This document shows positions 1 through 64,000 of a stretch of 64,000 bases of DNA, piece after piece. Source of the stretch: Parapedobacter defluvii (GTDB lineage Bacteria; Bacteroidota; Bacteroidia; Sphingobacteriales; Sphingobacteriaceae). The DNA lies in the NCBI RefSeq assembly GCF_014642075.1, contig NZ_BMIK01000008.1, positions 62,001 to 126,000 of the forward strand. Direction: 5' to 3'. The position numbers were made by a program, and so were the translations under genes. The notes below the pieces were generated by a model. That model did no database searches. It was not told the DNA's origin and saw nothing but the letters and a program-made list of their open reading frames with translations. The first letter of the stretch is position 1, and each line of letters begins with the position of its first letter.

Positions 1-110
1 TTATACTGATCGCTGTTATAATTAATGATCTGCGGAATGGCTACCCGATGTTGAGCTGAGGCGACCAACACAAACGCAAGACAGCAACCGATAAAGATTG
101 TTTGTTTCAA
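1..110 (-). CDS. Partial: N-terminus of a probable hybrid two-component sensor/regulator
   Basis: Reading leftward from a TTG at 108-110 gives about 36 codons, open to the window edge, beginning with a clear signal peptide (Lys near the N-terminus, hydrophobic core, Ala-Ser-Ala-Gln cleavage region). The next residues, IPQIINYNSDQY, resemble the mature start of periplasmic beta-propeller (Reg_prop/Y_Y_Y) sensors of the hybrid two-component or AraC type, which often lie beside glycosidase genes in Bacteroidota. An in-frame stop lies two codons upstream, so TTG is the only plausible start. A TAnnTTTG -7 box on this strand at 134-141 fits it. The gene diverges from the GH20 gene. The family call is inference from about 12 mature residues. 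Confidence 0.5.
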   Translation of the reverse strand, partial: MKQTIFIGCCLAFVLVASAQHRVAIPQIINYNSDQY

Positions 111-133
111 TGGTTAGTGTGTTTTTCTGCCAA

Positions 134-141
134 CAAAGGTA
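134..141 (-). promoter_or_regulatory. Predicted -7 box for the leftward sensor gene
   Basis: The minus strand reads TACCTTTG, a full match to the Bacteroidota -7 consensus TAnnTTTG, 24 bp before the TTG start. No convincing TTG -33 element is visible at the expected distance. Confidence 0.45.
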
Positions 142-148
142 CGGATAA

Positions 149-179
149 TTGCATAATCTGAGCATTTTGAGTAAGTTTG
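149..179 (+). promoter_or_regulatory. Predicted Bacteroidota-type promoter of the GH20 gene
   Basis: A -33 TTG at 149-151 is separated by 20 bp from TAAGTTTG at 172-179, matching the Bacteroidota housekeeping promoter. It places transcription start just upstream of the ATG at 209 and argues against using the in-frame TTG at 149 as the start codon. Confidence 0.6.
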
Positions 180-208
180 TCTCAGATACACTAAAACAAA
201 CAGATCGC

Positions 209-2473
209 ATGACTCAATATGCACGCAGATTGGTATTGGGTTTGTTGGTGTTGTCGTCTATGGCGGTGATACCTGCCCTCGCTCAAAATCAGCTATCCCT
301 TATCCCGGAGCCTAATACCTTAGAAATTCACGAAGGAGAATTTGTATTTCCTTCGGTTACGCCGGTATACGCATTTGATGAATTTTCAGACGTCGCCTTG
401 TTATTGTCTGAGCATCCTTATGCACACTTCACGCCGGTTGAACGTATCAAATCTCATAAACGGATACCTGAAAATGGTGTAAGGCTCATTCGGGCGCGGG
501 AGGAAGATAAGCTTCCGGCCGACGCATACCGATTGGTGGTAGATACAGGAGGTGTCACGATTACAGCACATCAGCCTGCCGCAATTATCAATGGAATATT
601 GACACTATTGCAATTGGCATATACCCAGCCTGATGGCCGGATCTTGCCCGCCATGATGATTGAGGATAGGCCCCGTTTTGCATATCGCGGGCTCCATCTT
701 GATGTCTCTAGGCACTTCTATCCGCTATCGTTTCTTAAGAAGTTCATTGATCTGATGGCGCTCTACAAGTTCAATATGTTCCATTGGCATCTTACCGACG
801 GTGCTGGCTGGCGCTTGGAAATCAAGCAGTATCCCGAGCTTACCCGGAAAGCGGCTTGGCGCACACATGTAACATGGAAAGATTGGTGGCAAAACGGGAG
901 AAGATATTTAAATGAAGGCGATCCCAACGCAAGCGGCGGATATTACACGCAGAACGAAGCACGGGAATTGGTGGCCTATGCTGCGAGAAAAGGCATCACT
1001 GTTATTCCGGAGATTGAAATGCCGGGGCATTCCGATGAAGTGCTGGCTGTTTATCCTGAGTTATCGTGTTCCGGACAAGCATACCAACACGCTGAATTCT
1101 GTATAGGAAATGAGGAGTCATTTACGTTTCTAACCAACGTATTGAATGAAGTTGCCGATGTTTTTCCTTCGGAGTATATCCACATTGGTGGAGATGAAGC
1201 AGGTAAAGAATCGTGGAAGACGTGTCCCAAATGCCAGGCGTTAATGGAGAAAGAAGGGCTCAAGACGGTGGATGAATTGCAAAGTTACGCGGTAAAACGT
1301 ATTGACGCCTTTTTGAAAACGAAAGGGAAGAAATTGATTGGCTGGGATGAAATACTGGAGGGGGGAATTCCCGAGGGTGCAACGGTGATGAGTTGGCGTG
1401 GAGAGGAGGGAGGAATCCAGGCAGCTAACGCAGGTCACAATGTAATTATGACACCCAATTCACACCTTTATTTCGATTATTACCAAAGTGATCCGCGGAC
1501 CCAGCCCGAGGCTATTGGTGGTTATATTCCTTTGCGTAACGTCTACGAATATGAACCCATTCCCGCAGGCGTAGCCGCAGATAAAGTAATCCATATTTTG
1601 GGTGCACAAGGTAATATTTGGACCGAATATATGCCTACAACTGAGCAGGTTGAATACATGGCTTTTCCCCGTGCGTTAGCTTTAGCAGAGGTCGTGTGGT
1701 CCGATCCGAAGCAGCGGGACTGGAAAGATTTCAATGAGCGACTGCAGCAGCACTACAAGTTGCTGCAAAAGTTTCATGTCAATTATTACCGCCCGTCATA
1801 CCGGGTAGATATCGCGGTGCATTTTAATCCAGATACGTTGACCAATACGGTGTCCATGTCCACCGAACAATACGGGCCGGGTATCCGGTATACGACCGAT
1901 GGCAAGGAGCCAGATGCGAAATCGGCACTGTATACCGAACCGATCGAGCTATCGGTGCCTGCTACCGTGAAGGCGGCATACTTTGTGGATTCGGGTCGTG
2001 TTGGACCGGTAACGATGGCCAAGGCCGATGTTCATAAAGCCATTGGCAAAACCGTTTCTTACCAAACACCCTGGGATACCTATGCGGCGGAAGAGACCCG
2101 TACGCTGGTAAACGGAAGTAAAGGTGGGCAGCGGGCCGATGACGGTCAATGGCAGGGATTCCGCAACAATGTGGATGTAACCGTTGATTTTGAACGTCGT
2201 GAGGAATTGCATCGCGTAGCTGTGGATTTCCTGCAGGACCGAGCTGTAAATGGCTATCTTCCCGGTGAAGTGAAAGTATTGCTGTCTGACAATGGTAAAA
2301 ATTTCCGCGAAGCAGGCACCCTGGTAAATGATATATCTCCAGAAGAACGTTTCCCTGTGTCCAAGACTTTTGAATTCCAGTTCGATTCTCCGCAGACGGC
2401 CCGTTACCTGCGTATTGTGGCAACGAATGTACAGCATGAATTGTTACTTACAGACGAGGTGGTGGTGTATTGA
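209..2473 (+). CDS. Beta-N-acetylhexosaminidase, GH20 family
   Basis: This 754-residue exported enzyme should release terminal GlcNAc or GalNAc from glycans. It starts with a signal peptide (first about 26 residues, ending in ALAQ), then a GH20b-like N-terminal domain, then the GH20 TIM barrel with the DISRHF-like region (LDVSRHFYP) and the catalytic Asp-Glu pair in HIGGDEA (about residues 325-331). The C-terminal part has a chitobiase C-terminal-type segment (YTTDGKEP) and ends in a discoidin/F5-8C-like domain (RYLRIVATN). The frame extends to a TTG at 149, but a predicted promoter lies inside that extension, so ATG 209 is used. It is divergent from a probable sensor gene that may control it. 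The family is secure; substrate linkage is not known. Confidence 0.93.
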   Translation: MTQYARRLVLGLLVLSSMAVIPALAQNQLSLIPEPNTLEIHEGEFVFPSVTPVYAFDEFSDVALLLSEHPYAHFTPVERIKSHKRIPENGVRLIRAREEDKLPADAYRLVVDTGGVTITAHQPAAIINGILTLLQLAYTQPDGRILPAMMIEDRPRFAYRGLHLDVSRHFYPLSFLKKFIDLMALYKFNMFHWHLTDGAGWRLEIKQYPELTRKAAWRTHVTWKDWWQNGRRYLNEGDPNASGGYYTQNEARELVAYAARKGITVIPEIEMPGHSDEVLAVYPELSCSGQAYQHAEFCIGNEESFTFLTNVLNEVADVFPSEYIHIGGDEAGKESWKTCPKCQALMEKEGLKTVDELQSYAVKRIDAFLKTKGKKLIGWDEILEGGIPEGATVMSWRGEEGGIQAANAGHNVIMTPNSHLYFDYYQSDPRTQPEAIGGYIPLRNVYEYEPIPAGVAADKVIHILGAQGNIWTEYMPTTEQVEYMAFPRALALAEVVWSDPKQRDWKDFNERLQQHYKLLQKFHVNYYRPSYRVDIAVHFNPDTLTNTVSMSTEQYGPGIRYTTDGKEPDAKSALYTEPIELSVPATVKAAYFVDSGRVGPVTMAKADVHKAIGKTVSYQTPWDTYAAEETRTLVNGSKGGQRADDGQWQGFRNNVDVTVDFERREELHRVAVDFLQDRAVNGYLPGEVKVLLSDNGKNFREAGTLVNDISPEERFPVSKTFEFQFDSPQTARYLRIVATNVQHELLLTDEVVVY

Positions 2474-2526
2474 CGTATTCCTTTTTTTGAGAGATCAGTG
2501 TTCGGTTGGTTAAACGAGGAAAGTTT

Positions 2527-3579
2527 TTAACCGCCATGACCAATGTGGTTGTAATATTTTAGGTTTGATTTTATAACAATATCGATTGGAAGATAGCTTT
2601 TCTTGTTGATAGCCTTTTTTAGAATCAACAGGTCGTAAAATAACTGGATACCCGCATAGGCTTGTGTATAGGGTTGCTGCGAGATAAGAAAATCGATTAC
2701 GTCGTTCTTCAAATACTTTACATTTTCCTCAATCAGGTCATAACCAATTAGTATGTGATTTTTTTTTGGCGAAAACACCGGTGCTACCCGTTGAATACCG
2801 TTAGTCACGAATATTCCTTCAACCAGGGGACTGGCTTTGATTAATCCCGAAAGTTCAGTTTCTATGTGTTCATTGGCCAGCGTACTTTCATATTTTATGA
2901 TGGATCGTTGCTTTGATTTAAAGAATTCCTTGAAACCGTTTTCCCTGCTGGTGAAATGTAAGTGATTATCTTGCTCTTGCGTTAAGGAGATAATTAAGAT
3001 CGTTGATGAACCAGATACCGATTTATCCAGCAGTTCGGCAGCCAGGAACCCACTATCGAAAGAATGCTGGCCGATAAATGGAATATTTGGAAGTTCAGGC
3101 AACTGTGTGTCAAAGAATATGACGGGGATACCATTTCGTTTAAGTCGTTGCACGAACTTTACCGTTTCAGCCGCAAAAATGGGAACCATAAATACACCAT
3201 CGTAGTTGTTCTCCAAGATAGAGGCTGTTTGTTTCACAAACGCTTGTTTGTCATTTTGATGAAATCGGTGAACCTCGATCTGAAAACCGTACGGTTTAAG
3301 TTCATTCATAGCATCGGCAAAACCCCGCTCGTGCTCTTTCCAGTAAGGGATGTCAGGTGTGGCTTCAGGCAGCAAGGCAGCAATCGAATATTGCTTCGCC
3401 GATTTTAGGCGGCTGGCAAGGATATTTGGGGTATAACCCAGCTCTTCGATGGCTTTTAAAATCCGTTCTTCCGTCTTTTTCGAAACCCCTCCCCGATTGT
3501 TGAGTACTTTGTCTACAGGGCCAGTAGAAACACCCGCGTGAAGGGCAATATCTTTAATGCCAACAGGATTTTTTTTCAT
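2527..3579 (-). CDS. LacI-family transcriptional regulator
   Basis: A 350-residue regulator with an N-terminal LacI helix-turn-helix (about residues 5-50, with DIALHAGVSTGPVDKVLNNR followed by GGVSKK) and a periplasmic-binding-protein-like effector domain. The recognition-helix variant with VDKVLNNRG is the one common in Bacteroidota sugar-catabolic regulators. The gene diverges from the isomerase/oxidoreductase operon. Two operator-like palindromes lie in the gap and a third lies upstream of SusC, so it probably represses both units until a sugar ligand binds. ATG at 3579 is preferred over the GTG one codon upstream. A different short palindrome (3584-3593) just before the start could be an autoregulatory site, but this is weak. 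Confidence 0.92.
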   Translation of the reverse strand: MKKNPVGIKDIALHAGVSTGPVDKVLNNRGGVSKKTEERILKAIEELGYTPNILASRLKSAKQYSIAALLPEATPDIPYWKEHERGFADAMNELKPYGFQIEVHRFHQNDKQAFVKQTASILENNYDGVFMVPIFAAETVKFVQRLKRNGIPVIFFDTQLPELPNIPFIGQHSFDSGFLAAELLDKSVSGSSTILIISLTQEQDNHLHFTSRENGFKEFFKSKQRSIIKYESTLANEHIETELSGLIKASPLVEGIFVTNGIQRVAPVFSPKKNHILIGYDLIEENVKYLKNDVIDFLISQQPYTQAYAGIQLFYDLLILKKAINKKSYLPIDIVIKSNLKYYNHIGHGG

Positions 3580-3723
3580 CACAAACGATCGTTAATTGGC
3601 TAACCAGTACAAAGGTGAGCCGGTTAGAGGACACAAAAATACAAGTAAATTAATGATTTATATGAAAAAAAAGTTTGAAAATTTAGGTTTTCAAAATTTT
3701 ATATTTATTATTGCAACATAAAC

Positions 3724-3735
3724 GTGAACGTTCAC
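3724..3735. promoter_or_regulatory. Operator 1 for the LacI-type regulator
   Basis: GTGAACGTTCAC is a perfect 12-bp palindrome with the central CG typical of LacI-family operators, followed by TATT. The same core occurs at 3773-3792 and 10019-10036. A TATTATTG at 3706-3713 (one mismatch to the -7 box) lies just upstream, so the site would cover the transcription start. Confidence 0.72.
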
Positions 3736-3740
3736 TATTT

Positions 3741-3763
3741 AAAAGCGATTGATTCGCTTTTTT
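3741..3763 (+). terminator. Small hairpin plus T-run in the operon leader (possible attenuator)
   Basis: An 8-bp perfect stem (3741-3748 pairs with 3754-3761, loop TTGAT) ends in a run of six T. It looks like a weak intrinsic terminator but lies between the two operators and upstream of the first gene. It may attenuate the operon or may simply be an AT-rich spacer. Confidence 0.35.
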
Positions 3764-3772
3764 AACAAATCG

Positions 3773-3792
3773 AATAGTTAACGTTCACTATT
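3773..3792. promoter_or_regulatory. Operator 2 for the LacI-type regulator
   Basis: AATAGTTAACGTTCACTATT is a 20-bp palindrome with one mismatched pair, sharing the AACGTTCAC core with operator 1. The two centres are about 53 bp apart, close to five helical turns, which would suit cooperative binding or looping by a LacI-type dimer or tetramer. Confidence 0.68.
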
Positions 3793-3836
3793 TTTAAAAT
3801 TTAAGTTATTACTAACCAGTTTTTACAAGTTAAATT

Positions 3837-4691
3837 ATGAAAATCGGTATTGATAGTTACTGTTATCACCGACTGTTTGGAGAAGTATATCCCCAACAAG
3901 ATCACCCCGAACGATTATTATCTTTTGATGATTTTTTGCAGAAAGCTATCCAGCTACCCGTGGATGGTCTTTCACTGGAATCCTGTTTTTTTCCAAAGTT
4001 TGATACTTCGTATTTACGGGCAGTCAAAGAAACATTAGACGGTGCCGGGATGGATCGCGTATATGCTTGGGGGCATCCCGATGGGCTGGAGCGAGGAGAA
4101 AATCAGGCGGCTTATGACGAGATGTTGGCACACATTGAGTATGCCAGTCAGCTTGGTGCGGAGGTGATGCGGGTGGTGGGTAGCAGTCTCCGTTTCCGGT
4201 TTGAGCCCCATGGTCCGCAACTCGAAAAATTGGGCCAACAGTTTACAGAGGCAACCAAAATAGCAGAACGATACGGTATTAAACTGGCAGTTGAAAACCA
4301 TATTGATTATAACGCCGATGAAATCTTACAGTTGGTGCATCATGTAAATTCACCTTTTTTCGGAGTGAACTTCGACACGGGTAATTTTTTACGGGTTTTA
4401 GACGATCCGATCCAAGCCATGGAAAAACTAGCCCCTTACGTGTACGCCACCCACATCAAGGACCTACGCCCGGTCAAAGGAGTGTCCGTTAGTGAATGGT
4501 ACTTTTTCTCCTGTGTTCCAACCAATCAAGGATTGATAGATAACCGTAAACTAGCCCGGATACTTCATGACCATGAGTACCAAGGGTTTTTAGCTGTCGA
4601 AATCGACTTTCTTCATCCGGATTACAGCAATAAGGAAGAGGAGGTAGTGCATGAAAGTATCGCTGAACTGCGGAAGATCACAAATTTTTAG
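3837..4691 (+). CDS. Sugar phosphate isomerase/epimerase-like TIM-barrel protein
   Basis: A 284-residue cytoplasmic protein of the xylose-isomerase-like/AP-endonuclease-2 TIM-barrel family. The expected divalent-metal ligands are visible: Glu153 (VENH), Asp180 (FDTGN), His206 (THIKD) and Glu255 (VEID). Such proteins isomerise, epimerise or dehydrate keto-sugars and inosose-type intermediates; the substrate cannot be read from sequence. It is the first gene behind the two operators and is followed 11 bp later by a Gfo/Idh/MocA oxidoreductase, a pairing typical of oxidised-sugar or inositol catabolism. The exact reaction is unknown. Confidence 0.85.
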   Translation: MKIGIDSYCYHRLFGEVYPQQDHPERLLSFDDFLQKAIQLPVDGLSLESCFFPKFDTSYLRAVKETLDGAGMDRVYAWGHPDGLERGENQAAYDEMLAHIEYASQLGAEVMRVVGSSLRFRFEPHGPQLEKLGQQFTEATKIAERYGIKLAVENHIDYNADEILQLVHHVNSPFFGVNFDTGNFLRVLDDPIQAMEKLAPYVYATHIKDLRPVKGVSVSEWYFFSCVPTNQGLIDNRKLARILHDHEYQGFLAVEIDFLHPDYSNKEEEVVHESIAELRKITNF

Positions 4692-4702
4692 GGATTAGCA
4701 CC

Positions 4703-5860
4703 ATGAAGCAATTAAACATCGGCATCATTGGATATAAATTTATGGGGCGGGCGCATAGCAATGCCTGGAAGAAGGCATCGCTTTTCTTTGATATTCCGTT
4801 TCAACCGGTTTTAAAGGTAGCTTGTGGACGGCATCGGGATAGCCTGATGGAGTTTGCCAAGAAATGGGGATGGGAAGAAACGGAAACAGATTGGCGACGC
4901 CTTATCGAACGCGATGACATTGATGTCATTGACATTGCCACACCTCAACACCTGCATGCGGAAATCGCTATGGCAGCCGCAAAGGCAGGAAAGCATCTTT
5001 TTTGCGAAAAACCATTGGCCATGACAAGCGCAGAAGCTGAGACAATGTTGCAGGTATGCAAGCACAGTGGAGTAACACATTACCTGAATCACAACTATCG
5101 GCGCGTGCCGGCGATTGCTTTGGCCAAGCGAATGATTGCTGACGGGTTAATCGGGAATATCTATCATTGGCGGGCAGCTTATCAACAAGATTGGATTACC
5201 GATCCAAATTTTCCCCTCACCTGGCAGTTGCAACGCGAATTGGCACAAGCCGGACCCCAATGGGACCTCAATTCACATTGTGTGGATTTGGCGCATTACC
5301 TTGTTGGGCAAATCACTGACGTGACGGCCTTGACCAGGCGTTTTATTGATCAGCGGCCATTGGCCGTTGAAGGAGCAATGGGGAACCTAAAAGCTGAAGC
5401 TGCTGGCTATGGCATGGGTGAAGTGACTGTGGAAGACGCAGCACTTATGCTCGTCAATTTCGAAAATGGTGCCGTTGGATCGTTTGAAGCAACCCGGTTT
5501 GCCAATGGCCGTAAGAACAAGCTTTCTTTCGAGATTTACGGGAGCGAGGGAGCTATTACGTTCGATTTGGAACGGATGAATGAGCTGCAGTACTTTTCAA
5601 CCCGGGACCCGGATGGACTGAGAGGATTCCGCACATTACTCGCGACCGATGAAAACCATCCCTACATCAAACATTGGTGGCCTGCTGGACACATCATCGG
5701 TTACGAACATACTTTTATCCATGCCGCCGCAGATTTTGTAACGGCACTGGGTAGCGGCACGGCGATTAAGCCTGATTTTGCAGACGGTATCGCGATTCTG
5801 AAAGTACTCGAAGCCGGTCTGAAATCGGCAACTGAACGGAAAACTATACGCGTTGAATAA
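4703..5860 (+). CDS. Gfo/Idh/MocA-family oxidoreductase
   Basis: A 385-residue NAD(P)-dependent sugar or polyol dehydrogenase. The N-terminal Rossmann fold has the nucleotide-binding GIIGYKFMGRAH motif (from about residue 8) and the family's catalytic-site motif E102-K103-P104 (FCEKPLAMT). The C-terminal Gfo/Idh/MocA alpha/beta domain follows. There is no signal peptide, so it is cytoplasmic. It probably oxidises a ring hydroxyl or reduces the matching keto form of the sugar handled by the adjacent TIM-barrel protein. It lies 11 bp after that gene and 29 bp before the dioxygenase gene. The substrate is not predictable. Confidence 0.9.
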   Translation: MKQLNIGIIGYKFMGRAHSNAWKKASLFFDIPFQPVLKVACGRHRDSLMEFAKKWGWEETETDWRRLIERDDIDVIDIATPQHLHAEIAMAAAKAGKHLFCEKPLAMTSAEAETMLQVCKHSGVTHYLNHNYRRVPAIALAKRMIADGLIGNIYHWRAAYQQDWITDPNFPLTWQLQRELAQAGPQWDLNSHCVDLAHYLVGQITDVTALTRRFIDQRPLAVEGAMGNLKAEAAGYGMGEVTVEDAALMLVNFENGAVGSFEATRFANGRKNKLSFEIYGSEGAITFDLERMNELQYFSTRDPDGLRGFRTLLATDENHPYIKHWWPAGHIIGYEHTFIHAAADFVTALGSGTAIKPDFADGIAILKVLEAGLKSATERKTIRVE

Positions 5861-5889
5861 CTATCAAATACAGTCAAAAACAAAGATAA

Positions 5890-6786
5890 ATGAAAACATC
5901 ACTTAAAGACCAGTTCCTTACAGAAGGATATGTCATCATCGATGTATTAACAGATTTGGAAATCAGTCAGTTTAGGGTTCTTATGGATGCGTTGCTTAAC
6001 CCGGAGGTTAAAGCGGAGGATACGAAGAAGCACAGTTCGTCATTCCAACATTTGGGTGATGACCTGGCAGACTTCGGCCGGGAAGCACGACAATATTACT
6101 TTCATCTGCTTACCAAGGAAGGTACCGCACCCATTCTCCATGCATTTCACCATCCTATCATTTTAAAAGCTGTCGAGGAAATTATCGGCCCTGACTTGAT
6201 TATCAATAACGCCTCGATATTGGCGGCCAACGAAGGGACATCCTATTCACTGGGCTGGCACCGCGATGTGATCCAGATTCCCGAAGATGAAATAGCCGAT
6301 TGGCTTTTTTCGAAGGAGCGTTTCCATAATAGCGTGCAGATCAACTTACCATTGGTCGAAGAAAACTCCTTATGGATAGTGCCGAGGAGTCATAACCGTC
6401 CCAATACACCCGAGGAAAATGCGGCGTTTGCAGGTTCAAAACATTATGCTCCGATTGGCGCGGAGATGCCGGGGGGGATTCCCGTAACTCTCAAGGCCGG
6501 ACAGGCTGTTCTTTATAACAATAATCTGATACATAGAGGATACACGGAGACCATGAAAGTTCCGCGGCGAACCCTGCATATGGGCTATCATAGCGCGGCA
6601 TATCCGCCTACCTGGCACTTTTACCTGTTGAATGAGCAATTGCTTACGCCTTATTACATAGAAACCCTTAGTCCAACTATGCAACGTATGATCAAGGAAT
6701 ACCTGGCGTGCAGGAAAAAGTATCCGAACATGGCCGATACGTGGAAATGGGATTACAATTTTCCACATAAGCCAATCCACAATTGA
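5890..6786 (+). CDS. Phytanoyl-CoA dioxygenase (PhyH)-like Fe(II)/2-oxoglutarate oxygenase
   Basis: A 298-residue protein with the PhyH double-stranded beta-helix layout. The iron-binding facial triad is visible as His124-x-Asp126 (WHRDV) and His215 (LIHRG), and Arg/His residues follow where 2-oxoglutarate would bind. Relatives hydroxylate small molecules such as ectoine or fatty acyl-CoA. Membership of a sugar operon suggests hydroxylation or oxidative demethylation of a modified sugar or aglycone, but that is inference. It has no signal peptide. It is 12 bp upstream of the PQQ dehydrogenase gene, so probably co-transcribed. Confidence 0.85.
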   Translation: MKTSLKDQFLTEGYVIIDVLTDLEISQFRVLMDALLNPEVKAEDTKKHSSSFQHLGDDLADFGREARQYYFHLLTKEGTAPILHAFHHPIILKAVEEIIGPDLIINNASILAANEGTSYSLGWHRDVIQIPEDEIADWLFSKERFHNSVQINLPLVEENSLWIVPRSHNRPNTPEENAAFAGSKHYAPIGAEMPGGIPVTLKAGQAVLYNNNLIHRGYTETMKVPRRTLHMGYHSAAYPPTWHFYLLNEQLLTPYYIETLSPTMQRMIKEYLACRKKYPNMADTWKWDYNFPHKPIHN

Positions 6787-6798
6787 TTTCTCGGTCAC

Positions 6799-8916
6799 AT
6801 GCGGTTAATCATACTATTTGTTATTTCCATACTAGCGGTATGGGGTTGCCAATCGTCCGATACCTTTTCGGAATCTGATTGGGCGTATCCCGGGGGCAGC
6901 GGGGGGCAAACCAAATATTCGTCGTTGAAACAAATCAACAAATCCAACGTGGCCAATCTGGAAGTAGCATGGATATTTAATTCGGGAGTACCTTCAGGAA
7001 ACGTACAGATGAACCCGCTAATTGTGGGTGGCAAGGTCTATGTGACTACGCCACTGCAGGAGGTTATCGCCGTTGACGGCACTACGGGCAAACAGGTTTG
7101 GCGGTTTAATCCGGCCAGGAAGGATGAACAATTTGGAGGAATTAATCGGGGAATTTCCTTTTGGCGCAAGAAAGGAGAGCGCGAACGCATCTTTTTTACC
7201 AGTGGTGGATTTCTGAACGCCATATATGCCCAAGATGGATCACCGGTGCCTGAATTCGGGGATCAGGGTCGGATCTCGCTGAATGAAGGTCTGGTAAAAC
7301 CACCCGAAAAAATGGGAATCAGCTCACCGGGAGCACCGGTCATATTCGGTGATCTCGTAATTGTGGGAGCTATGACGTGGGCATCACCGGCGAATGTAAG
7401 CGCTTTTAACGTATACACCGGTGAGCGGGTATGGATTTTTCACACCATTCCTCAACCCGGTGAATACGGATATGAAAGTTGGGGGAATAAAGATTTTTGG
7501 AAAACAGGTGCCGGTGTGAATGTTTGGGGAGGTCTGAGCGTGGATGAGGAAAACGGAATGGTGTATTTTGCGACGGGCCAACCGAAAGATGATTTTTATC
7601 GGCCCGATAATGGAGGTGAACATCTCTTTGGCAATTCGATTGTGGCTCTTAATGCCAAAACAGGGGAAAGGCTATGGCATTACCAGGTGATACATCATGA
7701 TTTATGGGATTTGGACCTGCCCTGCGCTCCCATATTGGCCACACTCCGCAAAGACGGTAAGGAAATCCCTGGCGTTATACAATTGACCAAAACCGGTAAT
7801 GTTTTCATGTTTAATAGGCTTACCGGTGAACTTTTGTCCGACGTTGAGGAACGCCCCGTTCCAGTGAGCACATTACCGGGACAATACGCTTTTCCCACCC
7901 AACCATTCGTCAAATGGCCGGAACCTTTTTCAAAGCAGGTAGTTACCGCTGATGATTTGACAAACATTAGTGAAAAAGCGCACGCCGATGCATTGGAGCA
8001 GTTCAATCGTGCGGAAGCCGGATGGTATGTCCCTCCTTCGACCAAAGGTATTATTTACTACGGCATACATGGTGGCGCGGAGTGGGGGGGCGGATCCTAT
8101 GACCCCATTGAAAATGTGATGTACGTCAATTCCAATGAACTGGCTTGGCATATTGTCATGCGGGATATAAATGACGCAAATACCGCCGCTAATACTGGAG
8201 AACATACAAAGCAACATGCGGGCCGGAGTGTTTTTCTTTCTAGCGGATGTGCAAGCTGTCATGGTGCTGATCGCCAAGGATTGGGGGGGACACCGGTTTT
8301 GAGAAACCTTTCCGGGAAATATACCCAAAAAGAGGTCGTGGATATCATAAAAAAGGGTAAGGGTGCGATGCCACCCTTTGCGCATCTGCCAGAAGATGAC
8401 GTGCAACTGGTCGCGTCTTACCTTTTAGATATTGAAGTATCCGGTAAAGAACAAAAAGAATCAAGCAAGCCGTATTTTCGTTCTACGGGCTATAATAAGT
8501 TCCTCGATCAGCAGGGGTACCCGGCTACGGCACCTCCATGGGGGACCCTAAATGCAATCGACCTCGAATCCGGTAAAATAAAATGGAAGGTTCCCTTAGG
8601 CGAATACCCAGAACTAACAGCTCAGGGCATACCTATTACTGGAACAGAAAACTTCGGAGGCAGCATTGTCACTGCAGGTGGTTTAGTATTTGTAGGAGCC
8701 ACACGTGATGAGTGTTTCCGGGCGTTCGATAAAGATACAGGTAAGATGTTGTGGGAAGCCAAATTACCATTTGGAGGATTTGCTGTGCCAAGTACGTATC
8801 AAGTCAACGGGAAACAGTATGTGATCATCCCGGCCACCGGCGGCGGTAAATTGGGCACGCCGACAGGCGATGCTTATGTTGCTTTTGCCTTGCCAGCTAG
8901 CATCGTGAAGAAATAG
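6799..8916 (+). CDS. PQQ-dependent dehydrogenase lipoprotein with internal cytochrome c domain
   Basis: A 705-residue exported quinoprotein. A short lipoprotein signal ends at Cys17 (VWGC). Propeller-blade repeats with the tryptophan-docking pattern recur through the protein (for example GKQVWRF, GERVWIF, GERLWHY, GKIKWKV, GKMLWEA). A class I cytochrome c domain is inserted before the last blades, with heme motif C484-A-S-C487-H488 and probable distal ligand Met524. It should oxidise a sugar or alcohol in the periplasm or at the outer membrane and pass electrons through its own heme to the respiratory chain. No PQQ synthesis genes are in the window. Related proteins are annotated as glucose or alcohol dehydrogenases; the true substrate is unknown. 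Confidence 0.9.
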   Translation: MRLIILFVISILAVWGCQSSDTFSESDWAYPGGSGGQTKYSSLKQINKSNVANLEVAWIFNSGVPSGNVQMNPLIVGGKVYVTTPLQEVIAVDGTTGKQVWRFNPARKDEQFGGINRGISFWRKKGERERIFFTSGGFLNAIYAQDGSPVPEFGDQGRISLNEGLVKPPEKMGISSPGAPVIFGDLVIVGAMTWASPANVSAFNVYTGERVWIFHTIPQPGEYGYESWGNKDFWKTGAGVNVWGGLSVDEENGMVYFATGQPKDDFYRPDNGGEHLFGNSIVALNAKTGERLWHYQVIHHDLWDLDLPCAPILATLRKDGKEIPGVIQLTKTGNVFMFNRLTGELLSDVEERPVPVSTLPGQYAFPTQPFVKWPEPFSKQVVTADDLTNISEKAHADALEQFNRAEAGWYVPPSTKGIIYYGIHGGAEWGGGSYDPIENVMYVNSNELAWHIVMRDINDANTAANTGEHTKQHAGRSVFLSSGCASCHGADRQGLGGTPVLRNLSGKYTQKEVVDIIKKGKGAMPPFAHLPEDDVQLVASYLLDIEVSGKEQKESSKPYFRSTGYNKFLDQQGYPATAPPWGTLNAIDLESGKIKWKVPLGEYPELTAQGIPITGTENFGGSIVTAGGLVFVGATRDECFRAFDKDTGKMLWEAKLPFGGFAVPSTYQVNGKQYVIIPATGGGKLGTPTGDAYVAFALPASIVKK

Positions 8917-9015
8917 CACAACTATAGGGCGAGATCATGGTTAACATCGTAGAAAAGAATCAATCATTCGTACAATATCATTTGACAGAATTAGCTAACT
9001 AACTATAAATAACGT

Positions 9016-9966
9016 ATGGAACTAAAAAGAAAGGAACAACCGCTATTTACCAGCATGCACGGCAAACGGCTGATGACTTGGTTTTTTATATTCGCCGTTT
9101 TTGCGGCTGTGCCGCTGGCTGGTTTTAAGCTGCCGAAGGATCATCCCGTTAAAGACGTATTTGCCAAACAAAACCTTGCGGCTTGGTGTATAGTACCCTT
9201 TGATGCCAAACACCGTGGCCCAGAAGAACGGGCTAAAATGTTATCAGATCTGGGCATAACAAAACTTGCATACGATTGGCGCGAAGAACACATCCCCACG
9301 TTTGATGACGAATTACACGCACTCAACAAATATGGAATTAAGCTGGAAGCATTTTGGATGATGTCTGGCAACCATCCCGAAGACGATCCCTATATCCGGC
9401 AGATTTTTGATTTCATAGCGCGCAATAAGGTTAAAACCCAGATCTGGCTGTTAATGGGCGAATGGGAAGGCTTTGGCGATCTCAGCCAACACGATAAAGT
9501 TGAAGCTATGCGTAAGCCCATTGCATACATCGCAGCAAAGGCAGCCGCACTGGATTGTCAAGTTGCACTTTATAACCACGGGGGGTGGTTCGGTGAGCCG
9601 GAGAACCAACTTGAAATCATCAATGAGCTGAATCTCGAAAACGTCGGGATGGTCTATAACTTCCATCATGCACGTCTGCATCACGAGCGTTTCTCGACCT
9701 TTTTCCCTAAAATATTGCCGCACTTATTTGCGCTTAATATCGCAGGTTTAAAATCCGGTGTTACCGATCGGTTTTTTAGAACGGGTCAGGGAGATGTCGA
9801 AAAAGAGATGATCCGACAGGTTTGGAAGAGCAAATACCGAGGAACAATCGGTATCATCAACCACAATGAGAACGAAGATGCCGAAAAGGGACTAAGGGAT
9901 GAGATCGATGGACTGAAAAAAATCCTTGCGGAAATCGGGGACAAACGGGCGCTGGCAACCTATTAA
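9016..9966 (+). CDS. Exported TIM-barrel protein, sugar isomerase/epimerase-like
   Basis: A 316-residue protein with an N-terminal hydrophobic segment (about residues 20-38, TWFFIFAVFAAVPLAG) that looks like a signal peptide or anchor, followed by a xylose-isomerase-like TIM barrel. Beta-strand motifs such as IWLLMGEWEG, ALYNHGGW and MVYNFHHA resemble the family, but the metal ligands are less canonical than in the cytoplasmic homologue at the head of the operon. It follows the PQQ dehydrogenase after a 99-bp gap, so it could act on the oxidised product in the periplasm. An alternative start is the ATG at 9055. No catalytic activity can be asserted. Confidence 0.75.
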   Translation: MELKRKEQPLFTSMHGKRLMTWFFIFAVFAAVPLAGFKLPKDHPVKDVFAKQNLAAWCIVPFDAKHRGPEERAKMLSDLGITKLAYDWREEHIPTFDDELHALNKYGIKLEAFWMMSGNHPEDDPYIRQIFDFIARNKVKTQIWLLMGEWEGFGDLSQHDKVEAMRKPIAYIAAKAAALDCQVALYNHGGWFGEPENQLEIINELNLENVGMVYNFHHARLHHERFSTFFPKILPHLFALNIAGLKSGVTDRFFRTGQGDVEKEMIRQVWKSKYRGTIGIINHNENEDAEKGLRDEIDGLKKILAEIGDKRALATY

Positions 9967-10018
9967 CGTCAATGCCCACCTAAGCTTATTTATGAGCACA
10001 CACTACTGTTTTTTGCAA

Positions 10019-10036
10019 AATAGTGAACGTTGACTT
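10019..10036. promoter_or_regulatory. Operator 3 for the LacI-type regulator, upstream of susC
   Basis: AATAGTGAACGTTGACTT shares AATAGTGAACGTT with the consensus of operators 1 and 2 (AATAGTGAACGTTCACTATT), with the right half-site slightly degenerate. It lies about 120 bp before the SusC start, linking this SusC/SusD pair to the same regulator as the upstream operon. Confidence 0.68.
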
Positions 10037-10156
10037 TATGTAAACAAGAGGGTTTCGTTGCATAAAATTTAATTTTTTACTTCCGGTATTCATTGCTGGA
10101 TGGCACGTTATGCGATTTATCAATTATGAATAAAAACAAAAACAAATTATGAAACA

Positions 10157-13100
10157 ATGAAAACAAAGAAATTCAAACGTTATGTAATTCCCGCTTATTT
10201 GAGCCGCATTTGGCTTCTACTATTACCTATTTTATTGCTTTCCATAACTGCTAGTGCCCAGCATGTACTGACCGGTTTGGTGGTTGATGAGCGTGATGAA
10301 CCCCTGGCCAATGCCAGCGTGGTCATTAAGGGAAGCGAACGGAGTGTATTAACCGATGTGGATGGTAAATTTATCCTTGAAATTACAGCCCCCACAGACA
10401 CATTGTTGATTAGCTATGTTGGTTATTATCCACTTGAAGTTTTGACTGGGACCGACCGTGAGCGAAAATTTTCGATGACCATTGACGAAGAGCAGGCCAA
10501 ACTGGATGAAGTGACGGTGGTAGGTTTCGGTACACAGAAAAAGATATCTGTAACGGGCGCTATCTCCACGGTAGCTGTGCGGGAATTGGCTAAAACCAGT
10601 ACCCCATCACTCTCAAACGCACTAGGCGGTAGATTACCAGGCATCATGACAAGACAGTCAAGTGCCGAACCAGGATCCGACCAGGCACAGATATATATCC
10701 GTGGGATGGGTACCTGGGGAAACCGGGCACCCATGGTGCTAATCGATGGAGTGGAACGCAGCCTGGACAATATCAATGTACAGGAGATCGAAACCTTTTC
10801 CGTTTTAAAGGACGCTTCCGCTACTGCTGTTTATGGGGTCCGGGGGGCAAATGGGGTAATTGTCATCACTACAAAGAAAGGTGTGATGGGGCGGCCAAAG
10901 GTTGCTTTCCGGTCGGAATCAGCCTTGCTTCAACCCATTCGCCTGCCTAACTATATCAATGCAGTGGAATATGCGAGTTTAATGAATGAAGGTTTGGAGC
11001 ATGTCGGGCAGCGACCACGGTGGACCGACGAGCAGATCGGAATGTTTGGTAACGGCAGCGACCCTTATCTGTATCCGGATGTCAATTGGACAGAAGAAAT
11101 CATGCGTAAGCATACATACCAAACGATTAACAACCTGAATGTAAACGGCGGTAGCGAAATCGTACGATACTATGCCAATGCAGGGTATACGGATCAGAAC
11201 GGCATCTGGAAAAATGATCCGGCTAACACGTACAAGACAAATGTGCGGATGCGTCGGTACAATCTTCGCTCCAATGTGGATGTGAATGTAAGTAAAGATC
11301 TTGTGCTTGAGCTAGGTATTGCCGGTATTATCCAACAGGGCGATTTCCCGGCTACCGGATCAGATGCGTTGCTGGATGCAATCCGGGTTACACCGCCCAT
11401 TGCTTATAGCGCGAGGAATCCCGACGGAAGTCCCGGGGGTACGCCCACATTAATCGGGAATAATCCTTGGGGACTTGCCACACAGTCCGGCTATTCCGTA
11501 CACATGCATAGCAATGTACAGGGTACTTTATCTGCGAAATGGGATATGTCTACCTTCATAACCCCCGGCCTTTCGGTCAGCGGGCGGTTTTCATACGATC
11601 ATCATTATTCGGGCGGGATAAACAGGCATAAGTCTTTTGAAGTCAAATACTATACAGGTCAGGATGAGGAAACAGGTGAACCCCAATACACGGTGTTACG
11701 GGAAGAACAACCCATGAATTATTGGCTTTGGAATAATTCAAATAGGGCGATTTATTCGGAGGCCATTATCAACTACGAAAAGAGTTTAGGTAATCATAAC
11801 CTGTCTGGCATGATACTTTATAACCAGCGAGATTATATTAATATTACTGCTGGAACTTCAATCGATGGGCTGCCCTTTAGGCGGCAGGGTATTGCGGCAA
11901 GGGCCACCTACGGATATAGGAATACCTATTTTGCCGAGTTTAATATGGGTTATAACGGTTCGGAGAACTTCCCAAAGGGACAACGGTTTGGTTTTTTCCC
12001 GTCTATCTCCGGCGGGTGGTTAATTTCCAACGAACCATTCATGGAAAACATCAACTTCGTGAATTCGATGAAAATCCGCGGTTCATATGGACAAGTTGGT
12101 AACGATCAGATCGGTGGCCGCAGGTTTCTCTACCTTACTTCGATGAATGCGCGCACGGCACAGGGCTATCTCTTCGGCGATCAACAAACTTTTTGGCCGG
12201 GGATTGACGAAATGCAGATCGGTACGAATAATGTCACCTGGGAAGTTTCTACCAAGTCGAATGTTGGCTTTGACGTCAGCTTCCTTAGCAACATGATAAC
12301 TGTGCAGGTCGACGCGTTTCATGAACGGAGAGAGGGCATTCTCATCCAGCGCCGTACCATCCCCAATATGGCTGGTTTCAACCCCGGATCCATTCCTTAC
12401 GGAAACATTGGAATCGCCACAAACAGGGGTATTGAGGGTATGCTTGAGCTCAAACGCGTCAACAACGGTGGGGTTTATTATTCGTTCATGGGTAATTTCA
12501 CGTTTGCCCGAAGCAAGGTTGAGGAAAACGATGAGCCGATTCAGCGATGGGCATATCAATCGGCAAAAGGTCGTCCCATTGATCAACCTTTCGGTTTAGT
12601 AGCGCTTGGCTTTTTTGAAAATGATGACGAAATCGCGAACAGTCCTAAACAAATGTTTCAAGACTTGGTGCGACCCGGCGATATCAGATATAAAGACATC
12701 AACGAAGATGGGGTAATCGATAATTTTGATGCGGTGGCTATCGGCTATCCCCGTACTCCGGAAATCATGTATGGCTTTGGTGGTACCATAGCTTATAAAG
12801 GAGTGGATATGAGCCTATTTTTCAATGGAGCGGGGCGGACCAGTCTTTACCTAAACGGACCCAGTATCATGCCATTTATGAAAGGACAAGGTTCATATAA
12901 TATTCTCCGGGAATTTTATGATCATCGGTGGACTCCAGATAATATGGACAACGCGAAGTACCCTGCGGCAACAGATGACATCAATCCCAATAATTACCGG
13001 TTTAGCACAGCTTATCAGCGAAATGCGAGCTATATCCGACTACGCAATGCGGAAGTTGGCTACACATTTCCCACACAAATTAGTCACCGTATCGGCATCG

Positions 13101-13243
13101 AGCAGCTTCGGCTGTTTGTCAATGGAATGAATCTAATTACGTGGGATGATGTAAAAGTTATTGATCCCGAATCAAATGATGGTATTGGTAGCTACCCGCT
13201 TCAGCGGAGCATAAATTTTGGTATTCATGTAAATTTTAACTGA
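10157..13243 (+). CDS. SusC/RagA-family TonB-dependent outer-membrane transporter
   Basis: A 1028-residue outer-membrane receptor that imports oligosaccharides or glycosides, powered by TonB. A signal peptide (about 35 residues, ending ITASAQ) is followed by a carboxypeptidase-regulatory-like beta-sandwich (about 36-115), the plug domain (from about VTVVGFGTQKK) with the SusC signature ending YGVRGANGVIVITTKKG, and a 22-strand barrel ending in an aromatic Phe-x-Phe-like terminus (VNFN). It lacks the STN signalling domain present in the other SusC here, consistent with control by the LacI-type regulator rather than by anti-sigma signalling. SusD follows after 5 bp. Confidence 0.95.
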   Translation: MKTKKFKRYVIPAYLSRIWLLLLPILLLSITASAQHVLTGLVVDERDEPLANASVVIKGSERSVLTDVDGKFILEITAPTDTLLISYVGYYPLEVLTGTDRERKFSMTIDEEQAKLDEVTVVGFGTQKKISVTGAISTVAVRELAKTSTPSLSNALGGRLPGIMTRQSSAEPGSDQAQIYIRGMGTWGNRAPMVLIDGVERSLDNINVQEIETFSVLKDASATAVYGVRGANGVIVITTKKGVMGRPKVAFRSESALLQPIRLPNYINAVEYASLMNEGLEHVGQRPRWTDEQIGMFGNGSDPYLYPDVNWTEEIMRKHTYQTINNLNVNGGSEIVRYYANAGYTDQNGIWKNDPANTYKTNVRMRRYNLRSNVDVNVSKDLVLELGIAGIIQQGDFPATGSDALLDAIRVTPPIAYSARNPDGSPGGTPTLIGNNPWGLATQSGYSVHMHSNVQGTLSAKWDMSTFITPGLSVSGRFSYDHHYSGGINRHKSFEVKYYTGQDEETGEPQYTVLREEQPMNYWLWNNSNRAIYSEAIINYEKSLGNHNLSGMILYNQRDYINITAGTSIDGLPFRRQGIAARATYGYRNTYFAEFNMGYNGSENFPKGQRFGFFPSISGGWLISNEPFMENINFVNSMKIRGSYGQVGNDQIGGRRFLYLTSMNARTAQGYLFGDQQTFWPGIDEMQIGTNNVTWEVSTKSNVGFDVSFLSNMITVQVDAFHERREGILIQRRTIPNMAGFNPGSIPYGNIGIATNRGIEGMLELKRVNNGGVYYSFMGNFTFARSKVEENDEPIQRWAYQSAKGRPIDQPFGLVALGFFENDDEIANSPKQMFQDLVRPGDIRYKDINEDGVIDNFDAVAIGYPRTPEIMYGFGGTIAYKGVDMSLFFNGAGRTSLYLNGPSIMPFMKGQGSYNILREFYDHRWTPDNMDNAKYPAATDDINPNNYRFSTAYQRNASYIRLRNAEVGYTFPTQISHRIGIEQLRLFVNGMNLITWDDVKVIDPESNDGIGSYPLQRSINFGIHVNFN

Positions 13244-13248
13244 TAGTC

Positions 13249-15045
13249 ATGAAAAAAAGATATATAAAACACATTGTTTTACTGATTTTGGTTTCCGCGG
13301 TGTCCGCCTCTTGTGAGAAGGGGTTCTTAGACAAAGCACCAGATGAAGACCTCACCATAGACGATGTATTTGCGGAGCGGCAGTATGCGGAACGCTTTTT
13401 GACAGCGACTTATAATTACCTGCCAACGGAGATCGATTTTGCTGAAATACCCGGTAGAAACCCATTCGTGGGCGCATCGGATGATATGGAGATGTCATGG
13501 TTGAATCGTTTTTCACACCGGATGAATGGAGGTACATGGGGTCCAAATGATGTCCCCGGCAATGAACATTGGTCGATACCCTATCAAGCCATTCGAAGGC
13601 TGAATCTGTTCACGGAGAATATTACGCATACGCCTATGGATGAGCAGGTAAAGCGAACTTGGGTTGGGGAAGCGGAATTTCTGAAAGGCTTTTTCCATTT
13701 TCTATTGGTTAGGCTTTATGGACCGGTGCCTATCGTTGATCATTCCTTTCAACCCAATGACGATTTCTCGCTGTTAAAGCGAAACACATTAACCGAGTGT
13801 ATCAACTACATTGCAGGTCGATGCGATGAAGCGGTTGAACTTTTACCCATGACGGTACCAGCAGCCAGTAAAGGCAGGGCAACTGCTGCTGCGGCCTTAG
13901 CCTTGAAATCAAGGGCATTACTTTATGCCGCAAGCCCACTATTTAATGGTAATCCGGATTACGCTGATTTTGTCGATGCCGAAGGAACGAAGTTGTTTCC
14001 ATCCTATGATGGGCAGCTTTGGCAACGGGCTGCTGATGCGGCAAAGGCCAGCATCGAGCGCTCGGAAGCTGCGGGTTACCGGCTTTACCGCGCAGCAGGT
14101 AATGACCCCGTTCAGAACTATCAGCAAATTTTTACGGAGCGGCACAATCAGGAAATTCTCTTTGCCCGAAACCTGGGCGTTCATAGCTGGCAGGAAATGG
14201 GAGGTGCACCCAATAGCGAGGGTGGGTGGAGTGGTTTATGCCCGCTGCAACGGTTGGTTGATGCTTATGAAATGGCAGATGGCAGCACGCCGATAACGGG
14301 CTATGAATCGAATGGCCAACCCATTATCAACACCGTTTCGGGTTACCAAGAAACAGGTTATGCCAATGAAGCACACCCATCCGGGTATTATCCGGCAGGA
14401 ATAAGAAACATGTATGCCAATCGTGAACCCCGGTTTTATGCTACTGTAAATTACAACGGCGCGATGTGGCGGGGGAGACAATTGGAATTCTGGAATTCCG
14501 GTGCAGAAGGAAAATCAAAAGGTGGAACCGAGCTATATTCTGTGACCGGTTACCTGCTCAGGAAATTCATGGACGAGAACAATGTCAACATCCGGGAGGG
14601 GCGCTTTGTATTGAAAACGTGGGTCTATTTCAGACTTGCAGAGCAATATCTTAACTATGCTGAAGCACTTAATGAAACCCAGGGGCCTGTTGAGGCTGTA
14701 TATACCCACGTAAATGCGGTTAGGGACCGGTCAGGGCTGCCAGGTCTGCCAACAGGATTAAGCAAAGAGGAAATGAGGGAGAGAATACGTCACGAGCGGC
14801 GTATCGAGCTTTCTTTCGAAACCCATCGGTATTTTGACACCAGAAGGTGGTTAATTGCCGAAAAAACCAATAAGATTGACCTGTATGGAATGAATATCCA
14901 CGTTGGAAATTCACTAAAAGACGATGAATTCTATCAACGGACGTACCTTAAGTCTCGTGTTTTTGAAAAGAAACATTACCTATGGCCAATTGATCAGAAT
15001 ACCATTAATGTAAGCCCGTTGGTGGTTCAGAATCCTTTTTGGTAG
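13249..15045 (+). CDS. SusD/RagB-family surface glycan-binding lipoprotein
   Basis: A 598-residue lipoprotein: signal peptide with lipobox cysteine at residue 22 (SASC), then the typical SusD opening (GFLDKAPDEDLTIDDVF), TPR-like helices, and the conserved C-terminal helix motif RIRHERRIELSFE followed by RYFDTRRW. It should cap the adjacent SusC and bind the substrate at the cell surface. It is 5 bp downstream of susC, so co-transcribed and probably translationally linked. A strong hairpin terminator follows. Confidence 0.95.
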   Translation: MKKRYIKHIVLLILVSAVSASCEKGFLDKAPDEDLTIDDVFAERQYAERFLTATYNYLPTEIDFAEIPGRNPFVGASDDMEMSWLNRFSHRMNGGTWGPNDVPGNEHWSIPYQAIRRLNLFTENITHTPMDEQVKRTWVGEAEFLKGFFHFLLVRLYGPVPIVDHSFQPNDDFSLLKRNTLTECINYIAGRCDEAVELLPMTVPAASKGRATAAAALALKSRALLYAASPLFNGNPDYADFVDAEGTKLFPSYDGQLWQRAADAAKASIERSEAAGYRLYRAAGNDPVQNYQQIFTERHNQEILFARNLGVHSWQEMGGAPNSEGGWSGLCPLQRLVDAYEMADGSTPITGYESNGQPIINTVSGYQETGYANEAHPSGYYPAGIRNMYANREPRFYATVNYNGAMWRGRQLEFWNSGAEGKSKGGTELYSVTGYLLRKFMDENNVNIREGRFVLKTWVYFRLAEQYLNYAEALNETQGPVEAVYTHVNAVRDRSGLPGLPTGLSKEEMRERIRHERRIELSFETHRYFDTRRWLIAEKTNKIDLYGMNIHVGNSLKDDEFYQRTYLKSRVFEKKHYLWPIDQNTINVSPLVVQNPFW

Positions 15046-15062
15046 CCAAATTCGTCAATAAG

Positions 15063-15101
15063 AGAACGGAGACTCGATTGCTACAGTCGAGCCTCCGTTC
15101 T
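15063..15101. terminator. Bidirectional hairpin terminator
   Basis: A 15-bp stem (15063-15077 pairs with 15087-15101, one A-C mismatch, 9-base loop) lies between the converging SusD gene and the leftward lipoprotein gene. Both flanks are T-rich on the respective transcripts (TTACTT to the right, TCTTATT to the left), so it can serve both genes. Confidence 0.75.
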
Positions 15102-15126
15102 TACTTATGGCCATCTTCTGATTTGC

Positions 15127-16110
15127 CTATTTTCTTTTAGTGACTGCCAACAGATCAAATCCGTTAAACTGGAAGCCCACATCAAAGGTACCCGGCACCT
15201 CCCATCCGAGATTCATTCCCGAAATCTGGAAATCTTCAAAAAATGAACCGGTTAGGTAGCCCCGTTCCTTTGCCAGTTTTAATGCGTCGACAATCAATGG
15301 ATAGATGTCCTTTTCTAGGGTAATCCAATTTCCCGATTGAAACGACCCTTCCATGAAGTCAGCGCTCCCGGCACTGTATATGAATTTGCCGGTTGCATCG
15401 CCTTTGCCCACATCCTGGGCGGCATATAGCGGAATCTCCTCATAACGGTAGTCGTAAAAGGGGATACCGAACCAAAGATAGTCCCCGTAATGTGCCGAAT
15501 TGGGGTTCAGGTCCTGCACAGTTATAAAAAGTTGGAATTGGGCGGTATGCAAGCCGGGATCGAAGTCACCTTGATTCATCTTCATTTCAGCTTTGGTCAG
15601 TTGACCCTTAAATTTCAGTACCAGTCCCTCCAGGTCTTTTACATAAGGTTTTTCAGGAAAGGCCTGTTCAATGAGCAGGTGTGGCCATGCCTGGTTTGGT
15701 TGTCTCGGGGATTCATACTCGGCCGACGCATATACATCCATAGCCACGCGTATGTTATCTCCGTCTTTTGCAAAAGCGATGGCTTTTCCGTCGTTGGCAT
15801 AGCTAACCCATCCATCGTTTTTTATTTCCTTATCTCCTTCTTCGAGTTCGTATTTTGTTCCCCATTCGGCCATCTCCCATATGGGAGCTAAGGTTGTGGT
15901 ACCAAAAGGCTGTATGGTTCCGGGTGATGGCGCGTCAGCACGCTTGCGCACCAGTCCCTGTTCAAAAGAACGGTCTCCGAGCAGCGATAATGTATCGTAT
16001 TGGCTCGTTGTTTCCGTTGGTTTTTCTACCCCGCCACCGGCGGCGCATGACCCGGTTAGACAAGCTCCCCCTATTCCCAACCAAGTAACGAATGTTTTAA
16101 TTTGCTTCAT
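15127..16110 (-). CDS. Uncharacterised lipoprotein of the second SusCD locus
   Basis: A 327-residue lipoprotein with lipobox cysteine at residue 22 (LTGSC) and then a Gly-rich, low-complexity linker. The mature part is rich in predicted beta strands and aromatic residues (for example YLWFGIPFYDYRYEEIP). I do not recognise a family. It is the last gene of the leftward unit sigma-FecR-SusC-SusD-TIG lipoprotein, 48 bp after the latter, and takes the place where surface glycan-binding proteins or enzymes usually lie. It could bind carbohydrate at the surface or be a jelly-roll hydrolase; no catalytic motif was identified. Confidence 0.75.
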   Translation of the reverse strand: MKQIKTFVTWLGIGGACLTGSCAAGGGVEKPTETTSQYDTLSLLGDRSFEQGLVRKRADAPSPGTIQPFGTTTLAPIWEMAEWGTKYELEEGDKEIKNDGWVSYANDGKAIAFAKDGDNIRVAMDVYASAEYESPRQPNQAWPHLLIEQAFPEKPYVKDLEGLVLKFKGQLTKAEMKMNQGDFDPGLHTAQFQLFITVQDLNPNSAHYGDYLWFGIPFYDYRYEEIPLYAAQDVGKGDATGKFIYSAGSADFMEGSFQSGNWITLEKDIYPLIVDALKLAKERGYLTGSFFEDFQISGMNLGWEVPGTFDVGFQFNGFDLLAVTKRK

Positions 16111-16158
16111 CTATTTACAATTCTATTTTTAATGATTATTTATCCTATCGGTTTCGTC

Positions 16159-17118
16159 TTACAGCAATTCCAAGTGGAAATTATCGAATGTAATCGTGAC
16201 CGGATTAGCCAGCCCAAAGTAGTAAAGACCGGGTGCCCCTCCCAAGTAAGGATCAGGGTCTTCGACAGTTTGTTCAAAGAGTATGGCATTCGTATTTGCA
16301 TGGGTGATTTTTATGCGGAAGCTGCCGGGCTGCGAGGCGGATATCACCACTTGATATGGTGTATTGGCTGCAAACCCTTCGAACGTCTGATTTACCATAA
16401 TGTTTGCCCAGTCACCAAGGCCGTTGCTTCCTGTTTTCAGTAGCTGCAACATGTTGTTTGTGGTACGCAGTAGGTAAAAGCGTTTATTGTCGTTTTGTGC
16501 ATTGAAAATGATGCCAGCAAAAGATTCGGGAGAGCTACTCATCGTCGCAGTTAGCTCAAAATAACTTCCATCGCCTACTTTCATATTCACATCGGCGTCC
16601 CTGTAAAGCATGTACGATTCCAATCCGCCGTCTTGACTGAAAAGCTGATTTTCGCTTAATGCAAATGTGCCATTTATGATCTGCCAATTCGATCCAATCG
16701 GGTTGGGAACGGTTGCCGACCCTACGGAAGGCACATCTGCCCGGTTGAAGTCATCTTCGAAAACTTTTGCGCGCACCAGTGAGAGGTTTTGCTTGTTGGA
16801 GATCTTGCCCCGGCTACGTACGGATACGCCGATCGTGTTGCCCTCGATTGCCGGTACGACGACCCGGATCAAGGTATCCGAAACAGACAGTGCCTCGATA
16901 ATCGACTGGCCGAATTTGACTTCGTTTTCTGCTGTATTGGATGAAAAATTGAGGCCTATGATGGATAGGGTGTCTCCTTCTGCGGCATTGGCTGGCTGCA
17001 ATGCGATGATTCGTGGAATCGGTGCGGTGTTTACCGGCGTAGATTCTTCTTTGCTGCATCCGCTCACTAACAGTATGGCGGCATACGATAGATATATGCT
17101 AAGATTGCTCGTTTTCAT
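16159..17118 (-). CDS. IPT/TIG-domain surface lipoprotein with jelly-roll C-terminus
   Basis: A 319-residue lipoprotein: lipobox cysteine at residue 21 (LVSGC), then an IPT/TIG immunoglobulin-like domain (about residues 35-115, with ALQPANAAEGDTLSIIGLNF), then a C-terminal region that reads like a LamG/concanavalin-type beta sandwich (from about FEDDFNRADVP to TFDNFHLELL). Lipoproteins of this layout act as SusE/F-like surface glycan-binding proteins. A longer frame starts at a TTG (17136), but ATG 17118 gives the better signal peptide. It lies directly downstream of SusD in the same unit. Binding specificity is unknown. Confidence 0.82.
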   Translation of the reverse strand: MKTSNLSIYLSYAAILLVSGCSKEESTPVNTAPIPRIIALQPANAAEGDTLSIIGLNFSSNTAENEVKFGQSIIEALSVSDTLIRVVVPAIEGNTIGVSVRSRGKISNKQNLSLVRAKVFEDDFNRADVPSVGSATVPNPIGSNWQIINGTFALSENQLFSQDGGLESYMLYRDADVNMKVGDGSYFELTATMSSSPESFAGIIFNAQNDNKRFYLLRTTNNMLQLLKTGSNGLGDWANIMVNQTFEGFAANTPYQVVISASQPGSFRIKITHANTNAILFEQTVEDPDPYLGGAPGLYYFGLANPVTITFDNFHLELL

Positions 17119-17160
17119 TTGTCGTGATATATTCAATTGTTCAACTTCAATCCGAAGGCA

Positions 17161-18918
17161 TTATTCCCACCCAGGATTCTGTTCCCACCGTGGCATCAAT
17201 GTCAGCTCGCTCAGGGGGATGGGAAAAATCAGGTGATTATCGGTCCATGATTTCCGCCTTCCGGTTACGATGCGTTTTCCGGTGAAGCCGCTGCCGGTCT
17301 TGGTCCATTCAATACCGGTCGTCAACTTATCGGTGCTGCTCAATATTTTCCAACGCCTGACGTCCCAGAAGCGATGTTCCTCGAATGCCAACTCAACCCG
17401 GCGTTCGCGGCGGATACGTTCACGCATCTCCTCCTTGCTCAGCCCGCTGGGAAGTCCGGGCATACCCACGCGGCTCCGGATGGCATTGATTGCCGTATAA
17501 ACCTCTTCGGTGGGGCCGTAAGCTTCATTGGCAGCTTCTGCATAGTTCAGGTATAGTTCGCCCAAGCGGTACTTTTTAAACCGAGACGTTCCTGTATTCG
17601 GATCTAGCTGCGCCGGATCACGAAATTTCCGCAGGTAATACCCGTTTCCGGTACGCTGTGAGATATTGGAAATACCATCGGCACCACCCAGATACGATTG
17701 GATATAGTAAGGCTGTCCGTTTATCTCACCGTAATAAGCATTGTTGTACCACACTGTTGCATAAAACCGCGGGTCGCGGCCTTCATAGGGATTTGCCTCA
17801 TCATACCCGGATGCCGTATTGATGATGGGATAGAGGTGGTCGTCATCGTAGTAACCCAGAATGGCAGGTTCACCATTCGCCATGTCATAGGCATCTACCA
17901 ACTCTTGAGATGGGCTCGCACCAGCTTTATCACCCCCCAACGTTGGGATGGCATGCATGCGGAACATCAGGTGGCTGAATTCGTGAGCACGATAAGGTTT
18001 GATTTCGAAAATGGTTTCTTTATCTGCGGGGTTAGCACTGATATCCGTGCGGCTATCGAAATAGGCTTCATATTCCGGATGAAGGGCGTAATTGTTAGCC
18101 AGCAATGCGTCCAGTGAGTTCTTGCTCGCTTCGGCAGCTTCCGTCCACAAGGTTTGATTGTTGGTCTCATTCCAAAGCGGGCTTGCGGCAAACAATAGGG
18201 CCTGTGACCGTATCGCATGCGCAACTGCTTTGGTAAAACGCCCGCGTTCCGGCTCGGCCACTATGCGGTAAGGAAAGTACGGTTCGAGAATGGCTTCATC
18301 GCAATTCTGTTTGATAAACGCAACGCATTCCTGAAAAGACTGCCTTGGCAGCGATTCGAACTGATAGTCCCCACCGAATGGCCGGTCAACTACCGGCATG
18401 CCACCGTACATCTTGATAAGCTCTAGGTAAAAAAATGCCCGCAGTACTTTTACTTCGGCGATCAAACGGGCTTTCACTTGGGGGTTGGCAAATGGTGTAC
18501 CACTGATGTTTTCCAGAAAAACATTAGTTTGACGTATACCAGCCCAGTTTTTCCGATAGTAATTACCATTTGTTTCGGGATTCGAAGATCCCGTTGAGAA
18601 CTGAATATCCAACGGATTCCAATTTGGACGTAGCTCACCATTGTACCAGCGGGAAGGGGCGCGGCCCATATCCTGTGGAAAATCGTTGTCATGAGCCTCA
18701 TCAGAAAAGCCAGCAAGCAATGTAAAATAATCATAGGCCGTACCGTATGGATTAATATTGTCGTAAATAGTATTCACATACTCGGCAGTCATCATTTCGT
18801 CGGCAAAGATCTGTTCCAGGGTCAAGCGTCCATCGGGCATGATATCCAACGGATCCTTTTGGCAGCTTGTGGCTACCAACACCGACAGCATCAATAGCTT
18901 ATATATTGATTTTTTCAT
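17161..18918 (-). CDS. SusD/RagB-family surface glycan-binding lipoprotein (second locus)
   Basis: A 585-residue lipoprotein with signal peptide and lipobox cysteine at residue 19 (VATSC), followed by QKDPLDIMPDGRLTLEQIF and the conserved C-terminal RIRRERRVELAFEEHRFWD. It should form the lid of the SusC encoded just upstream. An in-frame ATG at 18937-18939 overlaps the SusC stop as TAATG and may give translational coupling, but the ATG at 18918 starts a clean signal peptide. Confidence 0.94.
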   Translation of the reverse strand: MKKSIYKLLMLSVLVATSCQKDPLDIMPDGRLTLEQIFADEMMTAEYVNTIYDNINPYGTAYDYFTLLAGFSDEAHDNDFPQDMGRAPSRWYNGELRPNWNPLDIQFSTGSSNPETNGNYYRKNWAGIRQTNVFLENISGTPFANPQVKARLIAEVKVLRAFFYLELIKMYGGMPVVDRPFGGDYQFESLPRQSFQECVAFIKQNCDEAILEPYFPYRIVAEPERGRFTKAVAHAIRSQALLFAASPLWNETNNQTLWTEAAEASKNSLDALLANNYALHPEYEAYFDSRTDISANPADKETIFEIKPYRAHEFSHLMFRMHAIPTLGGDKAGASPSQELVDAYDMANGEPAILGYYDDDHLYPIINTASGYDEANPYEGRDPRFYATVWYNNAYYGEINGQPYYIQSYLGGADGISNISQRTGNGYYLRKFRDPAQLDPNTGTSRFKKYRLGELYLNYAEAANEAYGPTEEVYTAINAIRSRVGMPGLPSGLSKEEMRERIRRERRVELAFEEHRFWDVRRWKILSSTDKLTTGIEWTKTGSGFTGKRIVTGRRKSWTDNHLIFPIPLSELTLMPRWEQNPGWE

Positions 18919-18938
18919 TTTTTTTATCCCAAAATCCA

Positions 18939-21900
18939 TTAAAAAGTGACATTAACTCCCCCGTTGAATACCCGGTATACGGGATAGCTCAACGAATTGT
19001 TTACCTCCGGATCGAAATCATTCGTGCGCATCCAATCCCATGTAATCAGATTGAGTCCGTTTACATAAAACCGGACTTCTTTCGCCCCGATGCGATTGCT
19101 CACCGATGTGGGAAGGCGGTATCCGATTTCTGCATTTTTCAGCCGGATAAAGCTGCGGTTTTCAATAAAGAATGCATTTACGTCCCGTTCGCTGACGGAG
19201 CTTCCCAAGCTAAGTCGCGGATACCTGATCTCTTCGCCGGCGGCGGCCCGTTCAGCGGTCCATGCGTAGCGGTGGCGATCCCGGAAATCGTACATTCCCA
19301 TGGTACCATATCCCGAGAGCGGCTGTGTAACATTCAGTATCCCCTGAAATAAGAATGACACATCAAAATTGCGGTAGTTGACGTTAAAAGCTCCGCCGAA
19401 CGTATATTCCGGAACTCCTGAATAGCCGATAGGTACCATGTCGCGTTCATCGATCATACCGTCGTTGTTGGTATCCTGATATTTGAAGTCGCCCGGTCTG
19501 ACTGTATAGCCTACATAATTAAGGCCCTCGGCTTCAATTTCGTCGTAGCTTGCGTAATATCCGTCGCGTAACGGATAGCCGAATACCTGACCTATCCGGT
19601 AGCCAGTTTGGCGATAGCGATGAGCATAATCATCGGGGTATGGTAGCTCGTCAGAAAACACGACCTTATTCCGAGCAAAATTATAATTAAGTTTGGAGAG
19701 GATGGACCAGTCGTTGTTGATCCGCTTATTATAATTGAGTTCGATTTCATACCCTTGGTTTTCGACTACCCCCATATTAACGGGGCTCATACGTGAAGCT
19801 TCTATGCCATATACCATTGGTATCGTCTGCCTGTTAATTAAGATATTGTTCCGGTTTTCCTTGAACACATCTACCATCAAGGTGATATCATTCAATAGAC
19901 CAAGTTCGAGACCGATATTGGTTTTTTCGGCTACCTCCCATTGGATGTAAGGGTTGCCTAAGTAGTTTTCGGCAATTTTGCCTCCCCGTCCCAGCGATCC
20001 GCTGTAACCACCTCCGGTTTGACGCTGGATGTCATCAAGGTAAAGAAAGCGTCTGCTCCCCAATCGGTCGCTGCCCACACGGCCATAGGAGGCACGTAAT
20101 TTGAGCATCGTAAGGTAAGGGTTGTCTTTTAAGACATTCTCGTTTGATATCAGCCAACCACCGGATATCGTTGGGAAAAACCCGTATCGCCGCCCCTTAG
20201 CAAATTGTTCGGAACCGTTGTATCCTGCATTAAACTCTGCAAAATACCGGTTGTCATATCCGTACATGGCACGCAGCGAAATACCCCTTAGGTTAAACGG
20301 CAATCGGTCATTGGGCATTACTCTCACTTCCTGTTGTGCCAAAAGCATTCCGGTTACCGTATGTTTGTCGTTAAAGGTACGCTGATAGTCAGCCGATAAC
20401 TGGAAGTTGAAAAACGATTGAAAGTTTGACCCGCTACCGATACTTAGTGGCGTGTTTTCCAGCTCCAAGAACATACGACGGTACTCAACGCTATCCATCC
20501 CGAGGTGGTTTGGCGTATTGAGATCGATAACCTGTATCCACCGCTGGTATTCCTTTGATGCCGTGAGTGAGTAAACGGTTCGGGTGTCAAAAGATGCCAT
20601 GAACTTGGCCGAGAGGCCCTCGGTCAACCTGTCAAGATCCTGTTTCAGCCCCCAGGATGCGGTTATATTATTTCGGGTTTCCCGCCGGTAGCCCGAACGG
20701 TTAATCAGCGCCCAAGGCGACACGTTATAGTTGCCGGGCCCGATGAGTACTTCGCCGTCTGGGCTAAGTGGTCCTGGTAATACCACGGGGAAGAAACTAT
20801 ACGTCCTTCTGAATATCTCCTCCGTGTCAGCATTTGGTGAATTGACCTGTTCAAAATATCCAGCAGCATTTAAAAAGGTACTCAACGTCCCTGATTTGTT
20901 TAGCTTGGCATCGATATTGGACCGGAAATTATACCGTTTCAGAAAGCCTGACGGGTCGTATTCCGTGACATCCGGGCTGATCTTCCACTGTCCGCCTTGA
21001 TCGAGGAATCCCACATTAACAAAATACTGCACATAGTCTCCACCGCCGGTGATATTGAGGTTATACCGTTGCTGGCTTACCCAATCGTTAAACAACAATT
21101 TCTGCCAGTTGGTATTTGGGTAAGCCTCCGGATAATCCTGATACAGAAACCGATCGAGGGCGTATTCCGAATAAGGAGGTTGGTTTACGGGATCATTGGG
21201 ATCTACATTTGGGTTATCATTTGTCCAAGCTTGGTTGCGTAAACTGGCCCATTCATAGGCGTTTAAAACCGATGGTGAACGTGTAAACCCCTGTAATCCC
21301 TGTTCGTAGGTCAGTCCGATAGCCGGTTTGCCGCTGCTTCCACGTTTCGTGGTTACCAAGATAACGCCATTCGCACCCCGTACACCAAATAAGGCAGTAG
21401 AAGATGCGTCTTTTAGGATAGATACACTTTCTACCTCATTGGGATCAATATAGGTCATTTCGCGTTCTACACCGTCTACCAAGATGATGGGAGCGGTTGC
21501 GTTCAGCGTACCCATACCGCGCAAAAACAGAGCCGTATAGTCCCTGCCGGGTTCGCCACTCCGCTGTAAAGCGGTGAGACCGGGCAGTCTTCCTGCTAAG
21601 GTCACAGCGAGATTGGCTGCAGGGCTTTGTTTGATTTCTTTGGTTTGGATCGAAGCGATAGCACCGGTCACTGAGATTTTTTTCTGCGTTCCATATGCGA
21701 CAACAACGACTTCATCCAAATCGCTGATAGCTGGGATCATTGAAATATTTACCGTATTTTCGGTTTCAGTGAGGGCATGTTCGATACGCTCATACCCCAC
21801 CAGTGAGAATATCACCGTAGTACTGTTCGCTGGGAGGGTGAGTTGGTATCGGCCGGCTTCGTCTGTTGTTGTAGCCACCGCAGTTCCCTGGATACTCACT

Positions 21901-22373
21901 GTAACCCCCTGCAAAAATTCACCTTGATTATCCGTTACTTGTCCGCTGATCACCCGCTGTTGCTGCTGTAGTACAGGGGCACGCAGCGTTTCGGGCGGTG
22001 GTGAAGTAGCACGTTTGGTAATTACAATGGTATTTTCGGTGATCTGATACGTCAGTGATACCGGTTTCAGCAATGTTTCCAAGGCTTCTGTCAGTGACAT
22101 GTTATGGACATGGATAGAAACCGGGGCGGACCGGTTTACCAAACGGTCATTGAAGATCACCGTGAGATTGGTTTGTTTTTCAATGGCTTGGAATACATTC
22201 TTGATCGGTTGGTTTTTGACGTTTAGCGAAACCGTTTGCGACCGCGTTTCTGCGCTCAAATGAAGACAAACGGCTAAAAGCAACAGCGAGGTCAATTTCA
22301 TGATTCGGAATAATTGCTCGATACCATCCGGTATCTTCTTTTTCCACAATAGGGAAAAATCATAATTTATCAT
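18939..22373 (-). CDS. SusC-family TonB-dependent transporter with STN signalling domain
   Basis: A 1144-residue outer-membrane receptor. After an N-terminal hydrophobic signal region (about residues 25-43), an STN domain (about 47-118, with NVFQAIEKQTNLTVIFNDRL) is followed by a carboxypeptidase-like domain, the plug (VVVAYGTQKK to FGVRGANGVILVTTKRG) and the barrel ending VNVTF. The STN domain is the part that signals to FecR-type anti-sigma factors, and the FecR and ECF sigma genes lie immediately upstream in the same direction. An alternative start is Met25 (22301). Import of an oligosaccharide is likely; substrate not predictable. Confidence 0.95.
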   Translation of the reverse strand: MINYDFSLLWKKKIPDGIEQLFRIMKLTSLLLLAVCLHLSAETRSQTVSLNVKNQPIKNVFQAIEKQTNLTVIFNDRLVNRSAPVSIHVHNMSLTEALETLLKPVSLTYQITENTIVITKRATSPPPETLRAPVLQQQQRVISGQVTDNQGEFLQGVTVSIQGTAVATTTDEAGRYQLTLPANSTTVIFSLVGYERIEHALTETENTVNISMIPAISDLDEVVVVAYGTQKKISVTGAIASIQTKEIKQSPAANLAVTLAGRLPGLTALQRSGEPGRDYTALFLRGMGTLNATAPIILVDGVEREMTYIDPNEVESVSILKDASSTALFGVRGANGVILVTTKRGSSGKPAIGLTYEQGLQGFTRSPSVLNAYEWASLRNQAWTNDNPNVDPNDPVNQPPYSEYALDRFLYQDYPEAYPNTNWQKLLFNDWVSQQRYNLNITGGGDYVQYFVNVGFLDQGGQWKISPDVTEYDPSGFLKRYNFRSNIDAKLNKSGTLSTFLNAAGYFEQVNSPNADTEEIFRRTYSFFPVVLPGPLSPDGEVLIGPGNYNVSPWALINRSGYRRETRNNITASWGLKQDLDRLTEGLSAKFMASFDTRTVYSLTASKEYQRWIQVIDLNTPNHLGMDSVEYRRMFLELENTPLSIGSGSNFQSFFNFQLSADYQRTFNDKHTVTGMLLAQQEVRVMPNDRLPFNLRGISLRAMYGYDNRYFAEFNAGYNGSEQFAKGRRYGFFPTISGGWLISNENVLKDNPYLTMLKLRASYGRVGSDRLGSRRFLYLDDIQRQTGGGYSGSLGRGGKIAENYLGNPYIQWEVAEKTNIGLELGLLNDITLMVDVFKENRNNILINRQTIPMVYGIEASRMSPVNMGVVENQGYEIELNYNKRINNDWSILSKLNYNFARNKVVFSDELPYPDDYAHRYRQTGYRIGQVFGYPLRDGYYASYDEIEAEGLNYVGYTVRPGDFKYQDTNNDGMIDERDMVPIGYSGVPEYTFGGAFNVNYRNFDVSFLFQGILNVTQPLSGYGTMGMYDFRDRHRYAWTAERAAAGEEIRYPRLSLGSSVSERDVNAFFIENRSFIRLKNAEIGYRLPTSVSNRIGAKEVRFYVNGLNLITWDWMRTNDFDPEVNNSLSYPVYRVFNGGVNVTF

Positions 22374-22446
22374 TACGTTTGTTCGTTTAGATAAGTTAAT
22401 TAACTGGTTTTAATACGCTTTTTATTACTGGTTTTTTCTGAACGGT

Positions 22447-22473
22447 AAGGGGAGTGTTCGCAGCACTTCCCTT
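22447..22473. other. Hairpin in the FecR-SusC gap
   Basis: A 10-bp stem with one G-T wobble (22447-22456 with 22464-22473, 7-base loop) sits in the 171-bp gap between fecR and susC. It has no T-run on the transcribed strand, so it is more likely a leader structure, or a partial barrier that sets susC expression apart from fecR, than a full terminator. Confidence 0.4.
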
Positions 22474-22544
22474 GTTCATCTTATGGGGTCACATGTTCAT
22501 CTCATATTTTTGCATTTTTAAGTTATCTATTGGTTATTTTACGA

Positions 22545-23702
22545 TCAATTTATAATCAGTGTTCTGTTAGCTAGTTTCGCATCAATCAGGGACAGGCGCA
22601 GAATGTTGATTGCACCTTTTAATGAAACATCTCGCCTGAATTTTCCCGTGAAAGTTTCGTTGGGAATGCCTCGTTTATAAACCACTTTCACATCATACCA
22701 CCGCTCAATCTGTTTTAGCATCTCTTCCAGGGGAGTAGCATCGAAATAGAAAAATCCCTGCTTCCAGGCAATGTATTGGTTGGTATCCACGGCTGCCACC
22801 TGAACATCCCCATCCATGATGATAGACTGCTGGCCCGGCATTATGGTGATTGGCGATCCAGCATCGATGCTTGGCACTACGCGCACACTTCCTGTTACCA
22901 ATGTTGTTCTTGTTCGGGGCTCATCGGAGTAAGCGGCGATATTAAATTGCGTGCCCAGTACTTCTACCACCTGGCCATCGCTTATCACTTTAAATGGTTT
23001 TTTTTGCTGTTTGCTTACGTCAAAATATGCCTCACCTGCTAACTCTACCACACGTTCGGGGCCATCAAACCGGCTCGGATATTTCAGCATAGAGGACGAA
23101 TTGAGCCATACCAGCGTTCCATCGGGTAGTGCTATTTGGTAGGTGCCTCCTCTCGGGGTGCTCAGCATGAGTGAACGATTGTGCGCGTGACTTTGTAGAC
23201 CTGAATCAGCTGGATTTAGTCTGCTATCGCCCTGTTCACCGATCACAGAACTCCCGTCAAAGTACGTAATTCCATCTCCTACCATAATTCCGGATTGTGC
23301 TTCGCTCAGCGAGACCGTCCGGCCATCAGCTAATGTCAACATCGCCCGGTTACCACCGGGTACGATGTCCTCAGCCGTCACTTCAACTGCCGCAGGATCA
23401 TTCGTTGTGTTCCTTATCACGTACCACATACCGGCTACTGCCAGTATTGCGGCCGCTGTATAGGGGAGCCACCGCATGGTTCGTGTGCGAGTTGCATGGC
23501 TTCCTGGTTTTATTTGTTTCATTAACCGCTGATACATACGCGCTTTCAGCTCTTCTACAGTATCTTCCCCAGTCGTAGGCAGTGTTATTTGCGTATCATC
23601 AAAACTATTGTACCAATCGGTTAGATCCGCCAGTTCCTCGTCGGTGAGTGTTCCCGCTTTTAATTTAGCAATCAGGTCGTCGATGCGGTTATCTTGGTCC
23701 AT
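22545..23702 (-). CDS. FecR-family anti-sigma factor
   Basis: A 385-residue inner-membrane regulator. The cytoplasmic N-terminus (about 1-75) would hold the sigma factor, one membrane segment follows (about 78-96, PYTAAAILAVAGMWYVI), then the periplasmic FecR domain (from about DGTLVWLNSSSMLKYPSRF) and a C-terminal DUF4974-type STN-like domain (ERWYDVKVVYKRG). It receives the signal from the STN domain of the adjacent SusC and releases the ECF sigma factor. It lies 51 bp after the sigma gene. Confidence 0.95.
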   Translation of the reverse strand: MDQDNRIDDLIAKLKAGTLTDEELADLTDWYNSFDDTQITLPTTGEDTVEELKARMYQRLMKQIKPGSHATRTRTMRWLPYTAAAILAVAGMWYVIRNTTNDPAAVEVTAEDIVPGGNRAMLTLADGRTVSLSEAQSGIMVGDGITYFDGSSVIGEQGDSRLNPADSGLQSHAHNRSLMLSTPRGGTYQIALPDGTLVWLNSSSMLKYPSRFDGPERVVELAGEAYFDVSKQQKKPFKVISDGQVVEVLGTQFNIAAYSDEPRTRTTLVTGSVRVVPSIDAGSPITIMPGQQSIIMDGDVQVAAVDTNQYIAWKQGFFYFDATPLEEMLKQIERWYDVKVVYKRGIPNETFTGKFRRDVSLKGAINILRLSLIDAKLANRTLIIN

Positions 23703-23753
23703 TTCCGTAATTGGTTTTTTAGTATAGACACCAAAACGGGTTGGACGGGTAGG

Positions 23754-24344
23754 TTATTTTTGGAAAAAATAATAAATCACCGCCAGCCATACACTTAAGT
23801 CCAGACTTTCGCGGATGTCACGGTTGGCTTTTTTCAGGTGATATTTTACGGTATTCTCAGATATGGCTAGCTGATCAGCCACCTGTTTTACGGTTTTGCC
23901 TTCTTGCCGGCTCAATTCGAATACAATCCGGCATTGGGTGGGTAAGTTGTTTATGGCACGGTCGATACGTTTTTGCAACTCTTTCGCAATCAGCACGAGT
24001 TCGGGAGAAGGGTGTCCGGCATCGGTCGTCTCGTATTCGGCCACTCGCAGGCGCTCACGGTGACGTTTCAGTCTGCGATTAAACACTTGGTTGCGGATGC
24101 TGACAGCTAGATACCCAGAAAGGTCATCATTTTCGATGTGTAGTGTTTCTCTCAGTCGCCACAGCTTATACAGGACATCCTGTACACATTCCTCGGCCTC
24201 CTGCGGGTCGCCCAAACGGTTAGCGGCAACTACAAACAGCCGATCCCAGTACCGCTCATATATTTCGGAAAGAGCGGCTTCATCATCCTGCCGGAGTTTC
24301 GTAACCAGTTCCTTGTCTGTATCGTGCCGATGAATGGATGTCAT
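23754..24344 (-). CDS. ECF-type RNA polymerase sigma factor
   Basis: A 196-residue sigma-70-family factor of the Bacteroidota ECF group. Region 2 covers about residues 22-90 (EECVQDVLYKLWRLRETL) and region 4 about 130-180 (LPTQCRIVFELSRQEGKTV, then the helix-turn-helix with AISENTVKYHLKKA). It should drive the fecR-susC-susD genes after release by FecR. It starts 11 bp after the end of an MBL-fold gene that runs in the same direction, so the two may share a transcript. Confidence 0.95.
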   Translation of the reverse strand: MTSIHRHDTDKELVTKLRQDDEAALSEIYERYWDRLFVVAANRLGDPQEAEECVQDVLYKLWRLRETLHIENDDLSGYLAVSIRNQVFNRRLKRHRERLRVAEYETTDAGHPSPELVLIAKELQKRIDRAINNLPTQCRIVFELSRQEGKTVKQVADQLAISENTVKYHLKKANRDIRESLDLSVWLAVIYYFFQK

Positions 24345-24355
24345 TGCATCACTAT

Positions 24356-25240
24356 TTATTCGATTTTATGGAGGCCTTCAAATTGCCAATAATGTTCTTT
24401 GATGCCGATTTCGTTCATCAAATTCCTGATTTCTATCGTCTCCCAATTGTGGGTGTTATATCCGTTTCCGGCATCGTTGTCGTGCAGCCAGCGCGGGGTT
24501 GGCCATAAGCAGGCCCTAAAGCTGATGTTCCGATAAAAATCTTTGCTTACGCCATTTTGGCCGTGATGGGCCATCTGTAAATAGTCACAGGTCAGGTCTG
24601 ACCGGTACGGACCGTTCCACAGTTTGTCCCCACCTTCAATTCCCAGATCAGCAAGAAATAATACCGATTTCTTTGTGTCCCAGACTTTGATGACCACGCT
24701 TTGGTTGTTATATGGATTTGTTGTAATTTCTTCATTTTTGACTCCCAAGATCTTAAATGTCGTATTTCCCATGGAAATGACCAATCCGGGTTCGGTCATG
24801 TTGACGACTTTACCGTCAAATTTTCGCACATTCTCATAAAATTCTTTGGTGAGCCCTTCGGCTCCCTTTTCGTATTGCTGCACAAACGAAGTTGACAATT
24901 CAGCATGATAAATCGTGTGAATCTTCAGGCCAACCGGAGCTTTCAGGATTTCGTTCAGCGCGCCGATGTGATCGCTGTGGGGGTGTGTAATAAACCAAGC
25001 CTCCACTTCATTTCCCAGTGCAGCGAGGAACCCTCTTAGGTATGAGGCATCAGCGGCTGTGCCCCCATCCATCACGCATACCTTACCATTGTCTGTTAAG
25101 AGTACATATGAGTTCATCTGTGAGGAGGACTGCGCCGGCAATTGCCATAGTGTAAATCCGGGCTTTTCCGCCCCAATGGCCGCCATACAAAAAGACAAAC
25201 CAAATATGAGCAGCGGGAACAGCAAATAGCGGATGTTCAT
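24356..25240 (-). CDS. Exported MBL-fold metallohydrolase (ComEC-C-terminal-like)
   Basis: A 294-residue protein with a signal peptide (MNIRYLLFPLLIFGLSF region) and a metallo-beta-lactamase fold. The metal motif H86-x-H88-x-D90-H91 (THPHSDH) is present, with later ligands in LADLG and MAHHG. The overall order resembles the MBL domain found alone or at the C-terminus of ComEC-type proteins. Its substrate could be a phosphodiester, a lactone or another ester. The frame is open 53 codons further upstream, but only ATG 25240 gives a signal peptide. It ends 11 bp before the ECF sigma gene, an unusual operon position. Confidence 0.85.
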   Translation of the reverse strand: MNIRYLLFPLLIFGLSFCMAAIGAEKPGFTLWQLPAQSSSQMNSYVLLTDNGKVCVMDGGTAADASYLRGFLAALGNEVEAWFITHPHSDHIGALNEILKAPVGLKIHTIYHAELSTSFVQQYEKGAEGLTKEFYENVRKFDGKVVNMTEPGLVISMGNTTFKILGVKNEEITTNPYNNQSVVIKVWDTKKSVLFLADLGIEGGDKLWNGPYRSDLTCDYLQMAHHGQNGVSKDFYRNISFRACLWPTPRWLHDNDAGNGYNTHNWETIEIRNLMNEIGIKEHYWQFEGLHKIE

Positions 25241-25518
25241 ATTACCTGTCGTTTGATAGTTATAAATGAACATCGAAAATAGAAATAAAAATTGACTATT
25301 TGCTTTCCCGGTAATTAAGTGTATTGATTTTGCCCCAACAGCATCGATAAACCGCATGATGACACCAACCAGTATGGTGCAGGTTGCACCCACACCCATA
25401 AACCCCTATGTTCGCTTGTAGTTTGTGATTAGTTAGTAACCAATTAAAACACAATTTTCATGTCGCAAGTCGGTGATAAGTATCAACTATCTTACTGAAG
25501 CAAAGATTGACAGTGCGA

Positions 25519-27219
25519 ATGGCAAAGAAAATGATGAAGTACGCTATACTATTCTTAGTGCCGCTCCTGATAGGCTTCTCGCCGCTATTGACGGACGCGC
25601 ATAACCATTTGATACCTCATAATTCATTGCCTTTAGTAGACACAGCGCATCACGCATTCCATGTCAGCATCCAGCAATTGGGCCCTAAAATCTGGAACCC
25701 TGTGGATCACATCAATGTCTGGAATTACGCAGCGGAATGGCATGACGATATGGAGCAGCAGCCGGATGATTATTTCCGTAAAAATTTCCCTTATGTCCGC
25801 TATATCCAGTTGATGACAGCAGCTGGCGGAAGCGTAGAACGGGACCTATTTAAAGATCCGCATGATCGTTCGGTGACCGATGATTATGATTTTTCACCGC
25901 TGATCCGGGCATGCCGGAATATTGTGAGACAAGAACTTACACCGCACCTGAAATTAGGAAACGTACCCTTGAAATACGCGGCAAACCCGGAGGTCAGCAA
26001 AGATTTCGGTGTGAATGTTTGTCCTCCCTACGATTACAACTTATGGCACGCGTATATTAAAGCGATGATGTATGCACTGGTGGGCGAGTTTGGCAGGAAG
26101 AACGTGCAGGCATGGCGGTTCGGGGTGGTTACGGAGTATGAAAACAAATCGTGGTTTTCAGTAGCGGATGATCCCGAAAAGACAAGAGATGCCTATTTCA
26201 AATTATATGACTATACCGTAGATGCGATAGAGCAGGTGTTGGGAAAAAATAGCTGCGTAGGGGCACATAGTATGACCGTATCGGAAGGCTTGTGGGATGA
26301 GCGGCAATTAATTGCTCACTGTGCCCGGGGTAAAAATTATTGCACTGGCAAAACGGGAACCCGCCTGAATTTTTTGGCCGCCTCATATTACGATGAACGC
26401 CCCGGTAAGCGGGTTGCGGGAAATGTTTCTTTCGTGGAAACGATTGACTTATTGAGAAAAGCCGCCATAAAGGAAGGCTTTGACAAGCTTTTCTATGGGG
26501 TGGATGAGGGCCGTATCCTTTCAGGGATGGACGGCAAACCTTTATTTCCCAGAGCGGTAGGACAAACGTGGCAGGCTGCTTATGATGCGCGGTTATATCG
26601 GATCCTAATGGATACGGATGTTGATTATTTCAGCCATTGGGCATATACGACACACGGTATATCTTCGGGTATTCCTTCCGTCTCGGCCCAAACATCGGCA
26701 TTATTTTATAAAATGGAAGGAAGTATCCGTTTGCCATTGGAGCACCATGCTGGAAAAAGTGTGCCGGGAGAGGATATCGGAGCTATAGCCGCGTGGGATA
26801 AACAAAGAAAGAAGTTATACCTTTTATTTTATGCTTACTCAGACTCCCTACACCATGCTGCTATCCGCGAAATATCCTGTACGATCCGTGGAATCGATTC
26901 GAAGAGCCAAAAGCTAGTGGCTACGAGAAGTTTGGTTAGTGACGATTCGAATTTTTTTGACGAGTGGTTGGCTGACCGGGAACGCATGGGGATTACTGCG
27001 GACGATTTCGGGTGGTCGTCAGATAGTTTTGTCATTCAGCCACCGACATTGAAAGATGCCAAGCATGTGACATTTTTTAAGAGCCGAGAGCCATTTTACC
27101 GTTCTTGCGCCGAGATACACCCGGTAGCGGAGCAGTTCAATTTGGAGAATGGAATGTTGCATATTCGCACCGATATTCCGCTTCATGGGGTCATGCTATA
27201 TGAAATAGCGATCAACTAA
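25519..27219 (+). CDS. Exported GH39-like putative glycoside hydrolase
   Basis: A 566-residue protein with a signal peptide (about 27 residues) and a central region that reads like a clan GH-A TIM barrel of the GH39 type: repeated aromatic strands, QAWRFGVVTEYENKSW where an acid/base Glu would be, and FYGVDEGRIL where a nucleophile Glu would be. The C-terminal part resembles the beta-sandwich of GH39 enzymes. I cannot name the family with certainty. Start ATG 25519 is preferred to the TTG at 25507; ATG 25531 is also possible. It is the first of three same-strand exported proteins diverging from the MBL/sigma/FecR unit. Confidence 0.7.
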   Translation: MAKKMMKYAILFLVPLLIGFSPLLTDAHNHLIPHNSLPLVDTAHHAFHVSIQQLGPKIWNPVDHINVWNYAAEWHDDMEQQPDDYFRKNFPYVRYIQLMTAAGGSVERDLFKDPHDRSVTDDYDFSPLIRACRNIVRQELTPHLKLGNVPLKYAANPEVSKDFGVNVCPPYDYNLWHAYIKAMMYALVGEFGRKNVQAWRFGVVTEYENKSWFSVADDPEKTRDAYFKLYDYTVDAIEQVLGKNSCVGAHSMTVSEGLWDERQLIAHCARGKNYCTGKTGTRLNFLAASYYDERPGKRVAGNVSFVETIDLLRKAAIKEGFDKLFYGVDEGRILSGMDGKPLFPRAVGQTWQAAYDARLYRILMDTDVDYFSHWAYTTHGISSGIPSVSAQTSALFYKMEGSIRLPLEHHAGKSVPGEDIGAIAAWDKQRKKLYLLFYAYSDSLHHAAIREISCTIRGIDSKSQKLVATRSLVSDDSNFFDEWLADRERMGITADDFGWSSDSFVIQPPTLKDAKHVTFFKSREPFYRSCAEIHPVAEQFNLENGMLHIRTDIPLHGVMLYEIAIN

Positions 27220-27274
27220 TTATCCCGTGTTTGATGTTGTAGATTTCTAACACTACGATAAATAAGCTACTACA

Positions 27275-28477
27275 ATGAAACATCTGTTTTTATTCATCAG
27301 TCTGATTGGATGTTCCACGCCATTGCTCGCACAGCAGAAAAGGAATACGGCGGAGCAAATTCCCATCCTTGCGTGGTATGGAGTATCATCCGAGGAAAGT
27401 ACGGTGGAGCGTTATGAGGAGCTACGCCAATCGGGTATCACCCATAACTTTACGTTTTTCAATAGCGTGGATGAACTTGCCGCGGCTATGGAATCGGCTC
27501 AGAAGGTAGGGGTTAAGATGATCATCCACTGTCCGGAATTGGAGAAGGAGCCTGAAAAGATTGCTCGGCAATTCAAAGACCATCCGGCGTTGGCAGGTTA
27601 TTTCCTGAGAGACGAACCGGGGCGTGCCGATTTCCCTGAATTGGGAAAATGGGCAAGACGTATCCAAGCGGTTGACAATGAACATTTCTGCTACCTCAAC
27701 CTTTTTCCAAATTACGCGTCGAAAGAAGCCTTAGGCACGGAGACATATCGTGAACACGTACAACTGTTTATCAAAGAAGTGCCGCTTCAATTGTTATCGT
27801 TTGATCACTATCCCATCATCGTAGATACATCCGGTCATCGTACCATGCGTGAACAGTATTATGAAAATCTGGAGATCTTTTCAGACGAGGCCCGCAAAGC
27901 AGGAAAACCTTTTTGGGGATTTGCATTAACCGTTGCCCACGAACCTTACCCAATCCCCACGCCCGCAGAGATTCGGGTACAGGTATATAGCAATTTAGCG
28001 TATGGGGCTCAAGGGATTCAATATTTCACCTATTGGACACCAAAGCCAGGTACGTGGGATTTTCATCATGGCCCGATTGAATACGACACCAAAAAGCGGA
28101 CGGAAATTTATGATTACATCACCCAGATGAATCATGAAATCAGCGCTTTATCCGACGTTTTTTTGAATGCCGAAGTGATTTCGGTATCACATACCGGAGC
28201 GAAAATTCCACAAGGCACCCATCGATTGGAAAAGCTACCTGATGTGATTACAAAATTTGAGACGGAAGGTGAAGGAGCTATTGTATCGGTCTTAAAAAAA
28301 GAAAATAAGTCTTATTTGGTTGTTGTAAACCGTGATTTTAAGCAAAACATGTCAGTGACCATAGCGGGCGATCAGCGGCTGAAGCGCGTGTTGAAAGATG
28401 GGCGTATCGTGAATGCTGACGCCTATATCAGTAAATTGCCAGTGGCACCGGGCGATATATTGGTGTACACGTGGTAG
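27275..28477 (+). CDS. Exported GH42/GH-A-like putative glycoside hydrolase
   Basis: A 400-residue protein with a signal peptide ending LLAQQ and a TIM-barrel-like body. FLRDEPG (Glu114) matches the acid/base strand seen in GH42-like beta-galactosidases, and YGAQGIQYFTYWTPKPG resembles the C-terminal barrel strands; a clear nucleophile Glu could not be assigned. The last about 90 residues look like a small beta domain. It starts 55 bp after the GH39-like gene and precedes the DUF4838 gene, so the three probably work on one glycan. Family assignment is tentative. Confidence 0.7.
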   Translation: MKHLFLFISLIGCSTPLLAQQKRNTAEQIPILAWYGVSSEESTVERYEELRQSGITHNFTFFNSVDELAAAMESAQKVGVKMIIHCPELEKEPEKIARQFKDHPALAGYFLRDEPGRADFPELGKWARRIQAVDNEHFCYLNLFPNYASKEALGTETYREHVQLFIKEVPLQLLSFDHYPIIVDTSGHRTMREQYYENLEIFSDEARKAGKPFWGFALTVAHEPYPIPTPAEIRVQVYSNLAYGAQGIQYFTYWTPKPGTWDFHHGPIEYDTKKRTEIYDYITQMNHEISALSDVFLNAEVISVSHTGAKIPQGTHRLEKLPDVITKFETEGEGAIVSVLKKENKSYLVVVNRDFKQNMSVTIAGDQRLKRVLKDGRIVNADAYISKLPVAPGDILVYTW

Positions 28478-28543
28478 TGAACCTCGTTGTCAGTCCGAAG
28501 TAATATTCAGGATGGAATTTTAACTTATTTACAATAAAATACG

Positions 28544-30373
28544 ATGATAACAAGAGGCACATTATTTCTTTTTATTCAGTTCATTCCGTTTATTCTATCT
28601 GCTAATCAGTTGCTGCAGTTAGCCAATCATGGCCGTTCTGCTTACCAAATAAGAATATCTTCAGACGCTTCTGCGTTAACAAAGCATGCCGCCGACGAAT
28701 TCCAGCGTCTGTTTGAAATGCGGGCAGGTGTTTCTTTGCCGTTGGTTACAGGTACTTCGGCCAGCGACAAAGAGGTGGTTATCCGTGAGGGTTCCACAGG
28801 TTTGCTTGAAACAGAGCGTACACTTGGACAAGACGGCTTTGTAATTAAAGTGGAGAAGAACCGGCTTATTATTGACGGCGGTGGCGGCAAGGGCATATTG
28901 TACGGTGTATATTCATTTTTTGAAAAATATTTAGGATATCGTTGTTACGAACCACAGGTACTTACGTATCCGAAGCGAAGACGAATTGTGTTGCCAGCAA
29001 CGCTTTACGATGTGCAGCAACCCCAAAACAGCTATCGCAATGTCTTCTATCATGTAGCAAAAGACCCATTTTATCGAGACTGGCATAAACTTGATCAAAT
29101 GCAGCCCGATTGGGGGCTGTGGGTACATACCTTCAGCACATTTATACCGGCTGGGAAGTATTTTGCGACGCACCCCGAATATTTCGCTTTAGTTGACGGT
29201 AAAAGACGTGGGTTTCAGGATGACCCGCATCTGCAGGCCCAGCTGTGCTTGAGCAATCGGGAAGTGCGCCAGCTTATAGTTGAGAAATTAAGCAATTTTA
29301 TACGTGAGAACCCATACGCCGAATATTGGTCGGTTAGCCAGAATGACACCTATGCGCATAGCGGGTACGAATGTACATGTGAGGAGTGTGCCAAAATTGA
29401 TTCCATAACGGGTTCACCAAGTGGATCTCTTGTTACATTCGTGAATGATATTGCCAAACAATTTCCGAACCATGTGATATCAACGCTGGCTTATCGTTAC
29501 AGCCGTCGCCCTCCGCAACATCTGAATCTTGATAGCAATGTGAATATCATGTTGTGCACGATTGAGTGCGACCGGCAGCGGCCGATTGCAACCGACAGCC
29601 TTAGCGCTGACTTTCGAAAGGACTTTGAAGGTTGGGGAAAATTGACCGATAATATCATAATGTGGGATTATGTCGTACAGTTTTCAAACCTATATGCGCC
29701 GTTCCCGAATTTACGCACATTGCAACCCAATATCCAATATTTCAACAGCCATGGTGTGCATGTTCATTTTCAGCAAGGTAATATTACCAGCGGAGGAGAA
29801 TTCGCGGAACTGCGTCCTTATCTGATTGCCAAACTATTGTGGGATCCTGAAGTGGATATCTCAAGGGAAATGACTGACTTTCTGAACGGATATTACGGAA
29901 AGGCGGGACGTTATATCGATAAATACATTCAATCCATGCACAATTTATTGGATGAATCTAACATCAGACTCACCATATACGGTGCACCTGAAGATCATCT
30001 ATCAGGTTTTTTAAGCACCGAAGCTTTGCAACATTATGGACAGCTGTTCGACCGGGCAGAGCGTAAGGTGGCATCTGATGCGGAACTGCTTGAACGGGTT
30101 AAAATCGCCCGCATGCCCTTAACTTATGCCTTATTGGAAATAGCAAAAAAAACCGGTGTGCCTGATGGGCCTCATTTTCTAAAAGTAGGCGATAGCCGCT
30201 GGAGGAAAGAATCGTTGGTTAGGCAATTGGAAGAGTTCTATTCCCTCTGTAACAAAAAACGAATCCCCTATTTAAAAGAGAACGCCGTTCCACCGCTATC
30301 GTACTACATGGATATGAAGGCATTTCTGATGGGAGATACCACATTGCCATCTGATTCCGTCGTTATCGAGTAA
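28544..30373 (+). CDS. Exported DUF4838-domain protein (glycosidase-like)
   Basis: A 609-residue exported protein. After the signal peptide comes an N-terminal GH20b/alpha-glucuronidase-like alpha-beta domain (about 30-130, with KGILYGVYSFFEKYLGYRCY), then the DUF4838 region with HPEYFALVDGKR, the Cys cluster C277-T-C279-E-E-C282 and YWSVSQNDTY, and a helical C-terminus. DUF4838 proteins are common in polysaccharide loci of Bacteroidota and Planctomycetes but their reaction is poorly defined; the layout suggests a glycosidase related to GH67/GH20-type enzymes. The Cys cluster may bind metal or form disulfides. It is the last gene of the three-gene rightward set. Confidence 0.85.
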   Translation: MITRGTLFLFIQFIPFILSANQLLQLANHGRSAYQIRISSDASALTKHAADEFQRLFEMRAGVSLPLVTGTSASDKEVVIREGSTGLLETERTLGQDGFVIKVEKNRLIIDGGGGKGILYGVYSFFEKYLGYRCYEPQVLTYPKRRRIVLPATLYDVQQPQNSYRNVFYHVAKDPFYRDWHKLDQMQPDWGLWVHTFSTFIPAGKYFATHPEYFALVDGKRRGFQDDPHLQAQLCLSNREVRQLIVEKLSNFIRENPYAEYWSVSQNDTYAHSGYECTCEECAKIDSITGSPSGSLVTFVNDIAKQFPNHVISTLAYRYSRRPPQHLNLDSNVNIMLCTIECDRQRPIATDSLSADFRKDFEGWGKLTDNIIMWDYVVQFSNLYAPFPNLRTLQPNIQYFNSHGVHVHFQQGNITSGGEFAELRPYLIAKLLWDPEVDISREMTDFLNGYYGKAGRYIDKYIQSMHNLLDESNIRLTIYGAPEDHLSGFLSTEALQHYGQLFDRAERKVASDAELLERVKIARMPLTYALLEIAKKTGVPDGPHFLKVGDSRWRKESLVRQLEEFYSLCNKKRIPYLKENAVPPLSYYMDMKAFLMGDTTLPSDSVVIE

Positions 30374-30387
30374 TGAGCTCCTCCCGA

Positions 30388-30861
30388 TTACTGCACCACC
30401 TTATTCGCACAGGCTGAGCTGGCAAATGCTTCGGGTTTAGCCTTGAACACGAACCCCATACTCAGAATGTAGCCCATAGCGTCGTGTAACGCCTGGTTAG
30501 ATTTGAACATGGGGTTCGTGTTGATATCGGCATGTACTTCCAGATCAACCTCGTAGCGGTCCAATGTGTCGCAAAGTGAATAGGCAGTCTCAATGGAACG
30601 CTGTACTTCGGCCAGCATGCGCTCCTTGATGCTCATTTTAAGAGAGGTCCGGTCTTGATGGATATACATGAAACCTCCTTTCTTTTCACGGACAAACACA
30701 ATAACGGTGGCAAATTCCGTAATTGCACCTTTCACCTGTGAGTCGGTTCCGATGCAGACTTTGAGTTTATTGCCCAACTGGTATTCGCGCGCAATGGTAG
30801 CAGATACTTCGTCGAGAATGGGTTGGCGGATGGGTTCGCCGCTGAATTTTTTCCAAGTCAT
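30388..30861 (-). CDS. YkuK-like (DUF458) RNase H-fold protein
   Basis: A 157-residue cytoplasmic protein of the YkuK/DUF458 family, predicted to have an RNase H-like fold. The opening WKKFSGEPI and the central strand with KVCIGTDSQVKG (Asp and Ser/Gln pattern) are characteristic, as is the later LEVHADINTN with Asp. Its function is not established; a ribonuclease-like role has been suggested from fold. It stands alone between the glycan locus and upp, transcribed leftward. Start is the ATG before WKKF. Confidence 0.85.
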   Translation of the reverse strand: MTWKKFSGEPIRQPILDEVSATIAREYQLGNKLKVCIGTDSQVKGAITEFATVIVFVREKKGGFMYIHQDRTSLKMSIKERMLAEVQRSIETAYSLCDTLDRYEVDLEVHADINTNPMFKSNQALHDAMGYILSMGFVFKAKPEAFASSACANKVVQ

Positions 30862-31027
30862 AAAAGATGGGTTTTAATGGATACGGAAAAGAACGCAATT
30901 GATATACGATATAAAGTTACCAATTAAAGTGCCTTAACCCCAATAACTTAGTGTGAAGTTTTTATTAACATTCAATCGGTTTTGAACACCGTTGGCTGAT
31001 AACCGTCATCTGAAAGCCGATAACCGA

Positions 31028-31672
31028 CTATTCCTTCATCCCATAAGCGAGATCTCCCGCATCGCCCAATCCCGGAACGATATAGGCCTTGCTGGTTAGC
31101 TCGCTGTCTATGTTGCCCACCCAGAGTTGCGCTTGTGGTAAGAAGGCTTGTACGTGTGTGATGCCCTCTTCACTGGCGATCGCAGATACGACGATGAGCG
31201 ACTTGATGGCAAAATCATCAAGTAGCTCTTTACAGGTAAGCACAACCGTCTTGCCTGTTGCTAACATCGGATCGATAAGAATCAGTGTTCGGTTATCCAG
31301 GTTGACGGTGCTTACGTATTCCTTGCGGATTTCGAATGTACCACTTTTTTTGGTTTTTCGGTAAGCACCAATGAAAGCACAATCCGCTTGGTCAAATACA
31401 TTTAACATACCCTGATGCATAGGGATGCCGGCCCGAAGGACGGTGGCCAGTACGGGTTGTTCGGATAAGAGAGAGGTTTCAGCAATGCCCAGCGGGGTTT
31501 CGATCTCAGCAGGTACATAGGTCAGTGTTTTACTGATTTCGTAGGCGAAGATTTCGCCCAAACGTTCAAGGTTTCGGCGAAAGCGCATGCGGTCTTGTTG
31601 CAGATCCTTGTCACGGATTTCGGCAAGGAAATGATTGGCGGCGCTATTCTGTTTAGTCAGGACGTTGAGCAT
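31028..31672 (-). CDS. upp: Uracil phosphoribosyltransferase
   Basis: A 214-residue pyrimidine-salvage enzyme that makes UMP from uracil and PRPP. The PRPP-binding loop is visible as LIDPMLATGKT, and the C-terminal uracil-binding region ends in YIVPGLGDAGDLAYG. ATG 31672 is preferred to a TTG two codons upstream. It diverges from uvrB across about 90 bp. Confidence 0.95.
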   Translation of the reverse strand: MLNVLTKQNSAANHFLAEIRDKDLQQDRMRFRRNLERLGEIFAYEISKTLTYVPAEIETPLGIAETSLLSEQPVLATVLRAGIPMHQGMLNVFDQADCAFIGAYRKTKKSGTFEIRKEYVSTVNLDNRTLILIDPMLATGKTVVLTCKELLDDFAIKSLIVVSAIASEEGITHVQAFLPQAQLWVGNIDSELTSKAYIVPGLGDAGDLAYGMKE

Positions 31673-31704
31673 GTTCAAATATAACCAATTTACTTCTTAT
31701 TTGT

Positions 31705-31712
31705 TACCTTTG
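31705..31712 (+). promoter_or_regulatory. Predicted -7 box upstream of uvrB
   Basis: TACCTTTG fully matches TAnnTTTG and lies 52 bp before the uvrB ATG. No TTG is seen 19-21 bp upstream, so the promoter call is partial. Confidence 0.4.
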
Positions 31713-31764
31713 TATTCTTGTCTTAAACAATCCAAGTCTATCTTGGTTTTATGGCTCAGTATAG

Positions 31765-33798
31765 ATGAAATTCAAGCTCACTTCCGAATATACACCTACG
31801 GGTGACCAACCGGAGGCCATCCGTCAACTGGTCGAAGGGGTCAATGCCGGCGAAATGTACCAAACGCTGCTGGGGGTTACCGGCTCCGGCAAAACATTCA
31901 CGATTGCGAATGTCATCCAGCAAACTCAGAAGCCAACATTGATTTTGAGCCATAACAAGACATTGGCAGCCCAACTTTATGGGGAGTTCAAGCAATTTTT
32001 TCCAGAGAACGCAGTTAATTACTTTGTTTCTTATTATGATTATTACCAACCGGAAGCGTATATAGCGTCAAGCAATACGTACATTGAAAAAGATTTGGCT
32101 ATTAACGATGAAATTGAAAAGCTACGGTTACGTACCACTTCTGCTTTGATGTCGGGCCGGCGCGATGTGATCGTGGTTTCCTCTGTGTCGTGCATCTACG
32201 GTATGGGTAATCCCGAAGACTTCTCCCGTTCGGTATTTCGCTTCGGGGTTGGCACAGTCGTGAGCCGAAATGCCTTTCTGCATCGGCTGGTGGAGATTTT
32301 ATATGCGCGTACCACCACCGATTTTAAGCGGGGCACATTCCGTGTCAAAGGGGATACCGTAGACGTTTTTCCCGCTTATATGGACGAAGCGTACCGAATT
32401 TCCTTTTTTGGGGATGAAGTCGATGAGCTGAGTGTCATTGATCCCATTTCGGGTAAGACGCTGGAAAAAATGGAAACCATGGCGTTGTATCCGGCAAACC
32501 TGTTTGTCACACCACGGGAAAAGTTTGTCAATTCGCTGTGGGCTATCGGAGAAGAGCTGGAGTTGCGGAAAGAACAATTGCTGATCGATGGGAAGCCGTT
32601 GGAGGCTAAACGGCTGGAGGAACGCGTTAATTACGATTTAGAGATGATGCGGGAACTGGGATATTGCAGTGGCATCGAGAATTATTCGCGTTTCTTTGAC
32701 GGACGGCAACCGGGTATGCGCCCCTTCTGTTTGTTGGACTACTTCCCCGATGATTACCTGATGGTAATTGATGAAAGCCACGTAACCATTCCGCAGATCC
32801 GTGCGATGTATGGAGGCGATCGTTCCCGCAAGCTCTCGTTGGTTGAATTTGGTTTCCGTCTACCTGCCGCATTGGATAATCGGCCGCTCAATTTCCCCGA
32901 GTTTGAATCGTTGGTAACCCAGACCATCTATGTCAGTGCGACCCCCGGCGATTATGAACTACAGAAAACCGAAGGGGTGGTTGTTGAGCAAGTAATACGG
33001 CCTACAGGCTTGCTGGATCCACAGATTGAAATCCGTCCAGTGGTCAATCAAGTAGACGATTTGCTGGACGAGGTAGACCGTGTGACCAAAGAAGGAGGTA
33101 GGGTGTTAGTAACCACCTTGACCAAGCGGATGGCGGAGGAGCTGACCAAATACATGTCTAAATTAGGTATCCGTGTCCGATACATCCATTCGGAAGTCAA
33201 GACATTGGAACGTGTGGAAATTTTACGTGGACTCCGCCTGGGCGAGTTTGATGTGTTGGTAGGAATCAACTTGTTGCGTGAGGGGCTGGACCTGCCCGAG
33301 GTTACGTTGGTGGCTATCCTGGATGCCGATAAAGAGGGGTTCCTGCGGTCAGAACGTTCGCTCATTCAGACCATCGGCCGTGCTGCCCGCAACGACAAGG
33401 GCCGCGTAATTATGTATGCGGATACCATTACCGAAAGTATGCGGGTAACAATCGATGAAACCAATCGCCGTCGGGAAAAGCAGATCCGCTATAACGAAGA
33501 ACACGGTATCACGCCACGAACTGTGGGTAAATCGCGCGAAGCTATATTGGAGCAGACCTCCGTAGCCGACTTTAAGGGCGGCGAAGCGAAAATCTATGTG
33601 GAACCCGAACCGACCAGTGCCGTAGCAGCAGACCCGCTGGTACAATATATGAGCAAGCCACAGATGCGGCAGGCGATAGAGAAGGTACGCAAAGATATGG
33701 AGAAAGCCGCCAAGGAAATGGACTTCCTTCAGGCTGCCAAACTCCGCGACGAAATGTTTTCATTGGAAAAAACCTATGCAGATTTATTCGGCAATTGA
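31765..33798 (+). CDS. uvrB: UvrABC excision nuclease subunit B
   Basis: A 677-residue DNA repair helicase that verifies damage delivered by UvrA and recruits UvrC. Visible motifs are the Walker [15 protein letters not shown] (about residues 36-49), the beta-hairpin [10 protein letters not shown], the Walker B-type region MVIDESH, helicase motif [12 protein letters not shown] and a C-terminal UVR domain ([14 protein letters not shown]) that contacts UvrC. Length and order are standard. It is monocistronic here. Confidence 0.98.
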
Positions 33799-34041
33799 CA
33801 GTCTGTCCATCCTGTTCCGTAGAAATATAACCACAGAAAAGCTGTTGTTTTCCACAACTGGCATCATTTTTATGCTTATGTTAAGGGAATATGAAAAACA
33901 AAATGCAATCTAATTGTTTATAAGTCAATAAGAACGGGTGAATGATTTGTTAAATAGACTGTATTTGTAGCATTTCGGAATCATTTTTCGTATAGTGTGA
34001 ATAAGATGTTTTAGCTGTTATCTATTAATTCCGAACAATAT

Positions 34042-34650
34042 ATGATGATTAGTGAAAAGGCAAACCGTATATTCGAACAAGTAATTGAAAATTATCACAT
34101 TTTTGATTCCATCGATTGTCCCTTCCATAACCCTTATCCCGATCACACCCTGGAGTATCTTTTGTATCGGAAATGTTGGATCGATACCATGCAGTGGCAT
34201 ATGGAAGACGAGGTTCGGGATCCGGATATCGAGCCGATTGTCGGCTTGGAGTGGAAACGACGGATTGATGAGTCAAATCAGTTACGTACGGACACTGTCG
34301 AATTTATTGATAATTATTTTCTTCGTTATTTCTCGCATGTGTCGCCACGCAGGGACGCACGGATCAATACGGAAAGCCCTGCGTGGGCGTTGGACCGTTT
34401 GTCTATCCTGTGTTTAAAGATTTACCACATGCGCCAGGAAACTCAAAAAATAGATGCATCTCCCCGCCATGTTGCATCGTGTATGGAGAAGCTCATGATA
34501 TTGCTCCGCCAGCATGAAGATCTTTGTCGGAGTATTGACGAGTTGTTGGAAGATATCCGTACGGGCAGAAAGTACATGAAAGTATACAAACAGATGAAAA
34601 TGTACAACGACGCATCCCTAAATCCAGTGCTCTATGCAGCGAGAAAGTGA
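34042..34650 (+). CDS. DUF4254 protein linked to glycosyltransferases
   Basis: A 202-residue, mostly helical cytoplasmic protein of the DUF4254 family; no enzyme motif is visible. Regularly spaced aromatic and charged residues (LEYLLYRKCWIDTMQWHMED) match family members found next to lipopolysaccharide glycosyltransferases in Bacteroidota. Its stop overlaps the GT9 start by ATGA, which argues for a role in the same surface-glycan step. Molecular function is unknown. Confidence 0.82.
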   Translation: MMISEKANRIFEQVIENYHIFDSIDCPFHNPYPDHTLEYLLYRKCWIDTMQWHMEDEVRDPDIEPIVGLEWKRRIDESNQLRTDTVEFIDNYFLRYFSHVSPRRDARINTESPAWALDRLSILCLKIYHMRQETQKIDASPRHVASCMEKLMILLRQHEDLCRSIDELLEDIRTGRKYMKVYKQMKMYNDASLNPVLYAARK

Positions 34651-35684
34651 TGAAACGGGAAATGAATCCCACCCTGTTGGTCTTCCGGTTTTCTGCCATG
34701 GGCGATGTGGCCATGGCAGCGACCCTATTGCGTGAAGTGGCGGTCCAACAACCTGATCTTACCTTGGTAGTAGTAAGCCGGGAAGTATTTAAGCCTTTTT
34801 TTCTGAATATCCCTGGTCTCATCTTTCATCCATTTTATCCCCAAGGTATACACAAAGGGATACGCGGGATTTATCGACTCTTCAAAGAACTGCAGCAGTA
34901 TACTCCCCGGGCGATAGCAGATTTGCACTATAGCCTTCGTAGTAGGTTGCTAGCTATACTGTTTCGGTTAAAAGGAATTCCGGTAAGCCAACTGGATAAG
35001 GGTAGAAAAGAAAAAAAGGCACTTACAAGACCGCACAATAAGATACGGAAACAACTGAAGCCCACGGTAGAGCGGTATGCGGATGTCTTTCGGAAGTTAG
35101 GCTATCCCATTACCCTGAGCCATACGTTGCGGCCGTTGCCGTTGTCTCTCCCTGAAGTAGCTGTGCCCTTATTTTCAGGCATCCAGTCCGTTAAGGTCGG
35201 TATCGCTCCTTTCGCACAGCATTTTCCCAAGGTCTACCCGCTTGAGCGTATGGAGGTAGTGATTGATTATCTTGACCGGCAGGGACATGCTGTTTTCATT
35301 TTCGGCGGCGGCACAGCGGAGCAACGCGTAGCTGACAACTGGCAGGAGCGGTTTAGAAACGTGCGCAGCCTGGTTGGCCGATTTACTTTACAGCAGGAGC
35401 TGGCTATCATTTCCCATTTGGATGTCATGCTCAGTATGGATTCAGCAAATATGCACATGGCATCGCTCATGGGCGTGCGCGTGCTGTCGATCTGGGGAGC
35501 TACACATCCGTATGCGGGGTTTTTGGGCTATGGACAGCAACTGGAAGATTGCATTCAGGTGGACCATCCTTCCCGGCCGAGTTCGATCTATGGCAACAAA
35601 CCCTGCCTGTGTGACGGTGTAGACAGCATGGAGCTCATTGCACCTGAAATGGTTATTGATAAACTTCGGGAAATTGGATTATGA
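34647..35684 (+). CDS. Glycosyltransferase family 9 (heptosyltransferase-like)
   Basis: A 345-residue GT-B enzyme of the ADP-heptose:LPS heptosyltransferase family. The N-terminal motif FRFSAMGDVAMA is typical, and the C-terminal donor site has MLSMDSANMHMASLMGVRVL followed by SIWGATHP. It should add heptose or a related sugar to the lipid A-core. It is translationally coupled on both sides (ATGA overlaps with the DUF4254 gene and the following GT4-like gene). Confidence 0.93.
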   Translation: MMKREMNPTLLVFRFSAMGDVAMAATLLREVAVQQPDLTLVVVSREVFKPFFLNIPGLIFHPFYPQGIHKGIRGIYRLFKELQQYTPRAIADLHYSLRSRLLAILFRLKGIPVSQLDKGRKEKKALTRPHNKIRKQLKPTVERYADVFRKLGYPITLSHTLRPLPLSLPEVAVPLFSGIQSVKVGIAPFAQHFPKVYPLERMEVVIDYLDRQGHAVFIFGGGTAEQRVADNWQERFRNVRSLVGRFTLQQELAIISHLDVMLSMDSANMHMASLMGVRVLSIWGATHPYAGFLGYGQQLEDCIQVDHPSRPSSIYGNKPCLCDGVDSMELIAPEMVIDKLREIGL

Positions 35685-36805
35685 ACATCGGTTACGAGGC
35701 CAAGCGTATATTTCATAACCGTACAGGATTGGGTAATTACGGGCGTGATCTTGTACGGATGCTGAGCAAATACCACCCTGAAAATACCTATTACCTGTAT
35801 AATCCGAAACCCGCCGTGCACCGGCTATTTCAATCCGGAACCGCAACAGTGGTTGAGCGACTGCCGCGGTCGCAGTTCGACCGATTGTTTTATAATCTGT
35901 GGCGGCAACGTAATGTCATACACGATCTTCCGGACGATGGTATTCAACTGTTTCATGGCCTTTCGGGTGAACTGCCAATCGGACTCTCGACACGAGGTAT
36001 CAAAAGTGTGGTCACCATCCATGACTTGATTTTTTTACGGTATCCCGAATTGTATTCCAAGATTGACCGGACCATTTATTTTCATAAGTTTAAGTATGCT
36101 GCCCATCACGCAGACCGGGTAATAGCTATCAGCGAACAGACCAAGCGTGATGTCGTCGACTTTCTGAAAGTTGACGCCAACAAAGTAACCGTGGTTTACC
36201 AGGGCTGTCATCCAGCATTCAAGCGGCAGTATTCAGTAATCGACAAACAGGCTATTCGTGACAAATACGGGCTGCCTCCCGATTTTATACTCAACGTGGG
36301 AACCATCGAAACCCGCAAAAATGCCCTGCTCATTGTCAAAGCCATTGAGCATCTGGATATACATTTGGTAATTGCTGGAAAAGCAACGCCATATGTAAAG
36401 GAACTTGTCGACTACATGGAGAAAAGACAGTTCACTTCTAAGGTGACGTTTATCCATGGAACCACCATCGATGAGTTGGCAGTGCTCTATCAATCCGCAC
36501 TTCTTTTTGTTTACCCTTCTTTATTCGAAGGTTTTGGCATACCAATTATCGAAGCGTTGTACTCGGGGGTACCCGTTATCACTTCAAATACCGGATGTTT
36601 TCACGAAGCCGGAGGTCCCCATAGCTGTTATGTGTCTCCTGGGGATGCCGAGGAACTTTCGGATGCGCTTCGTACGGTGCTGACCGATTCCAAGCTGCGT
36701 CAACGAATGATCAGAGGCGGATTTACTTATAGCCAGCACTTTGATGATGACCGTATTGCGGACCAATTGATGCGGTTGTACCGAGGGTTAGTTCCGACCG
36801 ATTAA
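35681..36805 (+). CDS. GT4-like glycosyltransferase (GT-B fold)
   Basis: A 374-residue retaining GT-B enzyme. The N-terminal domain begins NIGYEAKRIFHNRTGLGNYG; the C-terminal Glycos_transf_1 domain has ILNVGTIETRKN and the donor-binding ExxxxxxxE-type stretch PSLFEGFGIPIIEAL. It likely transfers a hexose from a nucleotide sugar to core or surface glycan. ATGA overlap with the GT9 gene indicates one operon. Acceptor and sugar are not predictable. Confidence 0.92.
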   Translation: MNIGYEAKRIFHNRTGLGNYGRDLVRMLSKYHPENTYYLYNPKPAVHRLFQSGTATVVERLPRSQFDRLFYNLWRQRNVIHDLPDDGIQLFHGLSGELPIGLSTRGIKSVVTIHDLIFLRYPELYSKIDRTIYFHKFKYAAHHADRVIAISEQTKRDVVDFLKVDANKVTVVYQGCHPAFKRQYSVIDKQAIRDKYGLPPDFILNVGTIETRKNALLIVKAIEHLDIHLVIAGKATPYVKELVDYMEKRQFTSKVTFIHGTTIDELAVLYQSALLFVYPSLFEGFGIPIIEALYSGVPVITSNTGCFHEAGGPHSCYVSPGDAEELSDALRTVLTDSKLRQRMIRGGFTYSQHFDDDRIADQLMRLYRGLVPTD

Positions 36806-36835
36806 TGCGCTTGCTGATGGTGTTGGTTGCGATGG

Positions 36836-37699
36836 CTAGTAAGCAATAGGATGATTGACATTGTTGAAACGGTCGATCGACAAGATATAATTGAAATCCG
36901 AAAGGGTAAAGGTTTCTTCGTCTTTACTCCTAATGAATTTTAGGGGAACTTTCCCGATGAAGGATGCCCACTGGGAAAATGTGCTGGGCGGACCGATGAG
37001 GAAATCACAGCATGAAAGTGCATGCAATTCCATCATAGGATCATTTGTGGGTATTCGGATAACCGGATAATTCAGTAGTAAGGTTTCGGAAATAGGCTCG
37101 TTGGAGCAGAGCAGAAAGCTGACTTTTTTGTCCTGTGAAGATAGGATTGATTGAAGTTGGTCCATATAATGAGCATATACATCGTCGCTATAATAGTAGA
37201 TTCCATTCTTATAGTTTTTGTAGTCGCCACGTCTTATATGCACGCCAATTAGTACCGTATCTTCGCTCAAAGGCAAGGCGCTGTTTACCATTGTTTTGAC
37301 ATGAATGGTTGGCTCGAATAAGGTTTGGATCGCTTCGTGATGTTTTGCGAGGTAGGATGGCGCGTACCGATCTTTCCAGCCCCTTACAAAAAGGAGCCGG
37401 GTCCTGTTGCGGGATACATCCAGAAAAGAGAATTCTTTGCGCCCGAAAACTGCTGTCTTACCGATTCCTTTTGTGATCAGGTAAAGTGCCTTTAGCCATC
37501 CTTTGGGATAAACATCTTTACAAGACAGCGAGAATTTTATCAATTTGTGTTGGGCCAAATTCGGAAACAAGGATAGATACTTCTCCGAAAAAAATAGTAC
37601 CAACATCTTTTCATTGTTCTCCAATGCAAAAGCAATGGACGGTAGAAAAGCAAACAGGCGATTACAAAGTTGATTTTTCTGTTCGTTGAAAATGATCAT
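36836..37699 (-). CDS. GT11-like alpha-1,2-fucosyltransferase
   Basis: A 287-residue enzyme whose VHIRRGDY (residues 153-160) is the GDP-fucose-binding HxRRxD motif of GT11 alpha-1,2-fucosyltransferases, followed by LLCSNEP and DFLIGPPSTFSQWASFIG, which fit the conserved C-terminal motifs. It should add fucose to a terminal galactose-type residue. It is transcribed leftward, convergent with the GT4-like gene, and is AT-richer than its neighbours, suggesting separate acquisition. A full -7 box lies upstream at 37740-37747. Confidence 0.85.
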   Translation of the reverse strand: MIIFNEQKNQLCNRLFAFLPSIAFALENNEKMLVLFFSEKYLSLFPNLAQHKLIKFSLSCKDVYPKGWLKALYLITKGIGKTAVFGRKEFSFLDVSRNRTRLLFVRGWKDRYAPSYLAKHHEAIQTLFEPTIHVKTMVNSALPLSEDTVLIGVHIRRGDYKNYKNGIYYYSDDVYAHYMDQLQSILSSQDKKVSFLLCSNEPISETLLLNYPVIRIPTNDPMMELHALSCCDFLIGPPSTFSQWASFIGKVPLKFIRSKDEETFTLSDFNYILSIDRFNNVNHPIAY

Positions 37700-37739
37700 T
37701 ATTGGATTGGTGGTTCCATTGATTTACAATTAGTCGGAC

Positions 37740-37773
37740 CAAAAATAGCAAAATAACCAAAATCTCAAACAAA
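37740..37773 (-). promoter_or_regulatory. Predicted promoter of the GT11-like gene
   Basis: On the minus strand TATTTTTG (37740-37747) matches TAnnTTTG; TTTG elements lie 18 bp (37766-37769) and 22 bp (37770-37773) upstream, close to the usual 19-21 bp spacing. Confidence 0.45.
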
Positions 37774-37808
37774 CGTTGATAATATCACCGGATCGGCTGA
37801 TTCGCGCT

Positions 37809-37837
37809 TTTGTCTTTGTTCAATTTCGCTATCTTTG
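37809..37837 (+). promoter_or_regulatory. Predicted promoter of the rightward GT2 operon
   Basis: TATCTTTG at 37830-37837 matches the -7 consensus; a TTTG at 37809-37812 is 17 bp upstream, slightly short. Its position makes the in-frame ATG at 37843 fall at or near the transcript start and supports ATG 37882. Confidence 0.42.
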
Positions 37838-37881
37838 CGCAAATGGAGCAACCCAATTGGATGGCCAACGTTTATGTATGT

Positions 37882-38706
37882 ATGTCTGTTAAAACCAGTT
37901 TAATCATATCAGTATATAAAAATACGTTGTTCTTGAATGCAGTGCTTGCCAGTCTTCGCTATCAAACACGGAAGCCGGATGAGGTAATTGTTTCAGAAGA
38001 TGGCGATAGCCGGGAAATGCAGGAATTCCTCGCAGGGTATGAAAGTGATCTGACGCTGATCCACCTTACCCAGAAAGACAGGGGATGGCGGAAAAATGAG
38101 GCCTTAAACCGGGCAATTGTTGCCGCTTCCGGCGATTACCTGATTTTTATCGATGGCGACTGTGTGCTCCATACGCATTTTATTGAAAATCATGTACGTT
38201 TAGCCTGTCAGAAAGATATCCTTGCCGGTAAACGTGTCAAGCTCGGCCCGCTTTTCAGCAGCGAGCTGCAAAAAACACCGGTGCCGTGTTTTCAGCGGAG
38301 CATATTGGGGCGTATCCGGCAATTACGGAAAGATGGGGCGCAGTTTGTGGAAGAAGCCCTGTATATACCGCTTAATCCGCTTTCAAACGCTATTGTCCGT
38401 ATGCTCGGCATTAGTTCGATAAAAGGGTGTAATTTTTCCTGTTATAAGGAGGCTATGTTGGCCATCAATGGATTTGACGAAGACTATACCCGGCCCGCGG
38501 TTGGTGAAGACATCGATTTGATATGGCGTTTCAAGGGAATGGGCTATCGGATTGTATCAGTCAAGCACTTTGCGGTACAGTACCATTTGTATCATGTGGA
38601 AAGCTGGAGTTCGCAGGAAGAAAATATGACATTGCTCCGCCAAAAGCAAGCCTCACGGCAGTACCGGTGTCTAAACGGAATTGAAAAGCTGTCACTTGTT
38701 GGATGA
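37882..38706 (+). CDS. GT2-family glycosyltransferase with C-terminal galactosyltransferase-type domain
   Basis: A 274-residue GT-A enzyme. TSLIISVYKN opens the Rossmann-like fold, VIVSEDGD gives the first nucleotide-binding acidic residue, IFIDGDCV is the metal-binding DxD-type motif, and FDEDYTRPAVGEDIDLIWRF matches the glyco_transf_7C acceptor region. Upstream in-frame ATGs (37843, 37861) are unlikely given the motif and promoter position. Its stop overlaps the next gene by 4 bp. Confidence 0.88.
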   Translation: MSVKTSLIISVYKNTLFLNAVLASLRYQTRKPDEVIVSEDGDSREMQEFLAGYESDLTLIHLTQKDRGWRKNEALNRAIVAASGDYLIFIDGDCVLHTHFIENHVRLACQKDILAGKRVKLGPLFSSELQKTPVPCFQRSILGRIRQLRKDGAQFVEEALYIPLNPLSNAIVRMLGISSIKGCNFSCYKEAMLAINGFDEDYTRPAVGEDIDLIWRFKGMGYRIVSVKHFAVQYHLYHVESWSSQEENMTLLRQKQASRQYRCLNGIEKLSLVG

Positions 38707-39461
38707 GCCAAAAAGTTATATACACAGCCATATTTGGAAACTATGAGGGATTATTGCCCCAAAAGGAAATAGCCGGATGGGATTTCGTATGTTTCACCGA
38801 TAATCCGTCCCTGAAGGCTTCACCCTGGCAAATCCGGCTGATTGAACCACCGGTTCCAGGAGATTACACGCGGAGCAACCGGTTCATAAAAATTAATCCT
38901 CATTTATTTTTTCCCGATTATGAGATCAGTATCTTTATAGACGGTAATATGCTTGTTATCGGCAATCCGGACAGATTGGTTGAGACGGTATTGGCTGATT
39001 ACGCAATGGCTTGTTTTGACCACGAGCAGGCTAAACGTGACCCGCGCAATTGCATTTATAGCGAGTATAACTTTTTAAAACAGCTGGCAGAGCACCAAGG
39101 AATTTATAAAGATGATCCACAGGTAATGAAGCAACATATTGAATTTTTACGTGCCCACCAATATCCGGAACGTATGGGATTGATAGTCGGTACGGTCTTG
39201 GTTCGCAGGCATCATGATCCACAGCTCATCCGGGTAATGGAAGATTGGTGGTACATGGTCAAAAGCTATAGCAAACGGGATCAATTAAGCTTCAATTATG
39301 TTGCGTGGAAACATGGATTTACGTATCGGATAATTCCGGGGGATATCCGCAGAGGAAATGGTTATTTTTATATGTTAGGAAAACATCGGAAAGACTGGAC
39401 CGCCAAATTATGGAAATTTCGGTGGAAGGAACGGTTGGGACTGGTTAAAATTCATAAATAG
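38703..39461 (+). CDS. DUF616/TOD1-MUCI70-type glycosyltransferase-like protein
   Basis: A 252-residue protein whose opening KVIYTAIFGNYEGL, DFVCFTDNP and central IFIDGNMLV are hallmarks of the DUF616 (TOD1/MUCI70) glycosyltransferase-like family, with a D-x-N in place of the DxD motif. It presumably adds a sugar to the glycan made by the neighbouring GT2 enzymes. It overlaps the previous gene by ATGA and the next GT begins 4 bp later. Confidence 0.82.
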   Translation: MSQKVIYTAIFGNYEGLLPQKEIAGWDFVCFTDNPSLKASPWQIRLIEPPVPGDYTRSNRFIKINPHLFFPDYEISIFIDGNMLVIGNPDRLVETVLADYAMACFDHEQAKRDPRNCIYSEYNFLKQLAEHQGIYKDDPQVMKQHIEFLRAHQYPERMGLIVGTVLVRRHHDPQLIRVMEDWWYMVKSYSKRDQLSFNYVAWKHGFTYRIIPGDIRRGNGYFYMLGKHRKDWTAKLWKFRWKERLGLVKIHK

Positions 39462-39465
39462 GCAA

Positions 39466-40194
39466 ATGGAATTCCCGGCTATCAGAGCAATTGTTGTTAC
39501 TCCAGTCAAAGATGCCATCGAAAACACACTGGAAACCATACGGGCAGTCCACGCAAGTAAAACGACGGTCAAACACATCGTTTATAACGACTTCAGCCTT
39601 GCAGAAACGAAAGAAGTACTTGAGCAGCAAAAGCGGTCATTCGGCTATCGGTTAATTCATCTTGAAGACCTGACCAGTCACCCTTCACCCAATTACAGGC
39701 GTGTCCTCCAGGATGCACAGCAGCAGGCGTTGAAGGAAAGTCTCCCCTTAATTATCGTAGAGTCTGATGTCATTGTCAAGCCGGATACGTTTGAGCGGTT
39801 GCTTGAATTTTATAAGCAGCATACGAATGCAGGCCTTATTGGTGCGGTTACGGTCGATGAAAAGGGAACGGTCAATTTTCCCTACCTGCGTTTTAAAGAC
39901 CAATCCATTGAATCCGGTAGTATTGAGACAAAAAAGAGCTTGAGTTTCTGTTGTACATTGATCTCGCTCGAGTTTCTCCAACAGTATGATTTTGTTCATC
40001 TCAATGAATCAAAAGATTGGTTTGATACCTTTATTTCCTACCAGGCAACGGATATGGGGTTTAAAAACTACCTGCTGTACGATGTTCCCGTTTGGCATAG
40101 GCCACATGGCAGCCGGCCCTGGAAACAACTGAAGTATACCAACCCGTTAAAATATTATCTACTTAAGTTTCTGAAAAGAAGGGACAAGATATGA
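39466..40194 (+). CDS. GT2-like glycosyltransferase
   Basis: A 242-residue GT-A-like protein: AIVVTPVKDAIENTLETI is the N-terminal strand and loop, HIVYNDFS the first acidic site, and LIIVESDVIVKPDTF contains an ExD in the DxD position. The C-terminal part with KDWFDTFISYQATDMGF fits the acceptor region. It is shorter and more divergent than the other GT2 enzymes here. It overlaps the next gene by ATGA, so it is part of the same operon. Confidence 0.8.
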   Translation: MEFPAIRAIVVTPVKDAIENTLETIRAVHASKTTVKHIVYNDFSLAETKEVLEQQKRSFGYRLIHLEDLTSHPSPNYRRVLQDAQQQALKESLPLIIVESDVIVKPDTFERLLEFYKQHTNAGLIGAVTVDEKGTVNFPYLRFKDQSIESGSIETKKSLSFCCTLISLEFLQQYDFVHLNESKDWFDTFISYQATDMGFKNYLLYDVPVWHRPHGSRPWKQLKYTNPLKYYLLKFLKRRDKI

Positions 40195-40958
40195 ACCCGT
40201 TGGTATCCATCGTCATTCCATTTTACAACATGGAAGGGTTTTTGGCTCAGACTATTGATTGGGCACTGGAATCTACATATCGGCCCATGGAAATCATTTT
40301 GGTTGACGATGGATCCACAGACGGCGGTGCCGCGATTGCCAAAGATTACGCTAGGCGTTTGGATCATATTTCCTTTTTGCAACAAGAAAACCAGGGTGTA
40401 TCCGTAGCACGGAATTATGGTATCAGCGAAGCAAAAGGTACCTACATCTTGCCGTTGGACGGCGATGACCGGATCTGTCCGGGATTCATCGCCGAAGCGG
40501 TCCATGTATTGGAAGCCCATCCCCAGGTAAAGGTTGTAACTGCAGAAGGTGAATTTTTTGGCGACAAGAGCGGCCGCCGCAAGCTGCCGGAGTTTGATAT
40601 CCGCTTGTTGGCGCGGAAAAATATTCTCCATGTCAGCGCGCTCTACCGGAAGTCGGATTGGAAGCAAGCAGGAGGCTACTGCCCGGAAATGAAAGGGCGA
40701 GAAGACTGGGATTTTTGGATCTCGATGCTTAAAAACGGTGGGGAAGTGGTCCGGTTGCCGATGATCGGTTACCAATACCGCATCCGGCCCAATTCCAAAC
40801 GGATACGGACCCGGAAGTTGAAAAAACAGATAAACGATTTGCTCAATGCCCGGCATACTGAATTTTTTAGGCATGTATTGGGTGGTCCGTTACGCATCCA
40901 CCGTACCTGGTCTAAGCCATACAATAAACTGTTGGCTTTTCTCGGACTGTTGAAATAA
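40191..40958 (+). CDS. GT2-family glycosyltransferase
   Basis: A 255-residue classical GT2 enzyme: VSIVIPFYNMEGFL, ILVDDGSTDGG and LPLDGDDRI (DxD-type) are all present, with GREDWDFWISML as the acceptor-site ED motif. It should transfer a sugar from a nucleotide donor during surface-glycan assembly. It overlaps the preceding gene by ATGA and is followed by a 92-bp gap. Confidence 0.93.
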   Translation: MNPLVSIVIPFYNMEGFLAQTIDWALESTYRPMEIILVDDGSTDGGAAIAKDYARRLDHISFLQQENQGVSVARNYGISEAKGTYILPLDGDDRICPGFIAEAVHVLEAHPQVKVVTAEGEFFGDKSGRRKLPEFDIRLLARKNILHVSALYRKSDWKQAGGYCPEMKGREDWDFWISMLKNGGEVVRLPMIGYQYRIRPNSKRIRTRKLKKQINDLLNARHTEFFRHVLGGPLRIHRTWSKPYNKLLAFLGLLK

Positions 40959-41050
40959 GGGTAACCCGTGTATCGAAAACAATTTTTTGCTCGTTTAGTT
41001 AATTACCGGCAACGGTATGCAAGAAATGAGTGTAACCTTTAAAAGAAGAT

Positions 41051-41977
41051 ATGCCTACGGTTTCTGTGATTATCCCAAACTATAATCATGCAAAGTACTT
41101 GCGGAGGCGTATTGATAGTGTGCTTGCACAAACTTTCCAAGATTTTGAGATCATTCTGTTGGATGACTGTTCGACGGATGGTAGTCAGGATATCATTGAA
41201 TCCTATCGTGGAAATACCAGTGTATCACATATTGTATATAATGAGGAGAATAGCGGGAGTCCATTTAAGCAATGGGAAAAAGGAATCGTGCTTGCGAAAG
41301 GGAAATATATTTGGATTGCAGAAAGCGATGATTGGTGCGAGTGTAACCTCTTAGCATCGTTATTGCCGCCTTTGGAAGCAGATAGTCGTTGCGTAATCAG
41401 TTATTGCCAGTGTTATATGGTAGACGACGAAGGTCGCATCAAATCTCAGTCGCACTATCCCAGACTTCAGGAATCCCTGCGGGGAGACCGGTTTGTGCGG
41501 GAACACATGGTAAAGGGTAATGCTATCTGGAATGCGAGTATGGCCATTTGGCGGAGAGAGTTATATGCTGGCCTAAAAAAGGATTTTTTGGACTACCGGT
41601 TTTGTGGCGATTGGTTGTTTTGGATCCGGTTGGCGTTGACAGGCACGGTAAATATCGATGGAAGAGCGCTGAATTATTTTCGCAAACACGATGGTGATGT
41701 GAGCGGACCGGCATACAGCTCGGGCTATAATTTTGTCGAAGAACTACACCTGCTTAGCACAGTTTACAAAGAAGGAATCATTGGGGATGTAGAATATAAA
41801 GTCGGTTATAAAGCTAAATTTAGAGATTTTTGGAGAAGACGGCAAAGGTTTGATACGCAAGTTCAAAACACAATTATGTCGTATTTTCGTAAACCTGCTT
41901 CGAAAAAAACAAGTTATGTCAAAGTGCTGGGAAGTGCGATATGGGACAATTGGAAACATCCTTCCCGGAAACATTGA
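41051..41977 (+). CDS. GT2-family glycosyltransferase
   Basis: A 308-residue GT2 enzyme: VSVIIPNYNHAKYL, ILLDDCSTDGS and IWIAESDDWCE (DxD-type) define the catalytic domain; the about 90-residue C-terminal tail is basic and helical. It probably belongs to the rightward glycosyltransferase operon but may have its own promoter in the 92-bp gap, where no clear -7 box is seen. Confidence 0.92.
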   Translation: MPTVSVIIPNYNHAKYLRRRIDSVLAQTFQDFEIILLDDCSTDGSQDIIESYRGNTSVSHIVYNEENSGSPFKQWEKGIVLAKGKYIWIAESDDWCECNLLASLLPPLEADSRCVISYCQCYMVDDEGRIKSQSHYPRLQESLRGDRFVREHMVKGNAIWNASMAIWRRELYAGLKKDFLDYRFCGDWLFWIRLALTGTVNIDGRALNYFRKHDGDVSGPAYSSGYNFVEELHLLSTVYKEGIIGDVEYKVGYKAKFRDFWRRRQRFDTQVQNTIMSYFRKPASKKTSYVKVLGSAIWDNWKHPSRKH

Positions 41978-42003
41978 ACGCAATTGTCATTCGGATCTCA
42001 AAC

Positions 42004-42999
42004 ATGGACTATAGTATCATTATATGCTCTTTCAATCCCGATGATCGCTTGCTGCTTCGGTGCTTGGAAGCTGTACGGCTATTGGACAAGCGTGGAATTG
42101 GCGTCGAAACGATTGTCGTTGACAACAACAGCGTTCCTCCATTAGCGGAACGTCCATATGTGCGGCATTTCTTAAACAATAGCCCTGATACCCGCCTTGT
42201 CCCGGCCAAGGAACAGGGGCTAGTGAATGCCCGGATCGCCGGCATAGGGGCTGCTCAGGGGCAATGGGCATTGTTTCTTGATGATGACAATGAAGTTGAA
42301 CCAACTTACTTACAGGAACTGCGTGAGCTTCGCAGAAGGCATCCATCCGTGGGGGCTTGGGGTCCCGGCCATGTGGAGGTTGAATTCACAGATGGGATAG
42401 CAAATGGTCTGGAGGGGCTTGCTTATCATATTTTTCAGGGAAAGGAGATCAGATTCACAGAATTTGCGTCCATCCGAAATTGGCAACCGTGTTATCCATT
42501 TGGAACAGGTCTAGCCATGTGCATGGATATTCTCAAACCATATGTTTCGTGGGTAAAAGGAGGTGAACTGTCGGCGACTGGTAGGAAGGGGGCAACATTG
42601 GCCAGTGGAGAAGACATCCAAATGGTCATGTTATGTGTACGGGAAGGTTTCGCTGCGGGGCAATCGCCCCGTCTCGGAGTTGCGCATCTTATCCCGGCAA
42701 AGCGAGCCAATTTGCAGTATATGGGGCGGTTGGCGTTCGGTAGTAATCTGGACTTTCATGCAGCTATTGCCGAACTGATTCCGGAATACCGGGAAGAATG
42801 GGCTCCCCAACCGCAGACAGCCTTTAAATTTGGATTTAAAGTTATCAAACGGTATGGTTCCTGGTTATGGAATGCCACTCCCGCGAAAAAGATCAAGTTG
42901 GCAACTTATATCGGAAGCATGACCAGTTTATATGGTATTCACCGAAAACAATTACCCAAATGCGTGAACTTTGTTATAGATCGATTGAAATTGCGTTGA
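42004..42999 (+). CDS. GT2-family glycosyltransferase
   Basis: A 331-residue GT2 enzyme. YSIIICSFNPDDRLL, TIVVDNNSVPPL and ALFLDDDNEVEP (DxD-type) are visible, with GEDIQMVML as the acceptor-site motif. The frame runs 21 codons further upstream into the end of the previous gene, but the domain begins at ATG 42004, 26 bp after that gene. It is probably in the same operon. Confidence 0.9.
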   Translation: MDYSIIICSFNPDDRLLLRCLEAVRLLDKRGIGVETIVVDNNSVPPLAERPYVRHFLNNSPDTRLVPAKEQGLVNARIAGIGAAQGQWALFLDDDNEVEPTYLQELRELRRRHPSVGAWGPGHVEVEFTDGIANGLEGLAYHIFQGKEIRFTEFASIRNWQPCYPFGTGLAMCMDILKPYVSWVKGGELSATGRKGATLASGEDIQMVMLCVREGFAAGQSPRLGVAHLIPAKRANLQYMGRLAFGSNLDFHAAIAELIPEYREEWAPQPQTAFKFGFKVIKRYGSWLWNATPAKKIKLATYIGSMTSLYGIHRKQLPKCVNFVIDRLKLR

Positions 43000-43027
43000 T
43001 TGAGTAAAAGTAGGATAGGTTGTGATA

Positions 43028-44152
43028 ATGCAAAGCAAAAAAAATATTGATATTGTTATCCCCTCGTATCGGTTAGAGGAGAAGTATATCATCCCCCTGA
43101 TTGACCTGCCAAAACCGGAAGGTTGGTCGTTTAATTATTTTATCGTTGTAGATAATCCTGCCGTAAAGATCTCACCGCAAATCGAGTCATATGCCGCAAC
43201 CGGTTTGGTTACCTTATTGATAAATCCCTATAACCTTGGTGCTTCTTTGAGCCGGAACAGGGGGATGGAAGCAGGTACAGGTCAATGGGTGTTATTTTTG
43301 GACGATGACATCCGAGCAGAAAATGAGCTTTTGTTTCACTATGTGAATGCGATAGAACGATATCCGGAAGAAATTGGTTTCATCGGTTTGGTTAAGCTGC
43401 CACCTCCGCCCACGGCCTTTGCAAAAGCACTGCTGATGAATGGATCGATGATGATTTTCGGTATCGCGGAAAAAACCCCGTCATTTTCGTGGGGAGCTAC
43501 GGCTAACATGATGGTGAAGCGCAGTGCCGTGGGCGACATCAGGTTTTCGGAAAAATACCCGAAATTCGGGGGCGGGGAGGACGTGGATTTCTTTTTGAGC
43601 GTGCGTGATAAAAACCAATGCGGGGACTACAGGACATTGAAGGAAGCGGTGGTTTGCCACCCGTGGTGGAAAGAAGGTAAACCGGACTTTGTGCGTCATT
43701 TCCGATATGGCGAAGGGAACAGCTACCTGGCAGCGTTTAATCCCCAATATGCGTACTATGATTTTCCTAATACTCCGGAGACTTTATTTTTAATGGTTGT
43801 AGTGCTGCCCGTGGCTGCTATTGCTTCTTCTTCGGGGTTAGTTGTATGGATAACCGTGTTCGGTTGGGTTGTGGTTGCTGAGGCAATTGCAACATGGATA
43901 CAGCTTGCTAAACGGCATGCATCTGTGACGGTTCCGATACTTTACTATGTCCTGCGGTTGAAATTTGCGTACTCCACCGGTATGCTTATGGCAAACCTTC
44001 GCAGAGGGCGCTTAAAAGGTATTGGCGAGCGATTCGAGTTCAAAGGGCAGCATCACAGAAATGGTTTTTTTCAGTTCAATACCTATAAGATCGTGAAATG
44101 GGTGTTGTACATTTTTGTGTTATTGCTTTTAGGTTACTTGTGTTTGCGTTAA
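43028..44152 (+). CDS. GT2-family glycosyltransferase with C-terminal membrane segments
   Basis: A 374-residue protein with a GT2 catalytic domain (IDIVIPSYRLEEKY, FIVVDNPAV, VLFLDDDIRAEN, GGGEDVDFFLSV) followed by hydrophobic segments near residues 250-290 and at the C-terminus (WVLYIFVLLLLGYLCL), so it is probably anchored in the inner membrane. It is the last gene of the rightward run. Its stop codon shares TTAA with the stop of the converging GT10 gene. ATG 43028 is preferred to a GTG two codons upstream. Confidence 0.88.
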   Translation: MQSKKNIDIVIPSYRLEEKYIIPLIDLPKPEGWSFNYFIVVDNPAVKISPQIESYAATGLVTLLINPYNLGASLSRNRGMEAGTGQWVLFLDDDIRAENELLFHYVNAIERYPEEIGFIGLVKLPPPPTAFAKALLMNGSMMIFGIAEKTPSFSWGATANMMVKRSAVGDIRFSEKYPKFGGGEDVDFFLSVRDKNQCGDYRTLKEAVVCHPWWKEGKPDFVRHFRYGEGNSYLAAFNPQYAYYDFPNTPETLFLMVVVLPVAAIASSSGLVVWITVFGWVVVAEAIATWIQLAKRHASVTVPILYYVLRLKFAYSTGMLMANLRRGRLKGIGERFEFKGQHHRNGFFQFNTYKIVKWVLYIFVLLLLGYLCLR

Positions 44153-45102
44153 CCGTTAACCAGATTAACCAGTTTTTCACGCAAGAGATTTATTCGTTCC
44201 CAGATATGTGCGGCAGCCGCAGGTTTGAACTTTGGCTGTCTTAAAAATGCCCGGTACTTTTCCGGGTCCCGATGGAGTTCTTCCACCCGCCGGACAAGCT
44301 GGTTGAGGGAATGTTTCCCTTGATAGAAAAGCACGGCGTCGGGATTTACGATATCCGGTTCCGGCTCGTTACCACTGCCCCAATAGATGGGGACTGTACT
44401 GGCCCGGAAACATTGGAAGAGCTTCTCCGTCACGTATCCGGGGTAATCCGTGTTTTCCGGGCAGATATTAAAATTGAAAGCCCGGAGCATTTCTGTTTTG
44501 TCGTCGTTATACCGGGTTCGCAACACATCGGAATTGTTTAGCAATCGGCCTGCACTGGTTACCTGTTCGATGCGGCCCAATGCGTGGAAGAGTCCGGTCC
44601 GAATGCCGTTTTTATCATGGCTTGATACCAGCGAACAGAAGCCGCGTTCCGGTGGAGGGGGGAGCGAGAAGTTATCTAATACATATTGGATTTCCTGCTG
44701 TGTCTGCGTAATACCGAAAAAATAAAATATCCAAATGGGAAAACGGACGTATTTGGGATGATTTATATCATCGAACCCAAGCGATATATCAACATCATTC
44801 AGGCAGTGGTCACGGTATTCGTGGAATCTTCTTACATTCTCGCCCGTATAAAATACTTTTATGCGGCTCCTGCTTTCCTTGATGGCGTTCCTGGGACCGA
44901 ATACGGAGCTCAACAAAACACCGTTATCCTTAGACAGCCTGGAGCCTACATGCTGCAGAATGAATTGATACAGCCATATTTCCTCGCGTGGCTGGGACGT
45001 CCAGAAATTAAGTAATTCGATGTGATTTTCGTCGGGTAGGTAGGTGTAATTAGCAGGCTCTCGATACCATCCAATTTTTTGGAGAAGACGCTTGACATGC
45101 AT
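44149..45102 (-). CDS. GT10-family alpha-1,3/1,4-fucosyltransferase
   Basis: A 317-residue enzyme with the GT10 donor-binding motif: FNICPENTDYPGYVTEKLF (from residue 211) followed by VPIYWG. Such enzymes move fucose from GDP-fucose to GlcNAc or related residues, as in Lewis-type structures. The N-terminal half has KVFYTGENVR, which also fits. No signal peptide or membrane segment is visible, as usual for bacterial members. It is transcribed leftward, 12 bp after a GT2 gene. Confidence 0.93.
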   Translation of the reverse strand: MHVKRLLQKIGWYREPANYTYLPDENHIELLNFWTSQPREEIWLYQFILQHVGSRLSKDNGVLLSSVFGPRNAIKESRSRIKVFYTGENVRRFHEYRDHCLNDVDISLGFDDINHPKYVRFPIWIFYFFGITQTQQEIQYVLDNFSLPPPPERGFCSLVSSHDKNGIRTGLFHALGRIEQVTSAGRLLNNSDVLRTRYNDDKTEMLRAFNFNICPENTDYPGYVTEKLFQCFRASTVPIYWGSGNEPEPDIVNPDAVLFYQGKHSLNQLVRRVEELHRDPEKYRAFLRQPKFKPAAAAHIWERINLLREKLVNLVNG

Positions 45103-45114
45103 GGTCGTTGAAAA

Positions 45115-45918
45115 TCATTGTGGTTGGTTCAGGGTTGAATTATAGCCATTGGTACATTGTTTGGTACCCGAGGAGAGCACCCGTTCGTATACCGCTTTGT
45201 TGGCCGATTCGTTTGCGCGGGAGTTGTGCGGGTGGTCGATGTGGAAGCAGACTGCAGCCCATTTCAGGTGACGTTTTCGGATACCGTTGTTCACGAACCG
45301 AGCAGCAAGTTCGATGTCTTCATGACCCCACCCAGTCAAGTCATTATTGTAGCCGTTGACCAAGACAAAATCCGATTTCCAGTAGGCCATATTGCAACCC
45401 TTGACGTCAGCCGGATTGTATGGGTCCGTTCGAATAAAGGACGAAAGAGCGGGGATGTGCAGGGCGTTTAAGCGGTGCTTAACTCCTTTTGAAAAAGGGC
45501 CGAAGTGTGTCCGCCGCACTTGTAGGGCATGCCGCGTTGTGGAACTGTCGAGCATGGCACGGCTTCCCCGGATAAATTGTCCCTGTTTCGCCACGCTTAA
45601 GTGATCACGCACAAACTCGGGATGGACGATGATGTCTCCATCTATTTGTATGAGGTACGCACCCTTTGCCTCCTTAACTGCTGTGTTCAGGATAATCGTC
45701 TTGCGGAAACCCTCGTCTGAATGCCACACATGTTTGATGGGTTTGGGTGAGTCGTTCTGATACCGTTGAATGAGCGCCCGGGTTTCGTCCCCCGAGCCAT
45801 CATCCGCAATGATAATTTCATCGGGAAGCTGGTGTTGGTCCAGTACGCTTTTTAAACACAAATCAAGCGCTTCCGGCCAATTGTAAGTCGATATGATAAG
45901 TGACGAACTGATGTGCAT
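45115..45918 (-). CDS. GT2-family glycosyltransferase with galactosyltransferase-type C-terminus
   Basis: A 267-residue enzyme: SSLIISTYNWPEAL, IIIADDGSGDETRA and IQIDGDIIVHP (DxD) form the GT-A domain, and LTGWGHEDIELAARF is the glyco_transf_7C motif. It resembles the gene at 37882. It is followed after 12 bp by the GT10 gene, so the two are probably one operon. A -7 box lies upstream at 45968-45975. Confidence 0.92.
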   Translation of the reverse strand: MHISSSLIISTYNWPEALDLCLKSVLDQHQLPDEIIIADDGSGDETRALIQRYQNDSPKPIKHVWHSDEGFRKTIILNTAVKEAKGAYLIQIDGDIIVHPEFVRDHLSVAKQGQFIRGSRAMLDSSTTRHALQVRRTHFGPFSKGVKHRLNALHIPALSSFIRTDPYNPADVKGCNMAYWKSDFVLVNGYNNDLTGWGHEDIELAARFVNNGIRKRHLKWAAVCFHIDHPHNSRANESANKAVYERVLSSGTKQCTNGYNSTLNQPQ

Positions 45919-45967
45919 ATTGCGCTTAAACTTCGAATCTTGTAAACGATCTCATGGCGTATTCCTG

Positions 45968-45975
45968 CAAAAATA
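45968..45975 (-). promoter_or_regulatory. Predicted -7 box for the GT2-GT10 operon
   Basis: The minus strand reads TATTTTTG, a full match to TAnnTTTG, 50 bp before the start codon. No TTG is seen at the usual -33 distance. Confidence 0.4.
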
Positions 45976-46027
45976 ACGAATTTTTGGTAAGAATTGTTAG
46001 CTCGTACCTGTATCTTCCTTAGCATCG

Positions 46028-46059
46028 TTGCGATCTTTACGAAGGGTTAGTTATCTTTG
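46028..46059 (+). promoter_or_regulatory. Predicted promoter of the rightward glycosyltransferase run at 46127
   Basis: TTG at 46028-46030, a 21-bp spacer and TATCTTTG at 46052-46059 match the Bacteroidota promoter well and precede the ATG by 67 bp. Confidence 0.58.
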
Positions 46060-46126
46060 ACTGCACTTGTCGCTTGTTTTTACGGTTGAGTAGCAATTGC
46101 TGACACCGGGACGTTATACAACTGTA

Positions 46127-46939
46127 ATGGGTAAAACAACAAAAAAAATAAAACACTTTATACGCTATCATATACAATACTATTATATCCACGCTTTTAA
46201 TAAGCTGGTAGGTATGCAACGGAAAAATCCCTTAACTATTCCGGTTATTATTATAAACTTTAATCAACTCACCAATCTGAAGAATTTGGTAACATTTCTT
46301 CAGGATAGAAAACTGAAAAACATTGTTATCATAGATAACAACTCAAGTTACCCTCCCCTTTTAGATTATTATGAAACGATAAAGAGAACCGTTACGGTAG
46401 AAATCATGCCGGAAAATTATGGCCATATGGTTTTTTTCGAGCATGAACAGCTACAGCAAAAATATGGACAGGGATATTATGTGATCACTGATCCGGATAT
46501 TTTACCCAATCCGAAGCTTCCTTCCAATTTTATGGAAGTTATGTTAAAGAAAATGGATAAATACCACTTCGGAATACAAAAAGTAGGATTTGCCCTGGAA
46601 ATTGATACCATTCCGGACTATTTTCCGCTAAAAGAAAAAGTATTAAACTGGGAACGGCAGTATTGGACAGACGAATTGGAAAAGGACGTATTCCATGCAG
46701 ACATTGATACGACCTTTGCGCTCTACAAGCCAAAGTATCCATCAAAATTTAACGCAAAAATGAGGCGGTTTTATGAAGCCATCCGGCTTGGTGGAAACTT
46801 CACCAGTAAACACATGGGTTGGTATCTTGATCCGAAAAACCTTTCGGAAGAACAGCGTTATTACATGCAAACATCCTCGGAATCCGCCTCGTGGAAATTT
46901 GACGAGGATGGTAATCTGGATAGCCCATCTACCTATTAA
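46127..46939 (+). CDS. GT2-like glycosyltransferase (AT-rich gene)
   Basis: A 270-residue protein with a basic N-terminus and a GT-A-like core: IPVIIINFNQLTNL, IVIIDNNSSYPPL and YYVITDPDILPNP in the DxD position. The C-terminal half differs from the other GT2 enzymes. The gene is clearly AT-richer than its flanks, suggesting transfer. A TTG start at 46097 is possible, but ATG 46127 fits the promoter at 46028-46059 and the family start. Confidence 0.82.
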   Translation: MGKTTKKIKHFIRYHIQYYYIHAFNKLVGMQRKNPLTIPVIIINFNQLTNLKNLVTFLQDRKLKNIVIIDNNSSYPPLLDYYETIKRTVTVEIMPENYGHMVFFEHEQLQQKYGQGYYVITDPDILPNPKLPSNFMEVMLKKMDKYHFGIQKVGFALEIDTIPDYFPLKEKVLNWERQYWTDELEKDVFHADIDTTFALYKPKYPSKFNAKMRRFYEAIRLGGNFTSKHMGWYLDPKNLSEEQRYYMQTSSESASWKFDEDGNLDSPSTY

Positions 46940-46948
46940 TGATAACCG

Positions 46949-47752
46949 TTGCAAACGAATAACAAATTGAAAACAAACCATCAATTATCCATCATTACGG
47001 TCAATCTTAACAATAAAGAAGGGCTTTCAAAGACATTGGCATCCATTGCTAATCAATCTTGTCAGGACTTTGAATACATTGTAATAGATGGTTCCTCTAC
47101 CGACGGAAGTGTAGCGTTAATGCAGAATACTTCTTTTATCGACAGGTGGATTTCGGAAAAGGACACGGGAGTATACGATGCAATGAACAAAGGCATCGCA
47201 TTGGCAACAGGCAGTTATTTGCTTTTTCTCAACAGCGGCGATCAGCTGTTCGATCATACGGTTATTGAAAATGCAATGCCGAAACTTACGGGGGAGGCCA
47301 TTATTTACGGTAACCTAAAGCAAGTATGGACCGATACGTATAGGATCCATTATTTTCCTGAAAAATTGACGTTTGGGCATTTTTTGAACCAAACAATCGG
47401 ACACCTTTCTACCTTTATCCGCAGCGATTTATTTGAAAAATATGGATTATATGAAACCGAATACAAAATTGTCGCTGACTGGGCCTTTTTTACCAAAGTT
47501 ATCGTAAAGGAAAACGTGTCTGTTAAGTATATCCCCGACGTTGTTGGTACATTCGATATGAATGGGATGAGCTCCGATCCGGTAAATTTTGAGCAAATTA
47601 ACCGCGAACGCCGGCAATTTCTGCGGAAGCATTTTGGGCGTTTTCTCGACGACTATGAACAGCACGAACACACACTGCAAATCCTGAAAAGGATACAATC
47701 ATCGAAAGGATTTCGTTGGTTGAAAGCGTTGGGTGTGAAAAAGTTTCAGTAG
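46949..47752 (+). CDS. GT2-family glycosyltransferase with a TTG start
   Basis: A 267-residue GT2 enzyme: LSIITVNLNNKEGL, YIVIDGSSTDGS, YDAMNKGIALATGSY and LFLNSGDQL are typical of the WcaA/colanic-type GT2 group. There is no ATG near the start; TTG codons at 46949 and 46967 are the candidates. It lies 9 bp after the previous gene and shares its AT-rich composition. Confidence 0.88.
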   Translation: MQTNNKLKTNHQLSIITVNLNNKEGLSKTLASIANQSCQDFEYIVIDGSSTDGSVALMQNTSFIDRWISEKDTGVYDAMNKGIALATGSYLLFLNSGDQLFDHTVIENAMPKLTGEAIIYGNLKQVWTDTYRIHYFPEKLTFGHFLNQTIGHLSTFIRSDLFEKYGLYETEYKIVADWAFFTKVIVKENVSVKYIPDVVGTFDMNGMSSDPVNFEQINRERRQFLRKHFGRFLDDYEQHEHTLQILKRIQSSKGFRWLKALGVKKFQ

Positions 47753-47919
47753 TTAAACCTGTTCAGAAAAGCAACGCCCGTTGGCGGTGATGCATGTCCG
47801 AATGATTTGCTGTACGAACTCAATATTATGTAATTTTCGCGTTGCAAACCTTCCCTTTGGCCTGTTGTTTGTGCCCCTATTAAGCAGAATTCACCAAATT
47901 GCTTTTGTGAGGACGAGTA

Positions 47920-48927
47920 TTGCAAGCGAAAAAAACAGTATTGGTGGGTATCTACTCCTTAGACCGCGTCGGCGGTGCGGAGTTGTATACCTGTGATCTC
48001 ATCAAACAATTAAAACAGCGAGACGATGTAGATGTGGAGTTCTTTGCCATGGTACAAGGGAGGTTGTCCGACTATGTCAGGAATGAACTTGGTGTACGTC
48101 ATTTGAGCAAAGAACGTTACGACTTGATCCTTACCACGCACAATGTTACCGTAGACGCATTGCGTGGAAAAGGTCCGATTATCCAAATTTGTCATGGTGC
48201 GATCCTTGAGCTGGAATTTCCCTCGATATATGCAGATTATCACGTAGGAATTTCCAGAGAAATATGCGATAGTTTAGATAGCAAGGGCTTCCCAAACCGA
48301 TTGGTGCTTAATGGGCTTGACCTGGAGCAAAAGCGGCCGATGACCCCTCCCAATGAACAGTTAAAGAAGGTGCTGTCGCTTTGTCAAAGTGAGGAGGGCA
48401 ACGCAATGTTGCAGAATGTGTGCAACAAATTAGGGTTGGAATTCGTGTCGTTCCACAAGCATATAAACCCGAATTTCACAATTGAACGGGAAATCAATAA
48501 AGCCGATATGGTGGTGGGGATTGGGCGTTCCATCTACGATGCAATGGCCTGCGGCCGTCCATGTGTCGTCTTTGACTATCGGGTGTACAACGGCAACAAA
48601 GGGGATGGGTACCTGTATCCGGACTTATTTAATTCGTTTGTGCAGGCTAATTGTTCCGGTCGTTTCCGGAATCATATATATACGGAAAACGAGTTGGCAG
48701 CAGAATTTGAAAAGTATAATGCCTGTGACGGCGAACGCCTTCGAGAAATCGCTGAAGAGAAACTGGATGTTGTGGCATCTGCCGATGTCCTGCTGAATAT
48801 ACTCGACCGAATATCGCCTGAGGTAAAACAAAAGAAAAAACGTCGTATTTTCAAGGCGGAATTTAAACGCTTTCGCAAATCATTTAAGCGAGGCCTCAAG
48901 AAAATGGTAGGTATACGCACCGTTTAA
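47920..48927 (+). CDS. GT-B (GT4-like) glycosyltransferase with a TTG start
   Basis: A 335-residue protein with a glycosyltransferase GT-B layout: N-terminal VLVGIYSLDRVGGAELYT, then IQICHGAILELEF, and a C-terminal nucleotide-sugar site approximated by VGIGRSIYDAMACGRPCVVF. The donor Glu pattern is not canonical. The first possible start is TTG 47920, with no nearby ATG. It closes the main glycosyltransferase cluster; the tail after about residue 300 is strongly basic, perhaps for membrane contact. Confidence 0.8.
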   Translation: MQAKKTVLVGIYSLDRVGGAELYTCDLIKQLKQRDDVDVEFFAMVQGRLSDYVRNELGVRHLSKERYDLILTTHNVTVDALRGKGPIIQICHGAILELEFPSIYADYHVGISREICDSLDSKGFPNRLVLNGLDLEQKRPMTPPNEQLKKVLSLCQSEEGNAMLQNVCNKLGLEFVSFHKHINPNFTIEREINKADMVVGIGRSIYDAMACGRPCVVFDYRVYNGNKGDGYLYPDLFNSFVQANCSGRFRNHIYTENELAAEFEKYNACDGERLREIAEEKLDVVASADVLLNILDRISPEVKQKKKRRIFKAEFKRFRKSFKRGLKKMVGIRTV

Positions 48928-48978
48928 GGGTGAACTTTGTAAATGTCCGATGGGCATGATTATTGTAACCATTTTCCC

Positions 48979-49476
48979 ATGGCTAGGGATTTGTTCGTGA
49001 TCAGACATGCAAAATCAGATTGGAGCTTCGACGTCAGCGACTTCGATCGGCCCCTTAACACGCGCGGATTTACGGACGCCCCGAAAATAGCGGAACGATT
49101 GAAGGCATACGCGACCAAGCCAGAATTGTTGGTGAGCAGCCCTGCAAAACGAGCTTTGACTACTGCGCAATTATTTGCAAGCCAATTAGAAATACCGATT
49201 GGTGCCATCCAAACCGATGCCCGTATTTACGAAGCGTTGCCCGCAACCCTGCTGAAGGTCATTGGTGAGTTTGACGATCGCTACCACAGTGTTGCCCTTT
49301 TCGGGCATAATCCGGGGCTTACGTTGTTAATCAACTACCTTACCGATGAGCAGATTTATAATCTCCCCCCATGTGGATTGGTACATATCCGGTTCGATAG
49401 CGCTGACAATTGGGCGTCCATTAGCGGCGGCTTAGGCAGTCAGCTATGGTTTACCTACCCGAAGCAGGAAGCATAG
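48979..49476 (+). CDS. SixA-like histidine phosphatase
   Basis: A 165-residue histidine-phosphatase-superfamily protein. LFVIRHAKSDW holds the catalytic RHG-type motif with nucleophile His10, and ALFGHNPGLT carries the second catalytic His. Members like SixA remove phosphate from phosphohistidine or small substrates. The frame runs 12 codons further upstream, but ATG 48979 begins the domain. The physiological partner is unknown. Confidence 0.88.
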   Translation: MARDLFVIRHAKSDWSFDVSDFDRPLNTRGFTDAPKIAERLKAYATKPELLVSSPAKRALTTAQLFASQLEIPIGAIQTDARIYEALPATLLKVIGEFDDRYHSVALFGHNPGLTLLINYLTDEQIYNLPPCGLVHIRFDSADNWASISGGLGSQLWFTYPKQEA

Positions 49477-49516
49477 CGCATCCCATAAAAAATAAAAAGC
49501 TTACCTTTACCTCCAC

Positions 49517-51523
49517 ATGGCTAATCGGCTCCATAACGAAACGTCCCCCTATCTGTTGCAACATCAGCATAATCCCGTTGAGTGGTATCCCTGGGGAGAG
49601 GAAGCATTAGCGAAAGCCCGTGCAGAAAACAAATTAATTATTGTCAGCATCGGCTATTCAGCCTGTCACTGGTGCCATGTGATGGAGCGCGAAAGTTTTG
49701 AGGACGAAGACATCGCTGCGGTGATGAACCGGTATTTCGTATCCATCAAAGTAGATCGCGAAGAGCGGCCGGATATCGACCAGCTTTACATGATTGCAGT
49801 GCAACTCATGACCAACCAAGGAGGATGGCCGCTCAACTGCATTTGCTTGCCGGACAGTAGACCGATTTATGGAGGCACCTATTTCAGGCCGGCCGACTGG
49901 AAAAACGTACTCCTGCAGCTGGCCGAAATGTGGCGGGAACAACCGGAGGTGGCAATAGATTATGCGCAACGGCTCACCGAGGGCATCCAGCAGAGTGAAC
50001 AACTGCCGATAAGCAGGATTCCCGAAACCTATAGCTTACCCGATTTGGAAGCCATTGTCTCGCCGTGGCGGCGCCTTTTTGACAAGGAGGAAGGTGGGCA
50101 TAGACGCGTACCTAAATTCCCCATGCCCAACAATTGGTTGTTTTTGCTGCGGTATGGTGTGTTGACAAAAGATCCTGAAATCATAGAACAGGTACATCTT
50201 ACCTTACGGAAGATTGCTTCCGGAGGTATTTATGATCATGTAGGAGGAGGATTTGCGCGGTATTCGGTGGATGGCCGGTGGCATATCCCGCATTTTGAAA
50301 AGATGCTCTATGACAATGCTCAATTGGTCAGCCTGTATACGGAAGCATGGCAGCACCGGCCTACTGAACAGTATAAACGGGTGGTAACCGAAACACTGGA
50401 ATGGGTGCAGCGCGAAATGACCAGTCCCCAAAGGGGGTTTTACTGTGCACTAGATGCCGACAGCGAGGGAGTAGAAGGAAAGTTCTATACCTTCCAAAGG
50501 GCTGAAATTGAGCATGTATTGGGTGAAGATGCCGAATTATTTATTCGCTACTTTGGAGTTACCGAAACCGGAAACTGGGAAGAGGAACATACGAACGTGC
50601 TGAAAATCGATGTCGATGCAGACAAAATGGCACAAGAAGCGGGTTTTTCCGCCGAGGAATGGAGTACTTATCTAGCAGCGGGCAAACAAATGCTGCTAGA
50701 TTACCGAAACAAACGGGTGCGACCGGGCCTGGACAATAAGCAGCTGACCTCTTGGAATGCATTGATGCTTAAAGGGTTTGTTGATGCATTTCGCGTATTT
50801 GATGTATCGGAGTACCTAGATTGTGCGTTGAACAACGCAGCATTTATCCGTCAATACCTCTATGCCGATGACGGAGGGCTGTTGCATCAACCGGCGACAA
50901 ATGGTAAGTTACTTAGGGGGTTTCTGGATGATTATGCTTTTTGCCTAGAAGCCTATGTCGCACTCTATGAAGCGACGTTTGACGAAACCTGGTTGTACGA
51001 AGCAAAACGTTTATTGAATTACGTGCTGGATCATTTTTATGACAGACCGACCACTTCATTCTACTACACTTCGGCGCTTGCCGAACAGCTTATCGCCCGT
51101 AAGCAAGAGGTAATGGATAATGTCATCCCATCTTCCACTTCAAGTATCGTAAGATCACTGAATAGGTTGGGCCTGATTTTTGACGAGCAGCGGTATACGG
51201 ATGTTGCCTCACAAGTATTGGCCAATGTTGTTCCGCAGATGGCCGCATATGGCTCGGCATATTCCAACTGGGCAATTCAGTTACTAGAAGAGGTGTTCGG
51301 TTGTTATGAAATACTAATTACCGGACCAGGATGGCAGATGATACGGCGGGAATTGGATACTGCCTACATTCCCAATAAATTAATTTTGGGCGGAACAAAT
51401 GAAGGCCTTCCTTTGTTAACAGGAAGGGTAAGGGATACGGTCCAGGCGTATGTGTGCCACGGTAAAACATGCAGCCTGCCTGTTGACAACGTCGACGCAT
51501 TATTGCAATTAATTACACAATGA
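49517..51523 (+). CDS. DUF255/YyaL-like thioredoxin-domain protein
   Basis: A 668-residue cytoplasmic protein. The N-terminal DUF255 thioredoxin-like domain includes [14 protein letters not shown] and the redox motif C50-H-W-C53 (SACHWCHVM). The rest has the six-hairpin glycosidase-like helical fold, with [14 protein letters not shown] and [14 protein letters not shown]. The family is widespread but its substrate is not established. It is followed by a SlyD-like isomerase gene. Confidence 0.93.
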
Positions 51524-51562
51524 TAACTGGGGCATTGTATGTCCCTCAATTTTAAAACAAAG

Positions 51563-52060
51563 ATGACTATTGAACCCAACAGCGTTGTTACGCTGACCTA
51601 CAAACTCCACACCGTGGAAAATGGAGAAAGAACATTCGTTGAAGAAGCTGGCCGGGACAATCCCCTGGACTTTCTGTTCGGTGTGGGCATGATGCTGCCA
51701 AAATTCGAAGAAAATATTGCCGGGCTTGAAGCCGGAGACACGACCGACTTTGAGCTGGCCGCAGAAGATGCATATGGCGAAATTAATGAGCAGGCAATTG
51801 CTACGCTGCCCATTGATATGTTCAAGGAAAGTGGTGTTCCCGCCGTGGGGCAGATTCTACCTTTGCAGGATAACCAGGGGAATCAATTCCGGGGTAAGGT
51901 GACCGAGGTAAGCCCGGAAGTGGTAGTGGTTGACCTGAATCATCCAATGGCGGGTCAAAATCTGCATTTTTCCATTGAAGTATTATCCGTACGTGAAGCA
52001 ACGGCAGATGAATTGGCACACGGCCATTCGCATGGTCCAGATGGCTCGCATCATCACTAA
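51563..52060 (+). CDS. SlyD-like FKBP-type peptidyl-prolyl isomerase
   Basis: A 165-residue peptidyl-prolyl isomerase/chaperone. The split FKBP domain (VTLTYKLHTVENGE, then LPKFEENIAGLEAGD) surrounds an insert-in-flap domain, as in SlyD. The C-terminus is His-rich (HGHSHGPDGSHHH), suggesting nickel or other metal binding. An alternative start is ATG 51539. Convergent with mnmD across a 3-bp gap. Confidence 0.93.
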   Translation: MTIEPNSVVTLTYKLHTVENGERTFVEEAGRDNPLDFLFGVGMMLPKFEENIAGLEAGDTTDFELAAEDAYGEINEQAIATLPIDMFKESGVPAVGQILPLQDNQGNQFRGKVTEVSPEVVVVDLNHPMAGQNLHFSIEVLSVREATADELAHGHSHGPDGSHHH

Positions 52061-52063
52061 TTA

Positions 52064-52738
52064 TTAAATTTTAATGGCTCGGAGCATTTCTCTCTTACCG
52101 GGTGCTCCGGGCACTTTTTCGACCGTAAAGCCCAGTTCCCTCAGCGTTCGTTTCAAATGTCCTGTGATGGCATAAGTTACAAATACGCCCTCCGCTTTCA
52201 AAAAGCCGGCAACGTGCTGTAACGTTTCCGCTGTCCACATTTCCGGTTGCCGAACTGCGGCAAACGCATCGAAATACAAAATGTCAAACCGTTTATCGGT
52301 AGTAAACTGTAATATTTCCTGGTGTATGCCGGTTAGCAGGCAATCCGCGGCTAACGTTTGTGTGTTGTGCCAGCTATCCGTATACTGCGCAAGAAAAGAA
52401 TACCATAAGCTGGATGATATATACTGTCCATAGCCGGTCTGTGCAACCATTTCTGCCGATAGCGGGTAGGCTTCAACGCCTACATAGTCAAGCTGAACGT
52501 CGACTCCCGCACAATAGTCGGCACTCAACAAAAAATTGAGCCCTGTACCCAGTCCGATTTCCAGCACGGACACCGCTTTCGGGTGGTTCAACTCCAAAAA
52601 ATAAGACAATCCCATGCCGACAAAAACATGCTTGCTTTCCTGTACTGCACCATGCCGGGAGTGGTAGTGCTCGCCGATTCCGGCATGATACAGGGTTTTC
52701 GAACCGTCGCCCGTGATCACGAATGACTTAATATCCAT
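52064..52738 (-). CDS. mnmD: tRNA (mnm5s2U34) methyltransferase MnmD
   Basis: A 224-residue SAM-dependent methyltransferase equivalent to the N-terminal half of MnmC; it makes the last methylation of the wobble uridine of some tRNAs. The SAM motif VLEIGLGTGLN and the family signature DAFAAVRQPEMW are visible. No oxidase domain follows, as in stand-alone MnmD. Its start overlaps the end of rarA by 11 bp, so the two are co-transcribed. Confidence 0.9.
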   Translation of the reverse strand: MDIKSFVITGDGSKTLYHAGIGEHYHSRHGAVQESKHVFVGMGLSYFLELNHPKAVSVLEIGLGTGLNFLLSADYCAGVDVQLDYVGVEAYPLSAEMVAQTGYGQYISSSLWYSFLAQYTDSWHNTQTLAADCLLTGIHQEILQFTTDKRFDILYFDAFAAVRQPEMWTAETLQHVAGFLKAEGVFVTYAITGHLKRTLRELGFTVEKVPGAPGKREMLRAIKI

Positions 52739-54008
52739 ATTTGTCTTTCCAGTTTTGCCGTAATTTTTCGCGTAGTTTTTCCTCGGCAGGATTTTTTCCC
52801 GGATCATAAAGTTTCGTGCCGCTCAGACTGTCAGGCATAAACTCCTGACTTACAAAATTTCCTTCGTAATCGTGGGCATACTGATAATCTTTTCCGTAAT
52901 TCAACTGTTTCATCAGTTTAGTTGGGGCATTGCGGATGTGCAATGGAACAGACAAATCGCCCGTCTGCTTAACCAGGGCCTGTGCCTTGTTAATGGCTTG
53001 GTAAGCAGCATTGCTTTTGGCGGATGATGCCAGGTACGTAACGGTCTGCGAAAGGATAATGCGGGATTCGGGCCAGCCGATCACATTCACCGCCTGAAAG
53101 CAATTATTGGCAAGCAGCAGTGCATTCGGATTGGCGTTGCCGATATCCTCCGAGGCAAGAATAAGTAACCTACGGGCGATAAAGAGCGGGTCTTCCCCAC
53201 CTTCAATCATACGGGCCAGCCAATACACCGCCGCATTCGGATCGCTACCCCGGATGGATTTGATAAAGGCCGAAATGATGTCGTAATGCTGTTCACCCGT
53301 CTTATCATAGATAGCCATGTTTTGCTGTACCTGCTTGAGCACAAAGTCATTGGTGATTTCCAGGGGTTGTTCTCCCGCAGCATTCACCACCAATTCAAGT
53401 ACATTCAGCAGCTTGCGGGCATCGCCGCCTGAGAGCCGCAGTAAGGCTCCGTATTCTTTTACGGTAACGGACAGTTTGCTGAGGTATTGATCCTCCGATA
53501 ATGCCTTGTCAATGATGCCCACCAGTTCGTCTTCCGTTAAATGTTCCAGTACGTACACCTGGCAGCGGGAGAGCAAGGCGGAGATGACTTCAAAGGAAGG
53601 ATTTTCGGTCGTTGCTCCGATCAGCGTAACCAATCCTCTTTCCACGGCACCCAACAAGGAATCCTGTTGCGATTTCGAAAAGCGGTGTATCTCGTCGATG
53701 AACAGGATGGGTTGCTCCTGTTGAAAATTTTGGAGCTGTTCAGCCTTATCAATTACTTCCCGTACATCTTTTACGCCCGAGTTGATGGCGCTGAGGCTGA
53801 AAAAGGTTCGCTTTAGCTGCTTGGAGATGATAAAAGCCAATGTGGTTTTGCCAACACCCGGTGGCCCCCAAAGAATCATGGAGGGAATGTTGTTTTGCTG
53901 AATAGCGTTGCGCAACACAGCCCCTTCACCGATGATGTGCTGTTGTCCTACGTAGTCTTCAATCGTCGTGGGGCGCATACGCTCCGCCAAGGGAATCCGT
54001 GTTGCCAT
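52728..54008 (-). CDS. rarA: Replication-associated recombination protein A (AAA+ ATPase)
   Basis: A 426-residue MgsA/RarA/WRNIP1-family ATPase acting at stalled replication forks. Walker A is GPPGVGKTT, Walker B is LFIDEIHRFSKSQQD, and the sensor region is LIGATTENPSFEV; the C-terminal oligomerisation domain follows (YWLARMIEGGEDPLFIARRL). ATG 54008 is preferred to a TTG four codons upstream. A consensus promoter ends only 9 bp before this ATG, so the mRNA leader would be very short. Confidence 0.95.
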   Translation of the reverse strand: MATRIPLAERMRPTTIEDYVGQQHIIGEGAVLRNAIQQNNIPSMILWGPPGVGKTTLAFIISKQLKRTFFSLSAINSGVKDVREVIDKAEQLQNFQQEQPILFIDEIHRFSKSQQDSLLGAVERGLVTLIGATTENPSFEVISALLSRCQVYVLEHLTEDELVGIIDKALSEDQYLSKLSVTVKEYGALLRLSGGDARKLLNVLELVVNAAGEQPLEITNDFVLKQVQQNMAIYDKTGEQHYDIISAFIKSIRGSDPNAAVYWLARMIEGGEDPLFIARRLLILASEDIGNANPNALLLANNCFQAVNVIGWPESRIILSQTVTYLASSAKSNAAYQAINKAQALVKQTGDLSVPLHIRNAPTKLMKQLNYGKDYQYAHDYEGNFVSQEFMPDSLSGTKLYDPGKNPAEEKLREKLRQNWKDKYGY

Positions 54009-54017
54009 ATTTTTTAG

Positions 54018-54048
54018 CAAAAATAATTAAATTGCTCGGTGTACGCAA
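54018..54048 (-). promoter_or_regulatory. Predicted promoter of rarA-mnmD
   Basis: On the minus strand TTG (54046-54048), 20 bp and TATTTTTG (54018-54025) give an ideal Bacteroidota promoter. It lies immediately before the rarA ATG at 54008. Confidence 0.58.
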
Positions 54049-54162
54049 GTCAAAAAAGTCGATTGAGCCTCCATAACGGCGGACGGAAACGTAACAGGAT
54101 TGTGAGGTTATGTAGAAAAGTGAGGAAGAATTCTTATCTTAGTGCGCAGATTGGAATTTTAT

Positions 54163-55299
54163 ATGAAGTTAAAACAAGGGCTGTTTACCCACGTTATATG
54201 CTTTTGTTTCTTTTTGTGCGGTGTATTGAATTGCGGTTTTGCCCAGCAGCACGCGGATTTCTCCGGCGTGGTATCCAAATATGACAGTACATTTCGGGGA
54301 ATAGGCCCCCCGGTCTATTTTCTCCCACCGCCGAAGTCAGCGGAGGAATTGCTGGATGATCGCTACGCCGAAAAGGAAATTGATTCAGCGATGGTGGAAG
54401 AATATGTCAGTAGAATGAAATATTACCACCGATTAGACATGACCGGAAACGGTCGTGTGTTGGCAAAATACATACCCGTTGCCGAAACCCAGACTTCCAG
54501 TATCGAAGGCAAACTATTGATGGAAATAGATCGTACAGGTGCGGTCGAACGGGCGGGAATACAGGCTGATACGGAAAATCGTTTGGCCATGGAATACGTT
54601 GCATTGGGGGCATTTGATTTGGCTGTTGAGTTTTTCGAAAAGGCAATGAAAGCCAAACAGGCGGCCGGTAACCAATTCGATTGGGAAACGATAGCACATA
54701 ATCTTGCCGTAACATACGAGTATTTGGGACAACTGGATAAAGCACATGCCTTACGTCAGCAATTGTACGACCGGGCGGTCAAGAGCGGGAGCACTGCACG
54801 GCAGGCTGAAGCGCTCATGGAGCTGGCGCTCGTAAAGGCTAAAATGGGGTTTTCACCCGAAGCGGAGCGGGATATTATTCGCAAAGTAGTGCCGTTGTTC
54901 CGCAGGGCAAAAGATGAAGCTGGCCGTGCTTCTGCTTATCGCACGTTGGCCGATATCTATACCCTCCAACACAAATACCCTGAAGCCCAATGGTTTTTGG
55001 TGCAGGCCAAGACGATCGTTGACAAAGAGGGTATCATGGATCAGCTCCCCGAAATCATCTTCAACCTGGCGGAAACAAAGAAGCATTCGGGCAATCCGCG
55101 GGTGGCCATTGAAGAGTACAAAGTAGCAGACGACCTGGCAAAAAAAGATCATATCATGGGAATGCAGCTGGCCATTCAGGATGCACTGGGAAGCTTGTAC
55201 CATCAAGCGGGCGACTACAATGGGGCAGCCTCGGCACTCAACCGATATGACACACTCAAAAATATCCTGTTCAAAGGGGAGAAACCTGTGGATAACTGA
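54163..55299 (+). CDS. Exported TPR-repeat protein
   Basis: A 378-residue protein with a signal peptide (about 28 residues, ending CGFAQ) and a mature part made of tetratricopeptide-like helices (for example AMEYVALGAFDLAVEFFEKA and TVYEY-like repeats with spaced small and aromatic residues). It probably acts as a periplasmic scaffold. The frame extends 7 codons upstream to an earlier ATG (54142). It precedes the tail-specific protease by 83 bp. No specific function can be assigned. Confidence 0.82.
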   Translation: MKLKQGLFTHVICFCFFLCGVLNCGFAQQHADFSGVVSKYDSTFRGIGPPVYFLPPPKSAEELLDDRYAEKEIDSAMVEEYVSRMKYYHRLDMTGNGRVLAKYIPVAETQTSSIEGKLLMEIDRTGAVERAGIQADTENRLAMEYVALGAFDLAVEFFEKAMKAKQAAGNQFDWETIAHNLAVTYEYLGQLDKAHALRQQLYDRAVKSGSTARQAEALMELALVKAKMGFSPEAERDIIRKVVPLFRRAKDEAGRASAYRTLADIYTLQHKYPEAQWFLVQAKTIVDKEGIMDQLPEIIFNLAETKKHSGNPRVAIEEYKVADDLAKKDHIMGMQLAIQDALGSLYHQAGDYNGAASALNRYDTLKNILFKGEKPVDN

Positions 55300-55382
55300 C
55301 ACCACCGGGAAACAAAATGAGAGGCAAGGGTGTACTATAGATTAGCAGTTTTTTGATTAAATTTAGCGGCTTAATTAAGAAG

Positions 55383-57512
55383 ATGGAGAATATGTTGAAG
55401 AAAGTGCTTTTTGCACTGTTTGTGGTGGCGATAGCAGCCTGTGGGTCCAAGCCGAGAGTGAACCTCGATGCAGAAACCGGAGCCTTGAAACCAACGGCAC
55501 AGCATGCCGTTATTGCAAAGGATGTGGTGGGGCTATTTGAATCGATAAGTTATAAGAAGGTACCTTTTAGTGATTCTATTTCGTCTGTGATTTTTGACAA
55601 TCTGATCAAAGCGGTAGACCAAGGAAAGAACTACCTGATGCAGTCGGATATTGACGGATTTGAGCAGTATAGGAATTCATTGGGAGAAGATTTCCGGAAT
55701 GGCGATCTGAGCGCGGCTTATCACGTGTTTAACGTGTATATGAAGCGTTACCTGGAACGGTTGGATTATGCCTTGACACAGGTCAACGCACCGCACGATT
55801 TTTCCGTAGACGAACAGTATATTTACAATCGAGAGAAAGAAGCGTGGTTTGCGTCGGAAGCAGAGGCAAACGACCAATGGCGCAAGCGGGTAAAATATGA
55901 CTTGTTGAATTTACGGCTTAGCGGTGGTAGTACCGACTCAGCTACAGCTAAACAAAAGGAAACGTTGACAAATCGGTATAAGAATCTCATTTCGATGGCC
56001 AAAAAGACCGATAACAACGAGGCGTTTCAGGTTATTATGACGGCACTTACGGATGCAATCGACCCGCATACGAGCTATTTCAATCCTTATTTCGCACAGC
56101 GGTTTAACGAAGATATGGCCAATACATTTGAAGGCATCGGTGCCCGGCTGTCCATGGAAAACGAAATGGTGAAGGTGGCCGATATCATCGTGGGCGGGCC
56201 TGTATACAAAGAAAAGGCCTTGAAAATCGATGACCGTATCATTGCTGTTGCACAGGGAAAAGATGGGGAGTTTGAAGACATTATCGGCTGGAAACTGGAT
56301 CATGCGGTGTCAAAGATTAAGGGCCCCAAGGGTACCATAGTGCGGTTAAAGGTAATTCCTGCCGGTGAAGAGCTTACTGCGGAACCCAAAATCGTATCAC
56401 TCACCCGGGATCGGGTAGTGATTGAAGACGAATCGGCCAAGAGCGAAATCAAGGAAGTAAAGGGAGACGATGGAAAGACGTATCGTGTCGGCATTATCAG
56501 CCTACCCAAGTTCTATATTGATTTTGAGGCCTACCGTAAAAATGATCCCAATTACAAGAGTACTACCCGCGATGTCCGGCTGTTACTTGATTCACTGAAA
56601 CAGAAAAATGTAGATGCTGTGGTGATGGACCTACGGTTTAACGGAGGGGGCTCGCTGCAGGAATCCATAGAATTGACAGGGCTGTTTATTGACAACGGAC
56701 CCGTAGTACAGGTACGTGATACCCGGAACCAAGTCGAGGTAAACAGCGACCGCGAAAATGGCGTGGTATGGGATGGCCCGTTAGGGGTTATCATCAATCG
56801 CTTCAGTGCCTCCGCGTCTGAAATTTTCGCAGCAGCCATCCAGGATTATGGCAGAGGCGTTATTTTAGGATCACAGTCTTATGGAAAGGGGACCGTACAG
56901 TCCGCTATTGACATGAGCCGCGTGATCAGTCCTACCGATCGGCTGTTGCTGAAGGCACAGGCTGACGGCGATGACGGTCTGCCGGCCGGTGCACCCCAGT
57001 TCGGACAGATTAACATTACCTTAGCTAAATTTTATCGGATTACGGGTAGCAGCACCCAACACAAGGGGGTAGAGCCTGATATTGTATTTCCATCGTTGTA
57101 TTCCGCTGAGAAATACGGTGAGAGTTCCGAGCCGTCTGCGTTGCCCTGGGATCAGATCAAAGCCACAGATTTTGCGCCGGTTGCCGATTTGAAGCCGATC
57201 ATCACCCAACTCAGCAAAATGCACCAGGCCCGGATGGATAGTTCGCAGGCCTACAAATTTTTGCTGGAAGACATTGATACCATGCAGAAACAGGAATCGG
57301 AAACCAGTGTAACACTTCAAGAAGATAAATTGAAGAAAGAACGAGAGGATAGCCGATTGAAGAGTAAAAGCCGTACAGACGCGCTTCAACAGATGAATAT
57401 GACCACCTCGTTGGGAGGGGTAGTTGCGCCTGATGTGAATGAGGGCCTCGATTTTATCCAAGAAGAAAGTTTATCCATCATGGCTGATTATGTAGCATTG
57501 GAAAAAAGATAG
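55383..57512 (+). CDS. prc: Tail-specific (C-terminal processing) protease, lipoprotein
   Basis: A 709-residue periplasmic S41 protease of the Prc/Tsp type. A lipoprotein signal ends in AIAACG; the N-terminal Tsp domain, a PDZ domain (GIGARLSMENEMVKVADI), and the S41 core follow. In FSASASE the middle Ser (Ser477) lies 25 residues before Lys502 (SYGKG), the expected Ser-Lys dyad. A C-terminal DUF3340-type helical region ends the protein. It probably trims or degrades envelope proteins. ATG 55383 gives the best lipoprotein signal; 55353 is an alternative. Confidence 0.94.
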   Translation: MENMLKKVLFALFVVAIAACGSKPRVNLDAETGALKPTAQHAVIAKDVVGLFESISYKKVPFSDSISSVIFDNLIKAVDQGKNYLMQSDIDGFEQYRNSLGEDFRNGDLSAAYHVFNVYMKRYLERLDYALTQVNAPHDFSVDEQYIYNREKEAWFASEAEANDQWRKRVKYDLLNLRLSGGSTDSATAKQKETLTNRYKNLISMAKKTDNNEAFQVIMTALTDAIDPHTSYFNPYFAQRFNEDMANTFEGIGARLSMENEMVKVADIIVGGPVYKEKALKIDDRIIAVAQGKDGEFEDIIGWKLDHAVSKIKGPKGTIVRLKVIPAGEELTAEPKIVSLTRDRVVIEDESAKSEIKEVKGDDGKTYRVGIISLPKFYIDFEAYRKNDPNYKSTTRDVRLLLDSLKQKNVDAVVMDLRFNGGGSLQESIELTGLFIDNGPVVQVRDTRNQVEVNSDRENGVVWDGPLGVIINRFSASASEIFAAAIQDYGRGVILGSQSYGKGTVQSAIDMSRVISPTDRLLLKAQADGDDGLPAGAPQFGQINITLAKFYRITGSSTQHKGVEPDIVFPSLYSAEKYGESSEPSALPWDQIKATDFAPVADLKPIITQLSKMHQARMDSSQAYKFLLEDIDTMQKQESETSVTLQEDKLKKEREDSRLKSKSRTDALQQMNMTTSLGGVVAPDVNEGLDFIQEESLSIMADYVALEKR

Positions 57513-57539
57513 CAGTGGCGCGCTATCAGAAGTAAAGCC

Positions 57540-58922
57540 ATGAATAGCCCATTGCCATTCTTGCTGTTCAGCATACTGACAACTGTGTCGGTGTATGCAC
57601 AAACCGATCGGACAGTTTTGGATAACCGGCCAAACATTATCTTCTTGCTAACAGACGATCACCGGGCAGATGCATTGGGAGCTATGGGGAATCCCATCAT
57701 CCAAACTCCCTACCTGGATGCCATGGCTAAAGCTGGCTACCTTTTCCGCAATGCCTATGTGACCACTTCGATCTGTGCGGTAAGCCGCGCCAGCTTGCTT
57801 AGCGGGCAGTATATGTCCAGGCATAAAATCGATGATTTTAGTACCGATTTTTCCGATTCAGCCCTTGCAAACACGTATCCGATGCTGTTGCAGAAAGCCG
57901 GTTATCACATCGGGTTTATTGGTAAGTATGGCGTAGGCAACCAGCCGCCTGGCGATCGTTTTGATTTTTGGTCTTGCTGGGAACACGGTCAGCCACCCTA
58001 TTGGTTGAAAGACGGTACAGGAAATGATGTGCATCAAACCGACAGCATAGCGCGGGATATAATACGGTTTTTGGATGCGTATGGGGTGCAAAAGAAACCT
58101 TTTTGCTTGTCTGTCAGTTTCAAAGCTCCTCACGAACTTGATGGCGATCCACCTATATACCAGGTTCAGGAACGCTTCAAAAGCCGCTATGAACAGGATA
58201 CGATTCCTCCCCAGCCAAATGGAGGGACCGAATCCTGGAAACGGACTCCTCCTTTTTTTCATAACGATGGCAATATTGCCCGCAAGCGTTGGGAGGGTTT
58301 ATTTGGTACCGAGGAACAATACCAAACGAATGTAAAGAATTATTACCGGCTCATTACCGGAGTGGATGAAGTAGTGGGTAAACTGCGGGAAAAATTGGCT
58401 TCATTGGGCATTGATGACCGTACAGTCATCATTTTCATGGGCGACAACGGTTTCTGTTTGGGTAATCACGGCCTGCAGGGAAAATGGTTTGGGTATGAAG
58501 AATCGGTGCGCATACCGCTTATTATTTATGACCCTCGCAAATTGGTTGGTGACCAAGGTAACATTTCGCATATGGTGCTGAATATCGATATTGCACCGAC
58601 CATCCTCGGATATGCCGGTGTGCCTGTTCCAGTAGCAATGCAAGGAGCGGATCTCAGACAAACGGCGTTAAAGGGGCGGCCTCCCCGAACGGATTTCTTT
58701 TACGAACATACCTTTATGGGAAGCCCCGGTATCCCGAAAGTGGAAGGTGTTATCGGCAACAGATACAAATATATGGTGTATGCGGAGTATGGCTACGAAG
58801 AGCTGTTTGATCTCAAACGAGATCCTTACGAGCTGAATAATGTTGCAGAGGATGAGGCCTATACAAAGCAATTGAAGCAGATGCGGACGCGCTATGCGTT
58901 GTTGAAACAGGCCGTTCAATGA
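57540..58922 (+). CDS. Exported sulfatase (S1 family), non-canonical CAVSR motif
   Basis: A 460-residue exported protein with a signal peptide ending VYAQ. NIIFLLTDDHRAD gives the metal-binding Asp pair, and IIFMGDNGFCLGNHG the later metal and substrate residues. The formylglycine site is C79-A-V-S-R83, where the standard motif C-x-P/A-x-R has Val at the third place. It may still be matured or may be inactive or atypical. Length and order fit the S1 sulfatases that act on sulfated sugars. It lies 27 bp after the protease gene, with no other glycan-degrading gene nearby. Confidence 0.88.
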   Translation: MNSPLPFLLFSILTTVSVYAQTDRTVLDNRPNIIFLLTDDHRADALGAMGNPIIQTPYLDAMAKAGYLFRNAYVTTSICAVSRASLLSGQYMSRHKIDDFSTDFSDSALANTYPMLLQKAGYHIGFIGKYGVGNQPPGDRFDFWSCWEHGQPPYWLKDGTGNDVHQTDSIARDIIRFLDAYGVQKKPFCLSVSFKAPHELDGDPPIYQVQERFKSRYEQDTIPPQPNGGTESWKRTPPFFHNDGNIARKRWEGLFGTEEQYQTNVKNYYRLITGVDEVVGKLREKLASLGIDDRTVIIFMGDNGFCLGNHGLQGKWFGYEESVRIPLIIYDPRKLVGDQGNISHMVLNIDIAPTILGYAGVPVPVAMQGADLRQTALKGRPPRTDFFYEHTFMGSPGIPKVEGVIGNRYKYMVYAEYGYEELFDLKRDPYELNNVAEDEAYTKQLKQMRTRYALLKQAVQ

Positions 58923-58950
58923 GGCTCTTTCATCGGATAAAATAGATACT

Positions 58951-59697
58951 ATGTTATTGCCTATTGGAGACGAGAATCACGACCGGAAATCATTTCCATT
59001 TGTCAACTATTTGTTAATCGGATTAAACATCTTTGTTTTTATATTTTTTCAGGGTTTCGGGTATAACATCCAATTCACATTTTCATATGCCACCATTCCC
59101 GCAGAAATCTTGACAGGTAGTGATATCGTCACCGATAATCAGCTCATTGTTGATCCGATTTCGGGTAAGTCTTTTGAAATGCCCGGATTACAGCCAACAG
59201 GCATTCCTGTGTTTTTAACGCTCATTACCTCCATGTTCATGCACGGTGGGGTAGGGCATTTGGCAGGGAACATGCTCTATTTGTGGATATGCGGAGACAA
59301 TGTAGAAGATCGTTTGGGGCATTTTCGTTACCTTGTTTTCTATTTGCTATGCGGTGTGTTGAGTGGTTTAACCCACGTATTGAGTGTGTGGTTTTTCGGA
59401 CAGGATCTTTTAACGCCGTGTTTGGGTGCATCAGGGGCTATTTCGGCAGTATTGGCGGGTTATTTGGTGCTTTTTCCACATAAGCGCATTACCTTCCTGT
59501 TGTTTTTCTTCGTTGTTTCGATCCCGGCTGTCATCGCAATTGGTCTATGGTTCCTGTTTCAGGTGAGCAATGGGCTCGGTGCATTGGGTGGTGAACAGGC
59601 AGGTGGTGTAGCTTATGCGGCACATATAGGTGGCTTCATTGCCGGATTGTTATTGGTGAACCGCTTTCGGCAACGTCTGCGTTACCAGCGTGTTTAA
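58951..59697 (+). CDS. Rhomboid-family intramembrane serine protease
   Basis: A 248-residue membrane protein with six or seven hydrophobic segments. The catalytic Ser161 lies in GASGA and the His225 in AAHIGG, the expected rhomboid dyad; FMHGGVGHLAGNMLYLWICG carries the conserved His and Asn. It should cleave membrane-spanning substrates. It ends at a strong hairpin terminator. Confidence 0.94.
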   Translation: MLLPIGDENHDRKSFPFVNYLLIGLNIFVFIFFQGFGYNIQFTFSYATIPAEILTGSDIVTDNQLIVDPISGKSFEMPGLQPTGIPVFLTLITSMFMHGGVGHLAGNMLYLWICGDNVEDRLGHFRYLVFYLLCGVLSGLTHVLSVWFFGQDLLTPCLGASGAISAVLAGYLVLFPHKRITFLLFFFVVSIPAVIAIGLWFLFQVSNGLGALGGEQAGGVAYAAHIGGFIAGLLLVNRFRQRLRYQRV

Positions 59698-59703
59698 AAA
59701 ACG

Positions 59704-59736
59704 AAAGGTTTCCAAACGGGGAGAATGGAAACCTTT
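59704..59736. terminator. Bidirectional hairpin terminator
   Basis: An 11-bp perfect stem (59704-59714 with 59726-59736, 11-base loop, AAAGGTTTCCA) follows the rhomboid gene within seven bases, followed by ACTAAC. Being an exact inverted repeat with A/T-rich arms, it can stop transcription from both directions between the converging rhomboid and glycosyltransferase genes. Confidence 0.72.
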
Positions 59737-59849
59737 ACTAACCAATTATAAACCTAAATTATGATGAACAAAGATAATACACATTTTTGAAACAACTGCA
59801 CTGTACTGTCCTGCCCCGATGCCCGGTGTGATGAAAAGTCAGTTAAGAG

Positions 59850-60761
59850 TTAAGACAGGAAATCTTTTGCTTTACGGATGAAGGGTTTTATGCGATAGAG
59901 TCCATCGGAAAGTTTGCGGATGAGCCGTTCGTCATACCGCTGATCCGCTACCACAAAAGGGTTTAATTGAAAGTCCTGTATATCGAGTTCATCGGTCTGC
60001 ATATCGGCTATATCGGCTATTGCCTTGTGGGTGTGGGAGGCGTCCGTTCCGAAACCGATGTTTTTGATCAGATTCACGGCAGGTACAATGCTCAGACCCG
60101 AATTGATTGCGCGGGAAAAGCTCCATTGGTAGTCCCAGGTGTCTAAGCTCTTTTCAAAGACCTGTTCATAGAGGTACATCCGCCAGGCATAGGTACTACC
60201 TAAGAATCCCTTGAGTATCCCGGTGGCTTTGGCTTGGCGGTATTTTCCGGGCGACAGATCAAAATGCTTCCAGGCCCTGCGCCAACTGGCCCACCCCCAT
60301 ATGCCACCGTATTTTGAAAAAAAATAAGGGTACTGCGGGTCGGGTGTATAATGGCCGATGAAATTGGTGCCCGAAATCTGCATGATGCGGGTGTCATCCC
60401 GGTAAACATCCAGCATCTGCGCACAAAAAGGGAAGAAAGACAGGTGGGGAAGGCAGTCGTCTTCCAAAATAATGCCGTGCTCCTCGTGTTCAAAAAACCA
60501 GGATATCGCCTCGCTCACCGCGATCTTGCAACCTAGGTTTACAGGTCTGAACAACGTTTTTACCTCGCACTCCCAATCAATGCGATCGATCAGAAACTGA
60601 CGTACATGGTCTACTTTCTCTTTTTCGCCCTGCACCTGTGGCCGGGGGCCATCCGAGGCAAGGTAAAGCCTGGCAGGGCGGTATCGGGCCACTTGTTCAA
60701 ATACCCGCCGGGTGGTGTCCAATCGGTTAAATGTAATCAACAATACCGGTACATGACTCAT
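59850..60761 (-). CDS. Nucleotide-diphospho-sugar transferase-like glycosyltransferase
   Basis: A 303-residue GT-A-like protein: VPVLLITFNRLDTTRR, RLYLASDGPRP and IILEDDCLPHLSFFPF (EDD in the DxD position) with IWGWASWRRAWKHFD are typical of nucleotide-diphospho-sugar transferases near glycan loci in Bacteroidota. Its start overlaps the end of the methyltransferase gene by ATGA, so it is the last gene of the flippase operon. Sugar and acceptor are unknown. Confidence 0.86.
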   Translation of the reverse strand: MSHVPVLLITFNRLDTTRRVFEQVARYRPARLYLASDGPRPQVQGEKEKVDHVRQFLIDRIDWECEVKTLFRPVNLGCKIAVSEAISWFFEHEEHGIILEDDCLPHLSFFPFCAQMLDVYRDDTRIMQISGTNFIGHYTPDPQYPYFFSKYGGIWGWASWRRAWKHFDLSPGKYRQAKATGILKGFLGSTYAWRMYLYEQVFEKSLDTWDYQWSFSRAINSGLSIVPAVNLIKNIGFGTDASHTHKAIADIADMQTDELDIQDFQLNPFVVADQRYDERLIRKLSDGLYRIKPFIRKAKDFLS

Positions 60762-61402
60762 ATTGAAAAGCAGTTGGTGGACCGATAGAAAACACTGGTT
60801 TCTTTCCGATAGAAAAGGCCCGGGGAAATCCCGCTGAAAGGTAGCATCTTGAAGCCGGCCTGTTTGAGATAAGAGATTCCTTCTTGGAATTTATCCAATT
60901 CCGTGTCGTCGAAAATAATCACCCCTTGTTCACTGAGGGCATCAACGGCATGTTTGCAGCAATTATTGCGGTCGAATCCATCGATCAATATCACGTCGAA
61001 TTTTTTTCCCTGTAATGTTGCCGCACGGCAATAATCGCCATCCACGGCACCTTCATAGTGGATCAGTGTGACGTTTTCAGCTTTGTCTTTCATCCCTGCA
61101 GCCAACCATTCGCGGTCATGCTCAGCCGAAGTGACGGAAGCTACCCGTTTCGAAAAATAACGGGTGGAATAACCCGAACCGTATTCGAACACGTGTAAAG
61201 TATCGGATAATCGTGGTTCCATAAAATCGATGAACGAGTAGGTAAACCAAGGCAAAGGTTGCCTGTTTTTATCCAGCGGTACGCGTGCCCGATAGGCTTC
61301 CATCCAGCCGATCTCCGCTAAATAGCCTTTCACACCGAATGAAAGGAGCGACCTGACCTTGCGCAAGCTGAACAAACTGCTTATCGGATAAATAAACTTC
61401 AT
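60758..61402 (-). CDS. SAM-dependent methyltransferase-like protein of the flippase operon
   Basis: A 214-residue cytoplasmic protein with class I SAM-binding features: VFEYGSGYSTRYFSKRV for the SAM loop, SAEHDREW for the second acidic residue and KFDVILIDGFDRNNC for motif III. It could methylate a sugar or other small molecule, or be a non-enzymatic relative. An upstream in-frame extension to 61579 lies inside the flippase gene and is rejected; ATG 61402 overlaps the flippase stop by 4 bp. Confidence 0.8.
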   Translation of the reverse strand: MKFIYPISSLFSLRKVRSLLSFGVKGYLAEIGWMEAYRARVPLDKNRQPLPWFTYSFIDFMEPRLSDTLHVFEYGSGYSTRYFSKRVASVTSAEHDREWLAAGMKDKAENVTLIHYEGAVDGDYCRAATLQGKKFDVILIDGFDRNNCCKHAVDALSEQGVIIFDDTELDKFQEGISYLKQAGFKMLPFSGISPGLFYRKETSVFYRSTNCFSI

Positions 61403-62754
61403 TTTTTGATGGATTTGCGTGCTAAAGTACTCAATGTATTCCACAATATAAGCGCTTTGAGCATGGAAAAGCCATGCTGCCGGGTTTTGGGAAGGAGTAG
61501 TACTGAAAAAGTGGAAATAAAATAAGCTAAGAGAGTAGCTAATGCGGCACCGTTCATGCCATAGCGAGGCAATAGCCAAAGGTTGAGTAGAATATTCGCA
61601 ACGGCACCGACGGCTGTACGCAGAAATGATATGCGTGTAAGGTTTTCAGCAATCAAGTATTGGCCGCTTGCGGTGCCCAGAAATACGAATACACCCGCCC
61701 AGATATGGATAGCAAGGGCAGGGGCACCGGAATGGAATTCGGGCCTGTTGGAATAAAGTAGTTGGTAAATCGTGGGTGCTGCGAAAGTGATAATCAGCGC
61801 AATACTCCCGCTGATCAATACCATGAGCTCGTAAAGTTGCTGTAGCCGCTTCTGATAGCGTGCCGGGTCATCACGCCGGGCGTGCATAAGCGCCGGGAAC
61901 AGTGCCGCCACCAGTGCCATGGGGAAAAAATACCAGCCTTCGCTAAGGGTCACCACCGTGGTATACACACCCAGAGACGCTTTCCCCCAAAAAGCGTCCA
62001 ACATGAGTTGGTCAATCTTCATATAGAGGGTTACAAATACCGAAGACAGGGCTAGGGGCCACGCATGCTTAAGAAGGTTCTTGGCTACCGTCAGATCAAA
62101 CTTCCAATGGAAGGGGTTGTGGTGCTGCGCACGGTAAACATAGAGGTATCCAACCGATAGCAACACGGCGTCTCCGAGTAGCATCCAGATGAAAGCGTCT
62201 AAGGGCGCCTTACAGAGGATGAGGGTAAGTTTCACCAGCGCCGACAACAGATTGGCTCCGACCTGCACATACATGATATACTTGCCTTTGGCAATGGACT
62301 GGAAATAGCAGTCGATGATGTTGACAGATTGAGCTACGCACATGAACGATACGATGGTTACATAGTTCAACGGTGCTGCTGGGGGTTCGGGCGCGAAGTG
62401 GCTGATAAGTAGGTAAGCCAAATAAATCAAGGGGATGGCGGCAAGTCCCGCAAGTAGCCGCAGACGAAATGCAGAACCCAGGATGGTGTGGTGCTGCTGC
62501 GGATGCAACAGCAGCTGCCGGGTTACCAGGCTATCGGTTCCCAATGCACTTGCGGCTGCAAAAAAGGATATTAACGCAAGGGGGTAATTGAGAATGCCGG
62601 TTTGGGCATCGCCTAGGTAATTGGGGATCGCAATGGCTGTGATCAGCATCTTGATGAACAGGGATCCCACACGGGCCATCAGCAACCAACCGGTATTTTT
62701 CAGGTACTTGTCAAAGGCCTGCGCATCAAAACCGGGTAACGAAGGTAGCTTCAT
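61399..62754 (-). CDS. Wzx-like polysaccharide flippase
   Basis: A 451-residue inner-membrane protein with about 12-14 hydrophobic segments, of the oligosaccharide/polysaccharide transporter (MOP/Wzx) type. It would flip lipid-linked glycan units across the inner membrane. It is first in a three-gene leftward operon with ATGA overlap to the methyltransferase gene. The large glycosyltransferase cluster has no flippase of its own, so this protein may serve it. Confidence 0.92.
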   Translation of the reverse strand: MKLPSLPGFDAQAFDKYLKNTGWLLMARVGSLFIKMLITAIAIPNYLGDAQTGILNYPLALISFFAAASALGTDSLVTRQLLLHPQQHHTILGSAFRLRLLAGLAAIPLIYLAYLLISHFAPEPPAAPLNYVTIVSFMCVAQSVNIIDCYFQSIAKGKYIMYVQVGANLLSALVKLTLILCKAPLDAFIWMLLGDAVLLSVGYLYVYRAQHHNPFHWKFDLTVAKNLLKHAWPLALSSVFVTLYMKIDQLMLDAFWGKASLGVYTTVVTLSEGWYFFPMALVAALFPALMHARRDDPARYQKRLQQLYELMVLISGSIALIITFAAPTIYQLLYSNRPEFHSGAPALAIHIWAGVFVFLGTASGQYLIAENLTRISFLRTAVGAVANILLNLWLLPRYGMNGAALATLLAYFISTFSVLLLPKTRQHGFSMLKALILWNTLSTLARKSIKK

Positions 62755-62776
62755 GAATGCTGTCGGTGTTTTGGCG

Positions 62777-62784
62777 CAAAGATA
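62777..62784 (-). promoter_or_regulatory. Predicted -7 box for the flippase operon
   Basis: The minus strand reads TATCTTTG, matching TAnnTTTG, 23 bp before the flippase ATG. A TTG at the usual -33 distance is not evident. Confidence 0.42.
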
Positions 62785-62914
62785 GGTGAATATTTAGTAA
62801 ATTAACTAGTTTATGGCTGCGCAGCTCTTGTAATATCATTCGGTTGTAATCAAATGCATTAATCTTTTTACATGCCATCGTAATTTGCTAATATTACCCG
62901 AAAATTAGTGAACT

Positions 62915-63415
62915 ATGGCAACTATCACATTCAAAGGTTCCGAAGTGCATACGACTGGAACGCTTCCCGCGGTGGGAAACCAGGCACCTGATTTCAAATT
63001 GACTGACGGCAACTTGTCTGATAAGACATTGACTGATTACCGGGGTAAAAAAATTGTTCTTAATATCTTCCCAAGCATCGATACGGGAACCTGCGCGGCT
63101 TCTGTGAGAGCATTCAATCAGAAGGCTGCGGGACTGGACAATACCGTCGTGCTTTGTATCTCGAAAGACCTGCCGTTTGCTCAAGGGCGTTTTTGTGCTG
63201 CTGAGGGGATCAGCGATGTAGTGACGCTTTCTGAGTATAAGGACAGCAATTTTTCCGATGCCTACCAACTGAAGATTGCCGACGGCCCGTTAGCCGGACT
63301 GTTGAGTCGTGCCGTTGTGGTCATCGACGAAAATGGAAAGGTGGTCTACACGGAACAGGTTCCGGAAATTGCCAATGAACCCAACTATGACGCAGCCCTC
63401 GCGGCAATTTCTTAA
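62915..63415 (+). CDS. tpx: Thiol peroxidase (Tpx)
   Basis: A 166-residue peroxiredoxin of the Tpx type that reduces hydroperoxides with thioredoxin. Peroxidatic Cys60 is in FPSIDTGTC and the resolving Cys94 in FAQGRFC, the usual pair. APDFKLT and a conserved C-terminal VVYTEQVPEI complete the family pattern. It diverges from the flippase operon across about 160 bp. Confidence 0.96.
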   Translation: MATITFKGSEVHTTGTLPAVGNQAPDFKLTDGNLSDKTLTDYRGKKIVLNIFPSIDTGTCAASVRAFNQKAAGLDNTVVLCISKDLPFAQGRFCAAEGISDVVTLSEYKDSNFSDAYQLKIADGPLAGLLSRAVVVIDENGKVVYTEQVPEIANEPNYDAALAAIS

Positions 63416-63417
63416 TC

Positions 63418-64000
63418 CTGTACAAAAAGCAGAATAAGATCAAAGCAATAACTCATTTCTACCGATGGGGTATCATTGCTGGCTTTTTAGCTAGTTGTTT
63501 ACACAATCTGCAAGCCCAAATCTGGCCACGCGGCCAGCTAGATACCCCTTATTTGAACATCCCTAAGCGGAAGCAACTGCTGGTGCAGTTGGACATTGAA
63601 AACGGGGGGATGATCAGTAATAATAAACAGGTTCGTGAATCCTTCGGAAACATTTATTATAACGGGATAAACTTCCGGGTTGGATGGCAGACAGACACCG
63701 AAGGCGATAACTATCATCAGCTATACAACTATCCGATCTATGGAATCGGGCTTTATGCCAGCACGTTTCGGAAACCTGAGATAGGCACGCCTACAGCCCT
63801 TTACGGGTTCTTTGCTGCACCTATAAAAGTAGGCCGATTTAAGCGATGGGATTTTAATTATCGGATTTCGCTGGGATTGGCCAGCAATTTTGAGCCGTAT
63901 GATGAAGAAAATAACCCGTTGAATATCCTATTGGGTACACACCGGAATGTCTTCATTGACTTGGGTGCACAGGCAAATTACCGGCTGAACAATCACCTCC
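63418..64000 (+). CDS. Partial: PagL-like acyloxyacyl hydrolase / lipid A deacylase
   Basis: The frame is open from about 63391 to the window edge and reads as a signal segment (GIIAGFLASCLHNLQAQ) followed by a beta-barrel-like protein: NIYYNGINFRVGWQT, YPIYGIGLYAST, RKPEIGTPTALYGFF and FNYRISLGLASNF. This matches the acyloxyacyl hydrolase/PagL-like outer-membrane deacylase family of Bacteroidota, which removes acyl chains from lipid A. No ATG, GTG or TTG precedes the signal segment in frame; CTG 63418 is the marked start but uncertain. The catalytic His/Ser lie beyond the window. Confidence 0.62.
   Translation, partial: MYKKQNKIKAITHFYRWGIIAGFLASCLHNLQAQIWPRGQLDTPYLNIPKRKQLLVQLDIENGGMISNNKQVRESFGNIYYNGINFRVGWQTDTEGDNYHQLYNYPIYGIGLYASTFRKPEIGTPTALYGFFAAPIKVGRFKRWDFNYRISLGLASNFEPYDEENNPLNILLGTHRNVFIDLGAQANYRLNNHL

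Follow-up and report, generated by a model that had tools for sequence, protein, structure and literature searches.

A conserved TIM-barrel, dehydrogenase and oxygenase gene core in Bacteroidota that looks like an undescribed breakdown route for a modified sugar

Sugar catabolism in Bacteroidota is mostly read as the action of glycoside hydrolases. In the 5.8 Mb genome of the soil-type bacterium Parapedobacter defluvii (Bacteroidota), five consecutive plus-strand genes at 3837-9966, behind a divergent LacI-family regulator and next to a SusC/SusD pair, encode a xylose-isomerase-like TIM barrel (TIM1), a Gfo/Idh/MocA dehydrogenase, a PhyH-type oxygenase, a PQQ dehydrogenase, and an exported second TIM-barrel protein (TIM2), with no glycoside hydrolase inside the unit. 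An earlier note on the same window, that is, the whole stretch of 64,000 nucleotides analyzed here, proposed an oxidative pathway for glycosides or modified sugars that begins outside the cytoplasm and in which the oxygenase may trim a substituent. Its gene calls were exact, with every reading frame in place and on one strand. The analysis described here asks which of these genes belong together, how they are controlled, and which chemistry they would carry out.

Locus organization and regulation

The five genes are separated by gaps of only 11, 29, 12, and 99 bp, compatible with a single transcript, whereas SusC is preceded by a 190-bp gap that carries an operator of its own (Table 1). The SusC/SusD pair (10157-15045) adjoins the unit downstream, as the earlier note had it.

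Table 1. Features of the locus, in window coordinates
Feature	Position	Strand	Basis and remarks
LacI-family regulator (PF00356 + PF13407)	2527..3582	-	Pfam; divergent from operon
LacI operator copy 1, TAAACGTGAACGTTCACTATTT	3719..3740	.	motif search
LacI operator copy 2, GAATAGTTAACGTTCACTATTT	3772..3793	.	motif search; 0 mismatches vs 20-bp core
TIM1, cytoplasmic xylose-isomerase-like TIM barrel	3837..4691	+	PF01261; four metal ligands E153, D180, H206, E255
Gfo/Idh/MocA dehydrogenase	4703..5860	+	PF01408 + PF02894; E102-K103-P104, H192
PhyH-type Fe(II)/2-oxoglutarate oxygenase	5890..6786	+	PF05721; H124/D126/H215/R226
Accessory lipoprotein PQQ dehydrogenase, inserted cytochrome c	6799..8916	+	PF01011, PF13442; lipobox, CxxCH
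Accessory TIM2, exported PF01261-fold protein	9016..9966	+	PF01261 (weak); metal ligands lost
LacI operator copy 3, AAATAGTGAACGTTGACTTTAT, upstream of SusC	10018..10039	.	motif search
SusC-like TonB-dependent receptor	10157..13243	+	Pfam; 87% identical partner, same place, P. pyrenivorans
SusD-like lipoprotein	13249..15045	+	Pfam; 84% identical partner in P. pyrenivorans

The LacI operators noted earlier are real: where shuffled sequence gives an expectation of 0.01 matches, the window has three copies of the 22-bp motif AAATAGTnAACGTTnACTATTT, two before TIM1 and one before SusC. The motif is common to eight genomes. It precedes SusC in both Parapedobacter species, with two further copies before an MFS-TIM1 operon in P. 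pyrenivorans. Algibacter has two copies in the space that separates LacI from its operon, the motif is likewise found there in both Niastella, and it stands at the operon start in Pleomorphovibrio, before a GH5 gene in Spirosoma, and as a perfect copy by the LacI start in Mucilaginibacter G765. Orthologues of the regulator, 51-60% identical, sit divergently beside the same operons (loci L009, L015, L016, L018, L021, and L086). At three other places in the genome the 12-bp core of the motif is nearly matched, in each case without the 22-bp motif, and genome searches allowing three mismatches returned noise, below the reversed-pattern control. SusC is probably co-regulated with the operon via operator 3, and the locus combines SusCD and degradative enzymes under one regulator, as a polysaccharide utilization locus does, but with no glycoside hydrolase inside the unit.

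Distribution of the core and its accessories

Gene order, whose loss in relatives the earlier note had named as counting against a pathway, is kept for the first three genes, and not by chance. TIM1, Gfo, and PhyH are adjacent and in the same order in 13 genomes, the window included, a count that takes in one Mucilaginibacter with TIM1 cut by a contig end and one Bacteroidetes metagenome-assembled genome (MAG) with TIM1 split over two reading frames. The hosts span at least six families of Bacteroidota and comprise Parapedobacter (2), Adhaeribacter, Mucilaginibacter (3), Desertivirga (2), Pleomorphovibrio, Algibacter, Spirosoma, the Bacteroidetes MAG, and one Chthoniobacter MAG of the Verrucomicrobiota. 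In the last, the flanks of the core match the G+C content of the MAG (∼62%), and it is the only one of 289 genomes of its phylum in which PhyH was found. The PhyH alignment was also run against 84,980 species genomes, in a scan restricted to two short peptide patterns and therefore bound to miss diverged members; it gave 14 loci, and a plasmid search added one Spirosoma plasmid locus, with other matches distant.

Within 390 genomes of the order, TIM1 occurs in seven, the Gfo clade in the same seven, and PhyH in those seven plus one more (hypergeometric 3e-14 for TIM1 within PhyH, kinship ignored). Distance matrices of the core proteins correlate at r 0.66-0.75, as shared descent would also produce. 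The unit is rare, with one occurrence in a phylum draw of 395 genomes at the strict threshold, and its rare and patchy occurrence suggests horizontal spread.

The remaining genes are accessories. Among the 13 core genomes, PQQ dehydrogenase is found in 4, TIM2 in 6, an MFS gene in 4 (relatives; the window has none), GH5 in 5, and ThuA in 5, and some genomes, such as Adhaeribacter, have the core without accessories. With PQQ and TIM2 thus limited, oxidation outside the cytoplasm is not a core property, and the idea that a periplasmic quinoprotein defines the first step finds no support; what survives of the proposed five-gene unit is its first three genes, a conserved, co-regulated unit of oxidative, sugar-related type. 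The stated lack of glycoside hydrolases likewise holds for the unit in the window but not elsewhere, as glucanase-type GH5 and ThuA genes, and one GH140-like gene, adjoin the core in five other genomes, and the neighboring hydrolases vary from genome to genome. The nearest structures to the accessory GH5 are 8bn7, 4hty, and the 5a8m series, the last being an endo-beta-glucanase of Saccharophagus (GH5_26). This likeness leans towards glucose-based substrates in the GH5-bearing genomes, without fixing the substrate of the unit described here.

Properties of the encoded proteins

The dehydrogenase has both Gfo/Idh/MocA domains, and its EKP motif and catalytic histidine (H192) correspond to E103 and H193 proposed for the levoglucosan dehydrogenase LgdA. 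Its strongest NCBIfam match is levoglucosan dehydrogenase (NF052479), at 390.6 bits against a cut-off of 650, and it is 44% identical to the levoglucosan dehydrogenase (LGDH) structure 6a3f, a structure to which the members of the LGDH clade that were compared show 70-87% identity. The pocket reads GPQWDLNSH against GALGDIATH in LGDH, and in a tree of 27 proteins the core Gfo proteins group by themselves (100/100 support), with LGDH and its relatives outside the group; judged by sequence, they are a sister clade of levoglucosan dehydrogenase and not members of it. An L-glucose/scyllo-inositol dehydrogenase is also among the nearest solved relatives, with LGDH closer than the inositol dehydrogenases. 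Among proteins outside the core whose gene neighborhood is known, the nearest, from Priestia, Paenibacillus, and Nonomuraea (47-50% identity), lie in operons of sugar-catabolic appearance, arranged as LacI-Gfo-ThuA-Gfo or sugar ABC-Gfo-TIM. Because the best named relative is a levoglucosan 3-dehydrogenase, the 3-keto chemistry suggested earlier is plausible, and oxidation at C3 would be an extrapolation across 44% identity and a differing pocket.

TIM1 is a candidate eliminase, epimerase, or dehydratase. Its residues E153, D180, H206, and E255, the E/D/H/E metal ligand set of the PF01261 fold, are invariant in the 10 genomes aligned, and its best NCBIfam match is the inosose dehydratase IolE, at 47 bits against a cut-off of 290. 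TIM2 carries an export signal, and both its weak PF01261 match and a fold search with its model (pLDDT 84) place it in the same fold. A profile alignment puts Y186, N215, N241, and I281 at the places of the TIM1 ligands, the first three of them invariant among TIM2 homologues. Having lost all four ligands, TIM2 is probably not a metal-dependent isomerase.

The PQQ dehydrogenase has the family's propeller, of the glucose/quinate type without a membrane domain, and a heme motif (CASCH at 484); its match to TIGR03074, 436 bits, is below the cut-off. A search for PqqC in 13 of the genomes gave no match, but control genomes gave none either, and the PQQ cofactor may need uptake.

PhyH is the most conserved member of the unit, at 64-82% identity. 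Its match to PF05721 is weak (39 bits against a cut-off of 22, E 1e-9), and the iron ligands H124-x-D126 and H215 and the 2-oxoglutarate ligand R226 are invariant in 13 sequences, with a spacing like that of human PHYH. No close characterized relative was found, the best PDB sequence match having an E value of 2e-4. AlphaFold2 gave a poor model (pLDDT 55), which probably reflects an alignment in which all 12 sequences share 64-82% identity with the first one, and the fold search confirms the 2-oxoglutarate oxygenase superfamily only: sugar-acting and non-sugar oxygenases tie among the matches, which include HygX and EvdO1, antibiotic-tailoring enzymes that act on sugars.

PhyH also occurs with a different partner. 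The same regulator and operator are found in Mucilaginibacter G765 and two species of Niastella, where they precede PhyH and, after it, an exported protein, P685 (685-703 residues; 84-94% identity between the versions in these genomes), with no TIM1-Gfo pair alongside and, in the Niastella genomes, no TIM1 at all. As the regulator and operator drive PhyH with P685 in these three genomes, PhyH is the invariant enzyme of the regulon. P685 has no NCBIfam or PDB match and only a sub-threshold hit to PF03633, a GH65 C-terminal domain (E 0.01), yet its WAND and GDATWQGAGDRGD stretches would suit an (alpha/alpha)6 glycosidase. In G765, the PhyH-P685 module is surrounded by GH3, GH31, GH39, GH95, and arabinofuranosidase genes.

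Proposed route, alternatives, and known systems

The reading favored here, held with moderate confidence, is that the LacI-controlled unit serves the cytoplasmic oxidative breakdown of a modified sugar or glycoside, probably through a 3-keto intermediate and with an oxygenase step, both the kind of substrate and the order of steps being inferred. SusCD, behind its co-regulated operator, would move the substrate over the outer membrane. The Gfo/Idh/MocA enzyme would oxidize a ring hydroxyl in the cytoplasm, most likely at C3 as in levoglucosan dehydrogenase, and metal-dependent TIM1 would act on the resulting keto-sugar, most likely by beta-elimination or epimerization. PhyH would hydroxylate a C-H bond of the sugar or of the substituent it carries, and this step could open the ring or free a group that is O-linked. 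PQQ dehydrogenase and TIM2 may form an optional periplasmic front end, and on a simple reading TIM1-Gfo and P685 would be alternative ways of freeing the product that PhyH handles. A more tentative extension, which falls somewhat short of an even chance, makes PhyH the invariant step that commits a modified sugar to this route, supplied either by TIM1-Gfo as an oxidative glycoside-cleaving pair or, interchangeably, by P685, within one LacI regulon whose core reaches across Bacteroidota into Verrucomicrobiota.

Four other explanations compete with this one. In a sharper form of it, an O-methylated sugar or cyclitol would be demethylated oxidatively, in the manner of rhizopine, with PhyH hydroxylating the O-methyl group and Gfo and TIM1 then working on the freed cyclitol like MocA and MocC, a dehydrogenase and a TIM barrel. 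The same three kinds of enzyme do take part in rhizopine catabolism (PMC10107442), and both the IolE match of TIM1 (47 bits) and the scyllo-inositol/L-glucose dehydrogenase near Gfo point the same way. Demethylation is nevertheless unlikely: TIM1 falls far under the IolE cut-off (290 bits), PhyH is of another oxygenase class, inositol genes are absent from the unit, and Gfo is nearer to LGDH than to the inositol dehydrogenases. Less probable again is the view that the unit is the form that the levoglucosan (anhydrosugar) dehydrogenase pathway takes in Bacteroidota, which draws on the best NCBIfam match of Gfo (390 bits), its 44% identity to 6a3f, and the Pfam family that TIM1 shares with LgdB1 and LgdB2. 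Set against these are a score under the equivalog cut-off of 650, the separate 100/100 clade, and the 23% identity of TIM1 over 188 residues to LgdB1-like proteins that are 46-54% identical among themselves; the unit also lacks LgdC (a second Gfo) and an ABC importer, and PhyH does not fit into that route (PMC7676230).

It is just as improbable that the unit performs no catabolism and that its three enzymes instead tailor a sugar or cyclitol that goes into a secondary metabolite, a glycan, or an osmolyte. HygX and EvdO1 among the structural matches of PhyH would fit such a role, against which stand the LacI control, the SusCD, MFS, GH5, and ThuA neighbors, the patchiness typical of catabolic islands, and the absence of glycosyltransferase and export genes from the unit. 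There is a similarly slim chance for the sequence of events in the earlier note, with PQQ dehydrogenase oxidizing the sugar in the periplasm and the other enzymes processing the product: PQQ and TIM2, both with export signals, belong to the operon of the window and to those of three relatives, but 9 of the 13 genomes have the core without PQQ.

The openly accessible literature, outside of which most subscription journals lie, yielded no paper on a unit that combines PhyH with SusCD or polysaccharide loci, and the TIM1-Gfo-PhyH core looks like an undescribed breakdown route for a modified sugar. If the favored reading is true, a conserved and apparently mobile unit, made up of a dehydrogenase, a keto-sugar enzyme, and an oxygen-dependent oxygenase, would open up sugars beyond the reach of hydrolases by an aerobic route, and PhyH proteins, annotated as "phytanoyl-CoA dioxygenase", would gain a role in carbohydrate metabolism. 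The three enzymes are a small, testable set, and the effector of the LacI regulator would point to the substrate.

Among known systems, the levoglucosan pathway (LgdA-LgdB1-LgdB2-LgdC; PMC7676230, PMC10066097) resembles the unit in its Gfo 3-dehydrogenase, PF01261 TIM barrel, and sugar-regulated operon, while the unit here has its Gfo in a separate clade, no ABC transporter, and PhyH, SusCD, PQQ dehydrogenase, and TIM2 in addition. Membership was rejected on the score and clade of Gfo and on the missing partners: TIM1 is not LgdB1 (its identity to the protein presumed to be LgdB1 on an Arthrobacter plasmid, L034, is 23% over 188 aa), and for LgdC, the region between LacI and SusD holds a single Gfo gene only. 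About half of LgdA loci also lack LgdC (PMC10066097). Rhizopine catabolism (mocBA, mocC, mocDEF) likewise unites a dehydrogenase, a TIM-barrel-type protein, and an oxygenase in one catabolic set, but its mocDEF oxygenase is ferredoxin-dependent and not Fe/2OG, its regulator is MocR and not LacI, and it is alphaproteobacterial (PMC10107442).

The Bacteroides 3-keto-glycoside pathway (BT2157-BT2160, DUF1080) shares a Bacteroidota host and sugar oxidation by Gfo/Idh/MocA enzymes. The window unit differs in having an oxygenase and no DUF1080 hydrolase, of which none was found among the genes scanned at 149-16110, and its Gfo reaches only 45.8 and 25.2 bits against the BT_2158 and BT_2159 profiles (cut-offs 750 and 650). 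The sulfoquinovose dioxygenase pathway (SqoD-SquF), likened here by description only, offers a sugar-acting Fe/2OG oxygenase comparable to PhyH: SqoD attacks the sugar and releases a substituent, after which a reductase acts, although SqoD is described as an alkanesulfonate dioxygenase, in gammaproteobacteria, and a PF01261 partner is absent from its description (PMC12890257). By analogy, the closest precedents in logic are the levoglucosan route, rhizopine catabolism, and the sulfoquinovose dioxygenase route.

TIM-barrel variants

The exported TIM2 protein of the window retains its PF01261 barrel and has lost all four metal ligands, three of which are replaced by the invariant residues Y186, N215 and N241, and it may be a periplasmic binding protein or a metal-free enzyme. 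P. pyrenivorans carries two tandem TIM2 copies (49% and 76% identity to that of the window). The cytoplasmic barrel, TIM1, is divided between two separate ORFs in a Bacteroidetes MAG, a split due either to gene decay or to an error in sequencing.

Features discussed in the text
Feature	Locus	Position	Strand
GH20 beta-hexosaminidase carrying an F5/8 type C domain	Window	149-2473	
TIM2	Window	9016-9966	
Second SusC/SusD pair and associated genes	Window	15127-24344	-
MBL-fold protein, then GH39-like, GH42-like and DUF4838/GH67N-like proteins	Window	24356-30373	
Tandem TIM2	L009, P. pyrenivorans	12975-14859	
PhyH-P685	L015, Niastella	9995-12994	
PhyH-P685	L016, Niastella	9995-12993	
PhyH-P685	L086, Mucilaginibacter	9640-12655	
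Two-ORF TIM1	L019, Bacteroidetes MAG	798-1682	
Levoglucosan-type operon	L036, Klebsiella pneumoniae IncR plasmid	4083-14070	

A two-gene alternative to the core unit

LacI, the operator, PhyH and an exported protein of 685-703 aa (P685) form a two-gene alternative to the core of TIM1, Gfo/Idh/MocA dehydrogenase and PhyH oxygenase. P685 is 84-94% identical across the Niastella and Mucilaginibacter copies, and has no assigned Pfam family, though it gives a sub-threshold match to the GH65 C-terminal domain; it possibly represents a new glycosidase family.

Neighboring and related loci

The GH20 gene lies immediately upstream of LacI, its annotated TTG start is probably placed too early, and no operator of the LacI/PhyH regulon was found near it. 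The second SusC/SusD region, a polysaccharide locus separate from the LacI/PhyH unit, also encodes a TIG-domain protein, a FecR-type anti-sigma factor, an ECF sigma factor, and a 327-aa protein with no Pfam match; the adjoining MBL-fold and GH-like proteins probably serve this locus.

The Klebsiella plasmid operon comprises LacI, a levoglucosan dehydrogenase (LGDH)-like protein, two TIM barrels, a second Gfo, and a sugar ABC transporter, and its LGDH-like protein is 71% identical to the LGDH structure 6a3f.
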